64,000 nt of DNA from Gottfriedia acidiceleris. GTDB lineage: Bacteria > Bacillota > Bacilli > Bacillales > Bacillaceae_G. The DNA is taken from assembly GCF_023115465.1 (NCBI RefSeq), contig NZ_CP096034.1, positions 3,968,001 to 4,032,000 of the forward strand. The letters run 5' to 3'. Positions 1-64,000 of the stretch are shown here, piece after piece (positions within the stretch are counted from its first letter, which is position 1; every line of letters starts with the position of its first letter). Position numbers and translations under genes: made by a program. The notes beneath the pieces were generated by a model. The model was not told the DNA's origin, did no database searches, and saw only the letters and a program-made list of their open reading frames with translations.

Positions 1-732
1 TTTTTCATCAACAACAAATGAAGTTGATCCGATTGTATGTCCTGGTGAATAAAAAGCATCAATACTGATTGCTGTTTCACCAATTCTTACCTTATTCCCA
101 TCTTCTAATGGACTATATTCATAAATAACCTCTTTAGCATCCTTTGGCGGTAACCAGTATGTTGCTCCCGTAGTCTCAGCAATTTTTCTTCCACCAGAAA
201 TATGGTCTGCATGAAGGTGAGTATCAAATACATGTGTAATTTTTGCGCTCTTTGTATTCGCAAAATCAATGTAGATATCCGTCATTCGAGTAGAATCAAT
301 TATAGCAGCCTCATTATTTGAGATAACCATGTAGGATAAACATCCCTTACCGATTCTGACAAATTGATACAGCTCTCCACCATTTTTCAAATCTGCAATT
401 TTTACTGGTTCTAGATATTCACTCCACTCTTTCATTCCGCCTTTAAGATAAGCTACGTCTAGTCCCTCGTCTGAAAGCATCTCTGCAATCATGATAGAAG
501 ATCCTTCTTTAGCACACACAACTAAAACATCTCTACTTGTAGGAATCTTATCTAAAATATCTTCAACCCCATCAAGTAAATCGAAATAAGGTATATTTAA
601 ATGTTCAAAATTTGAACCTTCTATTTTCCAATCGTTATAATCATCAGTATTTCGTACATCTAGAATATATAGTTCTTCTTTATCAACTATTTTTTTTGTA
701 ATCTCTTTTGCAGACATTGCTGTGACTGCCAT
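1..732 (-). CDS. Rhodanese-MBL fusion sulfur hydrolase, 3' end outside window
   Basis: This gene runs off the left edge, so only about 244 N-terminal residues are visible. Residues 1-110 form a rhodanese domain with active-site loop VCAKEGSS (Cys73). A metallo-beta-lactamase domain follows, with the metal motif THLHADH. Rhodanese-MBL fusions of this kind belong to the persulfide dioxygenase / CstB group, which oxidises low-molecular-weight persulfides; the exact reaction here is inferred. The ATG at 732 has a strong GGGGGG Shine-Dalgarno just upstream. It is the last visible gene of the CstR-linked sulfur cluster, 43 bp after the TusA-rhodanese gene. CstB of Staphylococcus has a different domain order, so I do not use that symbol. 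Confidence 0.88.
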
Positions 733-775
733 CTTTTATACCCCCCACAGTATATTTTTATTTAAAAAAATTAGA

Positions 776-1348
776 TTAACCTTTTATGCTTACTGTTTCT
801 CCAGACCATTCAATCATTCCAGGTATTACATTAAACACGTTAGTAAAGCCGCTAGAAACAAGTAATTGAGCAGCAAGATCACTGCGGTTTCCAGTCCTGC
901 AAACGATATATATTTCTTTTTCTTTATTTAATTCTGTCAATCGGTTCTCCAATTCTCCTAAAGGGATTGATACCGCATTTGGTATATGATTAAATACATA
1001 TTCTGCTTCTTCTCTTACATCTAAAACGATTATATTTTCGGTTTGTAGTTTTTGACTTAATTGATCGTTCGAAATGACGTTTTCAAATCTTTTTTCAATC
1101 GTATTTTCATCTGAAGATTTTCTTAAATAGTGTAGTAATACCTCGCCATTTTCGATTGTTCCTAAGTATTGATTTCCAGTGCTTTCGGCCCAAGCTTTAA
1201 TATCTGCTTTTGAACCTTTATCAGTCGCTTGAACCTCGATTACTTGCCCATTATCTAAATCCTTCATTGCTTTTCTAGTCTTTACAATCGGCATTGGACA
1301 AGCTAATCCTTTTGCATCTAATTTCACGTTTGATTTAATCAGTTCCAT
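776..1348 (-). CDS. TusA-rhodanese fusion sulfurtransferase (CstA-like)
   Basis: This is a two-domain cytoplasmic sulfur carrier of 190 residues. Residues 1-75 are a TusA domain with the CPMP motif (Cys17). Residues 90-190 are a rhodanese domain with the loop CRTGNRS (Cys150). Both catalytic cysteines are present, so persulfide relay between the domains is plausible. Staphylococcal CstA also combines rhodanese and TusA domains, but this protein lacks a third DsrE domain; here DsrE is a separate gene at 1719. A CstR-type operator lies directly upstream at 1370-1385, so the gene may have its own regulated promoter as well as read-through from the rhodanese gene. Confidence 0.9.
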   Translation of the reverse strand: MELIKSNVKLDAKGLACPMPIVKTRKAMKDLDNGQVIEVQATDKGSKADIKAWAESTGNQYLGTIENGEVLLHYLRKSSDENTIEKRFENVISNDQLSQKLQTENIIVLDVREEAEYVFNHIPNAVSIPLGELENRLTELNKEKEIYIVCRTGNRSDLAAQLLVSSGFTNVFNVIPGMIEWSGETVSIKG

Positions 1349-1369
1349 CTGACAGCCTCCATACTTAAA

Positions 1370-1385
1370 ATACCACTAGGGGTAT
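1370..1385. promoter_or_regulatory. CstR-type operator 1
   Basis: The 16-bp site ATACCACTAGGGGTAT is an inverted repeat with 7 of 8 arm positions matching. It lies between the rhodanese gene and the TusA-rhodanese gene and shares the ATACC...GGTAT ends with the sites at 2219, 2270, 2665 and 4349. Confidence 0.75.
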
Positions 1386-1402
1386 CTATTTAATCAAAAA
1401 AA

Positions 1403-1699
1403 TTATTCTACGTTCCCTTCCCAAGTAAGCATTCCGCCGACCATGTTTTTAGCGTTAAAGCCATGAGATTGAAGGAATTCTGTTGCACGGCCACTTCTAG
1501 CACCTGAACGACAAACAATAATATATTCTTTTGATTTATCTAATTCGTGTAATCGAAATTCAATTAATCCGAGTGGAATATGAATAGCTTCTAGAATTTT
1601 TCCAGCTGCAACTTCATCTACCTCACGAACATCGATAATATTTACTATTTTTCCAGTTTTTAATTCATTTTCAAGCTCAATCGCAGTAATTTCTTTCAT
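1403..1699 (-). CDS. Single-domain rhodanese
   Basis: This is a single-domain sulfurtransferase of 98 residues with active-site loop CRSGARSG (Cys63 in this numbering) and the IIDVRE start of the rhodanese fold. It probably carries sulfane sulfur between partners in the CstR-controlled cluster. An upstream in-frame TTG at 1708 touches the Shine-Dalgarno AGAAAGGA. The ATG at 1699 has normal spacing from it, so I chose 1699. The gene follows the DsrE gene after about 20 bp and is probably cotranscribed with it. Confidence 0.9.
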   Translation of the reverse strand: MKEITAIELENELKTGKIVNIIDVREVDEVAAGKILEAIHIPLGLIEFRLHELDKSKEYIIVCRSGARSGRATEFLQSHGFNAKNMVGGMLTWEGNVE

Positions 1700-1718
1700 G
1701 TTATTCAATCCTTTCTAA

Positions 1719-2195
1719 TTAAATAAATAAGTTAACTTGACCTTCTTCTGCTTCACCAATGTAGGCGGCAACACCAGCATACTGAATATTCTCTAATAGC
1801 TCTTCGGTTTGTAGACCTAACAGATCCATTGTCATTGTACATGCTACTAAATTTATATCTTGTTCTTGGGCCATTTCAATTAATTGTGGTAAAGGCAATG
1901 CATTGTGCTTTTTAATAATATCCTTAATCATCTTTGGTCCAAAACCAGCAAAATTCATTTTAGAAAGTCCCATTTTATCAGCGCCTCTAGGCATCATCTT
2001 TCCAAACATCTTTTCAATAAAACCTTTTTTTGTTGCTATATGTTCGCCTTTTCGTAAAGCATTTAAACCCCAAAATGTATGAAAAATAGTTACTTCATGA
2101 TCAAAAGCTGCTGCTCCGTTCGCAATAATGTAGGCGGCCATTGCTTTGTCATAATCTCCACTAAATAAAATGATATTTGTTTTCTTAGTTGTCAT
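1719..2195 (-). CDS. DsrE/DsrF-like peroxiredoxin-fold sulfur carrier
   Basis: This 158-residue protein is a DsrE2-type sulfur relay protein. It has an N-terminal beta strand IILFSGDYDKA, a middle basic segment rich in Met and Lys, and a conserved cysteine in VACTMTMDLLG that would carry the persulfide. It is the first gene after cstR, and two CstR-type operators lie directly upstream (2219 and 2270), so it has its own regulated promoter. With the rhodanese, TusA-rhodanese and MBL fusion it forms a chain for moving and oxidising sulfane sulfur. The family call is firm; the specific donor and acceptor are not known. Confidence 0.88.
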   Translation of the reverse strand: MTTKKTNIILFSGDYDKAMAAYIIANGAAAFDHEVTIFHTFWGLNALRKGEHIATKKGFIEKMFGKMMPRGADKMGLSKMNFAGFGPKMIKDIIKKHNALPLPQLIEMAQEQDINLVACTMTMDLLGLQTEELLENIQYAGVAAYIGEAEEGQVNLFI

Positions 2196-2218
2196 ATTCT
2201 TTCTCCTTTTCGTCCTTT

Positions 2219-2234
2219 ATACCCACTAGGGTAT
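2219..2234. promoter_or_regulatory. CstR-type operator 2
   Basis: The site ATACCCACTAGGGTAT is 16 bp with ATACCC/GGGTAT arms. It lies 24 bp upstream of the DsrE start and 35 bp from the next site, so two repressor tetramers could bind side by side. Confidence 0.8.
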
Positions 2235-2269
2235 ATTACAAAACAAAAAAATATATCTTATATATACTA

Positions 2270-2285
2270 TTACCCCTATGGGTAT
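2270..2285. promoter_or_regulatory. CstR-type operator 3
   Basis: The site TTACCCCTATGGGTAT is the second operator in the cstR-DsrE intergenic region and sits where a -35/-10 region of the DsrE promoter would be. Confidence 0.75.
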
Positions 2286-2322
2286 ATGTTAGTAAAAATA
2301 AAAAATTGTTTCAAACCATATA

Positions 2323-2583
2323 TTATCTACTTTTTACAAGTAAGTTTACTGCTTCTTTCACTAAATCTTCAGCATCTTGCCCGTTTTCATTCGCATTTCG
2401 GACACAATCAACTAAATTTGAGCTTACTATTACGCCAATCGTACGATCCAAAGCTGATTTAACTGCTGATAACTGAGTAATGACATCTTTACAGTCTTTG
2501 TCATCTTCCATCATTTTTAAAATTCCACGAATCTGTCCCTCAATTCGCTTTACTCTATTTTTTACTGGATCATCATATTTCAT
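2323..2583 (-). CDS. cstR: Persulfide-sensing repressor CstR (CsoR family)
   Basis: This 86-residue all-helical repressor belongs to the CsoR/RcnR/CstR family. Cys31 and Cys60 are exactly at the CstR sensing positions. The copper-ligand His of CsoR is replaced by Asn56, so this is the persulfide sensor and not the copper sensor. In known CstRs, persulfides crosslink the two cysteines and release DNA. The N-terminal helix VKNRVKRIEGQIRGI carries the DNA-contacting basic residues. The ATG at 2583 follows the Shine-Dalgarno AGGGGTGA. An operator at 2665-2680 lies upstream, consistent with autoregulation. Confidence 0.93.
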   Translation of the reverse strand: MKYDDPVKNRVKRIEGQIRGILKMMEDDKDCKDVITQLSAVKSALDRTIGVIVSSNLVDCVRNANENGQDAEDLVKEAVNLLVKSR

Positions 2584-2664
2584 TAAATCACCCCTAACTT
2601 ACAGAACTAAACAAAGCATAACCTTTATTTAAGAATATATGTGCAATATTCTTATCTGTACTAT

Positions 2665-2680
2665 ATACCCCGCAGGGTAT
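2665..2680. promoter_or_regulatory. CstR-type operator 4 (cstR promoter)
   Basis: The site ATACCCCGCAGGGTAT has complete ATACCC/GGGTAT arms. It is 82 bp upstream of the cstR start and probably mediates autorepression. Confidence 0.8.
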
Positions 2681-2744
2681 TATGTCAATCGTTTTATTTT
2701 AGTTAAATAAATCAACTTTTAGTTAGTTAAAAGTTAATCATGAA

Positions 2745-2776
2745 GAAAAAAGATCACAATAACGTGATCTTTTTTT
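2745..2776 (-). terminator. Terminator of the PLP enzyme gene
   Basis: The stem AGATCAC/GTGATCT is flanked by six A and six T residues. It lies just after the PLP enzyme stop codon and would separate that gene from cstR. Its symmetry means it could act in both directions. Confidence 0.85.
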
Positions 2777-2786
2777 AATACGTATT

Positions 2787-4262
2787 TTAAGATTTTACTG
2801 TCATTTCCATCTCAAAATAAGTACCTACCTCCATAACTGCTTCGTCTTTATGGATAAAGTCATTTTTCTCTTTTAAATAAATATAATCTTTAGACCATTC
2901 TTCAATGTTTTGAATAATATCTTTTAAAGCATTAGTGAATATAACTACTTCTTCATTCGTAGTCGTTGGATGAACACTCATGCGAATCCAACCAGGCTTT
3001 ACGCTAATATTGCCATTATCGATTTCATCTGTAATTGCTTTAGACATTTCTCTTGTAATATTCAGTAGCATATGTCCATAAGTACCCGCACATGAGCAAC
3101 CACCCCGTACTTGAATTCCGTATCGATCATTTAATAATCTAACTACTAAATTATGATGAATATTTTTTAAATAAAAAGAATAAAAACCTAATCGTGGATT
3201 ACATGAATCTTCAAGTAACACTACATTTTCAATTGTTCTAAGCTCATCTAATACGATATGAGCCAATTCTTCTTCACGATTTAATATATTCGCTGTACCC
3301 ATTGCATTTTTTACCTTAATTGCAAGAGCTGTTCTAATTGTTTGAAGAAATCCTGGAGTACCGCCATCTTCTCTTTCACGAATATTGTTAATGTATTTTT
3401 TCTCACCCCATGGATTTGTCCATTCAACAGTTCCACCACCTGGATGATCTGGAATTTTATTTTGATACATTGAAGAGTCAAATATCAAAACTCCACTACT
3501 ACCAGGTCCTCCTAAAAACTTATGTGGAGAAAACAGAATCGCATCAAGTTTTTCCATTGGGTCACTAGGATGCATATCAATGTCAACATATGGCGCAGAA
3601 GCTGAGAAATCCACAAAACAAACGCCATTATATTCATGCATAAGTCTAGCTAGCTTATGATAAGGTGTAATTAATCCAGATACATTAGAACAAGCACTGA
3701 AGGATCCAATTAATTTTCGTTTATTTTTATAAAACTCAAGTCGATTTCTTAAGTAGTTTAAATCGACTACATTATTATTACAATTAGGTACAACTTCTAC
3801 ATCACAAATCGTTTCCAACCACGAAGTATGATTGCTATGATGCTCCATACTTGTTATAAAAACAACTGGTCTTTCTTCCTCAGGTATACTTAAACGGAAA
3901 TGGAAATTTTCATGTATTTTTAGCCCTAAAATACGTTGAAACTTATTCATAACGCCAGTCATTCCTGATCCATCAGTAATGATTGTGTCGGAAGCGCTTG
4001 CATTAACATGCTGTTTTATGATCTGTAATGCTTCATGATAACAATTCGTCATCGTACTTCCTGTTATATTTGATTCCGTATGCGTATTTGCAACATATGG
4101 ACCAAAAGTTGAAAGTAATTTTTCTTCAACTGGTCCATATAACCTACCACTCGCAGCCCAATCTAAATAGATAATTTTCTTTTCACCAAATGGCGATAAG
4201 AATGTTTTTTCATTTCCAATAATCTCTTTTCTAAATTGTGAAAAATACTTTTCTAAATTCAA
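2787..4262 (-). CDS. Class V PLP enzyme, cysteine-desulfurase/selenocysteine-lyase-like
   Basis: This 491-residue fold-type I PLP enzyme has the motifs MEHHSNH (His141), VDFSASAPYVDID (Asp218) and SPHKFLGG (Schiff-base Lys248). It also has RGGCSCAG near residues 386-393, matching the mobile-loop cysteine region of desulfurases. It is about 80 residues longer than ordinary SufS or CsdA. A CstR-type operator lies upstream at 4349, so it appears to belong to the persulfide regulon. It could release sulfane sulfur from cysteine or a related substrate; the substrate is inferred only. The TTG start at 4262 is preceded by AGGAG at proper spacing. Similar class V proteins are often annotated only as aminotransferases. 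Confidence 0.8.
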   Translation of the reverse strand: MNLEKYFSQFRKEIIGNEKTFLSPFGEKKIIYLDWAASGRLYGPVEEKLLSTFGPYVANTHTESNITGSTMTNCYHEALQIIKQHVNASASDTIITDGSGMTGVMNKFQRILGLKIHENFHFRLSIPEEERPVVFITSMEHHSNHTSWLETICDVEVVPNCNNNVVDLNYLRNRLEFYKNKRKLIGSFSACSNVSGLITPYHKLARLMHEYNGVCFVDFSASAPYVDIDMHPSDPMEKLDAILFSPHKFLGGPGSSGVLIFDSSMYQNKIPDHPGGGTVEWTNPWGEKKYINNIREREDGGTPGFLQTIRTALAIKVKNAMGTANILNREEELAHIVLDELRTIENVVLLEDSCNPRLGFYSFYLKNIHHNLVVRLLNDRYGIQVRGGCSCAGTYGHMLLNITREMSKAITDEIDNGNISVKPGWIRMSVHPTTTNEEVVIFTNALKDIIQNIEEWSKDYIYLKEKNDFIHKDEAVMEVGTYFEMEMTVKS

Positions 4263-4348
4263 TTTTATCGCTCCTAATGAGAATATGTTTTGTGCTTTTT
4301 AATCGGAAGTCTCTGTTTAAGGTAATTAAAATAAAACCGAGTATTCCA

Positions 4349-4364
4349 ATACCCTATTGGGTAT
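4349..4364. promoter_or_regulatory. CstR-type operator 5 (PLP enzyme promoter)
   Basis: The site ATACCCTATTGGGTAT has full ATACCC/GGGTAT arms. It lies 87 bp upstream of the PLP enzyme start, far from the other sites, and extends the putative CstR regulon to this gene. Confidence 0.78.
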
Positions 4365-4380
4365 TATATAAAATGTACTG

Positions 4381-4413
4381 AAGCCAGTCCGCTTATGACG
4401 GAATGGCTTTTTT
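4381..4413 (+). terminator. Orphan hairpin-T tract on the + strand
   Basis: The arms AGCCAGTCCG and CGGAATGGCT (one mismatch) are followed by six T residues on the + strand. No + strand gene precedes it. On the - strand it lies between dsdA and the PLP gene but has no T tract in that direction, so its natural client is unclear. Confidence 0.65.
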
Positions 4414-4577
4414 AAATTAATTTATCAATTTTTAAACAGAACCGATGAATAAAAAATATCTTGCGTCAAAATCTAAAATAGAAAACTTATTTACATATAC
4501 AAATATATGTCAAATTATTCTGCATTAAAAGAATTTTTTCACTTTTAAAATATTAGTAAAATTTTACACTATCTATT

Positions 4578-5915
4578 TTATTTAAAAAGAGACCCTTTTT
4601 GATAGTACTCTTTCATCATTTTTTCTGGGACCATACTACCACCTGTAGCCCAAATGACATGGGTACTATTTTCCATTTTTTTCATTAACTTATTTTTTAG
4701 TAAATAATCTTTACCTTCTTTAAATATTTTAATTGGACCGATCATACCAGCTAATGCCGATGGTTCTAAATAAATTTTCTCAGTATCAGCTAACTCTTTT
4801 AACATCGAATATAATTTTTCATCACTAACTGTATAACTACCGTTTAATAAAGGCTCAATTACCTTTCCAACAAAACCGGATGGTCGTCCTACGGCTAACC
4901 CATCAGCATCTGTTTTATTATCAATACCAAAATCTTGTACCGAAACTTGATCATGAAGTCCAGTCATTAATCCAAGCATCATACAAGGAGAATGAGTAGG
5001 CTCAGCAAAAAAGCAGTGAACATTATCTTTAAATAATAATTTCAATCCAAACGCAACGCCACCTGGACCTCCTCCAACTCCGCAAGGTAAATAAACAAAT
5101 AATGGATGATTTTCATTAATTGTAATGTCTAATTCCTCTAATTGCTTTTTCAATCGTGAAGCTGCTACTGCATATCCTAAAAATAAATCATGTGAATTCT
5201 CATCGTCTACAAAATAACAATTAGGATCTGCCTCAGCTTGTATTCTGCCTTCTTCTACTGCTTTACTATAATCTGCCTCGTACTCAATGACATTTACGTT
5301 TTTACTTCTAAGTAAATCCTTTTTCCATTGTTTTGCATCCGCTGACATATGTACAGTTACTTTAAACCCTAACTTTGCACTAATAATTCCAATGCTCATA
5401 CCTAAATTACCTGTTGATCCTACAGCAATTGAGTAGTTTGAGAAAAAATCTCTAAAAATATCACTATCTATTTTTGAGTAATCATCTTCAATCGTTAATA
5501 GTTGATGCTTTATAGCTAGGCTTTCAGCATGCTTTAATATCTCATAAATGCCGCCTCTTGCTTTAATTGACCCTGAAATTGGTAAATGACTATCACATTT
5601 TAAAAATAGTTCTCCTAATATAGTTTGTTGATAATTTTTTTCTAACGATTGTTTCATGGAAGGAATTTGTACTAAAGGAGATTCAATCATACCATTTGTT
5701 TCTTGAGTTTCTGGAAAAACCTTTGAAATATATGGAGCAAACCTTTTTAATCGTTCATCTGCGTCGTTTATATCCTCTTGAGTAAGTGGTGACTTTTTAA
5801 TTGCTTTTTGAAACATCTCAAGATTTGGGTTCAACCAAAGATATTCTTCTAAGTTCATCAGTTTTTTCAGGATTGGATAATTTTCTATATATTCCTGTAT
5901 ATCAATTCTTTTCAT
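4578..5915 (-). CDS. dsdA: D-serine ammonia-lyase
   Basis: This 445-residue PLP enzyme converts D-serine to pyruvate and ammonia. The cofactor lysine is Lys118 in SGSIKARGG. The phosphate-binding glycines are in the [10 protein letters not shown] loop. The region around [12 protein letters not shown] is the substrate loop of fold-type II dehydratases. Length and motifs fit the DsdA family throughout. The ATG at 5915 follows AGGAGG. No dsdX permease or dsdC regulator is adjacent; the divergent neighbour is a chromate-type transporter, so transport of D-serine must be encoded elsewhere. Confidence 0.93.
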
Positions 5916-6108
5916 CTATTTTCCTCCTAGTCTTAAACAGTTTATATGTAGTTTATCAGATGTACCACTAGGTCAGTAACATTGTTTTCAAATAGAGTCT
6001 CAAACATAGTTTTGATTATTAATCTTTTGTAAATTCACATGAAAAGAGATTGGTTTAGATTTTGATTTAAACTATACTATTTCTATGTATCAGTTGTTGG
6101 AGGAATAG

Positions 6109-7302
6109 ATGAATCCTAATCATAAAAATAGTAAGTTATCTATATTGTTAGAAATACTTTTTGTTTCTACTAAACTGGGTTTAACTTCTTTTGGTGGACC
6201 AATCGCTCATTTAGGTTATTTTCGTGAGGAATATGTAAGAAAGAAAAAGTGGATTGATGATCAAAACTATGCTGACCTAGTAGCTTTATCACAATTTTTA
6301 CCAGGACCAGCTAGCAGTCAAGTTGGCATTGGTATTGGGCTAATACGTGCAGGGTTCTTAGGTGGCATTGTCTCATTTATTGGATTTACATTACCATCAG
6401 TTATTGCACTTATATTATTTGCATTATTACTACAAGACTTAGAAATAAAAAATTCAAGTTGGATCCATGGACTAAAACTGGTTGCAGTACCGATCGTTGC
6501 ACAGGCTATTTTAGGTATGGTGAAGAACTTGACGCCTGATTTAAAAAGGAAAGTTCTTGCTTTGTTTGCAATGACTGCAACACTTATATGGCAAACGACA
6601 TTCACTCAAATTGCTGTCATTTTAATTTCATCAATTGTAGGATATTTCCTATATCAGGATAATGAAAATGATGATAAAACTACACTAATTACGAATATAT
6701 CAAAAATGGTTTCAATCATTTGTTTGTCCATATTTTTTATATTATTAGTTTTATTACCTTTATTTAGTTCATTTACATCGTCAAAATGGATATCTATATT
6801 TGACAGTTTTTACAGAGCAGGTTCAATGGTATTTGGTGGTGGCCATGTTGTACTTCCTTTACTTGAACGTGAGTTTGTTCCCACGGGATGGCTAAACAAA
6901 GAAACATTTTTGGCTGGATATGGGGTCACGCAGGCTGTACCTGGACCATTATTTACGTTTGCATCCTATTTAGGAACTGTAATGATGGGCTGGCGAGGAG
7001 GTTTAATTGCAACGATTGCCATCTTTTTACCTGCTTTCCTACTTATTATAGGTACTCTCCCATTTTGGTCTAGTATGCGTCGTAGTTCTAAATTAAGGAG
7101 AGCTTTATTAGGGGTCAACGCAGCAGTAGTTGGGATTTTAATTTCAGCCTTTTGTAATCCAATATGGATTAACTCTGTATTTTCTATTTATGACTTTCTA
7201 ACCGTAACGGTCTTATTTAGTATGTTAGTAATTATGAAATTACCACCATGGGTTATTGTACTTGTAGGAGCAATTAGCGGTGAAATCATATCTAGAATTT
7301 AA
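6109..7302 (+). CDS. chrA: Chromate transporter, long-chain two-domain form
   Basis: This 397-residue membrane protein of the CHR family exports chromate in characterised members. Two homologous halves are visible. The N-terminal half carries SFGGPIAHLG and LPGPASSQ; the C-terminal half carries VFGGGHVVLP and VPGPLF. About ten hydrophobic segments are present. The Shine-Dalgarno GGAGG precedes the ATG at 6109. It is divergent from dsdA and ends before a bidirectional terminator. No chrB-type regulator is nearby, so the natural substrate and inducer are uncertain. Confidence 0.88.
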   Translation: MNPNHKNSKLSILLEILFVSTKLGLTSFGGPIAHLGYFREEYVRKKKWIDDQNYADLVALSQFLPGPASSQVGIGIGLIRAGFLGGIVSFIGFTLPSVIALILFALLLQDLEIKNSSWIHGLKLVAVPIVAQAILGMVKNLTPDLKRKVLALFAMTATLIWQTTFTQIAVILISSIVGYFLYQDNENDDKTTLITNISKMVSIICLSIFFILLVLLPLFSSFTSSKWISIFDSFYRAGSMVFGGGHVVLPLLEREFVPTGWLNKETFLAGYGVTQAVPGPLFTFASYLGTVMMGWRGGLIATIAIFLPAFLLIIGTLPFWSSMRRSSKLRRALLGVNAAVVGILISAFCNPIWINSVFSIYDFLTVTVLFSMLVIMKLPPWVIVLVGAISGEIISRI

Positions 7303-7381
7303 ATTTAATTTTGTTGAATAGATCTGTTCAATCTTTATAAGAACAACTCCTCGCCATTTTTAATAGAAGGACAAACTCAAT

Positions 7382-7423
7382 AAAAAAGCAGAAAAACTAT
7401 ACATTGTTTTTCTGCTTTTTTAT
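7382..7423. terminator. Bidirectional terminator between chrA and glycerate kinase
   Basis: The stem AAAAAAGCAGAAAAAC / GTTTTTCTGCTTTTTT has an 8-base loop. It serves the convergent chrA and glycerate kinase genes. Confidence 0.88.
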
Positions 7424-7429
7424 TTTTAA

Positions 7430-8551
7430 TTATTTTAGCAATACAGCAATATTTCTTGCAGTTCTTTCAATATTTTCAAATGCATTCTTCATAACATCTT
7501 CAATCGGTAAGATTGCAGGAATCGTAGGGAAAATAGCATCGATACCGTGTTTATACAATTCCTCTATCCCATCACCAATACTACCACATATACCAATTAC
7601 TTTCGCATTAGCAGGGGCACAAGCAGCCGCTCCAACAGGTGCTTTACCATAAATTGTTTGTCCATCCATTCTGCCTTCTCCTACAATTACGATGTCAGCA
7701 TCCTTACATACTTCTTTAACATTTAATTGGTCAAGAACCAGTTCAATCCCTTTTTTAATTGAAGCATTTGCGAATAGCATTAAGCCTGCACCCATGCCCC
7801 CACCAGCTCCACTACCGGGGATCTCAGAGACGGATTTATTTAGATATTGCTCAGCAATCTGATAGAATTTCCCCATTGCTTCATCAATTGTAGCTAATTG
7901 ATCTGCAGAAAGTCCTTTTTGTGGTCCAAATATATAAGTTGCTCCATTCCTACCGATCAATGGGTTAACAACATCTGCCGCAATAGTGATTTTTACTTTA
8001 TCTAATAGTGGTGATCTGTTTTCATCAGACATTGAAGCTACTTTTAGGAGTGCCTCACCATTGCATTCAATTTCCCCACCGTTTTGATCGAAGAATTGGT
8101 AACCTAGCGCTTGAGCCATCCCAATCCCACCATCATTTGTTGAGCTACCTCCAACACCAACAATAAGCTCAGAAACTCCACGCTCAATAGCATAAAGAAT
8201 TAATTCACCAACACCAGAGGAAGTAGTTTGTAAAGGATCACGTTTTTCTAGTGGGACAAGATGCAAACCACAAGCTTCAGCCATTTCTATAAATGCTGTT
8301 TTATTATCTTTAGAAAATGCAATTTTGGCTTGAACGTTTTCATTAAGAGGGCCTGTTACATTAATGGTTTCTACTTCTCCACCATTTGATGCGATTAAAG
8401 CTTGAACAGTTCCCTCCCCTCCGTCTGCTAACGGTAATAAATGATACTCTGCATTCGGATATATGGAATAAAAACCTTTATGAATGGCATTAGCTACATT
8501 CGTTGCATCCAAGCTTTCTTTAAAGGAATCAGGTAATATTACTACTTTCAT
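7430..8551 (-). CDS. glxK: Glycerate kinase
   Basis: This 373-residue kinase of the GlxK/GarK family phosphorylates D-glycerate. The start MKVVILPDSFKESL and the segments LADGGEGT, GVGGSSTNDGG, SGAGGGMGAG and VGEGRMDGQT are the family hallmarks. It is the distal gene of the ycj-like sugar operon, 12 bp after the GH65 gene, with a strong AAGGAGGAGG site. Its place there is informative: glucosylglycerate phosphorylase (the first gene of the operon) would release glycerate, and this kinase would feed it into glycolysis. I infer this link; E. coli ycj as I recall it lacks an adjacent glycerate kinase. Confidence 0.92.
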   Translation of the reverse strand: MKVVILPDSFKESLDATNVANAIHKGFYSIYPNAEYHLLPLADGGEGTVQALIASNGGEVETINVTGPLNENVQAKIAFSKDNKTAFIEMAEACGLHLVPLEKRDPLQTTSSGVGELILYAIERGVSELIVGVGGSSTNDGGIGMAQALGYQFFDQNGGEIECNGEALLKVASMSDENRSPLLDKVKITIAADVVNPLIGRNGATYIFGPQKGLSADQLATIDEAMGKFYQIAEQYLNKSVSEIPGSGAGGGMGAGLMLFANASIKKGIELVLDQLNVKEVCKDADIVIVGEGRMDGQTIYGKAPVGAAACAPANAKVIGICGSIGDGIEELYKHGIDAIFPTIPAILPIEDVMKNAFENIERTARNIAVLLK

Positions 8552-8563
8552 TTGTCCTCCTCC

Positions 8564-10786
8564 TTAAAGTGATGTAGTTATTTGATCTGTTAAGTTAAAT
8601 AATTCTCCATTAATTTCGATTAGAATTTCTGTATCAGTTTGTTTTGTTACCGTTACAGATTCGTGCGTAATTGAAATATCAAGATTTGTACCTTGCCAAT
8701 GGAACGGGAATGAAAGTTTGTCCCAGTTCTTAGGTAAGTTAGGATTAATTTTTAGCTTATTTGATTCCATCGTAACGTTTGCAAAACCAAATATAGTTGC
8801 TAACCAATTTGCACCTAGAGATGCTGCATGTATTCCTTCATCTGATGATTTCGGATTTGGACCTAAATCGATTAAGCAAGCTTCTTGGAAGAATCGATAA
8901 GCATTTTCTATTTCTCCACATCTTGCAGCAACAATTGCATGGATAGCTTTACTAAGTGAAGAATCATGAATTGTATGCTCCTCATAATAGTGCAAATTCT
9001 TTTTAACAACATCTTCTTCAAATAAGTTAGGGAAAAGGTATAATAGCATAACTACATCAGCTTGCTTTAAAATTTGCATCTCGTTTACTTCTTGACGTGA
9101 ATAGTCAAAAAGAATTGCCTGGCTGCCTTGTTTTTGTTTATATTTTGATAAATCAATTTCTGGTTTTGATAAAAATGTATCATCCTGTGGAATAATGTTT
9201 TCTGCATTTGGTCTTGGTAAGTAAAGTCGATTTAAAAAATCCTTACCAGCCTCAACAATTTCAGCATCGATGTTATTATATTTTTCCATAAAGCTCAAAG
9301 CTTGTTGAACATTATAATATGCCATATAGTTCGTATAAGCATTATTATTAATATGTTCAGTGTATTCATCTGGTCCGATTACATCTTTAATAGAAAGTGC
9401 TTGATTTTCTTCTGTCGTACGACTGATCCAAAAGCGTGCCGTTTCTTTTAGTAATTCTAGCCCTTCATTTGCCATAAATGACTCATCAAGTGTATTTTTA
9501 TAGTATTGAATAACCGCATATGCAATGTCAGCAACAATATGATGTTCAGCAAGAGCTGAAGCTACTTTTTGGCGTTTACCCGTTAGTATATTAATAGCTG
9601 CATATTCTGGCGTTTCTTCCATACCAGAAAATGCACTTTCCCATGGGAATAAAGCTCCAGAATAGCCATTTTTCGTTGCCTTCCCTTTTGCTTCTTTAAT
9701 ATGAAGATAGCGATATCTTAATAAGTTTCTAGTTACATCCGGATCAGTGAACAAATGAAACGGTGCAATAAAGATTTCCGTATCCCAGAAGACATGTCCT
9801 TTGTATCCTTCACCAGTTAATCCTTTTGCTCCAACACTAAAGCGATCATCATGTGCAGGTGTCATTATTTCAATATGGTAAAGTGAAAAATCTAAGGCTA
9901 CTTGATCTATAGCTTCTTTAGAAGAAATGATAACGCGCTTCTTTTTCCAAAACTCAATCCATTTTAAAGATGAGCTTACTAATAAACGATCGTAACCATT
10001 ATCAAGATTTTCTTGAACAGTATGAATACTTGATAGTGCCGGATCATCCACAGACAAGTCATTTGAAGTATAAACAGCACTTATTTTTTCGAATTCAAAC
10101 GGCTGATCAACAACTAAATCATGTTTAATGATCGTTAAAAGCTGTCTGTTTTTAGCCACAAAAGAAACATCACTTTCACTTGAAACTTTACATGAAGTTG
10201 CCATTGCGATTGAGTGATCGCTTTCAGTTGTTCTATATACAGCATGCATTACTTTTTTATCAATAACTCGTACATTTTCTTCTAAAAGATGTTGCTTTCC
10301 AAAGTTAGACATTTGCGCATCGATACCAGTCGTAACTTTAATTGATGCACTACAATCTAAACTAACTACACTAACTTTAGAAGCAAGTAAATGTAGATTA
10401 TCTTTAGAAACAAAGCGTTGGAATTTTAAACAAAAGCGATTACCTTCTTTGTTTTTCCAGATAACTTCTTTCGTTAGTTCTCCATTTTGCATATTTAAAG
10501 TACGGTTATAAGATCGTACTTCTCCTGTTAAAACTGAAAATATTTCATTATTTATTTCGATTTTTATGCCAACTAAATCTGGCAAATTGACTAACTCTGT
10601 AATATCATTTGATGTAAATTTATTATAAATACCTGCCACATACATACCACGAGTTTGTTCAGAATAATATTCATCATGGCTAGCACGTAAACCTAAATAC
10701 CCATTTCCAAGAGCCATGATCGTTGCATATTTATTTATATATTGTAAATCAAATTGTTTTTCATTAATTACATTTACTTCATTCAT
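8564..10786 (-). CDS. ycjT: GH65 glycoside phosphorylase (YcjT-like, kojibiose phosphorylase type)
   Basis: This 740-residue inverting phosphorylase belongs to glycoside hydrolase family 65. An N-terminal beta-sandwich (to about 270) is followed by the (alpha/alpha)6 barrel, with HVFWDTEIF near 331-339 and the general acid Glu474 in IGPDEYTEH. A short C-terminal beta domain ends the protein. Family members cleave maltose, trehalose, kojibiose or nigerose to beta-glucose-1-phosphate. By synteny with E. coli ycjT, kojibiose is the best guess. The divergent beta-phosphoglucomutase would use the product. Its ATG overlaps the stop of the upstream oxidoreductase gene (ATGA), indicating translational coupling. 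Confidence 0.9.
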   Translation of the reverse strand: MNEVNVINEKQFDLQYINKYATIMALGNGYLGLRASHDEYYSEQTRGMYVAGIYNKFTSNDITELVNLPDLVGIKIEINNEIFSVLTGEVRSYNRTLNMQNGELTKEVIWKNKEGNRFCLKFQRFVSKDNLHLLASKVSVVSLDCSASIKVTTGIDAQMSNFGKQHLLEENVRVIDKKVMHAVYRTTESDHSIAMATSCKVSSESDVSFVAKNRQLLTIIKHDLVVDQPFEFEKISAVYTSNDLSVDDPALSSIHTVQENLDNGYDRLLVSSSLKWIEFWKKKRVIISSKEAIDQVALDFSLYHIEIMTPAHDDRFSVGAKGLTGEGYKGHVFWDTEIFIAPFHLFTDPDVTRNLLRYRYLHIKEAKGKATKNGYSGALFPWESAFSGMEETPEYAAINILTGKRQKVASALAEHHIVADIAYAVIQYYKNTLDESFMANEGLELLKETARFWISRTTEENQALSIKDVIGPDEYTEHINNNAYTNYMAYYNVQQALSFMEKYNNIDAEIVEAGKDFLNRLYLPRPNAENIIPQDDTFLSKPEIDLSKYKQKQGSQAILFDYSRQEVNEMQILKQADVVMLLYLFPNLFEEDVVKKNLHYYEEHTIHDSSLSKAIHAIVAARCGEIENAYRFFQEACLIDLGPNPKSSDEGIHAASLGANWLATIFGFANVTMESNKLKINPNLPKNWDKLSFPFHWQGTNLDISITHESVTVTKQTDTEILIEINGELFNLTDQITTSL

Positions 10787-11820
10787 AAAGATATACTCTC
10801 ACCTTTTTCAGCTGATTGATAGATTGCTTCAACAAGTCGTTGAATAGCATAACCTTGTTCTCCATCTGCTACCATAACGTTGTGTCCTAAGCAACGATTA
10901 ACAAAGGCTGCCATACTTTTAGTATGACGGTCAGGGTCAGCTTCATCTCTCTTTAATAAGGTTACAAGTTCTCCTTTTTCATCAGTGTAGATTTCTGCTG
11001 GAAACATTGTTGCACCAGCTTGATCTCCACATATTTCTACATTCATCTCTGATTTTTCTTTTATATTTAGTGCAAAGGACGTTTCTAGTTGAATTAAACA
11101 TCCATTCTCTAACTCAATGTATGCAAATAACGAATCCTCTACTTCAAATTTTGTAGGATCCCATGTACCAAAAGCGCCTTCACTTTTCTTGTTGCCGATC
11201 TTTTGATACATTTTTGCCGTTACTTTTTTAACTTTTGGGTAATTCAAAACGTACAAGGCTGTATCAAGCATATGGATTCCTAAATCGATTAAAGGTCCCC
11301 CGCCTTGAATTTTTTTATTTGTAAAACTTCCCCAACCAGGGATACCATTTCTTCTTAGCGCTTTCACTTTTGCAAAATAAATATCACCAAGCAAACCTTG
11401 ATCGATTTTTTCTTTTAATATAGTGACATCATCTGCAAAACGATGATGAAAATCGTAAGCAAGTATACGATTCTTTGTAGCTGCTGTTTCGTACATTTTT
11501 CTTGCATCTTCTGCTAAAATCGCAGGTGGTTTTTCACAAAAGACATCACAATTATTTTCTAATGCCTGCATAACATTTTCATAATGATATAAGTTTGGTG
11601 TGCAAACGCTAACAATATCTGGTTTTTCAATTTCATACATTGTTGCTGCATCAGTATAATATCTAGGGATATTATTACGAATCGCGAACTTTTTTAGCTC
11701 TATTTCGTCTATACCGACTACAGCAACAACTTCTATTTCTTCTCTTGTCTTATAGTAAGCAACATGAACTTTTTCAGCTATTTGCCCTCCGCCTATAATA
11801 GCTACTTTCTTCTTAATCAC
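10783..11820 (-). CDS. ycjS: Gfo/Idh/MocA oxidoreductase (YcjS-like 3-keto-glucoside dehydrogenase)
   Basis: This 345-residue NAD(P)-dependent enzyme has an N-terminal Rossmann fold (IGGGQIAEKVH, residues 8-18) and the EKPPA motif that carries the catalytic lysine near residue 97. A C-terminal substrate domain with GGGPLIDLGIHMLD follows. In E. coli, YcjS reduces a 3-keto-glucoside in the guloside-to-glucoside pathway. The gene order here is the same, so the same step is likely but not proven. The start is GTG at 11820 with AAAGGAG seven bases upstream. Its stop overlaps the GH65 start by 4 bp. Confidence 0.88.
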   Translation of the reverse strand: MIKKKVAIIGGGQIAEKVHVAYYKTREEIEVVAVVGIDEIELKKFAIRNNIPRYYTDAATMYEIEKPDIVSVCTPNLYHYENVMQALENNCDVFCEKPPAILAEDARKMYETAATKNRILAYDFHHRFADDVTILKEKIDQGLLGDIYFAKVKALRRNGIPGWGSFTNKKIQGGGPLIDLGIHMLDTALYVLNYPKVKKVTAKMYQKIGNKKSEGAFGTWDPTKFEVEDSLFAYIELENGCLIQLETSFALNIKEKSEMNVEICGDQAGATMFPAEIYTDEKGELVTLLKRDEADPDRHTKSMAAFVNRCLGHNVMVADGEQGYAIQRLVEAIYQSAEKGESISL

Positions 11821-11833
11821 AATGCTACTCCTT

Positions 11834-12628
11834 TCAGCTTAGGGCTTCTTTTATGTGCTTTAAAGCATTAATGTATTCTTCTTCTAAATTATTTCCACGA
11901 ACACGACATTCAAATGTTACATAGCCATCATATCCATCACTTTTTAATTGATCAAAATGCTTTTTAAAATCTAATGCTCCACTCCCTGGTTGAAAGCGGT
12001 GATTATCAGCAATATGTATATGTTCAACTAAATCACGATTTTTGTGAAGAGCTTCAGAAATACCGTCTTCTTCAATATTCATGTGATAAAAATCTGCAAT
12101 AATTTTTACATTTTGCAATTGATTATCTTCAATATATTTACGAGCATCCGATAATGTATTAATCATATGATCTTGATATCGATTTAAAGGTTCTAAAAAG
12201 ATGGTAGTACCTGTTTCTCCAGCAACTTTATCTAGAAAAATAAGTGAGTCAGTAATTGCTTTTCGATCACCTTCTAAACTTCTTGGTGATGACATAGGTG
12301 GCAATCTGAACGTAAACATTCCCCATGCTGCTGGGACAACGATCCCTTTTCCTCCAACCTCTTTTAATGCCTTTAATATCGCTTCAATTTCTGATAAGCC
12401 TTTTAGTCGACGCTCTTCAATGAAATCTCCAATCCAACCATTATATCCACCACAAGCAGTTGTTACAGGTAAGCCAGATTCAGCAATCGCTTCTTTAACT
12501 TCTTCTAAATGATCAACTAAGAATTTTCCATCAATTTCAAAGCCTTCAAATCCAATTTCTTTTAAATATTTAAATTTGTCCTTAATATTTTCAGGGAAAA
12601 AAGCTTGATTTTGTGTTCCAACTTTCAT
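11834..12628 (-). CDS. ycjR: Sugar phosphate isomerase/epimerase, TIM barrel (YcjR-like)
   Basis: This 264-residue protein is an AP-endonuclease-2-type TIM barrel. Metal-binding residues are visible in IFLEPLNRY (Glu), IADFYHMN (Asp, His), HIADNHRFQPGSG and VTFECRV (Glu). In E. coli, YcjR epimerises C4 of a 3-keto-guloside. The gene lies 13 bp before the GTG of the oxidoreductase and 81 bp after the dehydrogenase gene. That upstream gap contains a stable intercistronic hairpin. The ATG at 12628 has the Shine-Dalgarno AGGAGTG. Confidence 0.87.
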   Translation of the reverse strand: MKVGTQNQAFFPENIKDKFKYLKEIGFEGFEIDGKFLVDHLEEVKEAIAESGLPVTTACGGYNGWIGDFIEERRLKGLSEIEAILKALKEVGGKGIVVPAAWGMFTFRLPPMSSPRSLEGDRKAITDSLIFLDKVAGETGTTIFLEPLNRYQDHMINTLSDARKYIEDNQLQNVKIIADFYHMNIEEDGISEALHKNRDLVEHIHIADNHRFQPGSGALDFKKHFDQLKSDGYDGYVTFECRVRGNNLEEEYINALKHIKEALS

Positions 12629-12647
12629 TGATATTCACTCCTGTATA

Positions 12648-12672
12648 GGTGGGAGTGTAAAACACTCCCACC
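12648..12672 (-). other. Intercistronic hairpin ycjQ-ycjR
   Basis: A perfect 10-bp stem GGTGGGAGTG/CACTCCCACC with a 5-base loop lies within the operon. On the - strand no T tract follows, so it more likely affects mRNA processing or stability than termination. On the + strand GATTTTTT follows, so it would stop antisense transcription. Confidence 0.7.
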
Positions 12673-12709
12673 GATTTTTTAATATTTTTTTACAAAAATA
12701 AAAATGAAA

Positions 12710-13771
12710 TTATTTATTAAATTCTACACCCATTTTTATACTTAATTCTGGTTTCTGATCGACAAACTCCATATAAGATTCAGCAACCTCTTTAAATGAA
12801 ACAACTGGGTCAATTAAATCATCACAATTTAAATATCCATTCATTAATAATTCCCAACAAGTATCTTCAATTCGTTTACGTGACCAGCGTGGATAATCTG
12901 GATTTGGTTCACTGCTCGCACGCGAAAAGACAATTTTTGCATTATTAAAATGAGCCTCTCGGCCTAGATTAAATCCTTCTGGGAAAGGTTTTGCAAATGC
13001 CACATAAGAAATTGTTCCTCCGTATGCAATCCCTCTTAAAGCTGCTTGCAGAGCACTAGAAACTCCACTAGTCTCTATGATTGAATCAGCACCTAGTTTA
13101 TTTGTTAATTTTTTAATTTCGTGACCTAAATCAGTTGTATTTATTGGATCAAAGCAATAATCTGCTCCATTTTTTATAGCAATATCACGTCGATGACTGA
13201 TTGGATCTACCCCAATTACGATGCTTGCTCCAGCTTTTTTCGCTAATTGGATCGCAATTTGTCCAATTGCACCTAAACCAACAACTACTACATAATCTCC
13301 AGCCCTTACATTTGCATCACGAACTCCACTCATTGCAAATTGTGCTGGGTCATAGCAAACTGCATTTTTCCACGAAGACCCTTCAGGCATTTTGCGTAAT
13401 TTATAGTTATTTACCCCATTAGCGATAAATGTTTCCATAATTGGACCGTAAGTACAAACTTGGTCTCCTATTTTATACTCAGAAACTTCATCACCAATTT
13501 CAATAATGCTACCAACAACCATATTACCTAATTGGAATTCTCCAAATACGATTCCACGTGTAGCACCTTCCTGACGTGGCATAAACATTTTCCATTCTTC
13601 ATTGAACTCTTCATCAATAAAGGGACTAATACCTCTAAAATCTACCACTTCAGTACCATGCTTTGGCGATGCAAATTCTACTTTTATTTTTACTTCATTC
13701 GGTTTTACGGGACGATCTTCATACTCTACTAATGCTGCAACTCTTGGTTCAACTGCTACTAATTTTTTCAT
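12710..13771 (-). CDS. ycjQ: Zinc-dependent dehydrogenase (YcjQ-like guloside dehydrogenase)
   Basis: This 353-residue medium-chain dehydrogenase has a GroES-like N-terminal half and a Rossmann half with VVVGLGAIGQIA near residue 160. KHGTEVVDFRG near residues 52-62 occupies the place of the usual Cys/Gly zinc region, so the metal site is atypical, as in the YcjQ group. E. coli YcjQ oxidises D-gulosides at C3. Collinearity with ycjR and ycjS supports the same role. AAAGGATG lies upstream of the ATG at 13771. The 33-bp gap to the permease gene suggests one operon. Confidence 0.85.
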   Translation of the reverse strand: MKKLVAVEPRVAALVEYEDRPVKPNEVKIKVEFASPKHGTEVVDFRGISPFIDEEFNEEWKMFMPRQEGATRGIVFGEFQLGNMVVGSIIEIGDEVSEYKIGDQVCTYGPIMETFIANGVNNYKLRKMPEGSSWKNAVCYDPAQFAMSGVRDANVRAGDYVVVVGLGAIGQIAIQLAKKAGASIVIGVDPISHRRDIAIKNGADYCFDPINTTDLGHEIKKLTNKLGADSIIETSGVSSALQAALRGIAYGGTISYVAFAKPFPEGFNLGREAHFNNAKIVFSRASSEPNPDYPRWSRKRIEDTCWELLMNGYLNCDDLIDPVVSFKEVAESYMEFVDQKPELSIKMGVEFNK

Positions 13772-13804
13772 ACCATTTCATCCTTTCAGTAAAAAATTCT
13801 TTCG

Positions 13805-14659
13805 TTAACCTTTTACTCCACCTTCAGTTAAGTTCCCTTTGATAAAATGTTCAGATAATGCATACATAACAACAACTGGTATAGCAGTTACTAATGATGC
13901 TGCCATCATACGACCCCATACATAATCTGGCGTACTAAATAACGTATTTAATCCAATTGGTAACGTAAAGTTTTCTGAACTTGATAAGAAAATCGATGCA
14001 AATAAATAATCATTCCACGCAATCATAAATGCATATACGAAAACTGATACAATTCCCGAAATTGACAATGGGATGATAATATAGAGAATAATTTTTATTC
14101 GACTAAGACCATCAATCATTGCCGCTTCCTCTAGATCCTCTGGAATCGTATCGAAATAACTCTTTAACATAAAGATTGCTGTTGGTAAAGTTTGAACAAT
14201 CATCGTTATGATTAGTGCCATTCTTGTATCATATAAACCGAAGCCAGAAATAATTTTAAATAAAGGAACAACTAGTAATATCCCTGAAAACATGTAAACT
14301 GTGTAAAAACTAGCATTTATTGTTACTCTTCCTTTAAACTTTAGTTTTGATAAAGCGTATGCTCCTAAAATTCCAAGTACAACAGATAGAGCTGCAGCAA
14401 TTAAAGCTACGATTAAACTATTTTTAAAATAGTTTAAGTAAGGAAAAATTACAGGATTAAAAATATCGATATAATGCTGGAATGTCCATTCATGTGGCAA
14501 TAATGTTGGATTAGTGGAAATTGCTTCTTTTGAACTTTTTAAGGATGTCATTAGCATGATAAAAAAAGGAAATAACATGATCCCTAATAAAAGAATTAAT
14601 ACAACGTAGAAACCAGTTTTTTTAATCATTTTGTTACTTTTACTACTTGCTGCTGCCAT
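13805..14659 (-). CDS. ycjP: Sugar ABC transporter permease (YcjP-like)
   Basis: This 284-residue CUT1-family permease has six predicted membrane segments and the cytoplasmic EAA loop EEAAMIDGLSRIKIILYII, which contacts the ATPase. It forms the membrane channel with the preceding permease, whose stop codon it overlaps by 17 bp. The substrate is probably a glucose-containing disaccharide such as glucosylglycerate, inferred from neighbours. No ATPase gene is present in the operon. CUT1 systems in Bacilli commonly borrow a shared MsmX-type ATPase, which is expected here. Confidence 0.9.
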   Translation of the reverse strand: MAAASSKSNKMIKKTGFYVVLILLLGIMLFPFFIMLMTSLKSSKEAISTNPTLLPHEWTFQHYIDIFNPVIFPYLNYFKNSLIVALIAAALSVVLGILGAYALSKLKFKGRVTINASFYTVYMFSGILLVVPLFKIISGFGLYDTRMALIITMIVQTLPTAIFMLKSYFDTIPEDLEEAAMIDGLSRIKIILYIIIPLSISGIVSVFVYAFMIAWNDYLFASIFLSSSENFTLPIGLNTLFSTPDYVWGRMMAASLVTAIPVVVMYALSEHFIKGNLTEGGVKG

Positions 14660-15527
14660 TTAAGTTCACCTTCTTTCTTGATACGATAATAACAATGAAT
14701 AATATGATGAATAAGATTACTGAAATTGACGAAGCTTTACCTAAATTATTGAAAGCAAACGCTGTTTCATATAAATAAATACCTAAAATATTTACTTTGT
14801 TTGTTAATAAGAAAACATCTGTAAACATGTAGAACATCCAAATAAATCGTAAAGTTACAACTGTTAGTAAAACAGGCATAATCGCTGGTAAAGTTACGAC
14901 TTGAAACTTTTGCCAAAGTGAAGCCCCATCGATATCAGCTGCTTCGTATAGTGATTTATCAATCGTTTGCAAGATTGCTAAAAACGAAATAAACGCATAA
15001 GGAAAATACTTCCAAATTGCAAAAACAACTACAACGATGAAGCTACTAACTGGATTGTCAAACCATAGTGGCGCACTTTTAAATAAATGAAAAACATCCG
15101 TTCCTAAGTAATTAATAATCCCATATGAGTTATTGAACATATACTTCCAAGCAAAAACTAATGAAATTGAAGGTGTTACATAAGATAGGATAATTAATGA
15201 ACGAGCTGTTTTTCTAAACTTAAATGGTCGATTAAAAAATAACGCAACCGCAAGTCCAACTACTGTACTACCTATTACAGTTAGTATTGTATATAAAATA
15301 GTAATTCCTAAAGATTTATAAAACTCAATGTCTTTGATAACATCAATATAATGAGATAAACCAACAAACTTAGCTGGTAACCTAGGGTTAATCGGCTGAT
15401 CAAAGAAGCTTATTTTAATATTAGATAACATCGGATATGCAACTAATAATAATAATAAGAAAATACTTGGTAAAAGTAGTATTAACGCTAGTTTTATATC
15501 GGATTTTTTTCGGGCAATCGTTTTCAT
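14643..15527 (-). CDS. ycjO: Sugar ABC transporter permease (YcjO-like)
   Basis: This 294-residue CUT1 permease has six membrane segments and an EAA loop at YEAADIDGASLWQKFQVV. An in-frame start further upstream (15593) would add 22 residues lacking a ribosome site. The ATG at 15527 follows AGGAGG and gives MKTIARKKSDIKL, a usual cytoplasmic start, so I chose it. It pairs with the next permease to form the transporter core. It lies after the binding-protein gene, separated by a hairpin-containing gap that probably lowers its expression relative to the binding protein. Confidence 0.9.
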   Translation of the reverse strand: MKTIARKKSDIKLALILLLPSIFLLLLLVAYPMLSNIKISFFDQPINPRLPAKFVGLSHYIDVIKDIEFYKSLGITILYTILTVIGSTVVGLAVALFFNRPFKFRKTARSLIILSYVTPSISLVFAWKYMFNNSYGIINYLGTDVFHLFKSAPLWFDNPVSSFIVVVVFAIWKYFPYAFISFLAILQTIDKSLYEAADIDGASLWQKFQVVTLPAIMPVLLTVVTLRFIWMFYMFTDVFLLTNKVNILGIYLYETAFAFNNLGKASSISVILFIILFIVIIVSRKKVNLNGSSK

Positions 15528-15579
15528 GCTACCTCCTAAAAAATAATCTATACCTTCTCCTGGTAGATTGGTATTAAAA

Positions 15580-15644
15580 GAAAAGTTGTTCAAAAAGCAA
15601 CAAAGCTCGCTTTTTCAAGCATTCGTTCTTCTTAAACAACTTTC
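15580..15644 (-). other. Hairpin between binding-protein and permease genes
   Basis: Outer arms GAAAAGTTGTT and AACAACTTTC enclose an inner AAAAAGC/GCTTTTT stem. Such structures often follow binding-protein genes in ABC operons and stabilise or attenuate the transcript. No strong T tract is present. Confidence 0.55.
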
Positions 15645-15674
15645 AAAAATTAAGAAATCAAATAATTAAAGTAA

Positions 15675-16964
15675 TTATTTTAAAACACCTTTTAGTTTTT
15701 CTTCTGCATCTTTAATTGCAGAATCTACACTTTTTCCGCCAACAGTCACTTCATTAATTAACTTAGCAACTGCTCCTGAACTTGTAACATCACCCATTTT
15801 TAAGAAGTTCTTGTTATTAACAAGACCAAAAACTTGAATGTTATCAAACGCATTTGCGATTTCAGTCGAAAGCTCACCAAATGAATTGACAACTTTATTA
15901 TCTTTATATTCTTTACTTTCTGTTACATCTTTATTTACTGGTTGAGATCCACCTGGAGACATTAATACTAACTTCGTATTATTTTCAGGTTTTGCCATAA
16001 ACTCTACTAATTTTTCTGCTGCAGCTTTTTGGTCATCATCTAAACCAGAAGAAATCGTGTAAGCAGATACTGTTCCATAAACTGCTTTTGTTTTTTCAGT
16101 TGGAATTACAAATCCAATATTGTTAGTTGTACCTTCTTCATATACTGAAGGAAGTATATAAGTTGAATAAACCGCCATTGGAGCAGATCCATTCATGAAA
16201 GCATCTTTTACTTCAGTTACATCATTTGAACCTGGCATTGTATATTTTGATAATTCTTTATAGTAATTTAGTGCTTGTTTCATTTCTGGTGTATTTAAAG
16301 TTAAATCACCTTTGCTATCAAACATATTTGCATTGTTTGATAGTGCGAATTGTGAGAAGGCTTGTTCAGCGAAACCGCCTTCAGCCGTTGGAATTGCAAT
16401 ACCGTATTTTTTATTTCCACTGTTCGTAAACGCCTTTGCAATCTTTAAAACATCATCCCAGTTTTTAGGTTCCGCGAATCCTTTGTCCGCAAGCATTTGC
16501 TTGTTATACCAAATTCCCTGTACCCAACCGCTAATTGGAACACCTGTATAATTTTTGCCGTCCTCAGTTTTTAAAAGCTTTAACGCACCTTCATAATACT
16601 TATCTTCACCAACTTTAGAGATAACTGATTTAACTGCATCTTTATCAATTAATTCGTCTTTGTCCATAACTTTTGCATAGTCTTGTCCAACTTCAATAAC
16701 TGCTGGAAGTTTACCAGAGCTTGCTAACGTTACAACTTTTGTATTGTAAGAATCTTCCTCAACTGGAACTTGCTTTACTGTAATATTAGGATTTGCTTTT
16801 TCAAATTTTGAAATTAAGTCTGTAATAACTGCTAATCTTTCTTGTTCAACTTCAGAATGCATAAATTCAATCGTTACTTTACCATTCTCTTTTTTACCGC
16901 CACCACAAGCTGTTAAACCTACAGCTAACATTAAAACCAAGAACATACTTAAAAGTTTCTTCAT
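15675..16964 (-). CDS. ycjN: Sugar-binding lipoprotein of ABC transporter (YcjN-like)
   Basis: This 429-residue extracellular solute-binding protein belongs to family 1. A signal peptide MKKLLSMFLVLMLAV ends in the lipobox LTAC, so the mature protein is a membrane-anchored lipoprotein beginning at Cys. The rest shows the family pattern, including ITVKQVPVE, WYNKQML and GVPISGW. A longer in-frame reading from 16997 lacks a ribosome site; the ATG at 16964 follows AGGAGG. It is the first transport gene after the GH13 phosphorylase and should determine the substrate taken up by the operon. Confidence 0.92.
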   Translation of the reverse strand: MKKLLSMFLVLMLAVGLTACGGGKKENGKVTIEFMHSEVEQERLAVITDLISKFEKANPNITVKQVPVEEDSYNTKVVTLASSGKLPAVIEVGQDYAKVMDKDELIDKDAVKSVISKVGEDKYYEGALKLLKTEDGKNYTGVPISGWVQGIWYNKQMLADKGFAEPKNWDDVLKIAKAFTNSGNKKYGIAIPTAEGGFAEQAFSQFALSNNANMFDSKGDLTLNTPEMKQALNYYKELSKYTMPGSNDVTEVKDAFMNGSAPMAVYSTYILPSVYEEGTTNNIGFVIPTEKTKAVYGTVSAYTISSGLDDDQKAAAEKLVEFMAKPENNTKLVLMSPGGSQPVNKDVTESKEYKDNKVVNSFGELSTEIANAFDNIQVFGLVNNKNFLKMGDVTSSGAVAKLINEVTVGGKSVDSAIKDAEEKLKGVLK

Positions 16965-16975
16965 TGCTCTTCCTC

Positions 16976-18658
16976 CTAATTTACTGGTTTCAACCAAATG
17001 TATTGATATGGATCTAAAGAAATATATTCATTAAATTCTTCTACTTCTTCAGTTAAAATATTCATATATTTTCCATTTAAATCACAATTAACTTCTTCAT
17101 TTGATAGATTGTGAAGAATGATAATGCTTTCATCTTCATTCATTCGTTTAATAGCAAATACTTTCTCATTAACCTCAAGTATTTCCATTTCTATGTCTGG
17201 ATTAAATAATTTTTCACCCTTACGCACTTGAATTATTTTTGTTAGTTCAGTGAAAACTTTATTTCTTAATGATCCAACCTCATTTAATTCTTTTTCAATT
17301 TCAACAAGTGAATATTTTTGGCGATTAATCGAACGATTCATACCCGTTCTTTCTACACCTGCATAATCGTTTCTAGAGCCAAGCATGCTTTGAATATAAA
17401 TTGCTGGTACTCCTTGGAATGTTAATAAAATTGAATGTGCCAATAAGAATTTCTTTACTCTTAGATCATCGCTCGAAGATTGTTTATTTAACGCATCTAA
17501 GTAAGTTACATTAATTTCATATGGACTTTCAGTACCATCCGAGTTTTTCTTATAATTCACTAATGCACCTTCTGCTTTTAAATCTTCTACTAATGAAAGT
17601 ATTTCATCTTCAGGGATAATTCCACGTATTGGATTCAAACCAATTCCATCATGAGAAGCCAAGAAGTTAAAGAAAGTTGTATCTTGTCCAGAACCTTCAA
17701 GATTTTTTGCCCAATTTGTTAATACACTCCCGTTCCCTTTATGTAGTGAGTATAAAACTAATGGAGGCAGTGGAAATTGGTAAACCATATGTGCTTCATC
17801 ATGTCCGTTGCCGAAATATGAGATATTATCTAAATGAGGCACATTTGTTTCAGTAATCATTACTGTACCTTTTGCTGCTTCATCTAATAAATCGCGGAAT
17901 AGTTTAACGATTTCATGTGTTTTTTCAAGATGGATACAAGAAGTACCAACTTCTTTCCACATATATCCTACAGCATCAAGTCTTACATATTCTGCTCCTT
18001 GTTCAAGGTAAAATAGTAAAACATCAACCATTTCTAATAAAACTTGTGGATTACTAAAGTTTAAATCAATTTGATCGTCACTAAACGTTGTCCATATATA
18101 TTTTTCCTCACCATTCGCTAATTTAAACTTTGATAGCAATGGAAGTGCTCTAGGTCTAGTTACTGAGCTTAAATCAATTGAAGGATCCATTTCAATAAAG
18201 TAATCATTATATTTTGGATCATTATTCAAATAGCCTTGGAACCACTCACTCTTACTAGAGATATGATTACATACATAATCAAACATTATTCTTGCTGATT
18301 TTGATAAGCTCTCGATATGTGACCAATCGCCTAATTCTGGATTTACTTTTTTATAGTCAACTACTGAAAAACCATCATCAGATGTATAAGGATAAAAAGG
18401 TAATATATGAACAAGTTCAAATTTATTTGCTAAATGTTCATCAAACATTTTTTTAAATGTCTCCAATGTTGGTATTCCCACTTCTTGAAACTGATCGCCA
18501 TAAGTTATTAAAACAACATCTGACTCGTTCCAATTTTGTTTTCTTTTCTTAGTAATTTTTATTTTAGCTTCTTCAATGCGATTTACGATTGCACTATAAA
18601 GTTGATCAATGTCTTTGTTTTCATAAATATAGGCTAATCTTTCTTTAATTTTACTCAT
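16976..18658 (-). CDS. ycjM: GH13_18 sucrose/glucosylglycerate phosphorylase (YcjM-like)
   Basis: This 560-residue retaining phosphorylase belongs to GH13 subfamily 18. The (beta/alpha)8 barrel shows the nucleophile Asp228 (YVRLDAVGY), the acid/base Glu270 (VMITETNVPH) and the transition-state Asp337 (FLASHDGIG). Subfamily members cleave sucrose, sucrose-6-phosphate or glucosylglycerate. The presence of a glycerate kinase and the ycj order favour glucosylglycerate. The in-frame reading from 18730 is spurious: the ATG at 18658 has AAGGAGGA in front, and two LacI-type operators lie inside the longer reading. It is the first gene of the operon. Confidence 0.9.
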   Translation of the reverse strand: MSKIKERLAYIYENKDIDQLYSAIVNRIEEAKIKITKKRKQNWNESDVVLITYGDQFQEVGIPTLETFKKMFDEHLANKFELVHILPFYPYTSDDGFSVVDYKKVNPELGDWSHIESLSKSARIMFDYVCNHISSKSEWFQGYLNNDPKYNDYFIEMDPSIDLSSVTRPRALPLLSKFKLANGEEKYIWTTFSDDQIDLNFSNPQVLLEMVDVLLFYLEQGAEYVRLDAVGYMWKEVGTSCIHLEKTHEIVKLFRDLLDEAAKGTVMITETNVPHLDNISYFGNGHDEAHMVYQFPLPPLVLYSLHKGNGSVLTNWAKNLEGSGQDTTFFNFLASHDGIGLNPIRGIIPEDEILSLVEDLKAEGALVNYKKNSDGTESPYEINVTYLDALNKQSSSDDLRVKKFLLAHSILLTFQGVPAIYIQSMLGSRNDYAGVERTGMNRSINRQKYSLVEIEKELNEVGSLRNKVFTELTKIIQVRKGEKLFNPDIEMEILEVNEKVFAIKRMNEDESIIILHNLSNEEVNCDLNGKYMNILTEEVEEFNEYISLDPYQYIWLKPVN

Positions 18659-18671
18659 AAGATTCCTCCTT

Positions 18672-18687
18672 GTGGTATCGCTCCCAC
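18672..18687. promoter_or_regulatory. LacI-type operator, proximal copy
   Basis: The - strand sequence TGGGAGCGATACCA has the form TGG-A-CG-T-CCA with a central CG, as in LacI-family operators. A near-identical copy lies at 18716. It is 14 bp from the ycjM-like start. Confidence 0.7.
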
Positions 18688-18715
18688 AGAGTTTTAAAAA
18701 AATTAGTACTGAATT

Positions 18716-18731
18716 TGGTACCGCTCCCACA
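18716..18731. promoter_or_regulatory. LacI-type operator, distal copy
   Basis: The - strand sequence TGGGAGCGGTACCA differs by one base from the proximal copy and lies exactly 44 bp away, about four helical turns. Cooperative or looped binding by the divergent LacI protein is plausible. Confidence 0.7.
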
Positions 18732-19055
18732 ACAAATGATATTATAGTAAGCGTTTACTGTCAATTTAAAAACTTCATGCAAATATGACATTTTTTTGAC
18801 AAGTTATTTCATTTACTTATAACATTATTTACCTTTAGGGCATTAATAATCTATAGTCTTGACAAAAACAATGTAAAACTCGATACTATCAGTTATAATT
18901 AGGAAATTTTGGTGTATCTGTTCCTATGTGTATTAATCACAAACACTATTTTAGTATAATTGTATGACACTTAATTTATTCTTGAAATATTTAAAAAAAG
19001 TAAAAATGTAAACGATTTTATGAAATAATTTTAGAAAACGAAGAGGAGAATACAA
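18732..19055. promoter_or_regulatory. Divergent promoter region of sugar operon and lacI-type gene
   Basis: This AT-rich stretch holds the cre-like site at 18746 and a weaker one (TGTAAACGATTTTA) at 19008-19021, just before the regulator's ribosome site. I see no open reading frame in it. Confidence 0.6.
18746..18759. promoter_or_regulatory. cre-like / LacI-family operator
   Basis: AGTAAGCGTTTACT matches the CcpA cre consensus at 12 of 14 positions by eye. It lies in the shared promoter region of the sugar operon and could bring catabolite repression. Confidence 0.6.
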
Positions 19056-20078
19056 ATGGGCCCTACAATTTACGATATCGCTCGCGTGGCTAACGTTTCA
19101 AAGTCCACTGTATCTCGAGTACTTAATAATAAAAATAATATTTCAGAAGAAAGTCGTATTCGTGTAATGAAAGCAATTGAAGAGTTAAATTACCAACCTA
19201 ATAAATTAGCTAGAGCTCTTACATCATCAGGCTTTGATGCAATTTTGGTAATGTCACGTTCTACGAAAACAACTGCTGGCAACACGTTTTTCTCTGAAAT
19301 TATTCACTCTATTTCAACTAGATCAGAAGAAGAAAATTTTGATGTAATAATACAGACATCGAAAAATAGTAAAGATGAGTTGGATAAATGTATCGAGAAA
19401 ATTCGAGGCAAAATGATTAAAGGAATCCTTATGTTGAGTTCGCCTACAAACGAAGATTTTTTCAAAGAATTAGATAAATATGAAATTCCTGTTGTCGTGA
19501 TTGGACGAGTAGAAGGAAACTACCAACATATCTATTCAGTAGATACTGATAATTTTAATGATAGCTATCAATTAGTCCAACACTTAATCAATCAAGGACA
19601 TACTGACATTGCGTGTCTTCATTCTTCAATCGATTACCACGTATCGATTGACAGATTGGAAGGATATAAAAAATGTCTTATTGATAACGGAATTCCTCTT
19701 CGCTCAGATCGAATTATTGATAGTGGATATACAATGGAAAAGGCATATGAAGTATCAGAATCACTTTTAAAATCTAAAGATTTACCTACTGCAATTTTCG
19801 CAATAGATGATCTAAAGGTTATCGGACTTTATAATACAACTGCAAAGTTAGGAATATCAATTCCGAAAGATATATCAATTATTGGATATAATAATGGGAT
19901 TTTTTCCCCATTGTTTTCACCTCCATTAACTGGGATTGAAATTCCAGTAATGAAGCTTGGTGAAATAGCAACAGACATGCTCTTTAAACGTATAAAAAAT
20001 GAACCTAAAAAGCCGGAACACATTATTGTTCCTACAAAACTGGTCGAACGAAACTCGGTTGCAAAATTAATTGATTGA
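19056..20078 (+). CDS. ycjW: LacI-family transcriptional regulator of the ycj-like cluster
   Basis: This 340-residue repressor has an N-terminal helix-turn-helix (IYDIARVANVSKSTVSRVLNN), the hinge helix NKLARAL near residue 50 and a periplasmic-binding-protein-like effector domain. It is divergent from the ycjM-like operon and equivalent in position to YcjW. Two copies of a TGGGAGCG-type operator and two cre-like sites in the shared region are its probable targets. The ATG at 19056 follows AGAGGAGA. The effector is not evident from sequence. Confidence 0.9.
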   Translation: MGPTIYDIARVANVSKSTVSRVLNNKNNISEESRIRVMKAIEELNYQPNKLARALTSSGFDAILVMSRSTKTTAGNTFFSEIIHSISTRSEEENFDVIIQTSKNSKDELDKCIEKIRGKMIKGILMLSSPTNEDFFKELDKYEIPVVVIGRVEGNYQHIYSVDTDNFNDSYQLVQHLINQGHTDIACLHSSIDYHVSIDRLEGYKKCLIDNGIPLRSDRIIDSGYTMEKAYEVSESLLKSKDLPTAIFAIDDLKVIGLYNTTAKLGISIPKDISIIGYNNGIFSPLFSPPLTGIEIPVMKLGEIATDMLFKRIKNEPKKPEHIIVPTKLVERNSVAKLID

Positions 20079-20097
20079 AGTTATGGGAGGTACTATT

Positions 20098-20769
20098 TTG
20101 AAAAAACAAGTTGAAGCGATTATTTTTGATTTAGATGGAGTTATTACTGATACAGCTGAATTTCATTATTTGGCGTGGAAAAAACTAGGTGAAGACTTAG
20201 GTATTCCATTTGATCGTGAGTTTAATGAAACGCTTAAAGGAGTAAGTCGCACAGATTCTTTAGAAAGAATCTTAACATTAGGAAGCCGACAAAATGATTT
20301 CTCTGAAGTTGAAAAAAACGAGTTAGCAACGAAAAAGAATGCTCATTATGTTGAACTAATCCGAAATATTTCTGAAAAAGACTTATTACCTGGAGTTGAA
20401 TCATTTTTAATTCAGATTAAACAAGCAGGCATTAAAATTGCAATGGCATCTGCTTCAAAAAATGCTTTAATGGTAGCAAAAGCTTTAGGAGTTATTAAGT
20501 ATTTTGACCATATCGTTGACGCTGCAACTGTCATAAATTCAAAACCTGATCCAGAGGTCTTTTTAAAAGCTGCTGAAGCAGTTTCTGCTAATCCTGAAAA
20601 CTGTATTGGTGTAGAGGATGCTGCTGCAGGAGTTGACGCAATTAACTCAGCAAATATGTTCTCTGTTGCAATTGGGGATGCAACTATTTTAAAGCATGCA
20701 AACCTAGTTTTACCCTCCACAGAGGAACTAGACCTTAATAGAATTATTGATAAGTATTTAGCTTCTTAA
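20098..20769 (+). CDS. pgmB: Beta-phosphoglucomutase (YcjU-like)
   Basis: This 223-residue HAD-superfamily enzyme interconverts beta-glucose-1-phosphate and glucose-6-phosphate. The catalytic DLDGVITDT (nucleophile and acid Asp) opens the protein, the cap domain has LKGVSRTDSLERIL, and motifs ASASKNA and GVEDAAAGV follow. It handles the product of the GH65 phosphorylase. I chose the TTG at 20098 because GGGAGG lies 7 bases upstream. Earlier in-frame TTG (20071) and ATG (20083) codons overlap or precede that site. It is cotranscribed with the LacI-type gene. Confidence 0.92.
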   Translation: MKKQVEAIIFDLDGVITDTAEFHYLAWKKLGEDLGIPFDREFNETLKGVSRTDSLERILTLGSRQNDFSEVEKNELATKKNAHYVELIRNISEKDLLPGVESFLIQIKQAGIKIAMASASKNALMVAKALGVIKYFDHIVDAATVINSKPDPEVFLKAAEAVSANPENCIGVEDAAAGVDAINSANMFSVAIGDATILKHANLVLPSTEELDLNRIIDKYLAS

Positions 20770-20803
20770 ATTATACAAGAAAAACAATTCATCTATATTA
20801 TCA

Positions 20804-20845
20804 CAAAAAAAACGAAAATCTTATTTTTAAGATTTTCGTTTTTTT
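20804..20845. terminator. Bidirectional terminator between pgmB and bioB
   Basis: A long stem AACGAAAATCTTA / TAAGATTTTCGTT lies between A and T runs. It serves the convergent pgmB and bioB transcripts. Confidence 0.9.
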
Positions 20846-20846
20846 A

Positions 20847-21842
20847 TTATGAGAATATCTCTTCTTGTTTTCCAACCAACTCAATCTCAAACCCTAAATC
20901 TTCTAGCATTGCATGGTCACTATTTGTTTCCTGCCCCTCCGTTGTCAAATAATCACCTATGAAAATACTATTTGCAGCATACAGTCCTAGTGGTTGTAAA
21001 CTACGCAGATTTACTTCTCGTCCTCCGGAAATTCGAATTTCTTTTGTTGGATTTATAAAGCGGAAAAGTGCTAATACTTTTAAACAATAACGAGGATTTA
21101 ATTCGTTTACTCCCTCTAGTTTCGTTCCATTAATAGCATGTAAAAAGTTTACCGGAATGGAATCTGCATCCAACTTATGTAATGACCTTGCGATCGAAAT
21201 CACATCATGTTTTGTTTCCTTCATCCCAATAATGGCTCCCGAACACGGAGATATACCTGACTGTTTAACTTTCTCAACCGTATCGATTCGATCCTGATAT
21301 GTATGAGTTGTCGTAATATAATTATGGTGCTCAGCTGATGTATTTAAATTATGATTATATCGATCAACACCTGCTTCTTTAAGTTCATTTGCTTGATGAT
21401 CTTTAATAATCCCTAAGCAAGCACATACTTTCATACCATATAATTCTTTAATTTCCTTAACTGCATCCGTTACTACATTTACATCTCGATTCGTTGGTCC
21501 GCGCCCACTTGCAACAATGCAATATGTACCTGCTTTTAATTCAAAAGCACGCTTTGCCCCATCAAGAATTTCTTCTTTAGATAGAAAAGGATATTTCTCA
21601 ATAGGTGCACTAGATATTGAAGACTGAGAACAATAGCCGCAATCCTCAGGACAATAGCCACTTTTAGCATTAATAATCATATTAAGTTTAACTTTTTTTC
21701 CATAATAATATTTCCTAATCATAAATGCACCGTGTAAAAGTGAAAGTAAATCATCATCTTCACATGACAATATGCTTAAAGCTTCCTCATCTGAAATTAC
21801 TTTACCTAGAATAACCTCTTGCGCTAATTTCGTCCAATTCAT
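20847..21842 (-). CDS. bioB: Biotin synthase
   Basis: This 331-residue radical-SAM enzyme inserts sulfur into dethiobiotin. The cluster motif is Cys64, Cys68 and Cys71 in YCPEDCGYCSQS. The later segments ACLGIIKDHQANELKEAG, YNHNLNTS and ISGGREVNLR are typical and contain ligands of the auxiliary cluster. An ATG at 21857 is possible, but the ATG at 21842 has GGTGAG at normal distance and gives the usual start MNWTKLAQEV. The bioD stop (21859) is within 20 bp, so the genes are coupled. Confidence 0.95.
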   Translation of the reverse strand: MNWTKLAQEVILGKVISDEEALSILSCEDDDLLSLLHGAFMIRKYYYGKKVKLNMIINAKSGYCPEDCGYCSQSSISSAPIEKYPFLSKEEILDGAKRAFELKAGTYCIVASGRGPTNRDVNVVTDAVKEIKELYGMKVCACLGIIKDHQANELKEAGVDRYNHNLNTSAEHHNYITTTHTYQDRIDTVEKVKQSGISPCSGAIIGMKETKHDVISIARSLHKLDADSIPVNFLHAINGTKLEGVNELNPRYCLKVLALFRFINPTKEIRISGGREVNLRSLQPLGLYAANSIFIGDYLTTEGQETNSDHAMLEDLGFEIELVGKQEEIFS

Positions 21843-21858
21843 ATGATCACTCACCATT

Positions 21859-22545
21859 TCATTGATTTTTCGTTAATAATTGCTGGAATTCTAAAATAGA
21901 TGTTTCTGTAAAGAAATCCGTGTGCTCCGGTATGACTCCAAGAATGTCATGACCTGTTAATTTTTCTAGCATAATTAAATTATCCTTTTCCATTTCTCCC
22001 ATAACTGATGGTACTTTATTAATTAATAATCCCAATAGATTAATTTTGTGTGATTTTAAATATTCAGTTGTTAATACGGTATGATTAATTGTTCCTAGCT
22101 TTAATGATGTCACAAGGATTACTGGTAAGTTTAAAAGTTTTATTAAATCAATCGTTCCAAAATTTTCTTTTAGCGGAACTGCAACTCCACCCGCTCCTTC
22201 AACAAAAACAACGTCATGCTTATTTTCTAATTGCTTATATTTTTCTAAAATAACTTGTTCATCAATAAAAACATCTTCTAGTTTACTAGATAAATGTGGT
22301 GAAACAGGTGTTTCAAATGTGTATGTACTGTAGTAAAGATGTTCTTCTGTTAGTGCTAGCTTCTCTTTATAAAAGGCTACGTCTTCCCCTATAATCTTAT
22401 TGTTAATATTGACTACTCCACTTTGAATTGGCTTATAAGGAATTGCATCGATTCCTTTGTTCCGTAAACAATCCACCATTTGAGTAGTTACATAAGTTTT
22501 TCCAATATTCGTATCGATACCAGTAACAAAATATCCTTTTCCCAT
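21859..22545 (-). CDS. bioD: Dethiobiotin synthetase
   Basis: This ATP-dependent carboxylase of about 228 residues closes the ureido ring of dethiobiotin. The P-loop GIDTNIGKT is at residues 8-16, and VEGAGGVAVPL is the second nucleotide and substrate motif. A longer in-frame start at 22581 lies inside bioY and has no ribosome site. The ATG at 22545 comes one base after the bioY stop, with AGGTGG inside the end of bioY. It is the middle gene of the bioY-bioD-bioB operon. Confidence 0.94.
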   Translation of the reverse strand: MGKGYFVTGIDTNIGKTYVTTQMVDCLRNKGIDAIPYKPIQSGVVNINNKIIGEDVAFYKEKLALTEEHLYYSTYTFETPVSPHLSSKLEDVFIDEQVILEKYKQLENKHDVVFVEGAGGVAVPLKENFGTIDLIKLLNLPVILVTSLKLGTINHTVLTTEYLKSHKINLLGLLINKVPSVMGEMEKDNLIMLEKLTGHDILGVIPEHTDFFTETSILEFQQLLTKNQ

Positions 22546-22546
22546 C

Positions 22547-23119
22547 TTAAGCAGCCACCTTTTTTTCATTTTCTCTAGCATTTTTAAAATGGGAATGTAG
22601 GCGCACCGCCAATACTCCCCCCAAAACAGCTAGTAATAAATCTTGCCCAATACTATATACGAGTCCCATCATTAGAACGTCTTTAAATGAAACGGAACTA
22701 TCTAACCAAGTGTTTAATGAGATATATACATATGTAATGCCTAGAATATAAACAATAATTAACCCTATCACATTAGCAAAAATGAAATTCTTAAGTTTTG
22801 GTTCCCTCGTTTTTTCAACGATTGATCCAATTACAAACGCAGCCATAATGAATCCGATTAGGTACCCAAATGTTGGTTTTAATACATATTCAGGTCCACC
22901 ACCTGAAGCAAATACTGGTATTCCGATTAATCCAATTCCAACATACAGTAGTTGGCTCATCATTCCTTTTTTACTTCCTAAAAGGCAGCCCGCTAAAAAT
23001 ACGAAAAGAATTTGAAGCGTAAAAGGAATCACAGGTAAAGGAATTTTTATAAAGGCTCCAATCGATGTTAGTGAGGCAAATAATGATATTACTGTTAATG
23101 ATAAAGTTCTATTTTGCAT
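22547..23119 (-). CDS. bioY: Biotin transporter S component BioY
   Basis: This 190-residue membrane protein is the substrate-binding component of an ECF biotin transporter. Six hydrophobic segments are visible, with the BioY signature around GAFIKIPLPVIPFTLQ and GCLLGSKKGMMSQLLY. It would work with a shared EcfAA'T module encoded elsewhere. It is the first gene of the bioYDB operon, with a GGGGGG ribosome site at 23125-23130. The operator region at 23141-23175 lies directly upstream, indicating biotin-dependent repression. Confidence 0.95.
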   Translation of the reverse strand: MQNRTLSLTVISLFASLTSIGAFIKIPLPVIPFTLQILFVFLAGCLLGSKKGMMSQLLYVGIGLIGIPVFASGGGPEYVLKPTFGYLIGFIMAAFVIGSIVEKTREPKLKNFIFANVIGLIIVYILGITYVYISLNTWLDSSVSFKDVLMMGLVYSIGQDLLLAVLGGVLAVRLHSHFKNARENEKKVAA

Positions 23120-23140
23120 TGTATCCCCCCTATTAGTTTA

Positions 23141-23175
23141 TTAGTTTGGCAAATTAGCAAAATTTGACAAACTAA
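23141..23175. promoter_or_regulatory. Probable BirA box of bioYDB
   Basis: The half-sites TTAGTTTGGC and GACAAACTAA are separated by 15 bp. The 35-bp palindrome has inner symmetry too (CAAATT/AATTTG). The layout of 10-bp half-sites spaced about 15 bp apart matches Gram-positive BirA boxes, but the half-sites are diverged from GTTAAC. Confidence 0.65.
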
Positions 23176-23204
23176 CAAAATTAAATTAACATGCAATTGA
23201 AATA

Positions 23205-23238
23205 TATGTCAACCAAACTATAAAATTAGGTTAACATA
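23205..23238. promoter_or_regulatory. BirA box of bioA
   Basis: The half-sites TATGTCAACC and GGTTAACATA are separated by 14 bp and match at 9 of 10 arm positions. This is the classic BirA operator form, placed 21 bp before the bioA start. Confidence 0.85.
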
Positions 23239-23258
23239 TAAAACAGGGGGGAACATAT

Positions 23259-24617
23259 ATGATTCATGAACTATATCAAGATTTATCTAAAAAAAATAAA
23301 CAGTATCTTTGGCACCCTTTTACTCAAATGAAGGATTATCTAAACGAAGATCCACTAATTATTTCACATGGTAAAGATCGAAAACTATATGATGTATTAG
23401 GTAATGAATATTACGATGGTGTATCCTCTATTTGGTTAAATGTTCATGGTCATAATATTCAAGAATTAAATGAAGCAATTCATGAACAATTAGAGAAGGT
23501 TGCCCATTCAACTCTTTTAGGAATGGCCAATATTCCTGCGATTCTTTTAGCAGAAAGACTAGTCGAAATTTCTCCTAACGGCTTAGAGAAAGTTTTTTAT
23601 TCAGACTCGGGAGCAACCTCAGTTGAAATTGCGATTAAAATGGCTTATCAATATTGGCGAAACTTAGGTAAATCCAATAAAAATACTTTTGTTACGATGA
23701 AAGAAGCATATCATGGAGATACAATCGGAGCAGTGTCCGTAGGAGCAATTGACTTATATCATCAAGCATATAATGAGTTACTGTTTCCAAGCATAAAGGT
23801 TTCTTATCCACATCTTTATCGTTCGAAATATGTGGGAACTGAAGAGGAAATAATTAATTCCTATTTAAAAGAGGTTGAAAATTTATTCATCGAAAAGGCT
23901 AATTCAATTGCGGCATTAATTATTGAACCAATTGTTCAAGGAGCTAGTGGAATTATTGTCATGCCAAAAGGGTATTTAAAAGCAATACAGGAATTATGCA
24001 TAAAGTATGATGTATTGTTAATTGCTGATGAAGTTGCAACAGGATTTGGTCGAACCGGAAAAATGTTTGCTTGTGAACTAGAAGGAGTTACGCCTGATAT
24101 TTTAACTTGTGGAAAAGGGTTAACTGGTGGCTATTTACCAGTAGCAGCAACTTTAACGACAAACAGAATTTATGAAGCATTTTTAGGCACATACGAAGAA
24201 CAAAAAACTTTCTTTCATGGTCACAGCTATACAGGTAATCCCCTTGGATGCGCGGTTGCATTAGCGAATCTAGATTTATTTAATAAATCGAAATTATTGC
24301 AACACGTCGAAAAAATCTCATCTTATGTCCAAGAGAAACTGGTGCAATTTAATGAGTTAAAACATGTTGGAGATATACGTCAAAGTGGCTTGATGATTGG
24401 AATTGAACTAGTAAAATCAAAGGATACGAAAGAAGCTTTCCATTGGAACGAACGAATTGGTGTGAAAGTAACCAAAAGAGCAAAAGAGCTTGGACTACTC
24501 ACCCGTCCCCTTAGTAATGTTATTGTATTTATGCCTCCATTAGCTTCAAAGGAATCGGAGCTTGATGAAATGATTGATATTCTTTATATTGCTATTTCTG
24601 AAATTACGGAATTGTAA
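23259..24617 (+). CDS. bioA: Adenosylmethionine-8-amino-7-oxononanoate aminotransferase
   Basis: This 452-residue class III PLP aminotransferase makes 7,8-diaminopelargonate from KAPA, with SAM as amino donor. The start region YLWHPFTQMKDY is characteristic of BioA. The PLP lysine is in LTCGKGLTGGYLP, and IADEVATGFGRTG gives the cofactor Asp. The ATG at 23259 follows a GGGGGG ribosome site. It is divergent from bioYDB and has its own BirA box. No bioF, bioW or bioI gene is in the window, so KAPA synthesis must be encoded elsewhere or KAPA must be imported. Confidence 0.95.
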   Translation: MIHELYQDLSKKNKQYLWHPFTQMKDYLNEDPLIISHGKDRKLYDVLGNEYYDGVSSIWLNVHGHNIQELNEAIHEQLEKVAHSTLLGMANIPAILLAERLVEISPNGLEKVFYSDSGATSVEIAIKMAYQYWRNLGKSNKNTFVTMKEAYHGDTIGAVSVGAIDLYHQAYNELLFPSIKVSYPHLYRSKYVGTEEEIINSYLKEVENLFIEKANSIAALIIEPIVQGASGIIVMPKGYLKAIQELCIKYDVLLIADEVATGFGRTGKMFACELEGVTPDILTCGKGLTGGYLPVAATLTTNRIYEAFLGTYEEQKTFFHGHSYTGNPLGCAVALANLDLFNKSKLLQHVEKISSYVQEKLVQFNELKHVGDIRQSGLMIGIELVKSKDTKEAFHWNERIGVKVTKRAKELGLLTRPLSNVIVFMPPLASKESELDEMIDILYIAISEITEL

Positions 24618-24651
24618 GTTAGCCATCTAATCAAATTTTTAGGAAACAATA

Positions 24652-24692
24652 AAACCATGAACTAGAGAACAAATCTACTATGTTCATGGTTT
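24652..24692. terminator. Terminator between bioA and HTH-TPR gene
   Basis: The stem AAACCATGAAC/GTTCATGGTTT encloses a 19-base loop. It can serve both convergent genes, but the T tract is short (TTTCGTTT). Confidence 0.7.
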
Positions 24693-24704
24693 CGTTTAAT
24701 CAAT

Positions 24705-25940
24705 TCACTTGAATTGAAGTTCTAATTCAATCGCCTTGTCAAACTGCTTGCACTGAATATAATATTCATATAATTTTTTTCCATATTGCTCATAATAATT
24801 AATATTATTTGTTGATTTAAATTGAGGAACTGCCACTTCTCTCAAAAATTTATAATATCTTTTTTTATTGCTTTCACAGCTCAGCTTTAAGAGCATAAAT
24901 AATGTAAGGTGGATTGAACTTTGGTGCTTTTTTGCTAGTTTACTTCCAAAATCAATCAACTCTAAAAGTTCAGTCTTATCAAGCAAGCTTCCTTCTAAAC
25001 ATGCCTCTACATAATTATAATAACGTCTCAAATAATAAATTTTGCTATTTTTTGTTAAGTGCAAGGATTGTTCAAAACAGTTAGATGCTTCTTCAAAATC
25101 TCTTCTTTTAAAATATTTAACACCTAAATTATTAAGTAGAATTCCTTTTTGTATTTGCGCACCCACGCTATCGCAACTACTAATTAAACTATGATACTTA
25201 TTGATTAACTCATCAAAATCAACGTCCTGTTCATCATCGTATTGAAATAACAGTAGTGATTGAGCATTAATTGCCTGAACGTAGTTATGGGTCTTAGTAA
25301 AATAATTTAGAGCTTTTCTTGCATAAATATATGATAATAATTTAGATCCTGCAAAATAGTATGCGAGTGCAAGATGGTAAAAATACTCTTCATTTCTATA
25401 TGTATCATTAATTTGATTCAATACTCTTACAGCATTTCTCATATCATCACATACTGAAATTCTATAAATGCTAATGTAATAGATTCCTTTCACATGTAAA
25501 AGAAAATTCTTTTCGTATTCACTAAGATGTTCATATTCTTTTTCAATTTTTCCTATTGTTTTTTTAGCTTTTTTAAACATCTTCTTATAAAGATAAAATC
25601 TTGCCAACAATAATAAATATTGATAGGCATATTTTGTTGACAAAATAAAAGGTATATTCTTAAGTTGGTTATAGATGTCATCAATACATTGGGATTTTTG
25701 CTTTATAATGGCTAAGTTTAAATCATTCAATTTCTTTTCAATTAAATGATAGGATTCTTGCTTTTCATTCAAATCTATACCTAACCGTTCAGAAAATGAG
25801 GCTATTATATCAGGAGAAAGTATAACTTTTCCATTTTCAAATTTACTCAAATATGATTTAGAGCAAATTCCTTCACATAGCATTTCTTGACTAAATCCTC
25901 TTTTCTCACGGTAAAACTTAATTATTTTCCCGACTACCAT
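24705..25940 (-). CDS. HTH-TPR regulator (PlcR/NprR/Rgg-like)
   Basis: This 411-residue protein has an N-terminal Xre-type helix-turn-helix (residues 3-60, FSQEMLCEGICSKSYLSKFENGK split over two helices) and a long all-helical region consistent with tetratricopeptide repeats. This is the architecture of RRNPP peptide-responsive regulators. I see no adjacent gene for a small exported peptide, so whether it senses a pheromone is unknown. Two ATGs are adjacent; the one at 25940 has better spacing from GGAGG. It is convergent with bioA and divergent from a LysR gene. Confidence 0.8.
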   Translation of the reverse strand: MVVGKIIKFYREKRGFSQEMLCEGICSKSYLSKFENGKVILSPDIIASFSERLGIDLNEKQESYHLIEKKLNDLNLAIIKQKSQCIDDIYNQLKNIPFILSTKYAYQYLLLLARFYLYKKMFKKAKKTIGKIEKEYEHLSEYEKNFLLHVKGIYYISIYRISVCDDMRNAVRVLNQINDTYRNEEYFYHLALAYYFAGSKLLSYIYARKALNYFTKTHNYVQAINAQSLLLFQYDDEQDVDFDELINKYHSLISSCDSVGAQIQKGILLNNLGVKYFKRRDFEEASNCFEQSLHLTKNSKIYYLRRYYNYVEACLEGSLLDKTELLELIDFGSKLAKKHQSSIHLTLFMLLKLSCESNKKRYYKFLREVAVPQFKSTNNINYYEQYGKKLYEYYIQCKQFDKAIELELQFK

Positions 25941-26198
25941 CATTTCCCTCCTTCATTTTAATTACAGAACCTGCGTAATTTTTATGTATTGAACTTCTTA
26001 TTTTCTATTTGTTTAAGTCGATATCGTAATCAATATTTCTTTGTAAATAATTACTAGTCTTTTTAATCACAAGATAAGCCTCCACTTTTTCTTTTTACAG
26101 ATTATTGAGTTAATTATAATGGTAGACTATTATAAAATATATTTAGTGTTTTTTATAATCCATTATTAAAAATTCTTAATATAGAAAGATGTGGCACA

Positions 26199-27110
26199 AT
26201 GCATATTGAAAGGCTTAAATACATTTATGAAGTTTCTCTAACAAATTCTATCTCAATAGCTTCTCAAAATTTACATGTCACACAATCGGCAATTAGTCAG
26301 GCAATCTCAAGTGTTGAAGATGAATTAGGAGTTAAAATTTTCAATCGCGATCGACAAGGAACAAACCTTACATTTGAAGGAAAGCAATTAATTGAAACAA
26401 TAAAAGAACTGTTACAAAATTATCAAAAATTAATAGAACAATCTGTGAGTCTCCACAATGAACCTAGTGAGGTATTAAAGATTGCTACAATCCCTGGACA
26501 TATGGCTACTATCCTAAAAACCTTTTCTAAACTAAAAAAAGATCATCCAAATATCTCTCTAAGCGTAGTAGAAAAAGGGTCAAATGAGATTGTAGAGGGT
26601 GTAATAAAACAAAAATATGACTTTGGTTTCATTCAATTTAGAGATTATTTAATAAAAGATCTAAAAAAAATTCAGGCAGAAGTTTTACTGAGTAGCCCTA
26701 TTCATATTTGCGTTAGTAAGTCCTCACATTTAGCATTTAAAAATTCGGTAACAATTAACGATTTAAAAGATGAAAGCTTTGTACTTTATAATGATGACTA
26801 TCTAAATTCTTTAACGGAGTATTTAAAAGATTTTCCAATGAAAGTATTATTTGTAACTGATAATTTAGAGGTTATAAGGGGTGCAGTTATTGAAAACTTG
26901 GCAATCACATTTGATACAAGTATTTCCTTAAAAAATGAAGCGTCCATTTTAAATGGACAGACTGTTTCAATTCCCTTAATTGGTGTAGAACCTTCGACGA
27001 TACCGATTGGATGGATCCGTTCAAATTGCTCATTCTCATCTAATTTATATGAAAAGTTTATAAATCTTTTAAAGATTGAATTGGAATGGCTAGATAATAA
27101 AATGAGGTAG
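26199..27110 (+). CDS. LysR-family transcriptional regulator (paralogue of the 39851 gene)
   Basis: This 303-residue regulator has an N-terminal winged helix (SIASQNLHVTQSAISQAIS, residues 18-36) and a type-2 periplasmic effector domain. It resembles the LysR protein encoded at 39851 over its whole length, with the shared string SQNLHVTQS/AQNLHVTQS and similar VEKGSNEIVEGV segments. The ribosome site before ATG 26199 is weak. No structural gene is obviously controlled by it here, and the 47-bp element of the catabolic region is not found near it. Confidence 0.88.
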   Translation: MHIERLKYIYEVSLTNSISIASQNLHVTQSAISQAISSVEDELGVKIFNRDRQGTNLTFEGKQLIETIKELLQNYQKLIEQSVSLHNEPSEVLKIATIPGHMATILKTFSKLKKDHPNISLSVVEKGSNEIVEGVIKQKYDFGFIQFRDYLIKDLKKIQAEVLLSSPIHICVSKSSHLAFKNSVTINDLKDESFVLYNDDYLNSLTEYLKDFPMKVLFVTDNLEVIRGAVIENLAITFDTSISLKNEASILNGQTVSIPLIGVEPSTIPIGWIRSNCSFSSNLYEKFINLLKIELEWLDNKMR

Positions 27111-27125
27111 CTAATTACTAAAAAA

Positions 27126-27169
27126 AATCAAGAAACCGTGGTAGTTTACTAACACGGTTTCTTGATTTT
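27126..27169. terminator. Bidirectional terminator after LysR gene
   Basis: The stem AATCAAGAAACCGTG / CACGGTTTCTTGATT has a 12-base loop and a short T run on each side. It separates the convergent LysR and DedA-PAP2 genes. Confidence 0.85.
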
Positions 27170-27184
27170 GAATGTTTATTTGGT

Positions 27185-28489
27185 TTACGTTTTTAACAAT
27201 TTTTCCTCTCGCATATTCTCTTTTAACAGCGATACAAATCTAAACAATTCCAGTGAAAATATGATTCCACTTAACCAAACCGAACTGAATACAAACCCAG
27301 CAGCAATGTCACTAGGCAATAAGTGGTGCAAGTAGACACTACTAATCGAAAATAATACAACAACAAAGATAAAACAAAAGAACATGATCAAATTAAGCAT
27401 ATAAGCTTTGTTGTGCCGAATTAACATAATAATGAAATAACCTAATACAGTTAAAATCAACATAGACTCTTCATTTGGAAAGTTTTTACTTACATTACTA
27501 GCCAACATAAAGTTGAATATCCAAGGAATTCCTTTAGATAGGATAAGAATCCCTGCTAAACTAGCGATAAAAAAGAGCAATTCAAGCCATTTATTTTTGT
27601 TATTTATCAGTATCACTAAAATTGTAGCAAGTGAAATCGTCACTAAAACCTTCCAATTCGATAATGAATAGATAAAATTCATACTTCCATGCCAATTTTG
27701 ATTAAATAAATTAAAAACAATGGTCTTGAATATGGAATTGAATTTATCGAATTCATTGCTAATAGTGTCTTGAATTAACCCGACCATTAAGATAAAAAAC
27801 GTTACGAAAAAAATTAAACAGATTAAGATGATCAATTTTATTTTCATAAAACTTTTAAATCTCCTGAAACTTGATTCAAAAATTAATAGTAAAGACTCTT
27901 TAATTATTTCCTTATTTGTTTTAATAACAAAGAAAGTGAGCACGATAAATCCTAATAATATGCTACCTAATACTAACCACTTTTTAATTTCAACTTGATA
28001 GATATCCCATTTAGGCCCCATAGCCTGTCCTAACCAAATAAACGTTCCAATCCAAAGAAATACACCTATATATGAAAAAATAGCAAAGGATCGATATGGT
28101 AATTTAATGATTCCAGAAATAATGCTTGCAAAATGTCTAATCCCCGGAATAAAGAACGATACTAGTAATAATACCTTCCCATATTTTTCATACCATTTTG
28201 ACATCTTTTCGATTTTTTCTGGTCCCATATGGATATAGTGTCCAAACTTACGAAAAAATGGTGTACCAAGTTTATATCCTAACCAGTAGGAAATGGTTAC
28301 TCCAACTACTCCTCCGAGCCCGGCAGAAATAATGGATAATACAATATTCATCTTCCCATGAAAACATAAAACACCTACATAACTCATCAATGCTTCATTC
28401 GGTATAGGAACTATAATCAATTCCAACATTAATGATAAAAATAGGATAATATAGCCATATTCATTTAATAAATGGATGATTTCGTTCAT
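27185..28489 (-). CDS. DedA-PAP2 fusion membrane protein with degenerate PAP2 motifs
   Basis: This 434-residue membrane protein combines an N-terminal DedA/SNARE-associated domain (residues 1-200; IIVPIPNEALMSYVG and FFIPGIRHFASIISG) with a PAP2-like half (about 215-420). DedA proteins act in lipid flipping and membrane homeostasis. All three PAP2 phosphatase motifs look broken: the PSGH position reads FPNEES (337-342), the SR-x5-H-x3-D motif reads S-S-x5-L-x3-D (383-394), and no K-x6-RP is present. Phosphatase activity is therefore unlikely. It is the third gene after the response regulator and kinase, 33 bp downstream, so it may report or respond to envelope stress. Confidence 0.85.
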   Translation of the reverse strand: MNEIIHLLNEYGYIILFLSLMLELIIVPIPNEALMSYVGVLCFHGKMNIVLSIISAGLGGVVGVTISYWLGYKLGTPFFRKFGHYIHMGPEKIEKMSKWYEKYGKVLLLVSFFIPGIRHFASIISGIIKLPYRSFAIFSYIGVFLWIGTFIWLGQAMGPKWDIYQVEIKKWLVLGSILLGFIVLTFFVIKTNKEIIKESLLLIFESSFRRFKSFMKIKLIILICLIFFVTFFILMVGLIQDTISNEFDKFNSIFKTIVFNLFNQNWHGSMNFIYSLSNWKVLVTISLATILVILINNKNKWLELLFFIASLAGILILSKGIPWIFNFMLASNVSKNFPNEESMLILTVLGYFIIMLIRHNKAYMLNLIMFFCFIFVVVLFSISSVYLHHLLPSDIAAGFVFSSVWLSGIIFSLELFRFVSLLKENMREEKLLKT

Positions 28490-28522
28490 ATTAAACCCTC
28501 AATTTTCAATACTCTGTACTGA

Positions 28523-29887
28523 TTATTTTCTCTTAATCTCATCTAGTGGAAATACTACTTCTACTTCCGTTCCTACATTTTCAACACTTTTTATATTAAT
28601 CTTCCCATTATGCAAGCTAATTATATTTTTAGCAATTGAAAGTCCAAGTCCAGTGCCACCACTAACTTCACGGCTACGCGCTTTATCAATTCGATAAAAT
28701 CGTTCGAAAATATTTTCTAATTCTTCCTCTCGAATCCCAATCCCATAATCTTTTATTGAAAGAATAGCGGATTCACTACTACAACTAATGTTGATCTCAA
28801 TTTTGTCTGAACTGTACTTTATTGCATTATCTAAGAAGATAATAATAACTTGTTTAATTTTAAGTTCATGACCTTTAATAAATATTTTCTGTTTTTGAGC
28901 GTGTAAAGTAATTTCTCGTTTATACACTTTTTGGAGCTGAACTAAAGTAGAATTACATAAAGCAACTAGTTCAACTGGATTCATTTCGATATTCTTTAAA
29001 TTCTCCGATTCGGCTAAAGCTAATAAAGTCTTTGTTAAATCTTGCATACGGTTGGCTTCGGAATAAATCGTCTCAATTGCTTCCGCCGCCATTTCCTCAT
29101 TTTTAAAACCACGTCTTCTTAATAAATTAGCAAAGCTACTTATAACTGTAATTGGAGTTTTTAACTCGTGAGATGCATCTGATACAAACTGCTTCTGTTT
29201 TTCGATGCTGTCTTGTAGCCTGCTGATCATTCGATTAAATGTGCTTGCCATTTTGTGTAATTCATCTTTCGTTTCATTTTTTATTAAGATTTTTTTTGGA
29301 ACCCCACTTTTTTCAATATCTTCCATCGTAGTAATCATTGAAGTAATTGGATTCATAATAATGCGTGTTAACCATCTTCCACCCATCATTGATAAGATTG
29401 CTGAAACACCCGTAACGATTGCCATTATTGTTAGTAACAAATCTTTTCGACCTTCTAGTCCAACCAACAACTCCCCAATTTCGAGCGTTCCAATCACTTT
29501 TTGGTCCTGTAAAATTGGTACACGTACGACTATATTTTGATGCTCACTAAAAGGGATTAACTTCGTTTCTTCTTTTATAGTGAACTTAGGTTTTATACGA
29601 TTCAGTAGTTTATCATTACTAACTTCTGTCACAATTTTTGAGTTTCGATCAATAATTCGAATATAAGAATGATTAGACATAAATGGATATAATACCTCTT
29701 CATTCATCTTTAATGTGATAGAAATATTTTGTTTTTTTAAGATTTCATGAGCCTTTTGACTCACAACATGTTCTTCCATATTTACAGTCGTTTTCATAAA
29801 CAAATAAAAAACTAACCCGTTAATTAAAACCAGAATGATTAAGATCCATGAAGTAATTAGCAAATTTATTTTAGTCGTTATTTTCAT
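28523..29887 (-). CDS. Sensor histidine kinase
   Basis: This 454-residue kinase has two membrane segments (about 10-32 and 150-168) flanking an extracytoplasmic sensor domain. A HAMP linker follows, then HisKA with the phospho-acceptor His240 in SDASHELKTP, and an HATPase domain with DNAIKYS (N box), KDYGIGI (G1) and GGTGLGLSI (G2). All catalytic motifs are intact. It starts 1 bp after the response-regulator stop. It resembles the B. subtilis YkoH type. Its divergent neighbour is an RND pump, which is its most likely target. Confidence 0.93.
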   Translation of the reverse strand: MKITTKINLLITSWILIILVLINGLVFYLFMKTTVNMEEHVVSQKAHEILKKQNISITLKMNEEVLYPFMSNHSYIRIIDRNSKIVTEVSNDKLLNRIKPKFTIKEETKLIPFSEHQNIVVRVPILQDQKVIGTLEIGELLVGLEGRKDLLLTIMAIVTGVSAILSMMGGRWLTRIIMNPITSMITTMEDIEKSGVPKKILIKNETKDELHKMASTFNRMISRLQDSIEKQKQFVSDASHELKTPITVISSFANLLRRRGFKNEEMAAEAIETIYSEANRMQDLTKTLLALAESENLKNIEMNPVELVALCNSTLVQLQKVYKREITLHAQKQKIFIKGHELKIKQVIIIFLDNAIKYSSDKIEINISCSSESAILSIKDYGIGIREEELENIFERFYRIDKARSREVSGGTGLGLSIAKNIISLHNGKINIKSVENVGTEVEVVFPLDEIKRK

Positions 29888-29888
29888 G

Positions 29889-30587
29889 TTAACCCTTCCT
29901 CATTGTGTACCCCACACCTCTTATCGTTCGAATTAAAGGAACGTCAAAGTCCTCTTCAATTTTCTTTCTTAAATGTCTAATGTACACATCAACAACATTT
30001 GTTTCGCCTTCATACTCATAACCCCAAACGGTTGTTATGATGCCTTCTCTTGTCAAAATTTTATTTTGATTTGTTAATAGATAAACTAATAAATCATACT
30101 CTTTTGGTGTTAATGAAATGACTTTATCATCCCTCTTTACTTCCCTAGCTTCCAAATTAACAACTAAATCCTCAATCGTTAAAATGGGATCTTCGTCTTC
30201 GCTTTTCTTAAATTCATGAACAAGATTACTTGATCGTAAACATGAACGTATTCTTGCTAATACTTCTTCGATTTCAAAAGGTTTCGTAATATAATCATTT
30301 GCACCATAATCGAGTCCGATAATCTTATCATGTGTAGCATCTCTAGCAGTTAATAAAATTACGGGCACAAATTGATTTGTTTTTCTTATTCTTCTTAATA
30401 CTTCGATTCCACTCAATTCAGGTAACATAACATCTAATAAAATTAGATCGACATTATTGCTTAAAGCCGACTCTAAACCAGATTTTCCATTATGTTCGAC
30501 CAATACTTCATAACCCTCATATTCTATTTCTAATTTTAAAACTCGAGCTATATTCACTTCATCCTCGATAATTAAGATTTTCTTCAT
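29889..30587 (-). CDS. OmpR-family response regulator
   Basis: This 232-residue regulator has an N-terminal receiver with phospho-acceptor Asp52 (LILLDVMLPE), the acidic pair EDE at 8-10, and the switch Lys in DYITKPFE. A C-terminal winged helix follows (LTPKEYDLLVYLL and VDVYIRHLRKKIE). It is partner to the downstream kinase. AGGTGGG precedes the ATG. The divergent RND gene shares its 245-bp upstream region, which makes that pump a natural target. B. subtilis YkoG is the closest type I can name. Confidence 0.94.
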   Translation of the reverse strand: MKKILIIEDEVNIARVLKLEIEYEGYEVLVEHNGKSGLESALSNNVDLILLDVMLPELSGIEVLRRIRKTNQFVPVILLTARDATHDKIIGLDYGANDYITKPFEIEEVLARIRSCLRSSNLVHEFKKSEDEDPILTIEDLVVNLEAREVKRDDKVISLTPKEYDLLVYLLTNQNKILTREGIITTVWGYEYEGETNVVDVYIRHLRKKIEEDFDVPLIRTIRGVGYTMRKG

Positions 30588-30832
30588 TTAACCCACCTAT
30601 TTCTATTAATAGTTTTAGTGTCTCGAAAAACTCTATTCTATTTTTAAGACTGATTGTAGTCTTAGAAGTTCCTTGTATACATGCCATTATAGAACGTTTA
30701 ATTCGTATTTTTTTCATTTTAATCTAATTTTAATTGATTATTCATTAAAGTTTCAGTTAGGAAATTTACAATGACATGGAGTTGATTATGAAATAATTTT
30801 CAATATTACATAAAACTCTAAGGAGGTATAAG

Positions 30833-33800
30833 ATGAAAAAAATTATAGAAGGGACCATGCAAAGAGCAATTTTAATGATTGTTTGCGTCGTTATGATCGT
30901 AACTTGGGGTGCTATTTCAGCTTACCAAATGCAACGCGATTATTTACCAGGTATAAACAATTCAACGCTTACAGTAAGCATGCGACTACCTATGTACCAG
31001 GCCGATCAAGTAAAACAAATTATTACCAATAATCTTGAAAGTGCTGTAAGAACAACAGAGGGATTACAAGATATTGAAACAAGCTCCTATGATGGTGGAG
31101 TTTTTATGAGTCTGTATTTTCCAATGAATACAGATATGAAACAAGCTGAAATTGATGTAAATAAAGCTTTAGAAAATGCGGATATCCCTCCGACAATTAC
31201 TTCTAAACCTCTAGTTACTAGACTTACAACTAGTTCATTTCCAATATTAACTTACAGTTTAACTAGTGATAAATTAGATGATAATACTTTAAAATCAGTA
31301 ACACAAATGGATATTGTGCAACACCTTCAAACAGTTCCAGGTGTATCCGATGTATCAGTATTTGGTGGTGCAAAAGACGGGTACGTATTAACCGTTAGAA
31401 CGAAGGATCTAGCAAAATATAAACTTACTTTAGATGACTTAAATAAAGCATTAGCTGTATCAGTTCCGTCCTTACCTGAAGGAACGATCTTACAAAATCA
31501 ATTGTCTATTCCAGTTAAATTTGATGGATGGAATTTAAATGTTAAACAGTTAAATGATGTAAAAATTAAAAATTCAGATGGTGATCAAATTCCACTTTCA
31601 GCATTCGCAACTGTTACTCACGCTTTAAATGATGTAAAAACGATTGCAAGAACAGATGGAAAAACAAGTGTTCAATTAAATATTATTAAAACACAAAGTG
31701 CTAACATTACAGACGTAGCAAAAAATGTAAAGGAAAGAATTCAAAGCTTACAACAAGTAAAAGACGGTACTGTAAAATTAACAACACAATTAGATCGTGA
31801 AAAAGAATTAAATGATTCATTAAACGGTTTAATTCGTGAAGGTTTACTTGGATGTCTTTTCTCAATGATTTGCGTATTTTTCTTCTTCCGCAATGTAAAA
31901 TCAACATTAGTCATTGCAATTTCATTACCAATTTCTTTATTAGCAACAACAGCTATCCTAAAATCAATGGGGATTACTCTTAATATTTTAACCGTCTCAG
32001 GTTTAATCGTTGCAATGGGTCGTATTGTTGATGATTCCATCGTTATCCTTGATAATATGTACCGCAAAAGAGAGCAAAATCCTGATAAATCATTATTATT
32101 TTCATTGAGTTCAGCAGTTTATGAAATGACACCAGCAATTTTAGCGTCTACACTTACGACAATTGCAGTTTATATTCCAATTGCCTTTGTAGGAGGAGCT
32201 ATTAGTGCTTCATATAGTGGTTTTGCATGGTCTGTTGTTATCTCTCTAATTATATCGTTCTTTGTAGCAATTCTTGTTATACCAGCACTTGCGCTAATGG
32301 GTTGGAAAAACAATACAAATAAAACAAATGCTGTTTCTTTAGAACCAATGATGAAACCGATCTTATTATCATCATTAAAGAAGAAAAAACTTACAATTAT
32401 CATTTCAGCTCTACTGTTTATTTTCGCAGTAGCATTTGGTTCGTTTTTACCAGTCTCATTCTTACCAAGTGCTAAAACTGGACAAGTGGCAATTAAACTT
32501 GAATTACCTCAAGGAAGTACATTAATGCAGGTAGATTCTGAAGTTCAAAAGGTAGAAAATCAGTTAAAAACTAATCCTAAAATAAAATCTTATCTAGCTA
32601 ATTTTGGATCAACAAATACGCCACAAAGTGATGATGTATTTGACCAAGGCGGTGGTTTCCTACAAAAACCTAATGTAGCGAATCTTTCTGTTGTTTTAAA
32701 GAACGACAAAGACTCAGACCAAGTCATTAAAGAGCTTGGGAACCAACTTCCACAATTATCTAAAAATGTAGCTTATACTGTTTCAAGTCAAAGTATTGCT
32801 GGTGATGATTCTTTATTGAAAGTCATATTTACTGGCTCTGATCAAGCTACACTAGATAAAATTGCAGATCAAATGAGATCAAAACTTGTTAAAATTGATG
32901 GACTAAGTGTTGATGGAAAAGTCGATTTAACATCTGGACTTCCGAAATATAAAATTACATTTAACCAACCAGCAATTGAACAAAATGGAATTCAATTAGC
33001 AGATATAACGAAAGTAATTAACCGTTATATGTCACAATCTAAAGATGCTACATTTGTAGTTGACCATATAAGTCTGCCAGTTGATATGTATCTCGATCAA
33101 ATTAGTAGTGGAAATACTCAAGTTCAATTAAATGCATCACCAGAAGATGTAATCAATTCGCTTAAAAATGAAACTTTCCTAACAAGTAGTAATAAAACCG
33201 TCAAACTCGAACAAATTGCATCTATAACGAAAGATAATGCTCCTTCAACGATTAATGAACGCAATGGAGAGCCTTACTCAATCGTTACAGGTCAAATTAC
33301 TTCAAATGATATTAGTAAAGTTTCAAAACAAGTTGATGACGTCATTAGTAAACAAGCTCTTCCTAAGGGAGTAACTTACTCTATGGGAGGTATTACTCAA
33401 CAAGTTAAAGAAATGATTTTTGATATGTCAATTGCCGTAGCCTTCTCTATACTTTTAGTTATGGTTATTACTTCATCATTATTTAAAGGATGGAGAGCCC
33501 CTGTTTCAGTATTATTAAGTATCCCACTAGCATTAAGTGGTGTTGTTATCTCTCTAGTATTAGTAGGTGGAGAGTGGAATTTAGCAGCACTAATTGGGGT
33601 CTTAATGTTAACTGGAATTGTCGTAACAAATGGTATTGTTCTAGTTGATAAAATTGAGCGTAATCGTAAAAACGGTATGAATACCGAAGAAGCCGTTATT
33701 TCTGGTAGTCTTTCAAGGATTAGACCAATCTTAATTACAGCAGCTACAACAATTTTAACACTATTACCACTAGCATTTTCACACCAAGGTGATACTGTCA

Positions 33801-33949
33801 TTTCACAGACATTAGGAATTGTGGTTATAGGTGGGATGATCACCTCTACTTTAAATAGCTTTTTAGTAATACCAATTATTTATCAATGGTTGCATAAAAA
33901 ACAATCAAATAAGAATGTAATTTCAACTGAGGAAGTTAATTCACTATAA
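30833..33949 (+). CDS. RND efflux transporter (AcrB/SwrC-like)
   Basis: This 1038-residue inner-membrane pump has the two-fold RND repeat. A first membrane helix at 10-28 is followed by a large porter loop beginning QRDYLPGINNS. A middle membrane block (about 335-500) contains the proton-relay region GRIVDDSIVILDNM, and a second porter loop and membrane block follow. Gram-positive RND pumps such as SwrC act without an outer-membrane partner; no adaptor gene is present here. A strong AAGGAGGT site precedes the ATG. The two-component genes are divergent. Substrates may be lipopeptides or fatty acids, by analogy only. Confidence 0.92.
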   Translation: MKKIIEGTMQRAILMIVCVVMIVTWGAISAYQMQRDYLPGINNSTLTVSMRLPMYQADQVKQIITNNLESAVRTTEGLQDIETSSYDGGVFMSLYFPMNTDMKQAEIDVNKALENADIPPTITSKPLVTRLTTSSFPILTYSLTSDKLDDNTLKSVTQMDIVQHLQTVPGVSDVSVFGGAKDGYVLTVRTKDLAKYKLTLDDLNKALAVSVPSLPEGTILQNQLSIPVKFDGWNLNVKQLNDVKIKNSDGDQIPLSAFATVTHALNDVKTIARTDGKTSVQLNIIKTQSANITDVAKNVKERIQSLQQVKDGTVKLTTQLDREKELNDSLNGLIREGLLGCLFSMICVFFFFRNVKSTLVIAISLPISLLATTAILKSMGITLNILTVSGLIVAMGRIVDDSIVILDNMYRKREQNPDKSLLFSLSSAVYEMTPAILASTLTTIAVYIPIAFVGGAISASYSGFAWSVVISLIISFFVAILVIPALALMGWKNNTNKTNAVSLEPMMKPILLSSLKKKKLTIIISALLFIFAVAFGSFLPVSFLPSAKTGQVAIKLELPQGSTLMQVDSEVQKVENQLKTNPKIKSYLANFGSTNTPQSDDVFDQGGGFLQKPNVANLSVVLKNDKDSDQVIKELGNQLPQLSKNVAYTVSSQSIAGDDSLLKVIFTGSDQATLDKIADQMRSKLVKIDGLSVDGKVDLTSGLPKYKITFNQPAIEQNGIQLADITKVINRYMSQSKDATFVVDHISLPVDMYLDQISSGNTQVQLNASPEDVINSLKNETFLTSSNKTVKLEQIASITKDNAPSTINERNGEPYSIVTGQITSNDISKVSKQVDDVISKQALPKGVTYSMGGITQQVKEMIFDMSIAVAFSILLVMVITSSLFKGWRAPVSVLLSIPLALSGVVISLVLVGGEWNLAALIGVLMLTGIVVTNGIVLVDKIERNRKNGMNTEEAVISGSLSRIRPILITAATTILTLLPLAFSHQGDTVISQTLGIVVIGGMITSTLNSFLVIPIIYQWLHKKQSNKNVISTEEVNSL

Positions 33950-33955
33950 TTTTTT

Positions 33956-33989
33956 AAAGGTAACTCTTGTATTTGAGAGTTACCTTTTC
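33956..33989 (+). terminator. Terminator of RND gene
   Basis: The stem AAAGGTAACTCT/AGAGTTACCTTT with an 8-base loop is followed by TTCTATTTT. Confidence 0.85.
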
Positions 33990-34144
33990 TATTTTAGAAA
34001 AAATATTTCTTAGGCTAAAATCTTTTACAAGTTTTCATCTAAATAAATAAAAAATGTATAGTCAAAACACTGACAAGCTATCTACATTGAACATATTGAT
34101 AGTTAGAAGACCTAAATAAGATTAAATTTAATGGGTGATATATA

Positions 34145-34528
34145 ATGAAGAAATGTAACTGTGACTGTGAGCCATGTAGATGCGAACCTAAACCTCCGTG
34201 CCCACCAATAAAGCCACATCTACCACCGAAGCCACCAAGTCCGCCGCCTAAGCCACCGTGTCCACCGCCTAAGCCGCCATGTCCGCCGCCTAAGCCACCG
34301 TGTCCACCATGTCAACCGTGCCCGCCATGTCCTCCATGTAAATGTTGTTGTTGCGAACATAAGCAGGGCGATTGTCATGAACACAAGAATTGTGATTGCT
34401 GCGAACACAAGAAATGCGATTGCTGTACAGATGTAATTGCTAAGATATTAAGTGCTGTACAAATTAGTCCATCATCATCTCATTGCGATAAAAAAATTAC
34501 TTTAAATATCAACATTAACTATAAATAA
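34145..34528 (+). CDS. Cys/Pro-rich small protein, possible spore-coat or metal-binding protein
   Basis: This 127-residue protein is about one-fifth cysteine. It opens with KKCNCDCEPCRCEPK, continues with repeats of KPPCPPP (about 30-60), then CPPCPPCKCCCC and three His/Cys blocks of EHK-x-CDCC type. A C-terminal 35-residue tail (TDVIAKILSAVQ... NININYK) is not Cys-rich. The coding repeats are richer in G and C than the neighbours. The ribosome site GGGTGA is close to the ATG. Similar compositions occur in spore-coat and exosporium proteins, but I cannot name a family. Dense CxC and CC pairs would allow metal binding or disulfide crosslinking. Confidence 0.75.
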   Translation: MKKCNCDCEPCRCEPKPPCPPIKPHLPPKPPSPPPKPPCPPPKPPCPPPKPPCPPCQPCPPCPPCKCCCCEHKQGDCHEHKNCDCCEHKKCDCCTDVIAKILSAVQISPSSSHCDKKITLNININYK

Positions 34529-34561
34529 GAATTTCACCTGAATCTAACTCAAACGAAAACA

Positions 34562-34606
34562 AAAAAAATAGAGTGAAGAAACCTAGTGTTTCTCACTCTA
34601 TTTTTA
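34562..34606. terminator. Bidirectional terminator
   Basis: The stem AAAATAGAGTGA / TCACTCTATTTT with inner AAC/GTT pairing lies between the Cys-rich gene and the convergent small helical gene. Confidence 0.85.
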
Positions 34607-34933
34607 TTTATTAAGATCGCTTTCCATTGTTATTGAATTACCTTTTATTTCTTCTAATGAATTAAGATAAATCTCGATTTCATTCATTTTTAGTTGAATA
34701 TCTTTAATTGCATCTTCTAATATTTTGTTTAAATCATTTTGTACTTGCTTAATAACTTCATCATTTTCTAGACCATTAAATCGGATAATACGTTTAACTT
34801 TTAGTTCTTCAAGTGCCATCTTCATTTCGATTGTTGTAACAACTTCTTTTATCAAACGATTGATGTTTTTTTCAAAGTATTTTTCTTTAGCTTGTCCTAT
34901 TTCTTTAATAGATATTGGTTGTTTGAAATTCAA
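34604..34933 (-). CDS. Hypothetical small charged helical protein
   Basis: I do not recognise this 109-residue protein. It is rich in Glu, Lys, Ile and Asn and looks almost wholly helical (for example VVTTIEMKMALEELKVK and QNDLNKILEDAIKDIQ), with no membrane segment or cysteine. A coiled-coil assembly is possible. A GTG at 34942 touches the Shine-Dalgarno. The TTG at 34933 has AAGAGGTG at 8-base spacing, so I chose it. It is convergent with the Cys-rich gene and shares its terminator. Confidence 0.65.
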   Translation of the reverse strand: MNFKQPISIKEIGQAKEKYFEKNINRLIKEVVTTIEMKMALEELKVKRIIRFNGLENDEVIKQVQNDLNKILEDAIKDIQLKMNEIEIYLNSLEEIKGNSITMESDLNK

Positions 34934-35169
34934 TCCGTACACACCTCTTAATTAAATTATCACATACCAATATATGCAAAATTATAGAAAACGGTACAAG
35001 TTAAATGAAAATCTCACCTTTTATATTTCAGTAATTACTTTAGCCCTATAAGGAAATATGTTTTTATTTTGTTATAATAAAAATAATTCCTATATTACTA
35101 AATTAATGATTTACTTTGTTTTATATTTTAACTACTATCAAATTAGTAATTAAAAGAAAGGTAGATTTG

Positions 35170-35937
35170 ATGATATTCCATATTGATCCGACGTTATTAT
35201 TAACTTTAATTGTATTTGGATTTTTAGCTGCATTTATTGATTCTGTAGTTGGAGGCGGTGGGCTAATTACTTTGCCAGTATTATTATTTACTGGTCTATC
35301 TCCAGCTGCTGCTGTCGCAACGAACAAATTAGCTGGATCAATCGGCTCTTTAACGAGCACAATCATGTTCTATCGTTCTGGAAAGCTTGATTTAAAATCT
35401 GTCTATAAATTATTCCCACTCACCTTTATTGGTTCCATTTTGGGAGCATGGACGGTTCATTTAATTGAACCTACAGTTCTTAAGCCTCTTATGCTCGTTA
35501 TGCTTGCAGCAGTTGCAATATATACTATTTTTAAGAAAGATTGGGGAGATACGACTACCAATAAAAACCTCTCAGTTACTAGTATTATTTTGTTTATGCT
35601 TTTAATTTTTGGTATTGGTTTCTATGATGGATTCATTGGTCCTGGAACTGGTTCATTCCTAATATTTGCTTTTTTAATGATGGGGTTTGATTTTTTAAAA
35701 GCTGCAGGTAACGCAAAGTTTTTAAATTTTGGTAGTAATATAGCTGCATTATTAATGTTTATGTACTTGGGACAAATTCATTATGCCTATGGGCTAGCAA
35801 TGGGACTTGCACAAATAGCAGGTGCAATTTGTGGTTCAAAATTCGCTATTAAAAAGGGCAGTGGCTACGTTCGAATCCTTTTTATTACAGTCACCTTTAT
35901 CTTATTAGCAAAAAATACTTTTGATTATCTTCATTAA
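35170..35937 (+). CDS. TSUP-family sulfite/organosulfonate exporter (TauE/SafE type)
   Basis: This 255-residue membrane protein has about eight hydrophobic segments and the TSUP signatures DSVVGGGGLITLP and GFYDGFIGPGTGSF, one in each half. Family members export sulfite, sulfoacetate or related anions, or act with sulfur oxidation systems. A longer reading from 35116 lacks a ribosome site; the ATG at 35170 follows GAAAGG. It is not next to the CstR cluster. The TauD-type genes lie 9-13 kb away, so a link to sulfonate metabolism is only speculative. Confidence 0.88.
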   Translation: MIFHIDPTLLLTLIVFGFLAAFIDSVVGGGGLITLPVLLFTGLSPAAAVATNKLAGSIGSLTSTIMFYRSGKLDLKSVYKLFPLTFIGSILGAWTVHLIEPTVLKPLMLVMLAAVAIYTIFKKDWGDTTTNKNLSVTSIILFMLLIFGIGFYDGFIGPGTGSFLIFAFLMMGFDFLKAAGNAKFLNFGSNIAALLMFMYLGQIHYAYGLAMGLAQIAGAICGSKFAIKKGSGYVRILFITVTFILLAKNTFDYLH

Positions 35938-35976
35938 GATAATCATGAACGCTCAAACCGGATTAGATTGTTGTAA

Positions 35977-36017
35977 AAAATGGTAAGCAAATGATTGTAG
36001 AATTTGCTTACCATTTT
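35977..36017. terminator. Bidirectional terminator TSUP/thiolase
   Basis: A 16-bp perfect stem AAAATGGTAAGCAAAT / ATTTGCTTACCATTTT with a 9-base loop separates the convergent TSUP and thiolase genes. Confidence 0.9.
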
Positions 36018-36036
36018 CTTTTTAGTTAGATTTATA

Positions 36037-37212
36037 TTATACAGCTTCTATGATAATTGAAACTCCTTGCCCGCCACCTACACATAAAGTTGCTAAACCA
36101 ATTTGTTTCTTTTGACGTATTAATTCATGTAATAAAGTAACTACAATTCTTGTACCTGAACAACCGATTGGATGTCCTAATGCAATAGCTCCTCCATTTA
36201 CATTAATAATTTCTTCTGATATATTTAATTCTTTATTTACTGCTAGTACTTGTGCAGCGAATGCTTCATTTATCTCTGCCAATTCTATATCCTGTATCGT
36301 TAGATTTGCTCGTTGCAGTGCTTTTTGTGTTGCTGGAACTGGTCCAATTCCCATAATCGAAGGAGCAACAGCAGCGCTTGCTACCGAACGAATTTTGGCA
36401 AGCGGTTTTAAACCATATTCTCGAACTGCTTGTTCAGATGCAACAATGACTGCAGCAGCACCATCATTTAATGATGAAGCGTTTCCAGCTGTCACTGTTC
36501 CATTCTCTTTAAAAGCTGCTTTAAGAGTTTGTAGTTTCTCTAGACTAGTATTTTTTATGTTCTCATCTTCTTTAAATAAAATGGGACCTTTTTTAGTTTT
36601 TATTGTAACTGGAACAATTTCATTTTCAAATTTGCCCTGCTCCCTAGCTCTAATCGCTTTTTGCTGACTTTCTAAAGCAAAAATGTCTTGCTCCTCGCGC
36701 GATATACGATAGTCTTCAACTAAATTTTCAGCTGTAACTCCCATATGATAACCTTCTATTGCACAGTGAAGCCCGTCATGAAAAATTGCATCTACTGTCC
36801 TTAAATCTCCCATTTTTTGTCCCCATCTTGCATTCATGACTAAATGTGGGACATTACTCATACTTTCCGTCCCTCCAGCAATTACAACATTGGAATCACC
36901 AGCTAGTATTTGATGATAGGCTAATGTAATTGCTCGCAGTCCGGATGCACATTGTTTATCTATTGTAATGGCTGGAATCGAGACAGGTAAACCAGCATTA
37001 ATTGCGGCTTGTCTTGCTGGATTTCCTTTTAGTCCTGATTTTAGTACATTACCGATTACTACTTCATCAACACATTCTGCGGATATGCCAGATCGTTGCC
37101 ATACCTCTTTAACAACTGTTGATGCTAGTTGTACTGCACCTACATCTTTTAATGAGCCTCCGAAACACCCAATTGGAGTTCTGAGCGCTTCAACTAAATA
37201 TACATTCTGCAT
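36037..37212 (-). CDS. Thiolase (acetyl-CoA C-acyltransferase)
   Basis: This 391-residue thiolase has the nucleophilic cysteine in DKQCASGLRA (about residue 88), NEAFAAQ near 315, GHPIGCSG with His and Cys near 345-350, and CVGGGQG at the C-terminus. All catalytic residues are present. It cleaves beta-ketoacyl-CoA or condenses acetyl-CoA. It follows an SDR gene by 44 bp and shares its promoter of the LysR element family (38098-38168). In the regulon it could perform the final chain cleavage after the acyl-CoA ligase and dehydrogenase steps. Confidence 0.92.
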   Translation of the reverse strand: MQNVYLVEALRTPIGCFGGSLKDVGAVQLASTVVKEVWQRSGISAECVDEVVIGNVLKSGLKGNPARQAAINAGLPVSIPAITIDKQCASGLRAITLAYHQILAGDSNVVIAGGTESMSNVPHLVMNARWGQKMGDLRTVDAIFHDGLHCAIEGYHMGVTAENLVEDYRISREEQDIFALESQQKAIRAREQGKFENEIVPVTIKTKKGPILFKEDENIKNTSLEKLQTLKAAFKENGTVTAGNASSLNDGAAAVIVASEQAVREYGLKPLAKIRSVASAAVAPSIMGIGPVPATQKALQRANLTIQDIELAEINEAFAAQVLAVNKELNISEEIINVNGGAIALGHPIGCSGTRIVVTLLHELIRQKKQIGLATLCVGGGQGVSIIIEAV

Positions 37213-37256
37213 TCACGATCCCTCTCTTCGTTATATCTTTATCTCAAATGTGGTCC

Positions 37257-38039
37257 TTACACTTTTTCCTCGATCATCTTTCGGATATAAGTAGTTACCC
37301 ACTTCCTTGGCAGTATTCCAACAGATTTTGCCATCAGTTTATTTTTAAAGCCTGGAATGATCACAGTTTTGTTTTTCATTAAGCCTTCATAACCACACTT
37401 GGCAACTGCTTTAGGGTCCATTAGGTTTTTTATGAAAATTTTTGTTCCTGTTGAAGCAAGTCCCTCAGTAAGTGGTGTCTTTGTTGACGGGGGACATAGT
37501 ACACTAACTTGAACCCCGGTACTTTTTAGTTCTTCGGCTATCGCTTCTGTAAACGATAAAACATATGATTTACTTGCCCCATACATCGACATCCGTGGAG
37601 TTGGTTGAAAAGCTGCCGTTGAAGCAATATTTAAAATTTTACCGTGATTTCGCTTAATCATTTCATCCGCTATAAGTCTAGTTAAATAAGTTAAGGAAAT
37701 CATATTCAGCTGTAAACATTCTATTTCTTTCTTAATATCTAATTCTGTCATTAACCCTAATCCGCCCGCTCCGGCGTTATTAATCAATATATCTATATTG
37801 ATTCCTTCCCTTTTTAGGTATGTATACAAGCTCTCTACGGTTTCATGATTACTTAGATCACCGACAAATGTATTGACTTCTATTCCGTATTCCTTTTTTA
37901 AAAAACCAGCTTGTTTTTCCAACAATAACTCATCTCTAGCAACTAAAACTAAATTATAGCGATGTCCTGCGAAGATCTTTGCAAATTCCAATCCAATACC
38001 TTTTGTAGCGCCTGTAATTAACACTGTTTCAGCTGGCAT
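37257..38039 (-). CDS. Short-chain dehydrogenase, classical type
   Basis: This 260-residue oxidoreductase has the cofactor motif TGATKGIG (9-16), NNAG, catalytic Ser in NIASTAA and the YxxxK motif in YGASKSY. All catalytic residues are present. The C-terminal part (GFKNKLMAKSVGILPRKWVT) is typical of membrane-associated SDRs of the DltE/YqjQ group. A longer reading upstream to 38108 has no ribosome site and overlaps the promoter. The ATG at 38039 follows GGAGG. It is the first gene of the SDR-thiolase operon. Confidence 0.88.
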   Translation of the reverse strand: MPAETVLITGATKGIGLEFAKIFAGHRYNLVLVARDELLLEKQAGFLKKEYGIEVNTFVGDLSNHETVESLYTYLKREGINIDILINNAGAGGLGLMTELDIKKEIECLQLNMISLTYLTRLIADEMIKRNHGKILNIASTAAFQPTPRMSMYGASKSYVLSFTEAIAEELKSTGVQVSVLCPPSTKTPLTEGLASTGTKIFIKNLMDPKAVAKCGYEGLMKNKTVIIPGFKNKLMAKSVGILPRKWVTTYIRKMIEEKV

Positions 38040-38097
38040 TTTTAGAAGAACCTCCTCATTTTTAAATATTCTAAATTTTAAAAATAATATATAACTA

Positions 38098-38168
38098 ATT
38101 ATACTCATAAGTAATAGTTAAATAAAATTAAAGAATTTAATTTACAAGTAAGTCTTGCTTATATTCAA
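38098..38168 (-). promoter_or_regulatory. LysR-regulon promoter B (SDR-thiolase)
   Basis: The 47-bp element occupies 38122-38168, with the palindrome AATTAAAGAATTTAATT at 38126-38142. Eighteen bases separate it from the -10 box TATAAT (- strand) at 38098-38103. The -35 region is poor, suggesting an activator-dependent promoter. Confidence 0.75.
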
Positions 38169-38196
38169 AAATCTTAAGATTGTTATTCATAAGAAA

Positions 38197-38234
38197 AGAG
38201 AATCCTTTCGTCACTGGACGTTTTTAGATTCTCT
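38197..38234 (-). terminator. Terminator of cupin gene
   Basis: The stem AGAGAATC/GATTCTCT has a 22-base loop and TTTTCTT on the - strand. It separates the cupin gene from the SDR-thiolase promoter. Confidence 0.6.
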
Positions 38235-38250
38235 CTTCGTACACTATTTT

Positions 38251-38727
38251 TTAAAATTTAGTCACATCAACAGGTTCGATACCTTCAGCTGCACAATATT
38301 CATAGTATCTATTTAGAAATGTTTCCCAATTATCTCTAGCAAGAATTTCGCCATTCTCACCGATGTAATCCAATGTTCCTTCTACAATATTAAAGGTAAT
38401 AACATCTTCGTCACCAACAGCTGTAGGTGTATGTTTCGATCCAGCAGGCTCATAAACAACGTCACCTGGTTTAGATATCCAAGACTCTTCTAGATATCTC
38501 CACGTTCCTTGAACGGTATATACAATAACTGTTCCAGGATGGAAATGTGCAGGAAGCTGCATTTTCGCAGGTACATATAATAATGTAAGAGTTTGTCCTG
38601 TTACAGGGTTTGCTTTAAGTAATTTAAACTTTGAATCTCCAAAATAAGGAATCCAAGGCAACTCATCTACATTAATATTTCCAGCATGGTGTACTACTAC
38701 TTCTTTTACATCCTTTACATTACTCAC
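38251..38727 (-). CDS. Cupin, 2,4'-dihydroxyacetophenone dioxygenase family
   Basis: This 158-residue single-domain cupin has the first metal motif in AHFHPGTVIVYTVQG (two His and a later Glu/Thr position) and the second in GSKHTPTAVG. Members of this family cleave 2,4'-dihydroxyacetophenone oxidatively, but many homologues are untested. Whether the iron ligands are complete cannot be settled by eye. The start is GTG at 38727 with AGAGGGGA. It has its own promoter of the LysR element family and may act on an aromatic or alpha-hydroxyketone intermediate. Confidence 0.8.
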   Translation of the reverse strand: MSNVKDVKEVVVHHAGNINVDELPWIPYFGDSKFKLLKANPVTGQTLTLLYVPAKMQLPAHFHPGTVIVYTVQGTWRYLEESWISKPGDVVYEPAGSKHTPTAVGDEDVITFNIVEGTLDYIGENGEILARDNWETFLNRYYEYCAAEGIEPVDVTKF

Positions 38728-38825
38728 TTATATCCCCTCTTCCAACTTATGTTTTTTTAAATTCGTCTAGAGTAGTTCCTTACCTCGGTAAGCTAACTAA
38801 AAACTATTTAGAATTTGTTATTATC

Positions 38826-38896
38826 AGTATATTTATAATTTTCTGTAAAGTAAAATTAGTATTTTTAACTTGTATTTAAGTTTGGCTAATGTACAT
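38826..38896 (-). promoter_or_regulatory. LysR-regulon promoter E (cupin)
   Basis: The most diverged copy of the 47-bp element lies at 38850-38896 (start GTAAAATTAGT). The -10 box TATACT (- strand) is at 38826-38831, again 18 bp away. It lies between the SDR stop and the cupin start. Confidence 0.65.
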
Positions 38897-38918
38897 TGCT
38901 AAGTTACTTTGAAGAAAA

Positions 38919-39707
38919 TTACTTAGCACCAAGACCACCATCAAGAACTAATATTTGTCCTGTACAATAGTCAGATGCTGCTGAAGCAAAGTAAAGGGTT
39001 GCACCTACCAAATCAAGATCACTACCTAATCTTCTAAGTGGAACTTGAGTAGCAATGAATGGACCTGCTTTATGTACAAGAGTTCCCGGTATTTCTGGGT
39101 TATTCATTCCTGTAGTGAAAACTCCTGGAGCTATTGAGTTTACATTAACGCCGTGGCGCCCCCATTTCACTGCTAAGTCCTTCGTTAAAGTCATAACGGC
39201 TCCCTTACTCGTTGTATATCCGACAGAATCCACAGCTTCAGGATCAACACCTTTAAATCCTATACTAGAAGAAATGTTGATGATTTTTCCATATTCGTTT
39301 TTAATCATATGTTTACCAACTGCCTGACACATTAAAAAAGTTCCTGTCACATTCGTATCAAGCATAGATTGCCATTGTTCTAAAGGCATTTCTATTGCTG
39401 GCGTTTCAAAAACAGTTCCACTACTATTTACTAAAATTTCGATGCTTCCAAATTGAGAAACAGCTTTTTCCAATCCCTTTTCAATTGATTCAGGACTAGT
39501 TACATCTAATGATATAGCTAAAGCTCGTCTGCCTAACGCCTCTATTTCTTTCACGACTTCTTCGCAAACTTCTAAACGCCTAGAACAAACTACTACATTT
39601 GCCCCCGCTTCTGCTAAAGCTATTGCCATTACACGTCCTAATCCACTTCCTCCTCCCGTAACGATCGCTGTCTTTCCTGTTAAATCAAATAATTGTGTTA
39701 ATGTCAT
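38919..39707 (-). CDS. Short-chain dehydrogenase, FabG-like
   Basis: This 262-residue SDR has TGGGSGLGR (18-26) for cofactor, NSSG in place of NNAG, catalytic Ser in NISSSIG and YxxxK in YTTSKGA. The C-terminus GQILVLDGG is typical of FabG-like enzymes. It is a candidate for hydroxyacyl or alcohol oxidation in the regulon. AGGAGGG precedes the ATG at 39707. Its promoter lies in the region shared with the divergent LysR gene. Confidence 0.9.
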   Translation of the reverse strand: MTLTQLFDLTGKTAIVTGGGSGLGRVMAIALAEAGANVVVCSRRLEVCEEVVKEIEALGRRALAISLDVTSPESIEKGLEKAVSQFGSIEILVNSSGTVFETPAIEMPLEQWQSMLDTNVTGTFLMCQAVGKHMIKNEYGKIINISSSIGFKGVDPEAVDSVGYTTSKGAVMTLTKDLAVKWGRHGVNVNSIAPGVFTTGMNNPEIPGTLVHKAGPFIATQVPLRRLGSDLDLVGATLYFASAASDYCTGQILVLDGGLGAK

Positions 39708-39765
39708 TCTACTATCCCTCCTAAAATTAAGAATATTCTAATTTTTTAAAATCTTATTGATATTG

Positions 39766-39836
39766 ATTATACATATAAATTATAATGAAAAAAAATTAAA
39801 GATTTTAATGTGTAAGTTAGTATCACTAATATTCAA
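39766..39836 (-). promoter_or_regulatory. LysR-regulon promoter C (SDR / divergent LysR gene)
   Basis: The 47-bp element is at 39790-39836 with AATTAAAGATTTTAATG at 39794-39810. The -10 box TATAAT (- strand) is at 39766-39771, 18 bp away. The element ends 14 bp before the LysR start, so binding would also repress the regulator gene. Confidence 0.78.
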
Positions 39837-39850
39837 AAAAGGGGACAACC

Positions 39851-40756
39851 ATGAATATTGAACAATTAATCTATATTGTTGAAGTCGCAAAATACAGTTC
39901 CTTGTCAGTAGCTGCACAAAATTTACATGTAACACAGTCAACTATTAGCCAGTCCATAACTAACTTAGAAAAAGAGCTTGAAATTAAAGTATTTAAACGT
40001 TCCAGAGGACATGGTGCTGTTCCAACTGATGAGGGAAGAGTCATTTTAAAACTTGCTTATGAGGTTCAAAAAAAAATTGAAGAAATAAAAGAGTCAGCTA
40101 AATTATTTAACTCTAACGAGATCGGTGAACTAAAAATCTCTTCTTTACCTGGTTTAATGACATTTCTCGTTAAAGCAATCTCTATATTTAGTCATGATTA
40201 TCCTCATGTAAATCTTGAGGTTACTGAAAAAAGTGGTACATCAGTGATTGATGATGTTAGACAGCATAAGACTGATTTTGGGCTAATTACCTATTCAAGT
40301 GATTTAGGGGTAAATATGGAAGGGATCGCTTTTGAAGCACTCCTTGATGGAAAGCAAAAGGTATACGTTTCAAAGCATTCTCCTTTAGCCATTCTTGGTT
40401 CTGTAACCCCAGAAGACATTTTCGATCAAACCCTCGTCATCTATAAAGGCGAATTAATGCAATATTTTATCCAAGATTTTTTTAACAAATATAAACCTTT
40501 GAAAATTCTATTTACAACAAATAATATGGCTGGACTTCTCCAAGCCATCAATGAAAATTTGGCGATTACATTTGCTCCTGATTTTGTCATGCAAAATTAT
40601 CCATCCGTCATTAATGGTGATATTATTCCCATCGATTTAGTGAACCATAGTACTGTTAACATTTCTTTAGGATTAGTTCGATCAGAAGATAAACATTTAT
40701 CTACATATGCTAACAAATATATTCATTTTCTAAAATCGGAAATTATAAATAATTAA
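39851..40756 (+). CDS. LysR-family regulator, proposed activator of the catabolic regulon
   Basis: This 301-residue LysR protein has the winged helix SVAAQNLHVTQSTISQSIT (residues 18-36) and a two-lobed effector domain. It sits in the middle of the catabolic region. Promoter C lies in its own upstream region, and five more copies of the same element occur within 10.5 kb. LysR activators usually bind a T-N11-A palindrome upstream of a promoter with a poor -35, which is the pattern seen here. The ribosome site AAAGGGG precedes the ATG. The effector is unknown. Confidence 0.9.
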   Translation: MNIEQLIYIVEVAKYSSLSVAAQNLHVTQSTISQSITNLEKELEIKVFKRSRGHGAVPTDEGRVILKLAYEVQKKIEEIKESAKLFNSNEIGELKISSLPGLMTFLVKAISIFSHDYPHVNLEVTEKSGTSVIDDVRQHKTDFGLITYSSDLGVNMEGIAFEALLDGKQKVYVSKHSPLAILGSVTPEDIFDQTLVIYKGELMQYFIQDFFNKYKPLKILFTTNNMAGLLQAINENLAITFAPDFVMQNYPSVINGDIIPIDLVNHSTVNISLGLVRSEDKHLSTYANKYIHFLKSEIINN

Positions 40757-40761
40757 AAAAA

Positions 40762-40804
40762 GAGAAGCAACTGCGTTCAAAGTGGACGCAGTTGCTTCTC
40801 CTTT
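40762..40804. terminator. Bidirectional terminator LysR / small Cys protein
   Basis: A 15-bp stem GAGAAGCAACTGCGT / ACGCAGTTGCTTCTC with T-rich tracts on both strands serves the + strand LysR gene and the - strand MFS transcript. Confidence 0.9.
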
Positions 40805-40830
40805 TATTCGAATCTATTAGTCATCTCGAA

Positions 40831-41007
40831 CTAATATTTCTCAGTTTTGACCTCTGTTTTCATATCGATGTGGTCATCAGTATAAGTTTCAGTTATTTTA
40901 TCCTGGCAACTCCAGCAGTTACTACGATTTCTCTCCATAATGGATAATTCTTCATGACATTCTACACAACAATCAATTCCATCAAAGACTTTTTTATTTT
41001 TACACAT
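40831..41007 (-). CDS. 58-residue zinc-ribbon-like protein
   Basis: This 58-residue reading frame begins MCKNKKVFDGIDCCVECHEE and has a second cysteine pair in NCWSCQDK. The spacing C-x2-C ... C-x2-C suggests a zinc ribbon. The C-terminal 25 residues are charged. A strong GAGGAGGAAAG ribosome site precedes the ATG at 41007, which supports a real gene. It starts 29 bp after the MFS stop, so it should be cotranscribed with that transporter, and it ends before a strong terminator. I know no family for it; a regulatory or chaperone role is a guess. Confidence 0.75.
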   Translation of the reverse strand: MCKNKKVFDGIDCCVECHEELSIMERNRSNCWSCQDKITETYTDDHIDMKTEVKTEKY

Positions 41008-41036
41008 TATCTTTCCTCCTCGATTAATTCATACTT

Positions 41037-42326
41037 TTATATAATCACTTGTTCCTCTACTTTGATCGTAGTGCTTGGTTGCTTAGCAGGACGCACGGCG
41101 ATCCAAAAAATTAATCCGAAAACAAACATGACTAAAGACGTCACCAAAAATCCGTAACCATATCCTATTGACTCAGTTCCTGCATTTTCAATAAAATTAC
41201 CAAATATAACAGGAGCAATAATACTCGTTGAACTTGATAAAGCAACATATGTCCCTTGAGCTTTTCCAATGTTTTTAGGTGAAAAGAACTCCATTAACAT
41301 TGCTGGCGCTAGTGAAAGAATGACAATTGCAAAACCTGGTGCAAGGATGAAAAACAAGATGGAAATTGCACTTGAATTTGCGATACTTCCAATATATAAA
41401 CAAATAGCGGAGATCATCATTGAAATTCCTGAAAGATTTATTCTTGCTTTACGAATATCCTGAGTTTTGCGGTAAATGCGGTCTGAAATTAGGGCAAATG
41501 AAATTTGGCATATTGCTGCAAAGAGAAAAGGTAAAGACACTGCCATTTTTAATGTTTTACCGTCAAAATGTTGAACTTTAGAAAAGTATGCTGGAAACCA
41601 AACCGCTTGGACAGACAATAACCAATATGCACAGCCTGCGCAAATAGCGGTGAAAATAAAGTTCTTAGAAAAAATATGCGGTAGAAAACGCTTCCACGAA
41701 ACCTTATTTGGGATCACTGTATTTTTATCCTCTTGCTCATATGTAGAGATTCCTTTATCTTTTGGGCTCTCTTTGCCAAAAATCACCCATAAAAGTAGAA
41801 CAATACATCCGACTGCTCCCATTGCTATAAAAGCGGCTCTCCAACTATATTGATTGATTAGTGAGATTAATAGCGGAGAAGCAATTGCAGGTCCAATTGT
41901 AGCTCCAAAGAGCACTGCACCAAAACCAATACCATGTCTGTGTTTAGGAAACCATTTTCCAATTATTGAAGTTGAAATAGAAATAGCTGGTCCTTCCCCT
42001 GCTCCCAATAGCATTCTTGAAAGCATAAGTAGAGATAAACTAGATACAAAAGGTGTTGTAAATTGAACGATTAACCATATTAACATAATCCAAGTAAACA
42101 TCTTCTTCGTGTTTTTAGAATCAGCCATGCCACCAAGAATGAAAGAAGAGATCGTAAAGAACCAAAAAAACGAGCTTCCAACTAATCCCCATTGAGATGG
42201 ACTTAAATGTAATTCTTTCATTAACGGAACCGAAACTAAACCTATGATGATTTTATCAACTTGATTGACCATACCAGAAGCAACTAGAATTAATAAAATA
42301 ATCCAAGAATATTTTGGTGTATTCAA
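41037..42326 (-). CDS. MFS transporter 1 (ACS-like)
   Basis: This 429-residue transporter of the major facilitator superfamily has twelve hydrophobic segments and resembles anion:cation symporters for organic acids. The motif GGMADSKNTKK lies after helix 2, and GEGPAISISTSIIGKWFP is the helix 4-5 signature. The in-frame reading from 42401 is too long. The TTG at 42326 has AGGGTGA upstream and gives MNTPKYSWI, matching MSRTPKYAW of its paralogue at 45886, which is also 429 residues. It is driven by promoter D and is followed by the zinc-ribbon-like gene. Confidence 0.9.
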   Translation of the reverse strand: MNTPKYSWIILLILVASGMVNQVDKIIIGLVSVPLMKELHLSPSQWGLVGSSFFWFFTISSFILGGMADSKNTKKMFTWIMLIWLIVQFTTPFVSSLSLLMLSRMLLGAGEGPAISISTSIIGKWFPKHRHGIGFGAVLFGATIGPAIASPLLISLINQYSWRAAFIAMGAVGCIVLLLWVIFGKESPKDKGISTYEQEDKNTVIPNKVSWKRFLPHIFSKNFIFTAICAGCAYWLLSVQAVWFPAYFSKVQHFDGKTLKMAVSLPFLFAAICQISFALISDRIYRKTQDIRKARINLSGISMMISAICLYIGSIANSSAISILFFILAPGFAIVILSLAPAMLMEFFSPKNIGKAQGTYVALSSSTSIIAPVIFGNFIENAGTESIGYGYGFLVTSLVMFVFGLIFWIAVRPAKQPSTTIKVEEQVII

Positions 42327-42427
42327 AAAAATCACCCTTTCTTTCCTCCTAATTATTGAACATCTCCAAAAAGCAACCTGTTTTCTAACTAAAACGTTCA
42401 TAACAAATTAACAATTTTACTGTTTTG

Positions 42428-42441
42428 ATAAAGCGCTTACA
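42428..42441. promoter_or_regulatory. cre-like site upstream of MFS transporter 1
   Basis: The - strand sequence TGTAAGCGCTTTAT matches the CcpA cre consensus at 12 of 14 positions. It lies between promoter D and the transporter start, a position suited to roadblock catabolite repression. Confidence 0.5.
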
Positions 42442-42531
42442 AATTGCTGGATCACCTTCTCTACCCTTTCCCCCTTTTTTTACATAGAGTCATTTCATAA
42501 CTTTAATTACATATCATTATTCTTTATTTTT

Positions 42532-42602
42532 ATTATATTCATAATTTTCAGTTAAATAAAATTAAACATATTTACTTGTATGTAAATACTACTAATATAT
42601 GA
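42532..42602 (-). promoter_or_regulatory. LysR-regulon promoter D (MFS transporter 1)
   Basis: The 47-bp element lies at 42556-42602 (starting ATAAAATTAAAC), with -10 box TATAAT (- strand) at 42532-42537 and 18 bp between. The predicted leader to the transporter start is about 200 bases. Confidence 0.72.
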
Positions 42603-42638
42603 AATATGTACCAATGTACATGGGAAATTTTAACACCA

Positions 42639-42709
42639 CATTATATTAGCACAATTAAATTACAAATTAAAATCTTTAATTTTATATAAATATTATTTAT
42701 AGGTAGAAT
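42639..42709 (+). promoter_or_regulatory. LysR-regulon promoter F (SDR 42780)
   Basis: This is the only copy on the opposite strand, and its gene is also reversed. The element spans 42639-42685, with palindrome AATTAAAATCTTTAATT at 42665-42681. The -10 box TAGAAT is at 42704-42709, 18 bp away. It lies back to back with promoter D. Confidence 0.75.
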
Positions 42710-42779
42710 ATATATAGAAATACGTAGTAATCATCCAACTTTTTTGTATTACTAGTGAATTAGAACTGGAGGCTGAACA

Positions 42780-43553
42780 ATGGACTTAAAGTTATCGGGA
42801 AAAAAGGCACTGATTGTAGGGGGTAGCCGTGGTATTGGTAAAGCTGTTGCACGCCAACTAGCACTTGAAGGTGTAGATTGTACGATTTGTTCAAGAAATG
42901 AATCCACATTAAACATTGCCGCAGAGGAACTGGCACAAGAAACTAGTCGAAATATTTATCCAATCGTGGCAGATACTACCGATCCAGATTCAATCTTAAA
43001 TCTAGTAGAAAAATCAGCGGAAGTAATGGGAAGCATAGATATATTGATCAACAGTGGAGCCCGTGTTGGTGGACATGAACCAGAGGACTTTAATAGTATT
43101 AAAGAAGAACTTATTATAAAGGATTTTGAAGAAAAATATATGGGGTATTTTCGTAGTATTAGAGCTGTTGCGCCATATATGATTGAAAACAAGTGGGGAA
43201 GAATTATTAATATTAGTGGATTAGCTGCTAGGATTGGCGGCAATTACTTTAGCTCTGGTCCTCGTAACGCTTCTGTCGTCCATTTAACAAAATCTGCATC
43301 AATGGAATTAGGAAAGCATGGAATTAATGTCAATGCTATTTATCCGGGAATTGTTGATACTGAAACGTTTAGAGTTAAAGTGACTAATGAGGAAGCAATT
43401 CAACAAGTAAAATCACTAAATTCTCTCGGTCGCTTGATTACTCCAGAGGAGATTGCTTACGTCGTTACTTTCCTAGCATCTCCTTTATCAGCATCAATTA
43501 CTGGAGAAGTAATACCGGTAACTGGCGGCATCGGAAATACCGTTTATTTCTAA
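42780..43553 (+). CDS. SDR-family protein lacking the YxxxK motif
   Basis: This 257-residue SDR has the cofactor motif GGSRGIGKA (14-22), NSGARV in place of NNAG and Ser146 in NISG. Where YxxxK is expected, the sequence reads S159-G-P-R-N163, aligned by the following ASVVHLTK. The catalytic Tyr and Lys are thus replaced by Ser and Asn. Some SDR groups with a GxRN motif exist, so this may be a divergent enzyme or a non-catalytic partner. TGGAGG precedes the ATG. It has its own promoter of the regulon type. Confidence 0.85.
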   Translation: MDLKLSGKKALIVGGSRGIGKAVARQLALEGVDCTICSRNESTLNIAAEELAQETSRNIYPIVADTTDPDSILNLVEKSAEVMGSIDILINSGARVGGHEPEDFNSIKEELIIKDFEEKYMGYFRSIRAVAPYMIENKWGRIINISGLAARIGGNYFSSGPRNASVVHLTKSASMELGKHGINVNAIYPGIVDTETFRVKVTNEEAIQQVKSLNSLGRLITPEEIAYVVTFLASPLSASITGEVIPVTGGIGNTVYF

Positions 43554-43613
43554 TATACTTATTTGAAATATTTTTACTGTCACATAGTTTATAAGTTAAT
43601 AGTTGAAAGAAAT

Positions 43614-43640
43614 AGAGCCTCACAATTTTTGAGGCTCTTT
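43614..43640 (+). terminator. Terminator of SDR 42780
   Basis: The stem AGAGCCTC/GAGGCTCT has an 11-base loop followed by a short TTTAA tract. It lies between the + strand SDR and the - strand hydrolase. Confidence 0.7.
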
Positions 43641-43693
43641 AAGTGTGTAGACAAATTCCAAAACTTGATTCTCTGACTAATTGTAAACATTAG

Positions 43694-44659
43694 TCAACAG
43701 TATGAACGTAAAAAATTATCAATTTTGGAAACCGTCGATTCGATATTGTTCGAAAAAATTGACATATGTGCAAAATAGCCGTGAATCATTCCAGGTTCAC
43801 AAGCATATTCAACTTGTACTCCAAACTTTTTCAACCGATTGGCATAGGCTGCTCCTTCATCTCGTAGTACATCATTTTCTGCCGTAATAATTAATGCTTT
43901 CGGAAGGCCACTTAAGTCTTTTGCTATTAAAGGAGAAGCGTACTCATCTGTCTTATCCTCTTCATTTCTTAAATAATGAGTTCGGAACCAAATTAGCTGT
44001 TCACGATCTAAACCAAAACCTTTTGCAAACATTTGATGTGATTCTGTATTAAACTCAAGATTTGTTGGGGGATAGATTAAAACTTGACCAACAATGCTAG
44101 GACCCTTTCTGTCTCTAGCAATCATTGTTACGACTGTAGCAAGATTTCCACCTACACTATCTCCACCAACGATCAATCTAGTGACATCCCCATTAAAGGA
44201 AATACCATGTTCATAGACCCATTCCAAAGCTGAATATGCATCTTCCACTGCTGTCGGAAACTTATACTCCGGTGCAAGGCGATAGTTTACGGATACAACT
44301 ATGCTCTGTGTTCTATTAGCAATTATGCGACAGCTTGCGTCCGTCGATTCAATATCTCCAAGTACCCATCCCCCACCATGGTAATATATGAATATTGGAA
44401 AGGGGCCTGAACCTTCTGGTATGTATACTCGACATTTAATTTCCTCATCATTGCTTACCGGAATCATAAAGTCCTCTACTTTTGATAGTGTTTCTAAATT
44501 TATAAGAGGACGTGGTGACTTTGATAACATTTCTCTTACAGTTTTAGGGTCTAGTTCATGAATAGGTGGCATCCGCTTTAATGCATTTAAAAACTTCTCT
44601 GCTTGCGAATCTAACTTTAACAAACTATCAACCTCTCTCACTTTATATAATTCTCCCAT
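43694..44659 (-). CDS. Alpha/beta hydrolase, HSL/Aes-type esterase
   Basis: This 321-residue esterase belongs to the hormone-sensitive-lipase family. The oxyanion motif is YYHGGGWVLG and the nucleophilic serine is in GGDSVGGNLA. The Asp in ITAENDVLRDEG and the His in GMIHGYFAHM complete the triad. It probably cleaves a short-chain ester or lactone. The ATG at 44659 has only a weak ribosome site; an in-frame TTG 36 bases downstream follows AGAGG and may be the true start. No copy of the 47-bp element precedes it, so its link to the regulon is by position only. Confidence 0.88.
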   Translation of the reverse strand: MGELYKVREVDSLLKLDSQAEKFLNALKRMPPIHELDPKTVREMLSKSPRPLINLETLSKVEDFMIPVSNDEEIKCRVYIPEGSGPFPIFIYYHGGGWVLGDIESTDASCRIIANRTQSIVVSVNYRLAPEYKFPTAVEDAYSALEWVYEHGISFNGDVTRLIVGGDSVGGNLATVVTMIARDRKGPSIVGQVLIYPPTNLEFNTESHQMFAKGFGLDREQLIWFRTHYLRNEEDKTDEYASPLIAKDLSGLPKALIITAENDVLRDEGAAYANRLKKFGVQVEYACEPGMIHGYFAHMSIFSNNIESTVSKIDNFLRSYC

Positions 44660-44699
44660 GACCTAAACTTTTAACCCGACCATTAGTCAATTTAAAAGT

Positions 44700-44744
44700 T
44701 AAATGGTGATCTTATTCACGTTATACTTGAATAAAATCACCATT
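44700..44744 (-). terminator. Terminator of the ligase-TauD-MFS-TauD operon
   Basis: The arms AAATGGTGAT and ATCACCATTT, with further TTATTCA/TGAATA pairing inside, form a long hairpin after the TauD-1 stop. The T tract is short, so this may be a processing or stability structure. Confidence 0.7.
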
Positions 44745-44788
44745 TACTAAAATTTTGAAATCACAACAAACTAAATTCCCACAAGTTC

Positions 44789-45787
44789 TTAGCTATTTAT
44801 GGGTGCACCACCAATATAAAACTCAAAACCTGGAGCAATTTTACGACCATTTGGCATCATCAGCCATAATCTTAATAAATGACGTTTTTTATCCTCTTCC
44901 TCGAAATCTTCAAAATGAGTACGTGAATGAAAAACAGTATAATTATTAACGAATTGCATATCTCCTGGTTCCATCATCATATCGATATGGAAGTTTTTAT
45001 CATGAGTAAGGGAATCAATAAAATCAAATGCTTCAATTTCCTCATCCGACAAAAGGATACCAGTTTTCGTTTGTGCTGATTGGACATATTGGCGAATATA
45101 TCTGCAGCTTAATTTACCATCGAAATAGCTAAAGATTGGTGATTGAACAACAGGTGATTGACCTGGCGTTTCCTCTCCGCGAAGGTCATGGGCAAATGAG
45201 CGATAGAGAATTTCAAGATATTCTGGGTGTTTTTCCAGAATTTCATTATAGATAGACATTGCACTTGCGATACTACTTAAACCACCAGATTTTGCTTTAC
45301 GAAGACATAGTAATCCAACCACATCAGCAAGATCTGTATGATAATCAAGATGTACATTTGTTTGGTAACCACGTACTTTTGAATTATCGTTAAAGTCCTT
45401 ACCTACATTTTTAATATGACCTAGTAGTTCGCCATTTTTACTTTGGATGATTGGCAGTCCTAAATGGAGTCCAAGCCCCCAGTAAATGATACTTGCTTCT
45501 TCATCGGAATAACGCTCCATCGGCAATCCACGGATTAGGAGAAAACCTCTTCCATTCTCTAATTCGTCAATAAAGTACTTAATTTCGTCAGCTAGATCAG
45601 GAATTGGAAAATCTTCCTTTTTAAAATCAGGTGCTTTTAATCCCCTTTGTTTAACACATAATACAGCCTTCTCAAGTGCTGCAATTGTTGTATCGGTTAA
45701 AAAATATATCCATGATTCATCTTTAGCAAGATCAATACCTTTCCATGCAGATCTCCCTTGAATTTTTTCATTTAAAATGATTGACAT
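44789..45787 (-). CDS. TauD/TfdA-family dioxygenase 1
   Basis: This 333-residue Fe(II)/2-oxoglutarate dioxygenase has the iron facial triad His150-x-Asp152 (DYHTDL) and His287 in NNYTVFHSR, with 2-oxoglutarate-binding Arg306 in KRHLLRLW. It is about 60 percent identical by eye to TauD-2 upstream in the same operon. Family members hydroxylate or cleave taurine, phenoxyacetates, carnitine precursors and others; the substrate here is unknown. A longer reading to 45832 lacks a ribosome site; the ATG at 45787 follows AAGGAGGGG. It is the last gene of the operon. Confidence 0.88.
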   Translation of the reverse strand: MSIILNEKIQGRSAWKGIDLAKDESWIYFLTDTTIAALEKAVLCVKQRGLKAPDFKKEDFPIPDLADEIKYFIDELENGRGFLLIRGLPMERYSDEEASIIYWGLGLHLGLPIIQSKNGELLGHIKNVGKDFNDNSKVRGYQTNVHLDYHTDLADVVGLLCLRKAKSGGLSSIASAMSIYNEILEKHPEYLEILYRSFAHDLRGEETPGQSPVVQSPIFSYFDGKLSCRYIRQYVQSAQTKTGILLSDEEIEAFDFIDSLTHDKNFHIDMMMEPGDMQFVNNYTVFHSRTHFEDFEEEDKKRHLLRLWLMMPNGRKIAPGFEFYIGGAPINS

Positions 45788-45885
45788 TAAAACCCCTCCT
45801 TCGAAATTGAAGATTACTAATTTAATAGCCAAATATTTAAAACTATTATTTCAACTCATATTTCTAATTACATGTAGATCTTTCT

Positions 45886-47175
45886 TTACCTACTCATTTG
45901 CTCCCCTGACTCGTTTATTACGTTTCTTTGATTTGCGGGATGTACACCAATCCAAAATACGATACCTAAAATCAGCATTCCTAATGAAGAAAAGCCAAAC
46001 GCGTAATTATAACCAATTGCTTCAGTTAGTGCATGTTGGATAAGGTATCCGAAGACTAGTGGAGCAATAATACTAGATATACTTGCAAAGGCAATGAATG
46101 CTCCCTGTGCTTTTCCAATGTTTTCGGGAGAAAAGAACTCCATTAATATAGCGGGAGCAAGCGAAAGAATTACATACGCAAAACCAGGTGCAAGTGTAAA
46201 AAAAACAATAGACATAGTAACTGAATTTACGGTTATCGCTAGATATAGACAAATAGCCGATAACATCATCATGAAACCCGCAAGATTAATTCGGGCTTTA
46301 CGAATATCACCTGTTTTACGGTAAAGACGATCAGATAGCATAGAAAATCCAATTTGGCAAAAAGCTGCAAAAAGAAAAGGCAATGATACCGCTAGTTTTA
46401 AAGTTTGAGAGTCAAACTGTTGGATTTTTGTAAAGTAAGATGGGAACCATACTGCCTGAATGGACAGTAACCAATATGCACAACCACCGCACAAAACAGT
46501 TAATATAAAGTTTTTAGTAAATAGATGCGGAAAAAACTGTCGGATTGATACTTTAGGAAGGCTAGAATTGTGCTCCGTTTGATGAACGGCTGTTAGTCCA
46601 ATTTCTGTTGGACTTTCTTTACCAAAAATTAACCATAAAACTAATACGCTCAGTCCCAGAACACCCATCACTAAAAATGCCGATTTCCATCCATGTTTAT
46701 CAATTAATGATATTAATAATGGAGAAGCAATTGCCGAACCCCCGGTCGTTCCTAAAAGAACCGCACCAAAACCTATACCATGTCTATGCTTTGGAAACCA
46801 TTTCCCCATGATTGCTGTAGAAAGAGCTGGGGCTGGACCTTCACCTAATCCTAAAAACATTCTTGTTATCAAAAGCAAAGTTAGGCTAGAAGCAAAAGGA
46901 GTTGCAAACTGAACAATTAGCCAAACCAATGAAAGCCATGTCAACATTTTTTTCGTATTTTTCGAATCAGCCATTCCTCCAAGTATCAGTGAGGAGAATG
47001 TAAAAAACCAAAAAAATGAACTTCCTACAACTCCCCATTTTGTTGGACTTAAATGTAATTCTTTCATTAAAGGAACGGAAACCAAACCAATGATAATTTT
47101 ATCGACTTGGTTGATCATACCAGTAAGAACTAGAAATAATAAGATTACCCAAGCGTACTTTGGAGTTCTTGACAT
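45886..47175 (-). CDS. MFS transporter 2 (ACS-like)
   Basis: This 429-residue transporter is a close paralogue of the one at 41037, with identical length and shared signatures (KIIIGLVSVPLMKELHLSP). Twelve hydrophobic segments are visible. It lies between the two TauD-type genes in one operon, so each dioxygenase has a transporter nearby. An organic acid is the likely substrate by family. The ATG at 47175 follows GTGAGG. The two transporters may import different but related substrates, or one may export the product. Confidence 0.9.
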   Translation of the reverse strand: MSRTPKYAWVILLFLVLTGMINQVDKIIIGLVSVPLMKELHLSPTKWGVVGSSFFWFFTFSSLILGGMADSKNTKKMLTWLSLVWLIVQFATPFASSLTLLLITRMFLGLGEGPAPALSTAIMGKWFPKHRHGIGFGAVLLGTTGGSAIASPLLISLIDKHGWKSAFLVMGVLGLSVLVLWLIFGKESPTEIGLTAVHQTEHNSSLPKVSIRQFFPHLFTKNFILTVLCGGCAYWLLSIQAVWFPSYFTKIQQFDSQTLKLAVSLPFLFAAFCQIGFSMLSDRLYRKTGDIRKARINLAGFMMMLSAICLYLAITVNSVTMSIVFFTLAPGFAYVILSLAPAILMEFFSPENIGKAQGAFIAFASISSIIAPLVFGYLIQHALTEAIGYNYAFGFSSLGMLILGIVFWIGVHPANQRNVINESGEQMSR

Positions 47176-47205
47176 ACAAATATATCCTCACTTTTCACTA
47201 TTTAA

Positions 47206-47237
47206 GGAACACCCTTTCCAAAAAGGAAAAGGTGTTC
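47206..47237 (-). other. Intercistronic hairpin TauD-2 / MFS-2
   Basis: The arms GGAACACCCTTTCC and GGAAAAGGTGTTC form a hairpin in the 86-bp gap. No T tract follows on the - strand. It may stabilise the upstream message or lower transporter expression. Confidence 0.65.
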
Positions 47238-47261
47238 ACACCCATTCTTACAGAAGTAAAA

Positions 47262-48317
47262 TTACTTTAAAGTTTCAACAATACCGCCCGCGGTTTTATT
47301 ACGAGCAGGTACACCGCCACGACCCGGTTTTCCAGTATTTTCGTCAAAAAACATTGCGAAATCCGGAGAAATTTCACGACCATTTGGCATCGTGAGCCAT
47401 AATCTTAATAAATGACGTTTTTGATCTAATACTTCATAATCTTCGTATTGAGTTCGTGAATGAAGAACCGTATAATTATTTACAAATTGCATATCGCCTG
47501 GCTCGAGCATCATATTAAAATGTAAATTTTCATCATGAAGAAGAGAGTCCAGTAAGTCTAATGCTTCGATTTCAACTTTTGATAACTGGATACCTGTTTT
47601 CGCTTGTGCTGATTCGATAAATAAACGAACATATCGGCAACTTAGTTTTCCATCATAGTAACTAAAAATTGGTGAAGTAAATATTGGTGATTCTCCTGGT
47701 CCTTCTTCTCCTCGGCGGTCAAAGTTAAACGGACGACAAAGTATTCCTAAATATTCAGGGTTCTTCTCTAGAATCTCATTGTAAACTGCCATCGAGCTTA
47801 TAATGCTACTCTCCCCTCCTGATTTCCCTTTTCGAAGACTTAACAAACCTACTACATCAGAACCATCAGCGTGAAAAGGAAGATGCAGTTTCGTTTGGTA
47901 ACCACGAACGTTTGAATTTTCTAAACTAAGTCCTTGATCTCTAACGTGCCCTAATAGCTCACCATTAGCATTTTGCGAAACTGGAGTACCCATATGAAGG
48001 CCAAGGCCCCAATAAATGATGCTTGCTTCTTCATCTGTATATCTTTCAATCGGTAAACCTCGAATTAATAGAAATCCTCTTCCATTCTCAAGTTCTTCAA
48101 CAAAGTAATCAATTTCATTTAAAAGATTTGGCACTTGGAAGTCTTCTTTGTTAAAATTTGGTGCTTTTAACCCCTTTTGTTTAATACGGGCTAGTGCATT
48201 TTCAAGCTCAACAATTGTTTCCTTGGATAAGTAATAAATCCAAGAATCATCTTTTGCTAAGTCTGTTCCTTTCCAAGCTACTGGCCCTTTAACCTTTTCC
48301 TTTAAAATTGTTGACAT
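47262..48317 (-). CDS. TauD/TfdA-family dioxygenase 2
   Basis: This 351-residue paralogue of TauD-1 keeps the triad His149-x-Asp151 (PFHADG) and a distal His in NNYTVLHSR, plus the Arg of KRHLLRLW. It carries a C-terminal extension (GRGGVPARN...) that is shortened in TauD-1. The residues next to the iron motif differ between copies (DYHTDLAD against PFHADGSD), which suggests different substrates. The adjacent ATG at 48320 is closer to GGGAGG; 48317 gives better spacing. It lies 37 bp after the acyl-CoA ligase gene. Confidence 0.88.
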   Translation of the reverse strand: MSTILKEKVKGPVAWKGTDLAKDDSWIYYLSKETIVELENALARIKQKGLKAPNFNKEDFQVPNLLNEIDYFVEELENGRGFLLIRGLPIERYTDEEASIIYWGLGLHMGTPVSQNANGELLGHVRDQGLSLENSNVRGYQTKLHLPFHADGSDVVGLLSLRKGKSGGESSIISSMAVYNEILEKNPEYLGILCRPFNFDRRGEEGPGESPIFTSPIFSYYDGKLSCRYVRLFIESAQAKTGIQLSKVEIEALDLLDSLLHDENLHFNMMLEPGDMQFVNNYTVLHSRTQYEDYEVLDQKRHLLRLWLTMPNGREISPDFAMFFDENTGKPGRGGVPARNKTAGGIVETLK

Positions 48318-48354
48318 CATGAATCCTCCCTTTATGAATGAATGATTTATTTGT

Positions 48355-49869
48355 TTACTTTACTTCAGTCAATTCTCTTAACTCTCTACGCAAAATCTTC
48401 CCAGTTGAATTCTTTGGTAGCTCTTTACAAAATTCTACATATTTAGGAAGCTTGTATTTAACTAGCTTATCTTTACAAAATTGAATGATGTCGTTATCTG
48501 TAAACTGTTCATCATTAACTACGACGTATGCTTTTACACTTTCTCCGTATTCTTTATTAGGTACACCAACTACTGCTGCTTCTATAACTGCAGGATGTTG
48601 ATAGAGTACTTCTTCCACTTCACGAGGATAAACATTGTAACCTCCAACAATAATCATGTCCTTCTTTCGGTCAACAATGTAGATATATCCATCTTCGTCC
48701 ATTGTTGCGAGATCACCGGTGTAAAACCACCCGTTTTTAAAAGCGTCCAATGTAGCTTCTTGCATCCCTAAATATCCCTTCATTACATTTGGTCCTTGAA
48801 CAACTAATTCTCCAACCTCACCTATTGGCAATTCTTCTCCAAATTTATCTACTACTTTGCTTTGAACAGTGGGAATATTTCTACCGATTGAACCTGGTTT
48901 CCTAATTCCTTTTAACGGATTAATTGCAACAAGTGGCGCTGTTTCCGAAAGTCCATATCCCTCTAATATAGGTACGTTGAACTTACTTTCAAATTTTTGC
49001 AGAAGCTCTACTGGAATCGAAGCACCACCTGAAATACAAATACGAATGGATTTAAAATGCTCTGACGAAGCTTCGGGTAATTGATTGATAAAATTGTACA
49101 TCGTAGGTACTCCTGCAAATACAGTGGCATTGCTTTTTTGAATTGTATTGACAACATCGTCAGGACTGAATTTAGGCTGAATTAAAACTGTTGAGCCACA
49201 AGCAATCGGTGCGTTCAAACAAACTGTCATACAGAAAACATGAAACATTGGCAGAACAGCAACTACTCGGTCGTTTTCATCCAGTTCAAGCAATTTCGAA
49301 ATGGAATCTGCATTCGATGCCAAATTTCGATGTGTTAACATTGCACCCTTTGGTTTACCTGTAGTACCCGAAGTGTACAGAATAACGGCTAGATCTTCTT
49401 GATCAACGAATGGACTTGCACTTACACTTGTACTTGATTTCATAAGGTGCTCCCATGTCCATTCCTGTTTCTTTGCTTCTGTATAAATGACTACATTTAG
49501 ATTAATTAACTGTTTCTTAACTTCTGATAATATTGGCTCAACAGATATATGAGCAATAACCGCTTTTACTTGACTATTTTCCAATATGTAGCTGATTTCA
49601 TCTTGGGTAAACAAAGGATTAATTGGAACAACAAATGCACCTAATTGCAAAATTCCATAGTATGCAATAAGAAACTCTGGGCTATTTCCTATTAAAAGGG
49701 CAACTCCATCTCCTTTGCTGATTCCTTGTGCAGACATTCCTACAGCAAATTGATTTACAAGCTGATTTAATTTCCTATATGTAACACATTGGTCACCATA
49801 CATGTAAGCGATACTATCCGGGAAATTAATTGCGCTTCTATTTAAGTTTTCGTATAAGTTATTACTCAT
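48355..49869 (-). CDS. AMP-forming acyl-CoA ligase
   Basis: This 504-residue ANL-superfamily enzyme activates a carboxylic acid to its CoA thioester. The P-loop is YTSGTTGKPKGA. Other motifs are EGYGLSETAP, the WFYTGDLATMDEDGY hinge, and the catalytic Lys in LPKNSTGKILRREL near the C-terminus. Length and motifs fit long- or medium-chain and aromatic acyl ligases; the acid is not identified. It is the first gene of the four-gene operon and is driven by promoter A. A GGGGGG tract lies before the ATG at 49869. Confidence 0.92.
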   Translation of the reverse strand: MSNNLYENLNRSAINFPDSIAYMYGDQCVTYRKLNQLVNQFAVGMSAQGISKGDGVALLIGNSPEFLIAYYGILQLGAFVVPINPLFTQDEISYILENSQVKAVIAHISVEPILSEVKKQLINLNVVIYTEAKKQEWTWEHLMKSSTSVSASPFVDQEDLAVILYTSGTTGKPKGAMLTHRNLASNADSISKLLELDENDRVVAVLPMFHVFCMTVCLNAPIACGSTVLIQPKFSPDDVVNTIQKSNATVFAGVPTMYNFINQLPEASSEHFKSIRICISGGASIPVELLQKFESKFNVPILEGYGLSETAPLVAINPLKGIRKPGSIGRNIPTVQSKVVDKFGEELPIGEVGELVVQGPNVMKGYLGMQEATLDAFKNGWFYTGDLATMDEDGYIYIVDRKKDMIIVGGYNVYPREVEEVLYQHPAVIEAAVVGVPNKEYGESVKAYVVVNDEQFTDNDIIQFCKDKLVKYKLPKYVEFCKELPKNSTGKILRRELRELTEVK

Positions 49870-49949
49870 TAAGTGAATCCCCCCCTTTCAACCGCTTAAA
49901 AAGCGTTCATAAATTAACTATTTTGAATATTTAAAATATTACTACACTA

Positions 49950-50020
49950 AGTATACTCATAAATAAAAATGAAATAAAATTAAAGATTTTAATTTGTATG
50001 TAAGTCTAACTAATATTAAG
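49950..50020 (-). promoter_or_regulatory. LysR-regulon promoter A (ligase operon)
   Basis: The 47-bp element is at 49974-50020 with the perfect-arm palindrome AATTAAAGATTTTAATT at 49978-49994. The -10 box TATACT (- strand) is at 49950-49955, 18 bp away. The palindrome is identical to that of promoter F. Confidence 0.78.
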
Positions 50021-50055
50021 ATTGTTGTTCAATAATAAGGTCCAATTCAGCTAGC

Positions 50056-50113
50056 ACTAAACTAAAAAAAACAGAGCCCAAACTTAAAAAGGCTCTGTTT
50101 TTTTAGTTAGTTT
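50056..50113. terminator. Terminator-like hairpin between divergent promoters
   Basis: A long stem (CTAAAAAAAACAGAGCC / GGCTCTGTTTTTTTAG) lies in the gap between the ligase promoter and the YeiH gene, which are divergent. It has no gene to terminate on either side, so it may insulate the promoters or end a short unrecognised RNA. Confidence 0.7.
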
Positions 50114-50232
50114 ATAGCTTCTTTTTCTAATTATCGTATTTACTTATCATAACTATAATAATAATTTATTTTCCTTATGATAATTGATTCGATACGATAA
50201 CTAATATAGAACGCCCTAAGGAGATGAACAAG

Positions 50233-51273
50233 ATGGAACAAAAGGCAATAATTAATACAAAACCAGAGCAACAAAAACAGCCTACTAAACAGTTAAATGT
50301 GGCAATGATCTATGGGATAGCTTTTACATTCATCATAGCTGTTGTAGGTTTTCTATTGGCAAAGTTACCAGGGTTCGATCATGTTGGACCACTTGCATGT
50401 GCCATTTTGCTTGCTTTAGTTTATAGACAATTTTTTGGTTATCCTGAAAAACTGCGCGCGGGAATTCAATTTTCTTCAAAAAGACTTTTAAGATTTGCCA
50501 TCATACTGTACGGATTAAAATTAAACATGGTTGTCATTTTTAGTGATGGTTTGCCTTTATTACTGAGAGGCATGGGAACTATCATATTTTCGATTTTCGT
50601 TCTTATGGCTATAGCAAAATGGCTTAAAGCAGATCTTAATCTATCTCTATTATTAAGTATTGGGACCGGTATTTGTGGAGCTGCTGCCATTGCAGCGATA
50701 TCGCCTATTATTAAAGCAAAAGATGATGACACTGCTATGGCCGTTGGGATCATCGCATTAGTAGGCACAATCTTTTCCATCATCTATACTTTAATTTATC
50801 CTTTATTACCAATTAGTCCAACTGAATATGGAGCATGGGTCGGAATAAGCCTTCATGAGATTGCACATGTAGCTTTAGCAGCTGCACCTGCAGGTCAGGA
50901 TGCGCTTGCTCACGCATTACTAGCCAAACTTGCCCGAGTATTTCTATTGATTCCTGTTTGTTTTATCCTTTTATTTTGGATGAAACGAAAAGGAAAATTA
51001 AACGGAGAAGCAAAACTGGAGTTCCCATGGTTCTTAATCGGCTTTGTTATTATGAGCTTTGTTGGAAGCTACATCCTTGGTCAAAAAATTCCGGTATCAA
51101 ATAAAACGATGTCAGAAATTGCTGTTTTTACTTCATTTATTTTAACAATGTCTATGACTGGTTTAGGATTAAATATTAATTTAAAAGAATTACGTACTAA
51201 ATCGATTCGTCCGCTTATCGCAATCGTCATTACATCAATACTCTTATCTTTGGTAACATTTTTTAGTATATAG
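50233..51273 (+). CDS. yeiH: YeiH-family putative sulfate exporter
   Basis: This 346-residue membrane protein of the UPF0324/YeiH family has about ten hydrophobic segments and the signatures LGTGICGAAAIAA-like GTGICGAAAIAAISP and GISLHEIAHVALAA. The family is listed as putative sulfate exporters, with weak functional support. The ATG at 50224 touches the AAGGAG site; the ATG at 50233 has 9-base spacing, so I chose it. It lies beside the TauD-containing operon but lacks the regulon element. Confidence 0.88.
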   Translation: MEQKAIINTKPEQQKQPTKQLNVAMIYGIAFTFIIAVVGFLLAKLPGFDHVGPLACAILLALVYRQFFGYPEKLRAGIQFSSKRLLRFAIILYGLKLNMVVIFSDGLPLLLRGMGTIIFSIFVLMAIAKWLKADLNLSLLLSIGTGICGAAAIAAISPIIKAKDDDTAMAVGIIALVGTIFSIIYTLIYPLLPISPTEYGAWVGISLHEIAHVALAAAPAGQDALAHALLAKLARVFLLIPVCFILLFWMKRKGKLNGEAKLEFPWFLIGFVIMSFVGSYILGQKIPVSNKTMSEIAVFTSFILTMSMTGLGLNINLKELRTKSIRPLIAIVITSILLSLVTFFSI

Positions 51274-51304
51274 CTCTGCAAAGGTAGGTAAAGTTAAATT
51301 AATA

Positions 51305-51346
51305 AAAAAAATCAGAGAAACTTTATTCCAGTTTCTCTGATTTTTT
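51305..51346. terminator. Terminator of yeiH
   Basis: The stem AAAAAATCAGAGAAACT / AGTTTCTCTGATTTTTT with a 7-base loop serves the convergent yeiH and UPF0316 genes. Confidence 0.9.
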
Positions 51347-51360
51347 ACTATATAAGGAGT

Positions 51361-51900
51361 CTATAATATATTCGATTTCTTCTGTTTTGCTTTCTTCATT
51401 GAATTTAATAAAAATCCACCCTTAAACCTTCTCGCTTCATACGAAATAATAAAGGCACTTGGTTCATACTGCTCTATAAGATCCATGAGTTCAGGTTCTC
51501 TATTACGTTTTGTCAATATATCCAAATGATAACGCTCGCTATCCCTTCCTTCGCCTTGGAACACTGTCACACCGAATCCTTCCTCACGAAGTCGGTTAAT
51601 TAGCAATTTATTTTTATTCGTTAAATTAACTACTAAAGTCGTGTATCCGATCGCTAAGCGATTTTCAACGTAACTCCCAAGTAGAATGCCAATTCCAAAT
51701 CCAACTGCATAAACAATCATTGATAATGTACTTTGATCTCCAGAAAAAACAAGCGATAATCCAAATACATAAATAATTGCTTCCAAAAAACCAAAAAGCG
51801 CAGCAGATCCACTCAACCCTTTGACTAGGAAAATAGTTCTCAATGTTAAGACAGGTACATAAATCAATTGCAATAATAATATTAGTAAAATATCTTTCAA
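51361..51900 (-). CDS. UPF0316 membrane protein (YebE-like, DUF2179 C-terminal domain)
   Basis: This 179-residue protein has three N-terminal hydrophobic segments and a soluble C-terminal domain (TTLVVNLTNKNKLLINRLREEGFGVT in strands) of the DUF2179 type, as in B. subtilis YebE. The function of the family is not known; similar C-terminal domains occur in membrane proteins thought to sense ligands. The in-frame TTG at 51915 overlaps the Shine-Dalgarno. The TTG at 51900 follows GAGGTG by 7 bases, so I chose it. Confidence 0.82.
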   Translation of the reverse strand: MKDILLILLLQLIYVPVLTLRTIFLVKGLSGSAALFGFLEAIIYVFGLSLVFSGDQSTLSMIVYAVGFGIGILLGSYVENRLAIGYTTLVVNLTNKNKLLINRLREEGFGVTVFQGEGRDSERYHLDILTKRNREPELMDLIEQYEPSAFIISYEARRFKGGFLLNSMKKAKQKKSNIL

Positions 51901-52335
51901 ATGTAGACACCTCAAAGTTTAAATTTTTGGACTGCAGATTTAGGTATATAATTTGGTTCATCCTAAGCCTTGCTTTTAAACTTTTTTAAAGGAATCAAAG
52001 TGAAAGCCTAGTAGAAATTTATTTTAATAATACAGCTGAATTGATGCGTAAACAAAAGTGATTTTTTTGTATTATTTACCAGTTGTAGTACTTAATTCAA
52101 CCTGCTCAGTTAAATTCCTGCTTAACTTTTAGAACATTAAAAGATTACCGTAAAAAATACACCCGAACTCCAATTCTAAAACATATACTCATGAACAAAT
52201 GAGTAAGGTTTTAGAATTTTCTTGCTCTTTTACTTACTTATGAGCCTTTTATGAGTAAGGTATTTTCATCATCTTAATTTACATGTTTTATTTAAAACGC
52301 AAAAAAGAAGATCTACTCAAAAAGTAAATCTTCTT
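51901..52335. other. Gene-free stretch with two hairpins
   Basis: I see no supported gene here. A long hairpin lies at 52172-52219 (arms ATTCTAAAAC and GTTTTAGAAT, inner ACTCAT/ATGAGT), followed by a TTTTCTTGCTCTTTT tract on the + strand. A second hairpin at 52302-52338 (AAAAGAAGAT/ATCTTCTTTT) ends the tetR-type transcript. Confidence 0.6.
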
Positions 52336-52959
52336 TTATTTATTGTGCATTATTCCATTCCAAAAGAAGTCTATTATGTGTTCAGCCATTTCATCTATTG
52401 TAGAGAAAATTGAATTTTGATCTGTATCCCTAAAATTTCCAACTGATAAAATTGCTAAGAACAATTGGGTATAGAATTTTGGATTACCTTTAGGTATTTC
52501 TCCATTCTCTATTGCCGTTTCCATTGCTTTTTCGATCACATTATACATCATTTCTTCCGCTTTATTCATCTGTTGTAATTGCTCATCTGATAAAGAGACT
52601 TTCGCTTCTTTCGTAAAAGCTTTTAAATCAATTTCAAAAGTTGCTCTTAAATGGACTTTTACCATTTCGTTGAGATTTTCTTTTAACGATTTATCTTTAG
52701 ATAAAATCTCAGCAATTCGATCACTTATTCGAAGCATCATTTGAACCATTGCATCCGTAAAGAGATCTGCTTTTGTTGGATAATAATAATAAACCGTTGC
52801 TTTGGTCACTCCACACTTCATAGCTACGTCATCCATGGAAACTAATTGATATCCGTTTTGAAGGAACAATTGGACTGCATTTTCAACAATTGTTGTTTTT
52901 GTAGGCTTTTTTTTCGAATCCTGTGGTGGTCTTCCAAGAGGCCGTTTAATTTGTTCCAA
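52336..52959 (-). CDS. TetR/AcrR-family regulator
   Basis: This 207-residue repressor has the helix-turn-helix VSMDDVAMKCGVTKATVYYYYPTK near residues 40-62, preceded by a basic arm (GRPPQDSKKKPTK). The C-terminal ligand domain is variable. It is divergent from the MMPL transporter and probably represses it. The start is TTG at 52959 with AGGAGAG. The shared gap contains interrupted inverted repeats (TTAATTA/TAATTAA and ATTAAC/GTTAAT at 53018-53052) that could be its operator. Confidence 0.9.
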   Translation of the reverse strand: MEQIKRPLGRPPQDSKKKPTKTTIVENAVQLFLQNGYQLVSMDDVAMKCGVTKATVYYYYPTKADLFTDAMVQMMLRISDRIAEILSKDKSLKENLNEMVKVHLRATFEIDLKAFTKEAKVSLSDEQLQQMNKAEEMMYNVIEKAMETAIENGEIPKGNPKFYTQLFLAILSVGNFRDTDQNSIFSTIDEMAEHIIDFFWNGIMHNK

Positions 52960-53017
52960 TATGATTCTCTCCTAACCTTTTTAATCCCCTTCATTATAGC
53001 ATAATAAAAGTTCTTGA

Positions 53018-53052
53018 TTAATTAACCGACTAGTATATATAATTAAGTTAAT
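53018..53052. promoter_or_regulatory. Candidate TetR operator
   Basis: Nested inverted repeats TTAATTA/TAATTAA and ATTAAC/GTTAAT surround CCGACTAGTATAT. The region also holds the transporter promoter. Such AT-rich symmetry can arise by chance, so confidence is modest. Confidence 0.4.
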
Positions 53053-53077
53053 AAATTTTACGTGAGGTGAATTCCAT

Positions 53078-55318
53078 ATGAAACAGCACCCCTTTCATTC
53101 TTGGGGCAAATTTGTAAGTAGTAAACGTACAAGATGGATAACATTGTTGGTATGGGTTTTATTAACGGTTGTATTATCATTTACTTTTCCATCTGTAAAT
53201 GAAGTAGAAAACAATACTGCAGATAACTTACCTAAGCAATCCATGTCTCAAAAAGCGGATCAGCTAATAAAAAAAGAATTTCCAACTGATTCTGGAAATC
53301 CTTTATTAATTGTTTGGAACCGTAAAGAGGGATTAAATGAGGAAGATTACAAAGTCATTCAAACTGTTTATAAAGAACTTAGAAATAATCCATTAAAAAA
53401 TCAATTAACATCACCGTCATATGATTTAATGCCTATCCAGGCAATTAAACGAAGTTCTTCAGAGGATGGTTCAACAATCATTACAGCCGTTCTTTTTGAT
53501 AAAAAAGCAGATGATCAAGTCCTACAAAAAAATATCAACTTATTAGAAAAACAAATCAAAAATCATACTGGTGATGACCCAGTAAAACGAAAATTAACAG
53601 AATCTGGTCTAAAAGTCCGCTTTTCTGGCCCGGTTGGTATTCAAACAGACGCTGTAAGTTTATTTTCACAAGCTGATGTTAAACTGTTATTATCAACTGT
53701 ATCACTTGTATTAGTTTTCTTAATCCTTTTATATCGTTCGCCAATTATGGCAATTGTCCCGTTAATAGTCGTTGGTTTCGCATATGGAATTGTAAATCCA
53801 TTATTAGGTTTTTTAGGTGATAACGGTATTATAACCGTGGATTCCCAAGCCGTTTCGATTATGACAGTTTTATTATTTGGTGCAGGTACTGATTATTGTT
53901 TATTTTTAATATCTAGATATCGTGAATATTTACTTTTGGAAGAAAATAAATATAAAGCACTTCAGCTCGCGATTAGAGAATCAAGTGGAGCCATCTCAAT
54001 GAGTGCTTTAACGGTCGTTATTGGATTAGGTACACTCTTATTAGCTCAATATGGTGCTTTCCATCGTTTCGCAGTACCATTTAGTTTGGCAGTCCTTATT
54101 ATGGGTATTGCTTCAATCACAATTCTACCTGCCCTACTTTCTATATTTGGTAGAGTTTCATTTTTCCCTTTCATTCCAAGAACAGAGGAAATGGAAGCAT
54201 TAAGAGCTAAGAAAAAAGGGAAATCAATTAAGAAATCAAAAATCAAAGTAACATTTAATCAAAAAATAGGAAAAGTAGTTACTCATAAACCTTGGACAAT
54301 TATTCTAGTCTCGATTTTTCTCTTAGGAGGGCTAGCTTTATTTGTACCTCGAGTACAATACACATACGATTTACTTCAATCATTTCCTAAAGATATGCCT
54401 TCAAGAGAAGGTTTTGATTTAATATCTGACCATTATTCATCAGGTTTATTAGCACCAGTTAAAGTTATAATCGATACAGAAAATAAAAATATCCCTGTAA
54501 AAAAAGAATTAGAATCACTTTCATTCGTCAAAGATGTGTCTGATCCGATTACAGGTAAAAATAATAAAAAATTACAATTATATGAAATTTCTTTAGTCGA
54601 TAATCCATATTCTATTAAAGGATTAGAGAGAATACCTCAACTAGAAAAGAAAATAAAGAAACTATTGAACGAATATGATATCCAACAAGTAAATAAGCAT
54701 TACTGGATTGGTGGAGAAACAGTAACGAATTTAGATACAAAAAATATAACTGAGCGTGATGAATCCGTGATTATTCCGGTAATGATCGGGTTAATTGCAT
54801 TATTACTGTTAGCTTATTTACGTTCCTTTACAGCGATGATTTACTTAATCCTAACCGTCATATTATCTTATCTTTCAGCATTAGGTGCAGGCTGGCTAAT
54901 TCTTCACTACGGATTTGGGGCTAGCGCTATACAGGGATCGATTCCATTATATTCCTTTGTATTTTTAGTAGCATTAGGTGAAGATTACAATATATTCATG
55001 GTTTCCGAAATATGGAAAAATAAGAAGAAACAAACTCATCGCGAAGCAGTATCAAATGGCGTCGCAAAAACCGGGGCTGTTATTTCATCAGCAGGATTAA
55101 TCTTAGCTGGTACATTCCTAGTGTTAGCAACACTACCTATTCAAGTATTAGTTCAATTTGGAATTGTTACTTGTATTGGAGTATTAATTGATACATTCAT
55201 CGTTCGTCCACTTTTAGTTCCAGCAATTACTACCGTATTAGGTAGATTTGCATATTGGCCAGGTGAACTTTCGAGAAAAGAGTATGATTCAAAACTAGAA
55301 AAGCAAATAGAAAAATAA
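53078..55318 (+). CDS. MMPL-family RND transporter (YdfJ/YdgH-like)
   Basis: This 746-residue membrane protein has twelve predicted helices in two halves, each with one extracytoplasmic loop. Helix 4 carries GAGTDYCLFLISRYRE and the equivalent site in the second half is LGEDYNIFMVSEIWK; these are the proton-relay motifs of MMPL proteins. They export lipids, siderophores or drugs. GAGGTGAA precedes the ATG. TetR control by the divergent gene suggests induction by a hydrophobic compound. The protein is longer than a half-transporter, so it should function alone. Confidence 0.9.
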   Translation: MKQHPFHSWGKFVSSKRTRWITLLVWVLLTVVLSFTFPSVNEVENNTADNLPKQSMSQKADQLIKKEFPTDSGNPLLIVWNRKEGLNEEDYKVIQTVYKELRNNPLKNQLTSPSYDLMPIQAIKRSSSEDGSTIITAVLFDKKADDQVLQKNINLLEKQIKNHTGDDPVKRKLTESGLKVRFSGPVGIQTDAVSLFSQADVKLLLSTVSLVLVFLILLYRSPIMAIVPLIVVGFAYGIVNPLLGFLGDNGIITVDSQAVSIMTVLLFGAGTDYCLFLISRYREYLLLEENKYKALQLAIRESSGAISMSALTVVIGLGTLLLAQYGAFHRFAVPFSLAVLIMGIASITILPALLSIFGRVSFFPFIPRTEEMEALRAKKKGKSIKKSKIKVTFNQKIGKVVTHKPWTIILVSIFLLGGLALFVPRVQYTYDLLQSFPKDMPSREGFDLISDHYSSGLLAPVKVIIDTENKNIPVKKELESLSFVKDVSDPITGKNNKKLQLYEISLVDNPYSIKGLERIPQLEKKIKKLLNEYDIQQVNKHYWIGGETVTNLDTKNITERDESVIIPVMIGLIALLLLAYLRSFTAMIYLILTVILSYLSALGAGWLILHYGFGASAIQGSIPLYSFVFLVALGEDYNIFMVSEIWKNKKKQTHREAVSNGVAKTGAVISSAGLILAGTFLVLATLPIQVLVQFGIVTCIGVLIDTFIVRPLLVPAITTVLGRFAYWPGELSRKEYDSKLEKQIEK

Positions 55319-55329
55319 AGATAAAATAA

Positions 55330-55376
55330 CACCACAATGCATGTTAAAGAGAAATAATGCGTTGTGGTGTTTTTCA
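55330..55376. terminator. Terminator of MMPL gene
   Basis: The stem ACACCACAATGCAT / ATGCGTTGTGGTGT with one mismatch is followed by TTTTTC on the + strand. Confidence 0.85.
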
Positions 55377-55395
55377 TTGTAACAATTTTTATACA

Positions 55396-55698
55396 TTACT
55401 TGTTAGTTTGATTAAGCTGTTTCATCATCAGATTCATCAATTGATATAGGCCATATATACCTAAGTAAGAACCAGCAATTAAAAAATAAATATTAAGAAA
55501 TACAGCATGAATATTGGTCATAAAAACAACATCATGTTTTATAATCTCATAAATTGCGATTGCTGAAATTCCCCCAAATACTTCATAAGAAATGATTGCG
55601 ATCAAATTAAAGATTGTGTTAAATATTCGATTAAACCTAGATAACCCAATCATAATAATAGGAAAAAAAATTATTGAACAAAATATTAAAGTTTTCAA
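55396..55698 (-). CDS. Hypothetical small membrane protein
   Basis: I do not recognise this 100-residue protein. Three hydrophobic segments are visible: residues 1-20, 28-52 and 62-92. A short polar tail (MKQLNQTNK) follows. The start is TTG at 55698 with a rather distant GGAG, and no better start is present. It is convergent with the MMPL gene. Its composition is rich in Ile, Phe and Asn like other small Bacillus membrane proteins. Confidence 0.6.
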   Translation of the reverse strand: MKTLIFCSIIFFPIIMIGLSRFNRIFNTIFNLIAIISYEVFGGISAIAIYEIIKHDVVFMTNIHAVFLNIYFLIAGSYLGIYGLYQLMNLMMKQLNQTNK

Positions 55699-55818
55699 GT
55701 GGTTTACTTACTCCATTTTATTATTAAATTATGTTAATCTTATTCTTTACTAATTTATATTAACTATCCAAATTGACCGCTCTTTTCATTCTCCTCATAA
55801 AAATTCACAAATTAATAC

Positions 55819-56850
<1,032 letters not shown>

Positions 56851-56875
56851 AATTAACTCCTTAGTTTTAATTTTG

Positions 56876-56887
56876 TTGTAAATGCAA
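56876..56887. promoter_or_regulatory. MarR operator candidate 1
   Basis: TTGTAAATGCAA is a near-palindrome of the TTGCA-N2-TGCAA type, 26 bp before the MarR start. Confidence 0.6.
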
Positions 56888-56922
56888 TAAAAATGATCTA
56901 TATTGAATTTAACCTTTTTTTG

Positions 56923-56934
56923 TTGCATTTGCAA
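56923..56934. promoter_or_regulatory. MarR operator candidate 2
   Basis: TTGCATTTGCAA has perfect TTGCA/TGCAA arms, 47 bp from candidate 1 and 40 bp before the GNAT gene. Both sites are followed by ATAAAA. Confidence 0.65.
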
Positions 56935-56973
56935 TAAAACAAAAAATTATATTAAAAGGGACTGATAAAAATA

Positions 56974-57411
56974 ATGAATACAAAAAAAATCAAGAATGAA
57001 GAAGAACTAAAAATAGCATTTGCAATAAGAAACGATATATTTGTGAAGGAACAAGGTGTACCTCTAGAAGATGAATTTGATCAATACGACAAATTAAATG
57101 GCAATTGCGAACACATATTAGTTCATTACAATGAACAACCAGTCGGAACAGGAAGAATTAGGTTTATTGATGGAGTAGGTAAATTGGAAAGAATCTGTAT
57201 CCTGGAGTCTTTCCGAAAATTTGGTCTTGGCAAAAACATTATTAATGCTTTAGAAGAAATTGCGGAAGAACAAGGAGCTTCGCAAGTAAAATTGCATGGT
57301 CAAACACATGCGGAAGGTTTTTATAAAAAACTTGGTTATCGAACTTCTTCCGATGTCTTTATAGAAGACGGTATCCCTCATATTCTAATGCTAAAAAACC
57401 TAACTAAATGA
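56974..57411 (+). CDS. GNAT acyltransferase (YjcF/ElaA-like)
   Basis: This 145-residue acyltransferase has the start region IRNDIFVKEQGVPLEDEFDQYD typical of the YjcF/ElaA group and the CoA-binding segment ERICILESFRKFGLGKNII. A C-terminal FYKKLGYR follows. The substrate is not known. The ribosome site AAAGGG is distant from the ATG. It is divergent from the MarR gene and overlaps the YczE-like gene by 4 bp (ATGA). A third operator-like repeat (AGCATTTGCAA, 57015-57025) lies within its 5' coding region. Confidence 0.88.
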   Translation: MNTKKIKNEEELKIAFAIRNDIFVKEQGVPLEDEFDQYDKLNGNCEHILVHYNEQPVGTGRIRFIDGVGKLERICILESFRKFGLGKNIINALEEIAEEQGASQVKLHGQTHAEGFYKKLGYRTSSDVFIEDGIPHILMLKNLTK

Positions 57412-58073
57412 TAAAACGATTAATCAATCTGAAATATGTTTTTTACGTTTTAGGAATATTAATATTAACCTTAGGAATTTCAATCAATATACTATCTAAC
57501 CTTGGAACTTCACCTTTTGATGCACTCTTAGTGGGGTTATCGAATAATGTGGGGCTGACTGTCGGAAGTTGGGAAATCATCATTGCTTTACTACTAATTT
57601 GTATAAATTCTTTTTTAAAAAGACAAAGACCAGAATTATTAGGATTAGTAACTGCCTTTATTACGGGTATCGGAATTGATATGTGGCTTTATTTATTAAA
57701 CAATTTAGTAACGCCTGAAATTTGGTTTAGCAAAACAGCCTATTATAGTTTCGGATTAGTTATTTCAGGACTCGGAACTGCAACCTATTTACACACAAAC
57801 TTTGCACCGATTCCAGTAGATCGATTAACTTTAATCTTACAAGAATTAACTAGAACAACTATCTTTTTTTCGAAAACAGTAATTTATCTTATTTTCTTAA
57901 TAGCTGCATTCATTTCAAATGGGCCAATCGGCATTGGGACGATACTAACCGTTTGTTTTGGAGGGTTAATCCTTAATTTCTTTATGCCACTTTCAAAAAA
58001 ATTTTTAGACCGAGTACTTTCTCAACATAGTGCATCTTCTAACGTTGAAAAAGAGAAAAATCTTTCTATATAG
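57408..58073 (+). CDS. YczE-like membrane protein
   Basis: This 221-residue protein has five or six hydrophobic segments and the family string NLGTSPFDALLVGLSNN near residues 28-44, with FAPIPVDRLTLILQ in the second half. It matches the YczE/YyaS/YitT group of membrane proteins. B. subtilis YczE influences bacillaene and surfactin-related synthesis, but the biochemical role is not known. It is translationally coupled with the upstream acyltransferase gene, so a joint role in modifying or exporting a small molecule is possible. Confidence 0.85.
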   Translation: MIKRLINLKYVFYVLGILILTLGISINILSNLGTSPFDALLVGLSNNVGLTVGSWEIIIALLLICINSFLKRQRPELLGLVTAFITGIGIDMWLYLLNNLVTPEIWFSKTAYYSFGLVISGLGTATYLHTNFAPIPVDRLTLILQELTRTTIFFSKTVIYLIFLIAAFISNGPIGIGTILTVCFGGLILNFFMPLSKKFLDRVLSQHSASSNVEKEKNLSI

Positions 58074-58140
58074 AATGTACTAAATACTTTTACTCATAAA
58101 TCTACTGTCTTCGGAAACACTATCCTTGGAGGTGAAGCAC

Positions 58141-58275
58141 ATGAGTAAAAAATCATCTGGAAGAGGACAAAAAGCTCCAAGTGTTAATCCACAAGGATAC
58201 GGAAAAGACGTTGAATTTTCAACTGAGCCTCAAAGTGAACTACAGAATTTAGCAAAAAAGTCGAACAAGAAATAA
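58141..58275 (+). CDS. sspL: Small acid-soluble spore protein, SspL-like
   Basis: This 44-residue protein starts MSKKSSGRGQKAPSVNPQG and ends SELQNLAKKSNKK. The NPQG...E(L)...AKKSN pattern matches minor SASPs of the SspL type. It is basic and has no cysteine. A strong GGAGGTG site precedes the ATG. A clear terminator follows. Minor SASPs are expressed in the forespore; I did not identify a sigma-G promoter with confidence. It supports a spore-forming host. Confidence 0.78.
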   Translation: MSKKSSGRGQKAPSVNPQGYGKDVEFSTEPQSELQNLAKKSNKK

Positions 58276-58286
58276 GCTTTGATACT

Positions 58287-58332
58287 AAAAACAACCAGAG
58301 TAACCCATAATGGGGCTACACTGGTTGTTTTT
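58287..58332. terminator. Terminator of sspL-like gene
   Basis: The stem AAAACAACCAG / CTGGTTGTTTT with a long internal loop lies between the sspL-like and the convergent methyltransferase genes. Confidence 0.82.
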
Positions 58333-58346
58333 AATTAATTAATTAA

Positions 58347-59159
58347 TCATGGCGTTTTTGTGCCAATTACGACTGTGGCGTCCAATTCATTATTGTGTGC
58401 TAACCCGGCTATTAGTCCACATTGAGTAAAGATTTCAACTGTTTGAGAAGCCTGAATTTTGCTAGTCTCTATTAATAAATGCCCGCCTGAAGTTAACCAG
58501 AGAGACGCATTTTCTGCCACTTTTCGATGAATATCATTTCCATCCTTACCACCATCAAGTGCCACTTTTGGCTCATAAAGCCTTGCCTCCTGAGGGAGTG
58601 ACTTTATTGCCTCAGTTGGAACATATGGTGCGTTCGCTACTATAATATCAACATTCCCAAGTAATTGAGGTGGCAATGGATTATAAAGATCACCTTCATA
58701 TACAAGACCTCCTAGTTTAGAAACATTGTACTGGGCACACTGAACTGCAGTAGGATCAATATCGACCGCATACAACGAAACCAACCCTACTGCCTTGGAA
58801 ATTGCTACACCTACTGCACCAGAACCACAACAAAGATCAACTACTTTGACACCAGGTACAGACAATTCAATAGCCTTTTGAGCAAGAAACTCTGTCCGAC
58901 GGCGAGGAACAAAAACACCTGGGACTACTGCAATCCTATTGCCATAAAACTCCCCCCAACCTAGGATGTATTCTAATGGTGAGCCAGATACTCGAAGATT
59001 TACCATTGTTAAAAGTTCTTCCAAAGTATCCGCTTCAGAAATGAGAAGCAGAGCCTCTTCTTCTGCAAAAACGCAACCGGCGTTCCAAAGTTGCTCAGTT
59101 ATACTATTTTTAATTTGTTCACTACTATTAATTTCATTTTGTTTTACTATAATAATCAC
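58347..59159 (-). CDS. PrmC-like protein-(glutamine-N5) methyltransferase
   Basis: This 270-residue SAM-dependent methyltransferase has an N-terminal helical domain with LGWGEFYG, the SAM motif VVDLCCGSGAVGVAI, and NAPYVP in place of the usual NPPY. The NAPY variant occurs in a paralogous group annotated as putative glutamine methyltransferases; housekeeping PrmC has NPPY. It probably methylates a glutamine in an unknown target. The only in-frame start with reasonable position is GTG at 59159, and its ribosome site is poor. The gene is somewhat richer in GC than its neighbours. Confidence 0.8.
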   Translation of the reverse strand: MIIIVKQNEINSSEQIKNSITEQLWNAGCVFAEEEALLLISEADTLEELLTMVNLRVSGSPLEYILGWGEFYGNRIAVVPGVFVPRRRTEFLAQKAIELSVPGVKVVDLCCGSGAVGVAISKAVGLVSLYAVDIDPTAVQCAQYNVSKLGGLVYEGDLYNPLPPQLLGNVDIIVANAPYVPTEAIKSLPQEARLYEPKVALDGGKDGNDIHRKVAENASLWLTSGGHLLIETSKIQASQTVEIFTQCGLIAGLAHNNELDATVVIGTKTP

Positions 59160-59552
59160 CCAATTTTTATAAAGGTTATTATTGGGAGTTCGTTATATAA
59201 TCTAAAATACCTTCTTCTACTTGGATACTAGTAGTTGGATACGGTTTTGTTACCGTATTCGTATACATTTATTTTAAAAATACAAAATACTTAGCGATAG
59301 TATTATTTTTGTAAATGATAAAAATAAAAAAAGCGAATATTACACTGTCATAAATATTTGGATCCTCATTTCGTAGCCATTATAATTGATGCTTTCCTCT
59401 CCCTCGTCATATAGATAGATCAATCGTATTACGCATAAACAATATAAAAAGACTTAACCGTTGTATTCCTGTGAAAAAACAGTTAACAACGTTTGAGTCT
59501 TTTTAGAAAGATCTATTTTAGTTTATTATTTATCAAAAAATCTTTTTGTCCA
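59160..59552. other. Intergenic stretch with palindrome and terminator
   Basis: I see no gene here. A 20-bp inverted repeat ATACGGT-TTTGTT-ACCGTAT lies at 59239-59258, upstream of the methyltransferase gene, and resembles an operator. A hairpin at 59445-59505 (AAAAGACTTAA ... AGTCTTTTT) ends the antiporter transcript. Confidence 0.6.
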
Positions 59553-60794
59553 TTACTGTCTGACTTTTTCTTTATTTTTTATATACATTATTACTCGTGG
59601 AATACTTAAACCTTGTATCAGTAATGAAAACACTACATTTGTATATACAATTAGCAAGATGTTTTCTCTATATGGAAAATCAGCCGGTAAAGTTAGTGCC
59701 AGTGCAATTGACAATGCACCTTTTAACCCGCCCCAGTTAATCAGAAACTTTTCATTATTTGTAAAGGTTTTTATTTTTAGTAGGCTAATATTTACTGCAA
59801 TTGTTCTAGCAATTAAAACAATCAAAATCGTTATTAAAGAAACTTTCCAATTTGAAAATACATCTAATCGATAAACTACTAAACCAATTAGTAGGAATAA
59901 AATCGTATTTCCTACAAACGATACAATGTCCCAAAAACTTGCGATGTAATCTTCAGTAACAGCACTCATTCCAATTTTCTTGCCATAATTGCCAAACACA
60001 ATGCCTCCAATTACAACTGCAATTACACCACTTCCATGAAAATGCTCCGATAATAGATAACTTCCATAAAAAAGTAAAAAAGACACCATTGTTTCAAGCG
60101 GATAATTATCTACGAAACTAATCATGTATGAAGCTAAGAATCCTAAAATTAACCCTATAACTGCTCCGATCAGAACAACCTTGAGAAATAATAAAATACC
60201 AGCTCCTATACCTGATAATCCCATGTTAATGTAACTTAATAGGAATACGGTCGATATTTTAAAAAACACAACTGCTATTCCATCATTAAACAGGCTTTCT
60301 CCTTCTAAACTAGCTGCAATACTTTTCTTTACATTGTAGATCTTAAACATTCCCATAACTGAAATAGGATCAGTTGCACACATAAGAGAAGCAATCGTAA
60401 AAGATACTACTACTGGTAACTTACAAATATATACTAAAGCAACAGCAACAAGTACAAATGTTAAGAATGTACCTAAAAGAGCTAACCTTAGAATTTCATG
60501 TTTATATTTTTTAATTTCTTTATATTCAAACTTCATCGAAGCCTCTCCAAGAAGCGAAGGTAAAAAAAGACCAAGAACGATTAATGAAAACGTCTCACTT
60601 TTGGTAAATAGGTCGGCAATTTTATCTAAAAAATCAATATTCATAAGGCCAATTACTAAACCAATAATGACTAGAAATATTGTATAAGGTTTATTAAATT
60701 TATTTGCAGCCAACCAAGATATCACACCAATTAAGAGTAATATTAAGAATTCTCCTATAATCACGTTTGAAACTTCTAACAATCCGTGTTCCAT
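59553..60794 (-). CDS. Cation:proton antiporter, CPA1 family
   Basis: This 413-residue antiporter has about twelve hydrophobic segments. The ion-binding motifs are MCATDPISVMG and EGESLFNDGIAVV, with the conserved Asp residues of the NhaP/NhaG CPA1 type. There is no long C-terminal cytoplasmic domain, so regulation by nucleotides is unlikely. It probably exchanges Na+ or K+ for H+ in pH and salt homeostasis. CTAAGGAGAG precedes the ATG. It is monocistronic. Confidence 0.9.
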   Translation of the reverse strand: MEHGLLEVSNVIIGEFLILLLIGVISWLAANKFNKPYTIFLVIIGLVIGLMNIDFLDKIADLFTKSETFSLIVLGLFLPSLLGEASMKFEYKEIKKYKHEILRLALLGTFLTFVLVAVALVYICKLPVVVSFTIASLMCATDPISVMGMFKIYNVKKSIAASLEGESLFNDGIAVVFFKISTVFLLSYINMGLSGIGAGILLFLKVVLIGAVIGLILGFLASYMISFVDNYPLETMVSFLLFYGSYLLSEHFHGSGVIAVVIGGIVFGNYGKKIGMSAVTEDYIASFWDIVSFVGNTILFLLIGLVVYRLDVFSNWKVSLITILIVLIARTIAVNISLLKIKTFTNNEKFLINWGGLKGALSIALALTLPADFPYRENILLIVYTNVVFSLLIQGLSIPRVIMYIKNKEKVRQ

Positions 60795-61183
60795 TTAAAA
60801 CTCTCCTTAGTAGAAATAACCATGCTAAAATTCTCTTCCAAAAATCATTTTGAAATGGAATTTACTTATTTTTTGAACAATTTAAATGTTTATAGTTAAG
60901 CTATCTACTTTTAAAAGGTTAATAACATTTTTACCAAATAAGGTAATTTTATGTAGAAGTAAAAAGGGTAATTAAGATTAATTACTTAAATACCGGCTTC
61001 TTTAATTAACGGTTATACTAATTAGAATACGAACTATTTATTAGCGAAAGATTAGTTTAAATACCGTTGACCCGTTTATTATTGGTACTGTTCTAAAGGA
61101 ACTTTATTAAAGAATTTACTTTTACGTATTATCTACATCTTTTACGTAAAAATATAGTAAGAATAAAATCAAAGGTGAAGGTA
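60795..61183. other. Intergenic stretch
   Basis: This AT-rich gap between two divergent genes holds their promoters and nothing else that I can support. No clear hairpin or reading frame is present. Confidence 0.5.
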
Positions 61184-61897
61184 ATGATTGGAACAATTGA
61201 TGTCATAATTCGAACTCTTTCAGCATTTATTTTACTTATCTGTATTACCCACATATTAGGAAAACAAACAATTTCAAAGATGACTTACCATGACTATATT
61301 ACTTCTATAACAATAGGTTCTATTGCAGGTAATTTAGCGTTTAATACGTCTATAAGATTTAGTAACTTCATAACTGCATTAATCATTCTTTGTACTTTTT
61401 TATTCCTTGCTACTTTAGTTTCATTAAAAAATAAAAAAGCAAGAGCCATCTTCAATGGAGAACCTACTGTTGTTATACAAGATGGAAAGATTCTTGAAAA
61501 AAACATAGAAAAACTAAAAGTTACAATGGATTCATTCAATCAAGCTCTAAGAAGAAGAGATATATTTGATATAGATGAGGTAGAATTCGCAGTTTTTGAA
61601 CCTGATGGACATTTATCTATATTAAAGAAACCGTTATATCGTTTTGTAACTAGAGAAGATTTGGGAATTTCTAGTCGTTCCAAATCTGATTTCCCAATTG
61701 AAATCATTATGGATGGTCAAATTATTGATAAAAACATCACTCAAAACAATTTAACAAAGGCTTGGATCTTCACTGAAATTGAGCAGCGAAGCTTGAAATT
61801 AGCTGATGTTTCATATTGTGTTCGCGGAACGAATGGTCAACTGTATTTTGATTTATACAAAGATCAGATTAACTCACCTGTTGATATAGAAGAATAG
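61184..61897 (+). CDS. DUF421 membrane protein (YetF/YrbG family)
   Basis: This 237-residue protein has three N-terminal membrane segments followed by a DUF421 cytoplasmic region with the characteristic MDSFNQALRRRDIFDIDEVEFAVFE split around residues 110-135. YetF-family proteins include spore-associated members (for example SpoVAEA-linked types), but the function of this member is unknown. A GTG at 61175 is inside the ribosome site AAAGGTG; the ATG at 61184 has proper spacing. It ends at a strong terminator whose sequence is repeated at 62443. Confidence 0.85.
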   Translation: MIGTIDVIIRTLSAFILLICITHILGKQTISKMTYHDYITSITIGSIAGNLAFNTSIRFSNFITALIILCTFLFLATLVSLKNKKARAIFNGEPTVVIQDGKILEKNIEKLKVTMDSFNQALRRRDIFDIDEVEFAVFEPDGHLSILKKPLYRFVTREDLGISSRSKSDFPIEIIMDGQIIDKNITQNNLTKAWIFTEIEQRSLKLADVSYCVRGTNGQLYFDLYKDQINSPVDIEE

Positions 61898-61903
61898 GTT
61901 AAA

Positions 61904-61935
61904 AAATCGGTAACCTCTTTAGAGATTACCGATTT
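61904..61935 (+). terminator. Terminator of DUF421 gene, first copy of duplicated sequence
   Basis: The arms AAATCGGTAACCTCT and AGAGATTACCGATTT form a stem with one mismatch. The same 32 bases recur exactly at 62443-62474. A T tract is lacking here (CAGAG follows). Confidence 0.8.
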
Positions 61936-62255
61936 CAGAGTGTTGAAATATAAAATCGTCAATAGGGAAAACGGACTTTAAGTGAACATTTCATAATTAT
62001 AAAATTAGCATTTTTTGAATGATCTTTTAATGGTTATAAATGTTAATATGTCTGAGCAATTTCATTATTTTAATAACAATAGAAATGATTTTTTTAGAAG
62101 TTAAATATATTATAAGCTTTTTTTAGAAAACAAATTCGATTGTTTAGTTTAATAAATGTTCAATATTAATTGATCTACAATCTGATTAAAGTTAGATTAC
62201 TCTAAGGAAAGGCTATTTGATTAGGGTTTATCGTAGACATTTTTAGGTGAATAAG

Positions 62256-62378
62256 TTGATTGGAATGGAGGGATGCTCGACTCCTATGGGATAAGCGGGA
62301 AGGCTGAGACCCCACAGGCTTGCCGAGGAGGCTCAGGTCTCGCCCCATGGAAAGCGAGCATCCTGTAATGGAAATCAA
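62256..62378. repeat. GC-rich structured repeat element (Bacillaceae type)
   Basis: This 123-bp block is much richer in GC than its surroundings. Its ends pair (TTGATT ... AATCAA and GGATGCTCG ... CGAGCATCC), and inner parts pair as well (GAGACC/GGTCTC). It resembles, from memory, a dispersed element with CGACTCCT-GGGA and GAGACCCC-CAGGC segments seen in many Bacillaceae genomes. I cannot name it more exactly. It may be a MITE-like element or a structured RNA. Confidence 0.65.
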
Positions 62379-62442
62379 CATCACTCTACTCCTTTCACGA
62401 AAATTTGATAATTAATTGACAAGATAGTTTTTCAACAGCATG

Positions 62443-62474
62443 AAATCGGTAACCTCTTTAGAGATTACCGATTT
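62443..62474 (+). terminator. Second copy of the DUF421 terminator
   Basis: This 32-bp hairpin is identical to 61904-61935 and is followed by TTT. No gene precedes it directly. It lies beyond the GC-rich element, as if that region had been duplicated or inserted between copies. Confidence 0.75.
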
Positions 62475-62601
62475 TTTAAATTCAATATTTATTTAATTTA
62501 AGGTAGCCCTTTTCTTATTTATAATCATTCAATTACTTATTCTGGTCAATGAATATGTTTTTCTATTTTACAAACAATACACGATAGGAGGTGGAATATT
62601 A

Positions 62602-64000
62602 TTGAAAACGGAACAAACAATTACAATTTCTAAAGACATTAATTGTAATCTAGAAAAATTAAAAGAAGAGTTTTCGAATGTTTTTGATTTTAAAACAAGA
62701 AAGATAACTTTCAATGATAGACCACTATGTATTGCTTTTATTGATACCATTTCAAATAAAGATATTATTAATGAAAAAATTATTAAGGTACTATTAAATA
62801 TAAAACATGGAAATATCATAACTGATCTTCCGGTTTCAACTATTTCGGCAACTAATTGTTTAAACGAAATACAAGAGGCTCTTACGAATGGAAATACGGT
62901 ATTGTTAGTTGATGGTTCAAATGAAGCCTTTATTATAGATACAGTATTATTCGAAGTGAGATCGACAAGTGAGCCTACAAATGAAAAAGTTGTTTCAGGT
63001 TCTCATGACGGTTTTGTTGAGAGCCTTAATAAAAATATTAATTTTCTAAGAAGTAGAATTAGAAGCACTGATTTAAAAATAGAAGTTTTACCGATTGGAG
63101 ATCCTAGTACCAATGTTGGAATTTTATATTTAGATAATATCGTAAATAAAGATATTCTAGAAATTGTTAAAGTCCGTATTAACTCTATTCAACTTGAAAA
63201 TAACTTAACAACTGGTAAGCTAGAAGAATTTATTGAGGATAGTTCACTTTCACCATTTCCACAAATTCTAGAAACGGAGCGTCCTGACCGAGTTATTTCT
63301 AATTTATTTGACGGGAAAATCTGCGTAATTGTTGAAGGAAGTCCAACGGTTTCAATTATGCCAGCTTCTTTTTTTACGTTTTTCCAAACTCCCGATGACT
63401 ATAATGGTCGAGTTTTAATTGGTACTTTTCTAAGACTCATTAGACTATTTTGTTTTTTTCTGTGCATTACTTTACCAGCAGTTTATATAGCAATCGTTTC
63501 ATTTAGCTATGAAATTCTCCCATATGAACTAGTATCTACCATTCAAAACAGCATTGAATACGTACCGTTTTCTCCATTTGTTGAAGCTTTAATCATGCAG
63601 TTGGTCTTGGAATTATTAAGAGAAGCATCAATTCGACTACCTAGTCCGATTGCACAAACAATTGGTATTGTAGGAGGCCTCGTTATTGGCACTGCAATTG
63701 TTGAAGCAAATTTAGTATCAAATACAATGACTGTAGTTCTTGCAATTACAGCAGTTGCTTCATTTGTTATTCCTACACATGAAATGAGCTTTTCACTTCG
63801 CCTATTAAGTTTTCCAATGATTATTTTGGCATCAATCTATGGATTTGTAGGTATTATATTCGGTCTAATGCTTATTTTTATTCATATTGTTAAGCTCGAG
63901 TCGTTTGGTACTCCCTATTTTTCACCACTTGCACCAATTCGAATAAAAGATTTAAAAGATGCCTTAATTAGAGTACCAAATTGGAAAATGAAGACACGGC
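62602..64000 (+). CDS. GerA-family spore germination protein, C-terminal end outside window
   Basis: This frame is open to the right edge and gives 466 residues, so only the C-terminus is missing. The N-terminal cytoplasmic half ends near residue 270 and contains the family strings EVRSTSEPTNEKVVSG, LPIGDPSTNVGILYLD and RPDRVISNLFDGKI. Five or so membrane helices follow, with ASIRLPSPIAQTIGIVGGLVIG. This is the A subunit of a germinant receptor in the spore inner membrane. The TTG at 62602 follows AGGAGGTGG by about 7 bases. B and C subunit genes may lie beyond the window. Confidence 0.93.
   Translation, partial: MKTEQTITISKDINCNLEKLKEEFSNVFDFKTRKITFNDRPLCIAFIDTISNKDIINEKIIKVLLNIKHGNIITDLPVSTISATNCLNEIQEALTNGNTVLLVDGSNEAFIIDTVLFEVRSTSEPTNEKVVSGSHDGFVESLNKNINFLRSRIRSTDLKIEVLPIGDPSTNVGILYLDNIVNKDILEIVKVRINSIQLENNLTTGKLEEFIEDSSLSPFPQILETERPDRVISNLFDGKICVIVEGSPTVSIMPASFFTFFQTPDDYNGRVLIGTFLRLIRLFCFFLCITLPAVYIAIVSFSYEILPYELVSTIQNSIEYVPFSPFVEALIMQLVLELLREASIRLPSPIAQTIGIVGGLVIGTAIVEANLVSNTMTVVLAITAVASFVIPTHEMSFSLRLLSFPMIILASIYGFVGIIFGLMLIFIHIVKLESFGTPYFSPLAPIRIKDLKDALIRVPNWKMKTR

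What the first reader, a model, noticed from the sequence alone, without database searches (positions are those of the whole stretch)
38098..50020. Six co-oriented promoters share a 47-bp element at fixed distance from the -10 box
Elements at 49974, 38122, 39790, 42556, 38850 (+ strand copies for - strand genes) and 42639-42685 (reverse copy for the + strand gene 42780) align without gaps over 47 bp. By hand, 20 of 47 columns are invariant, including AAAATTA and CTnAT. In every case exactly 18 bp separate the element from TATAAT, TATACT or TAGAAT, and the -35 region is poor. The core AATTAAA-N3-TTTAATT fits a LysR T-N11-A site. This points to one activator controlling genes spread over 12 kb, probably the LysR protein at 39851. 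I know of no described regulon with this motif.
Basis: seen in the sequence. Interest (0 to 1): 0.86.

Follow-up and report, generated by a model that had tools for sequence, protein, structure and literature searches.

The report
LysR-controlled promoters of one pathway
Six promoters in a Bacillus-like bacterium carry the same long switch sequence at the same distance from the start signal, and comparison with relatives indicates that one neighbouring LysR-type regulator uses it to turn on a whole breakdown pathway; a new example of a well-known kind of control.

Summary
Six 46-bp sites align without gaps (21 invariant columns), each with its -10 box at one fixed distance. In the 4.69-Mb genome (Gottfriedia, by its named relatives) they are the only full-length strong matches, and they precede the six units (11 genes) that with lysR make up a catabolic cluster. 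In 299 genomes sampled from the order, the 8 with a close LysR orthologue are exactly the 8 with strong sites; outside that sample three carriers of a LysR orthologue have only weak sites or none. Sites stay before the same genes after rearrangement and, in three relatives, also precede a distant paralogue of one target (45 and 55 kb from lysR in two, another contig in the third). The assignment to the LysR protein at 39851 is well supported, without binding data. A lysR promoter abuts the site in 15 of 17 comparable loci, so lysR is probably self-repressed there. A new LysR regulon of a known kind; effector and substrate unknown.

The parts
49950..50017 (-). Promoter of the acyl-CoA ligase/TauD2/MFS2/TauD1/HSL operon: box1 50001-50013, box2 49980-49992, box3 49960-49972, -10 TATACT 49950-49955
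   Evidence: best full-length match in the genome, E 5e-10
42532..42599 (-). Promoter of MFS1: box1 42583-42595, box2 42562-42574, box3 42542-42554, -10 TATAAT 42532-42537
42642..42709 (+). Promoter of SDR3, divergent from the MFS1 promoter: box1 42646-42658, box2 42667-42679, box3 42687-42699, -10 TAGAAT 42704-42709
39766..39833 (-). Promoter of SDR2, in the gap between SDR2 and lysR: box1 39817-39829 (perfect TTAGT-N3-ACTAA), box2 39796-39808, box3 39776-39788, -10 TATAAT 39766-39771
38826..38893 (-). Promoter of the cupin gene: box1 38877-38889, box2 38856-38868, box3 38836-38848, -10 TATACT 38826-38831
   Evidence: a weak version of this site is the one kept in L100 and L101
38098..38165 (-). 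Promoter of SDR1 and thiolase: box1 38149-38161, box2 38128-38140, box3 38108-38120, -10 TATAAT 38098-38103
39757..39786 (+). Probable lysR promoter TTGATA-N18-TATAAT (11 of 12), ending one base short of the 46-bp element; its -10 overlaps box 3
   Evidence: same -35, spacer and -10 in 15 of 17 loci with SDR2 divergent from lysR (window, L085-L098; not L115, L116); 15 of all 22 lysR upstream regions read
39851..40756 (+). LysR-type regulator, 301 aa; proposed regulator of all six promoters
   Evidence: Pfam HTH_1 and LysR_substrate; co-occurrence with the sites
36037..37212 (-). Thiolase (target, second gene of the SDR1 unit)
   Evidence: TIGR01930 above cut-off
37257..38108 (-). SDR1 oxidoreductase (target); first ATG of the ORF lies before the predicted transcript start, real start probably the internal ATG near 38039
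   Evidence: start inferred from sequence and from 260-aa alignments to several relatives
38251..38727 (-). Cupin protein (target)
   Evidence: Pfam Cupin_7; PDB 3ebr E 1e-43, 2,4'-dihydroxyacetophenone dioxygenase 5bpx E 2e-13
38919..39707 (-). SDR2 oxidoreductase (target)
41037..42401 (-). MFS1 transporter (target); start probably near 42335
   Evidence: matches to MFS transporter families, all below their cut-offs; 75-80% identical to partial MFS2-type proteins of L107 and L108
42780..43553 (+). SDR3 oxidoreductase (target)
43694..44659 (-). HSL-type esterase (target, last gene of the ligase operon)
   Evidence: LipP1 model above cut-off
44789..45832 (-). TauD1, TauD/TfdA-family dioxygenase (target)
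45886..47175 (-). MFS2 transporter (target)
   Evidence: Pfam MFS_1
47262..48320 (-). TauD2, TauD/TfdA-family dioxygenase (target)
   Evidence: PDB FrbJ 5eqn E 3e-68
48355..49869 (-). Acyl-CoA ligase (target, first gene of the operon)

Best explanation
The six sites are operators of one pathway-specific LysR-type regulator, the protein at 39851-40756. A LysR tetramer anchors with one dimer on box 1 (TTAGT-N3-ACTTA, T-N11-A, centre -64) and with the other on box 2 (ATTAAA-N3-TTTAAT, centre -43, against the weak -35 region) or box 3 (about TAAnT-N3-AnTTA, centre -23, in the -35/-10 spacer). Without effector it holds boxes 1 and 3 and blocks RNA polymerase; with effector it shifts to boxes 1 and 2 and recruits polymerase to a promoter that has a good -10 and no real -35. 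This switches on six transcription units (11 genes: acyl-CoA ligase, two TauD-type dioxygenases, two MFS transporters, esterase, three SDRs, cupin, thiolase). The SDR2-side operator abuts and partly overlaps the divergent lysR promoter, so LysR represses its own gene. Shown: sites, spacing, conservation, co-occurrence, genes behind the sites, boxes 1 and 2. Suggested: box 3, self-repression, the operons. Inferred from the family: tetramer, effector, activation, sliding.
For: Six full-length sites in the genome, all in this cluster. Seven genomes of the genus with a 92-100% identical LysR each have six sites at E <= 0.002, all in the lysR region (some also have one or two partial matches elsewhere, E 0.03 or worse); five genus members without an orthologue have no match below E 0.08. 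Order sample: 8 of 299 genomes have LysR at E <= 1e-110, and exactly those 8 have sites at E <= 1e-5; the other 11 genomes listed have best E 3e-4 or worse, and the 9 of these 11 that I fetched lie inside coding frames. 92 of 96 tabulated sites have the -10 at exactly 16 bp; in three genomes not used before, 14 of 15. Among the 92, T-N11-A holds in 90 for box 1 and 92 for box 2; in the 15 new sites 13 and 15. Sites follow the same genes after rearrangement and precede an SDR2 paralogue 45 kb (G041) and 55 kb (G042) from lysR, and on another contig in G040. lysR promoter TTGATA-N18-TATAAT in 15 of 17 loci with SDR2 divergent from lysR.
Against: No binding, footprint, expression or effector data. 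Three of 21 orthologue carriers lack strong sites: G004 (best E 0.001), G047 (best E 1.6e-4) and G049, the genome of L100, with none at E <= 0.05. Co-occurrence cannot separate lysR from the other cluster genes; what singles it out is L100 and L101, where of the 17 window proteins I searched (two other regulators among them) LysR is the only regulator beside the cupin site, and those two sites are weak (13.9 and 21.8 bits). Box 3 holds as T-N11-A in 88 of 92 but only 9 of 15 new sites. Four of 96 sites break the spacing, three of them degenerate copies before TauD1 in Peribacillus. No site was found before the cupin gene of L115. One good site in L099 has no target gene close by. The overlapping lysR promoter is missing in L115, L116, L114, L099, L100 and L101, so self-repression by this arrangement is not general.
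Confidence: 0.88

Rival explanations
1. Another regulator encoded elsewhere binds the sites and LysR is a bystander in the cluster.
For: The genome has 22 further matches to this LysR, some of them fragments, including a LysR 37% identical at window 26199-27083, and a TetR protein lies at 52336-52959.
Against: Strong sites were found only where the close orthologue of the 39851 LysR occurs. The five genus members with only 36-43% identical paralogues have no full sites. In L100 and L101 neither the window's TetR nor its other LysR was found beside the cupin site. The motif has LysR-type T-N11-A dyads.
Confidence: 0.06
2. The sites are the operators of this LysR, but it acts as a plain repressor released by the effector, not as an activator.
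For: Box 3 lies in the -35/-10 spacer and the boxes abut the lysR promoter, positions that also fit repression.
Against: All six target promoters have a good -10 but a poor -35, and boxes 1 and 2 at -64 and -43 hold in 90 and 92 of 92 sites; both point to activation.
Confidence: 0.12
3. The six promoters are recent duplicates of one promoter and the similarity is only shared ancestry.
For: The cluster contains paralogous genes (two MFS, two TauD, three SDR), and in G106 lysR and its operator are duplicated together.
Against: Conservation falls off after the -10. Copies kept element, spacing and dyads in Neobacillus, Peribacillus and Sporosarcina while gene order changed. Duplication may be how copies arose, but does not explain their retention.
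Confidence: 0.04

Closest known systems
BenM/CatM at PbenA and PcatB (Acinetobacter), LysR-type regulators
   Same: Three sites; site 1 a T-N11-A dyad; regulator at sites 1+3 represses, at 1+2 activates (PMC6628147, passages).
   Different: BenM site core is ATAC-N7-GTAT and PbenA has a good -35; here the boxes are AT-rich (TTAGT-N3-ACTTA; ATTAAA-N3-TTTAAT), the -35 is poor, and one cluster has six near-identical operators.
DntR and the general LysR scheme RBS (-65) with ABS' and ABS'' (PMC4730206, passages)
   Same: Boxes at -64, -43 and -23 resemble one high-affinity site near -65 and two proximal sites, given there as near -10 (ABS') and -35 (ABS'').
   Different: That paper (2016) says no conserved ABS'' motif had been deduced for LTTRs; here box 2 is conserved at base level across more than 90 sites.
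CidR (NCBIfam NF047520) and other Bacillota LysR regulators
   Same: CidR is the best curated model for this protein, matched nearly end to end.
   Different: 122.7 bits against a cut-off of 415: not CidR. GltC, AlsR and CcpC models score lower still.
CatR/ClcR regulons of Betaproteobacteria reconstructed by comparison (PMC6449761, passages)
   Same: T-N11-A palindrome, regulator genes divergent from the regulated operons, RBS plus adjacent ABS.
   Different: Other motif, other phylum, aromatic pathways; here pathway and effector are unknown.

Membership tests
LysR-type transcriptional regulator (the protein at 39851) | N-terminal HTH_1 and C-terminal LysR_substrate domains, about 300 aa | tested here: met
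   Pfam HTH_1 3.8e-16 and LysR_substrate 2.4e-24, both above the curated cut-offs
LysR-type operator | T-N11-A dyad near -65 (RBS) | tested here: met
   T5/A17, centre -64, in 90 of 92 sites; 13 of 15 new sites; start of transcription inferred from the -10
LysR-type operator | Second site near -35 (ABS) | tested here: met
   T26/A38, centre -43, in 92 of 92 and 15 of 15 sites
LysR-type operator | Third, alternative site nearer the -10 | tested here: inconclusive
   T46/A58, centre -23, in 88 of 92 but 9 of 15 new sites; spacer-column shuffles of the six window sites reached the observed dyad at this centre in 29 of 5000 and at any of six centres in 134 of 5000
LysR-type regulon | Regulator gene divergent from a target with the operator between them | tested here: met
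   SDR2/lysR in the window, L085-L098, L115 and, with a wider gap, L116; ligase/lysR in L114. Not so in L099, L100, L101
LysR-type regulon | Negative autoregulation | not testable with these tools
   lysR promoter abuts the operator in 15 of 17 loci with SDR2 divergent from lysR; effect not measured
LysR-type regulon | Binding by the regulator and effector-dependent activation | not testable with these tools
   needs footprinting and reporter assays
CidR, cidABC activator | NCBIfam NF047520 above its cut-off | tested here: not met
   122.7 bits, cut-off 415

The most novel reading that the evidence does not exclude
All three subsites of this operator are sequence-specific T-N11-A boxes of related but graded design at 20-21 bp spacing (-64, -43, -23), and their fixed spacing across about 100 natural promoters and several genera gives the conserved activation-site (ABS'') code said in 2016 to be lacking for LysR regulators, written in the DNA as a built-in sliding-dimer ladder.
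Probability: 0.3. Interest if true: 0.5.

Novelty: new member of a known kind. Interest (0 to 1): 0.38.

Why it matters
It gives a complete, testable LysR regulon in a little-studied group of Bacillus relatives: regulator, 11 target genes and six operators, with clear predictions. So many near-identical operators at one fixed geometry make a natural data set for asking how LysR regulators read their promoter-proximal sites and move between them. The regulon also ties an uncharacterised pathway together (two TauD-type dioxygenases, cupin, esterase, CoA ligase, thiolase, with a CoA-transferase pair in one Neobacillus relative), which helps in finding its substrate.

Tried and rejected
Rfam scan of 34000-54000: nothing above gathering scores, so no known RNA element explains the conservation. 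Weak matches in 11 other genomes of the order: I fetched 9 of the 11 (one match each; G067, G220 and a second match of G092 not fetched); all nine lie inside coding frames, eight of them in one conserved 642-649-aa frame that I take from recall to be threonyl-tRNA synthetase, so they are chance. A generic sigma-70 scan finds no more promoter-like sites than shuffles do (46 against 50.9), so it is no evidence by itself; it only pointed to the lysR promoter, which I then checked by conservation.

The third box was tested three ways and left as inconclusive. Dyads centred at 35, 41 and 22 score as high as or higher than boxes 1 and 3 in places (35 above both in the 92 sites; 41 level with box 2, and 22 level with boxes 1 and 3, in the 15 new sites); I take them as by-products of overlapping A/T tracts, which is a judgement. 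What sets boxes 1 and 2 apart is the near-invariant T and A, not the dyad score alone. A name for the pathway was sought by families, solved structures and papers without success.

Rows dropped: one search gave 112 matches; 89 were kept for the table of 96 (with 6 window sites and 1 from L101) and 23 left out (opposite-strand shadows, partial or short matches; the best of them is L097 10941-10967, model 1-27 only, E 3e-4). Four of the 89 (L094 18800, L095 18403, L098 17938, L098 9008) had E above 0.1 and were kept for their position before a target gene; three of these are among the four with another spacing. The best -10 was chosen among 20 offsets by a simple score of my own. Of 16 matches, 15 were tabulated and one partial (E 0.39) dropped; two of the 15 have identical sequence. 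Of the extra full-length sites outside the 20-kb loci I examined seven; G040:C156:16555, G041:3671112 and G044:2247771 were not examined, nor was G122:C3:26920. The CoA-transferase genes were read only in L096, not in L091 or L093, which have a similar site. The whole-genome model searches score only the best candidates of a first look (150 a genome; 20, with stricter filters), so weak sites can be missed.
Full report
What is there. The window lies in a 4.69-Mb single-contig genome. Window 36037-49869 holds a cluster of thiolase, SDR1, cupin, SDR2, LysR, MFS1, SDR3, esterase, TauD1, MFS2, TauD2 and acyl-CoA ligase.

The element. Six sites of 46 bp align without gaps, 21 columns invariant. Five lie on the - strand and one on +, so the title's 'co-oriented' is not exact, but each points at its gene. 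A matrix from five sites always ranks the sixth above every non-site position of the window; the lowest left-out score is 27.1 bits, while the highest score over thirty simulated 64-kb sequences (third-order Markov, full matrix) is 14.8. A sequence-only model R1 finds in the whole genome exactly six full-length matches at E <= 5e-7, all in this cluster; the next match is partial at E 0.035. The six sites precede six transcription units (inferred from strand and gaps) that together take in the 11 genes of the cluster other than lysR.

Anatomy. Taking the first base of the -10 as -12 (inferred, not mapped), the element runs from -74 to -29. Over 92 sites with standard spacing, positions T5 and A17 occur together in 90 and T26 and A38 in 92. 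These are two T-N11-A dyads, TTAGT-N3-ACTTA centred at -64 and ATTAAA-N3-TTTAAT centred at -43. The -35 region is poor and lies at the edge of box 2. A third dyad, T46/A58 centred at -23, is present in 6 of 6 window sites and 88 of 92, but in only 9 of 15 sites from three genomes not used before, against 13 and 15 of 15 for boxes 1 and 2. Shuffling the spacer columns of the six sites reached the observed dyad at that centre in 29 of 5000 trials, and at any of six centres in 134 of 5000. Some other centres score as well by dyad alone (35, 41, 22). I treat box 3 as suggested.

Spacing. In three further genomes it is 14 of 15. Many of these are orthologues, so the counts are not independent; the independent part is six promoters in one genome and the persistence of the spacing in several genera.

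Who binds. Close LysR orthologues and strong sites go together. In the 13 genomes of the genus, the seven with a LysR of 92-100% identity each have six sites, all in the lysR region; the one with 69% (G004) has one weaker site (E 0.001) beside lysR; five without an orthologue have none below E 0.08. In 299 genomes sampled from the order, 8 have LysR at E <= 1e-110 and the same 8 have sites, best E <= 5e-8 in each. The other 11 genomes with any match at E <= 0.01 have best E from 3e-4 to 0.008, and the nine of them I read are inside coding frames. Five of the 8 are of the window's genus, so this is about four independent lineages. In ten further genomes reached through LysR loci, eight have a best site at E <= 1e-5, G047 (Peribacillus frigoritolerans) 1.6e-4, and G049 (Lysinibacillus xylanilyticus) none at E <= 0.05. 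Over all 21 orthologue carriers, then, 18 have strong sites and 3 (G004, G047, G049) do not.

Rearrangement test. In Neobacillus, Peribacillus and Sporosarcina globispora loci gene order and content differ, yet sites still stand before SDR1, cupin, SDR2, SDR3, MFS or TauD2-MFS, and the ligase operon. Three genomes (Neobacillus sp. DY30 and two named Bacillus sp.) have a site with the standard spacing before a paralogue of SDR2 (68-69% identical to SDR2), 45 kb from lysR in G041, 55 kb in G042, and on another contig in G040 (in G041 the hexamer is TATGAT). In L096 a further unit of two CoA-transferase genes stands behind a site. In L114 the operator beside lysR stands before the ligase, not SDR2, and a second lysR copy has its own copy of the operator. 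Against this: no site was found before the cupin gene of L115, and one site of L099 has no target gene close by. In L100 (L. xylanilyticus) and L101 (G004), within the roughly 20 kb read, only lysR and the cupin gene of the cluster are shared (L101 has in addition a 32% SDR match), with one weak site before the cupin gene and a -10 at the same spacing. The L100 site rests on position, since a genome-wide search does not list it.

lysR itself. TTGATA-N18-TATAAT, the best promoter-like match of the region, ends one base short of the element, its -10 overlapping box 3. It is found with the same spacer in 15 of 17 loci where SDR2 is divergent from lysR (window, L085-L098), not in L115 or L116, nor in the other five lysR upstream regions read (L099, L100, L101 and two of L114). 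LysR on boxes 2 and 3 would lie over the -10 and start of lysR. Self-repression is therefore likely there; it is not general by this arrangement.

Comparison with what is known. A paper on DntR states that LysR tetramers use an RBS near -65 and two proximal sites near -10 and -35, and that activation shifts the protein between these (PMC4730206, passages). A paper on CatM and BenM describes sites 1 and 3 in repression and 1 and 2 in activation (PMC6628147, passages). The anatomy here fits that scheme. NCBIfam models of named Bacillota regulators (CidR, GltC, AlsR, CcpC) all score far below their cut-offs. Open-access full-text searches: Gottfriedia with LysR, 0 papers; three of Neobacillus, TauD, LysR and catabolic gene cluster, 1 paper, on Sphingomonas by its title; LysR regulons in Bacillales, 36 papers of which I saw the 12 listed. 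None of these listings shows this regulon. Subscription papers and regulon databases were not searched.

Pathway. Substrate unknown. TauD2 resembles FrbJ by sequence (5eqn, E 3e-68), the cupin resembles 3ebr and 2,4'-dihydroxyacetophenone dioxygenase. Uptake, ester cleavage, oxidation, CoA activation and thiolysis of an organic acid or ester is a reasonable guess.

Verdict. It is a new LysR regulon of a familiar kind, unusual mainly in the number and uniformity of its operators.

Noticed in passing
L114 (G106:C1:563000-582000), lysR copies at 9585-10487 and 15351-16253: Two LysR copies (72% and 70% identical to the window's) each carry an identical operator next to their start, before different target genes; a possible duplication of regulator plus operator.
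   Followed up: partly
L099 9512-9557 (Sporosarcina globispora): A strong site with a good -10 but no target gene close downstream; its flank resembles the SDR2 promoter, as if SDR2 had moved away and left its promoter behind.
   Followed up: partly
L094 18800, L095 18403, L098 17938 (Peribacillus), L116 8218: Degenerate copies of the element before TauD1 without the standard -10; decaying or differently used sites.
   Followed up: no
L096 11006-12461: Two CoA-transferase subunit genes behind a site in a Neobacillus genome, not found in the window's cluster; may hint at a 3-oxo acid intermediate.
   Followed up: partly
window 26199-27083: A second LysR gene, 37% identical to the one at 39851, 12.8 kb away; no full-length site near it.
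   Followed up: no
window 40762-40800: Terminator-like hairpin (18 pairs) just after lysR.
   Followed up: no
window 52336-55318: TetR-type regulator divergent from a large MMPL-like membrane protein (the latter named from sequence by recall), outside the LysR cluster.
   Followed up: no
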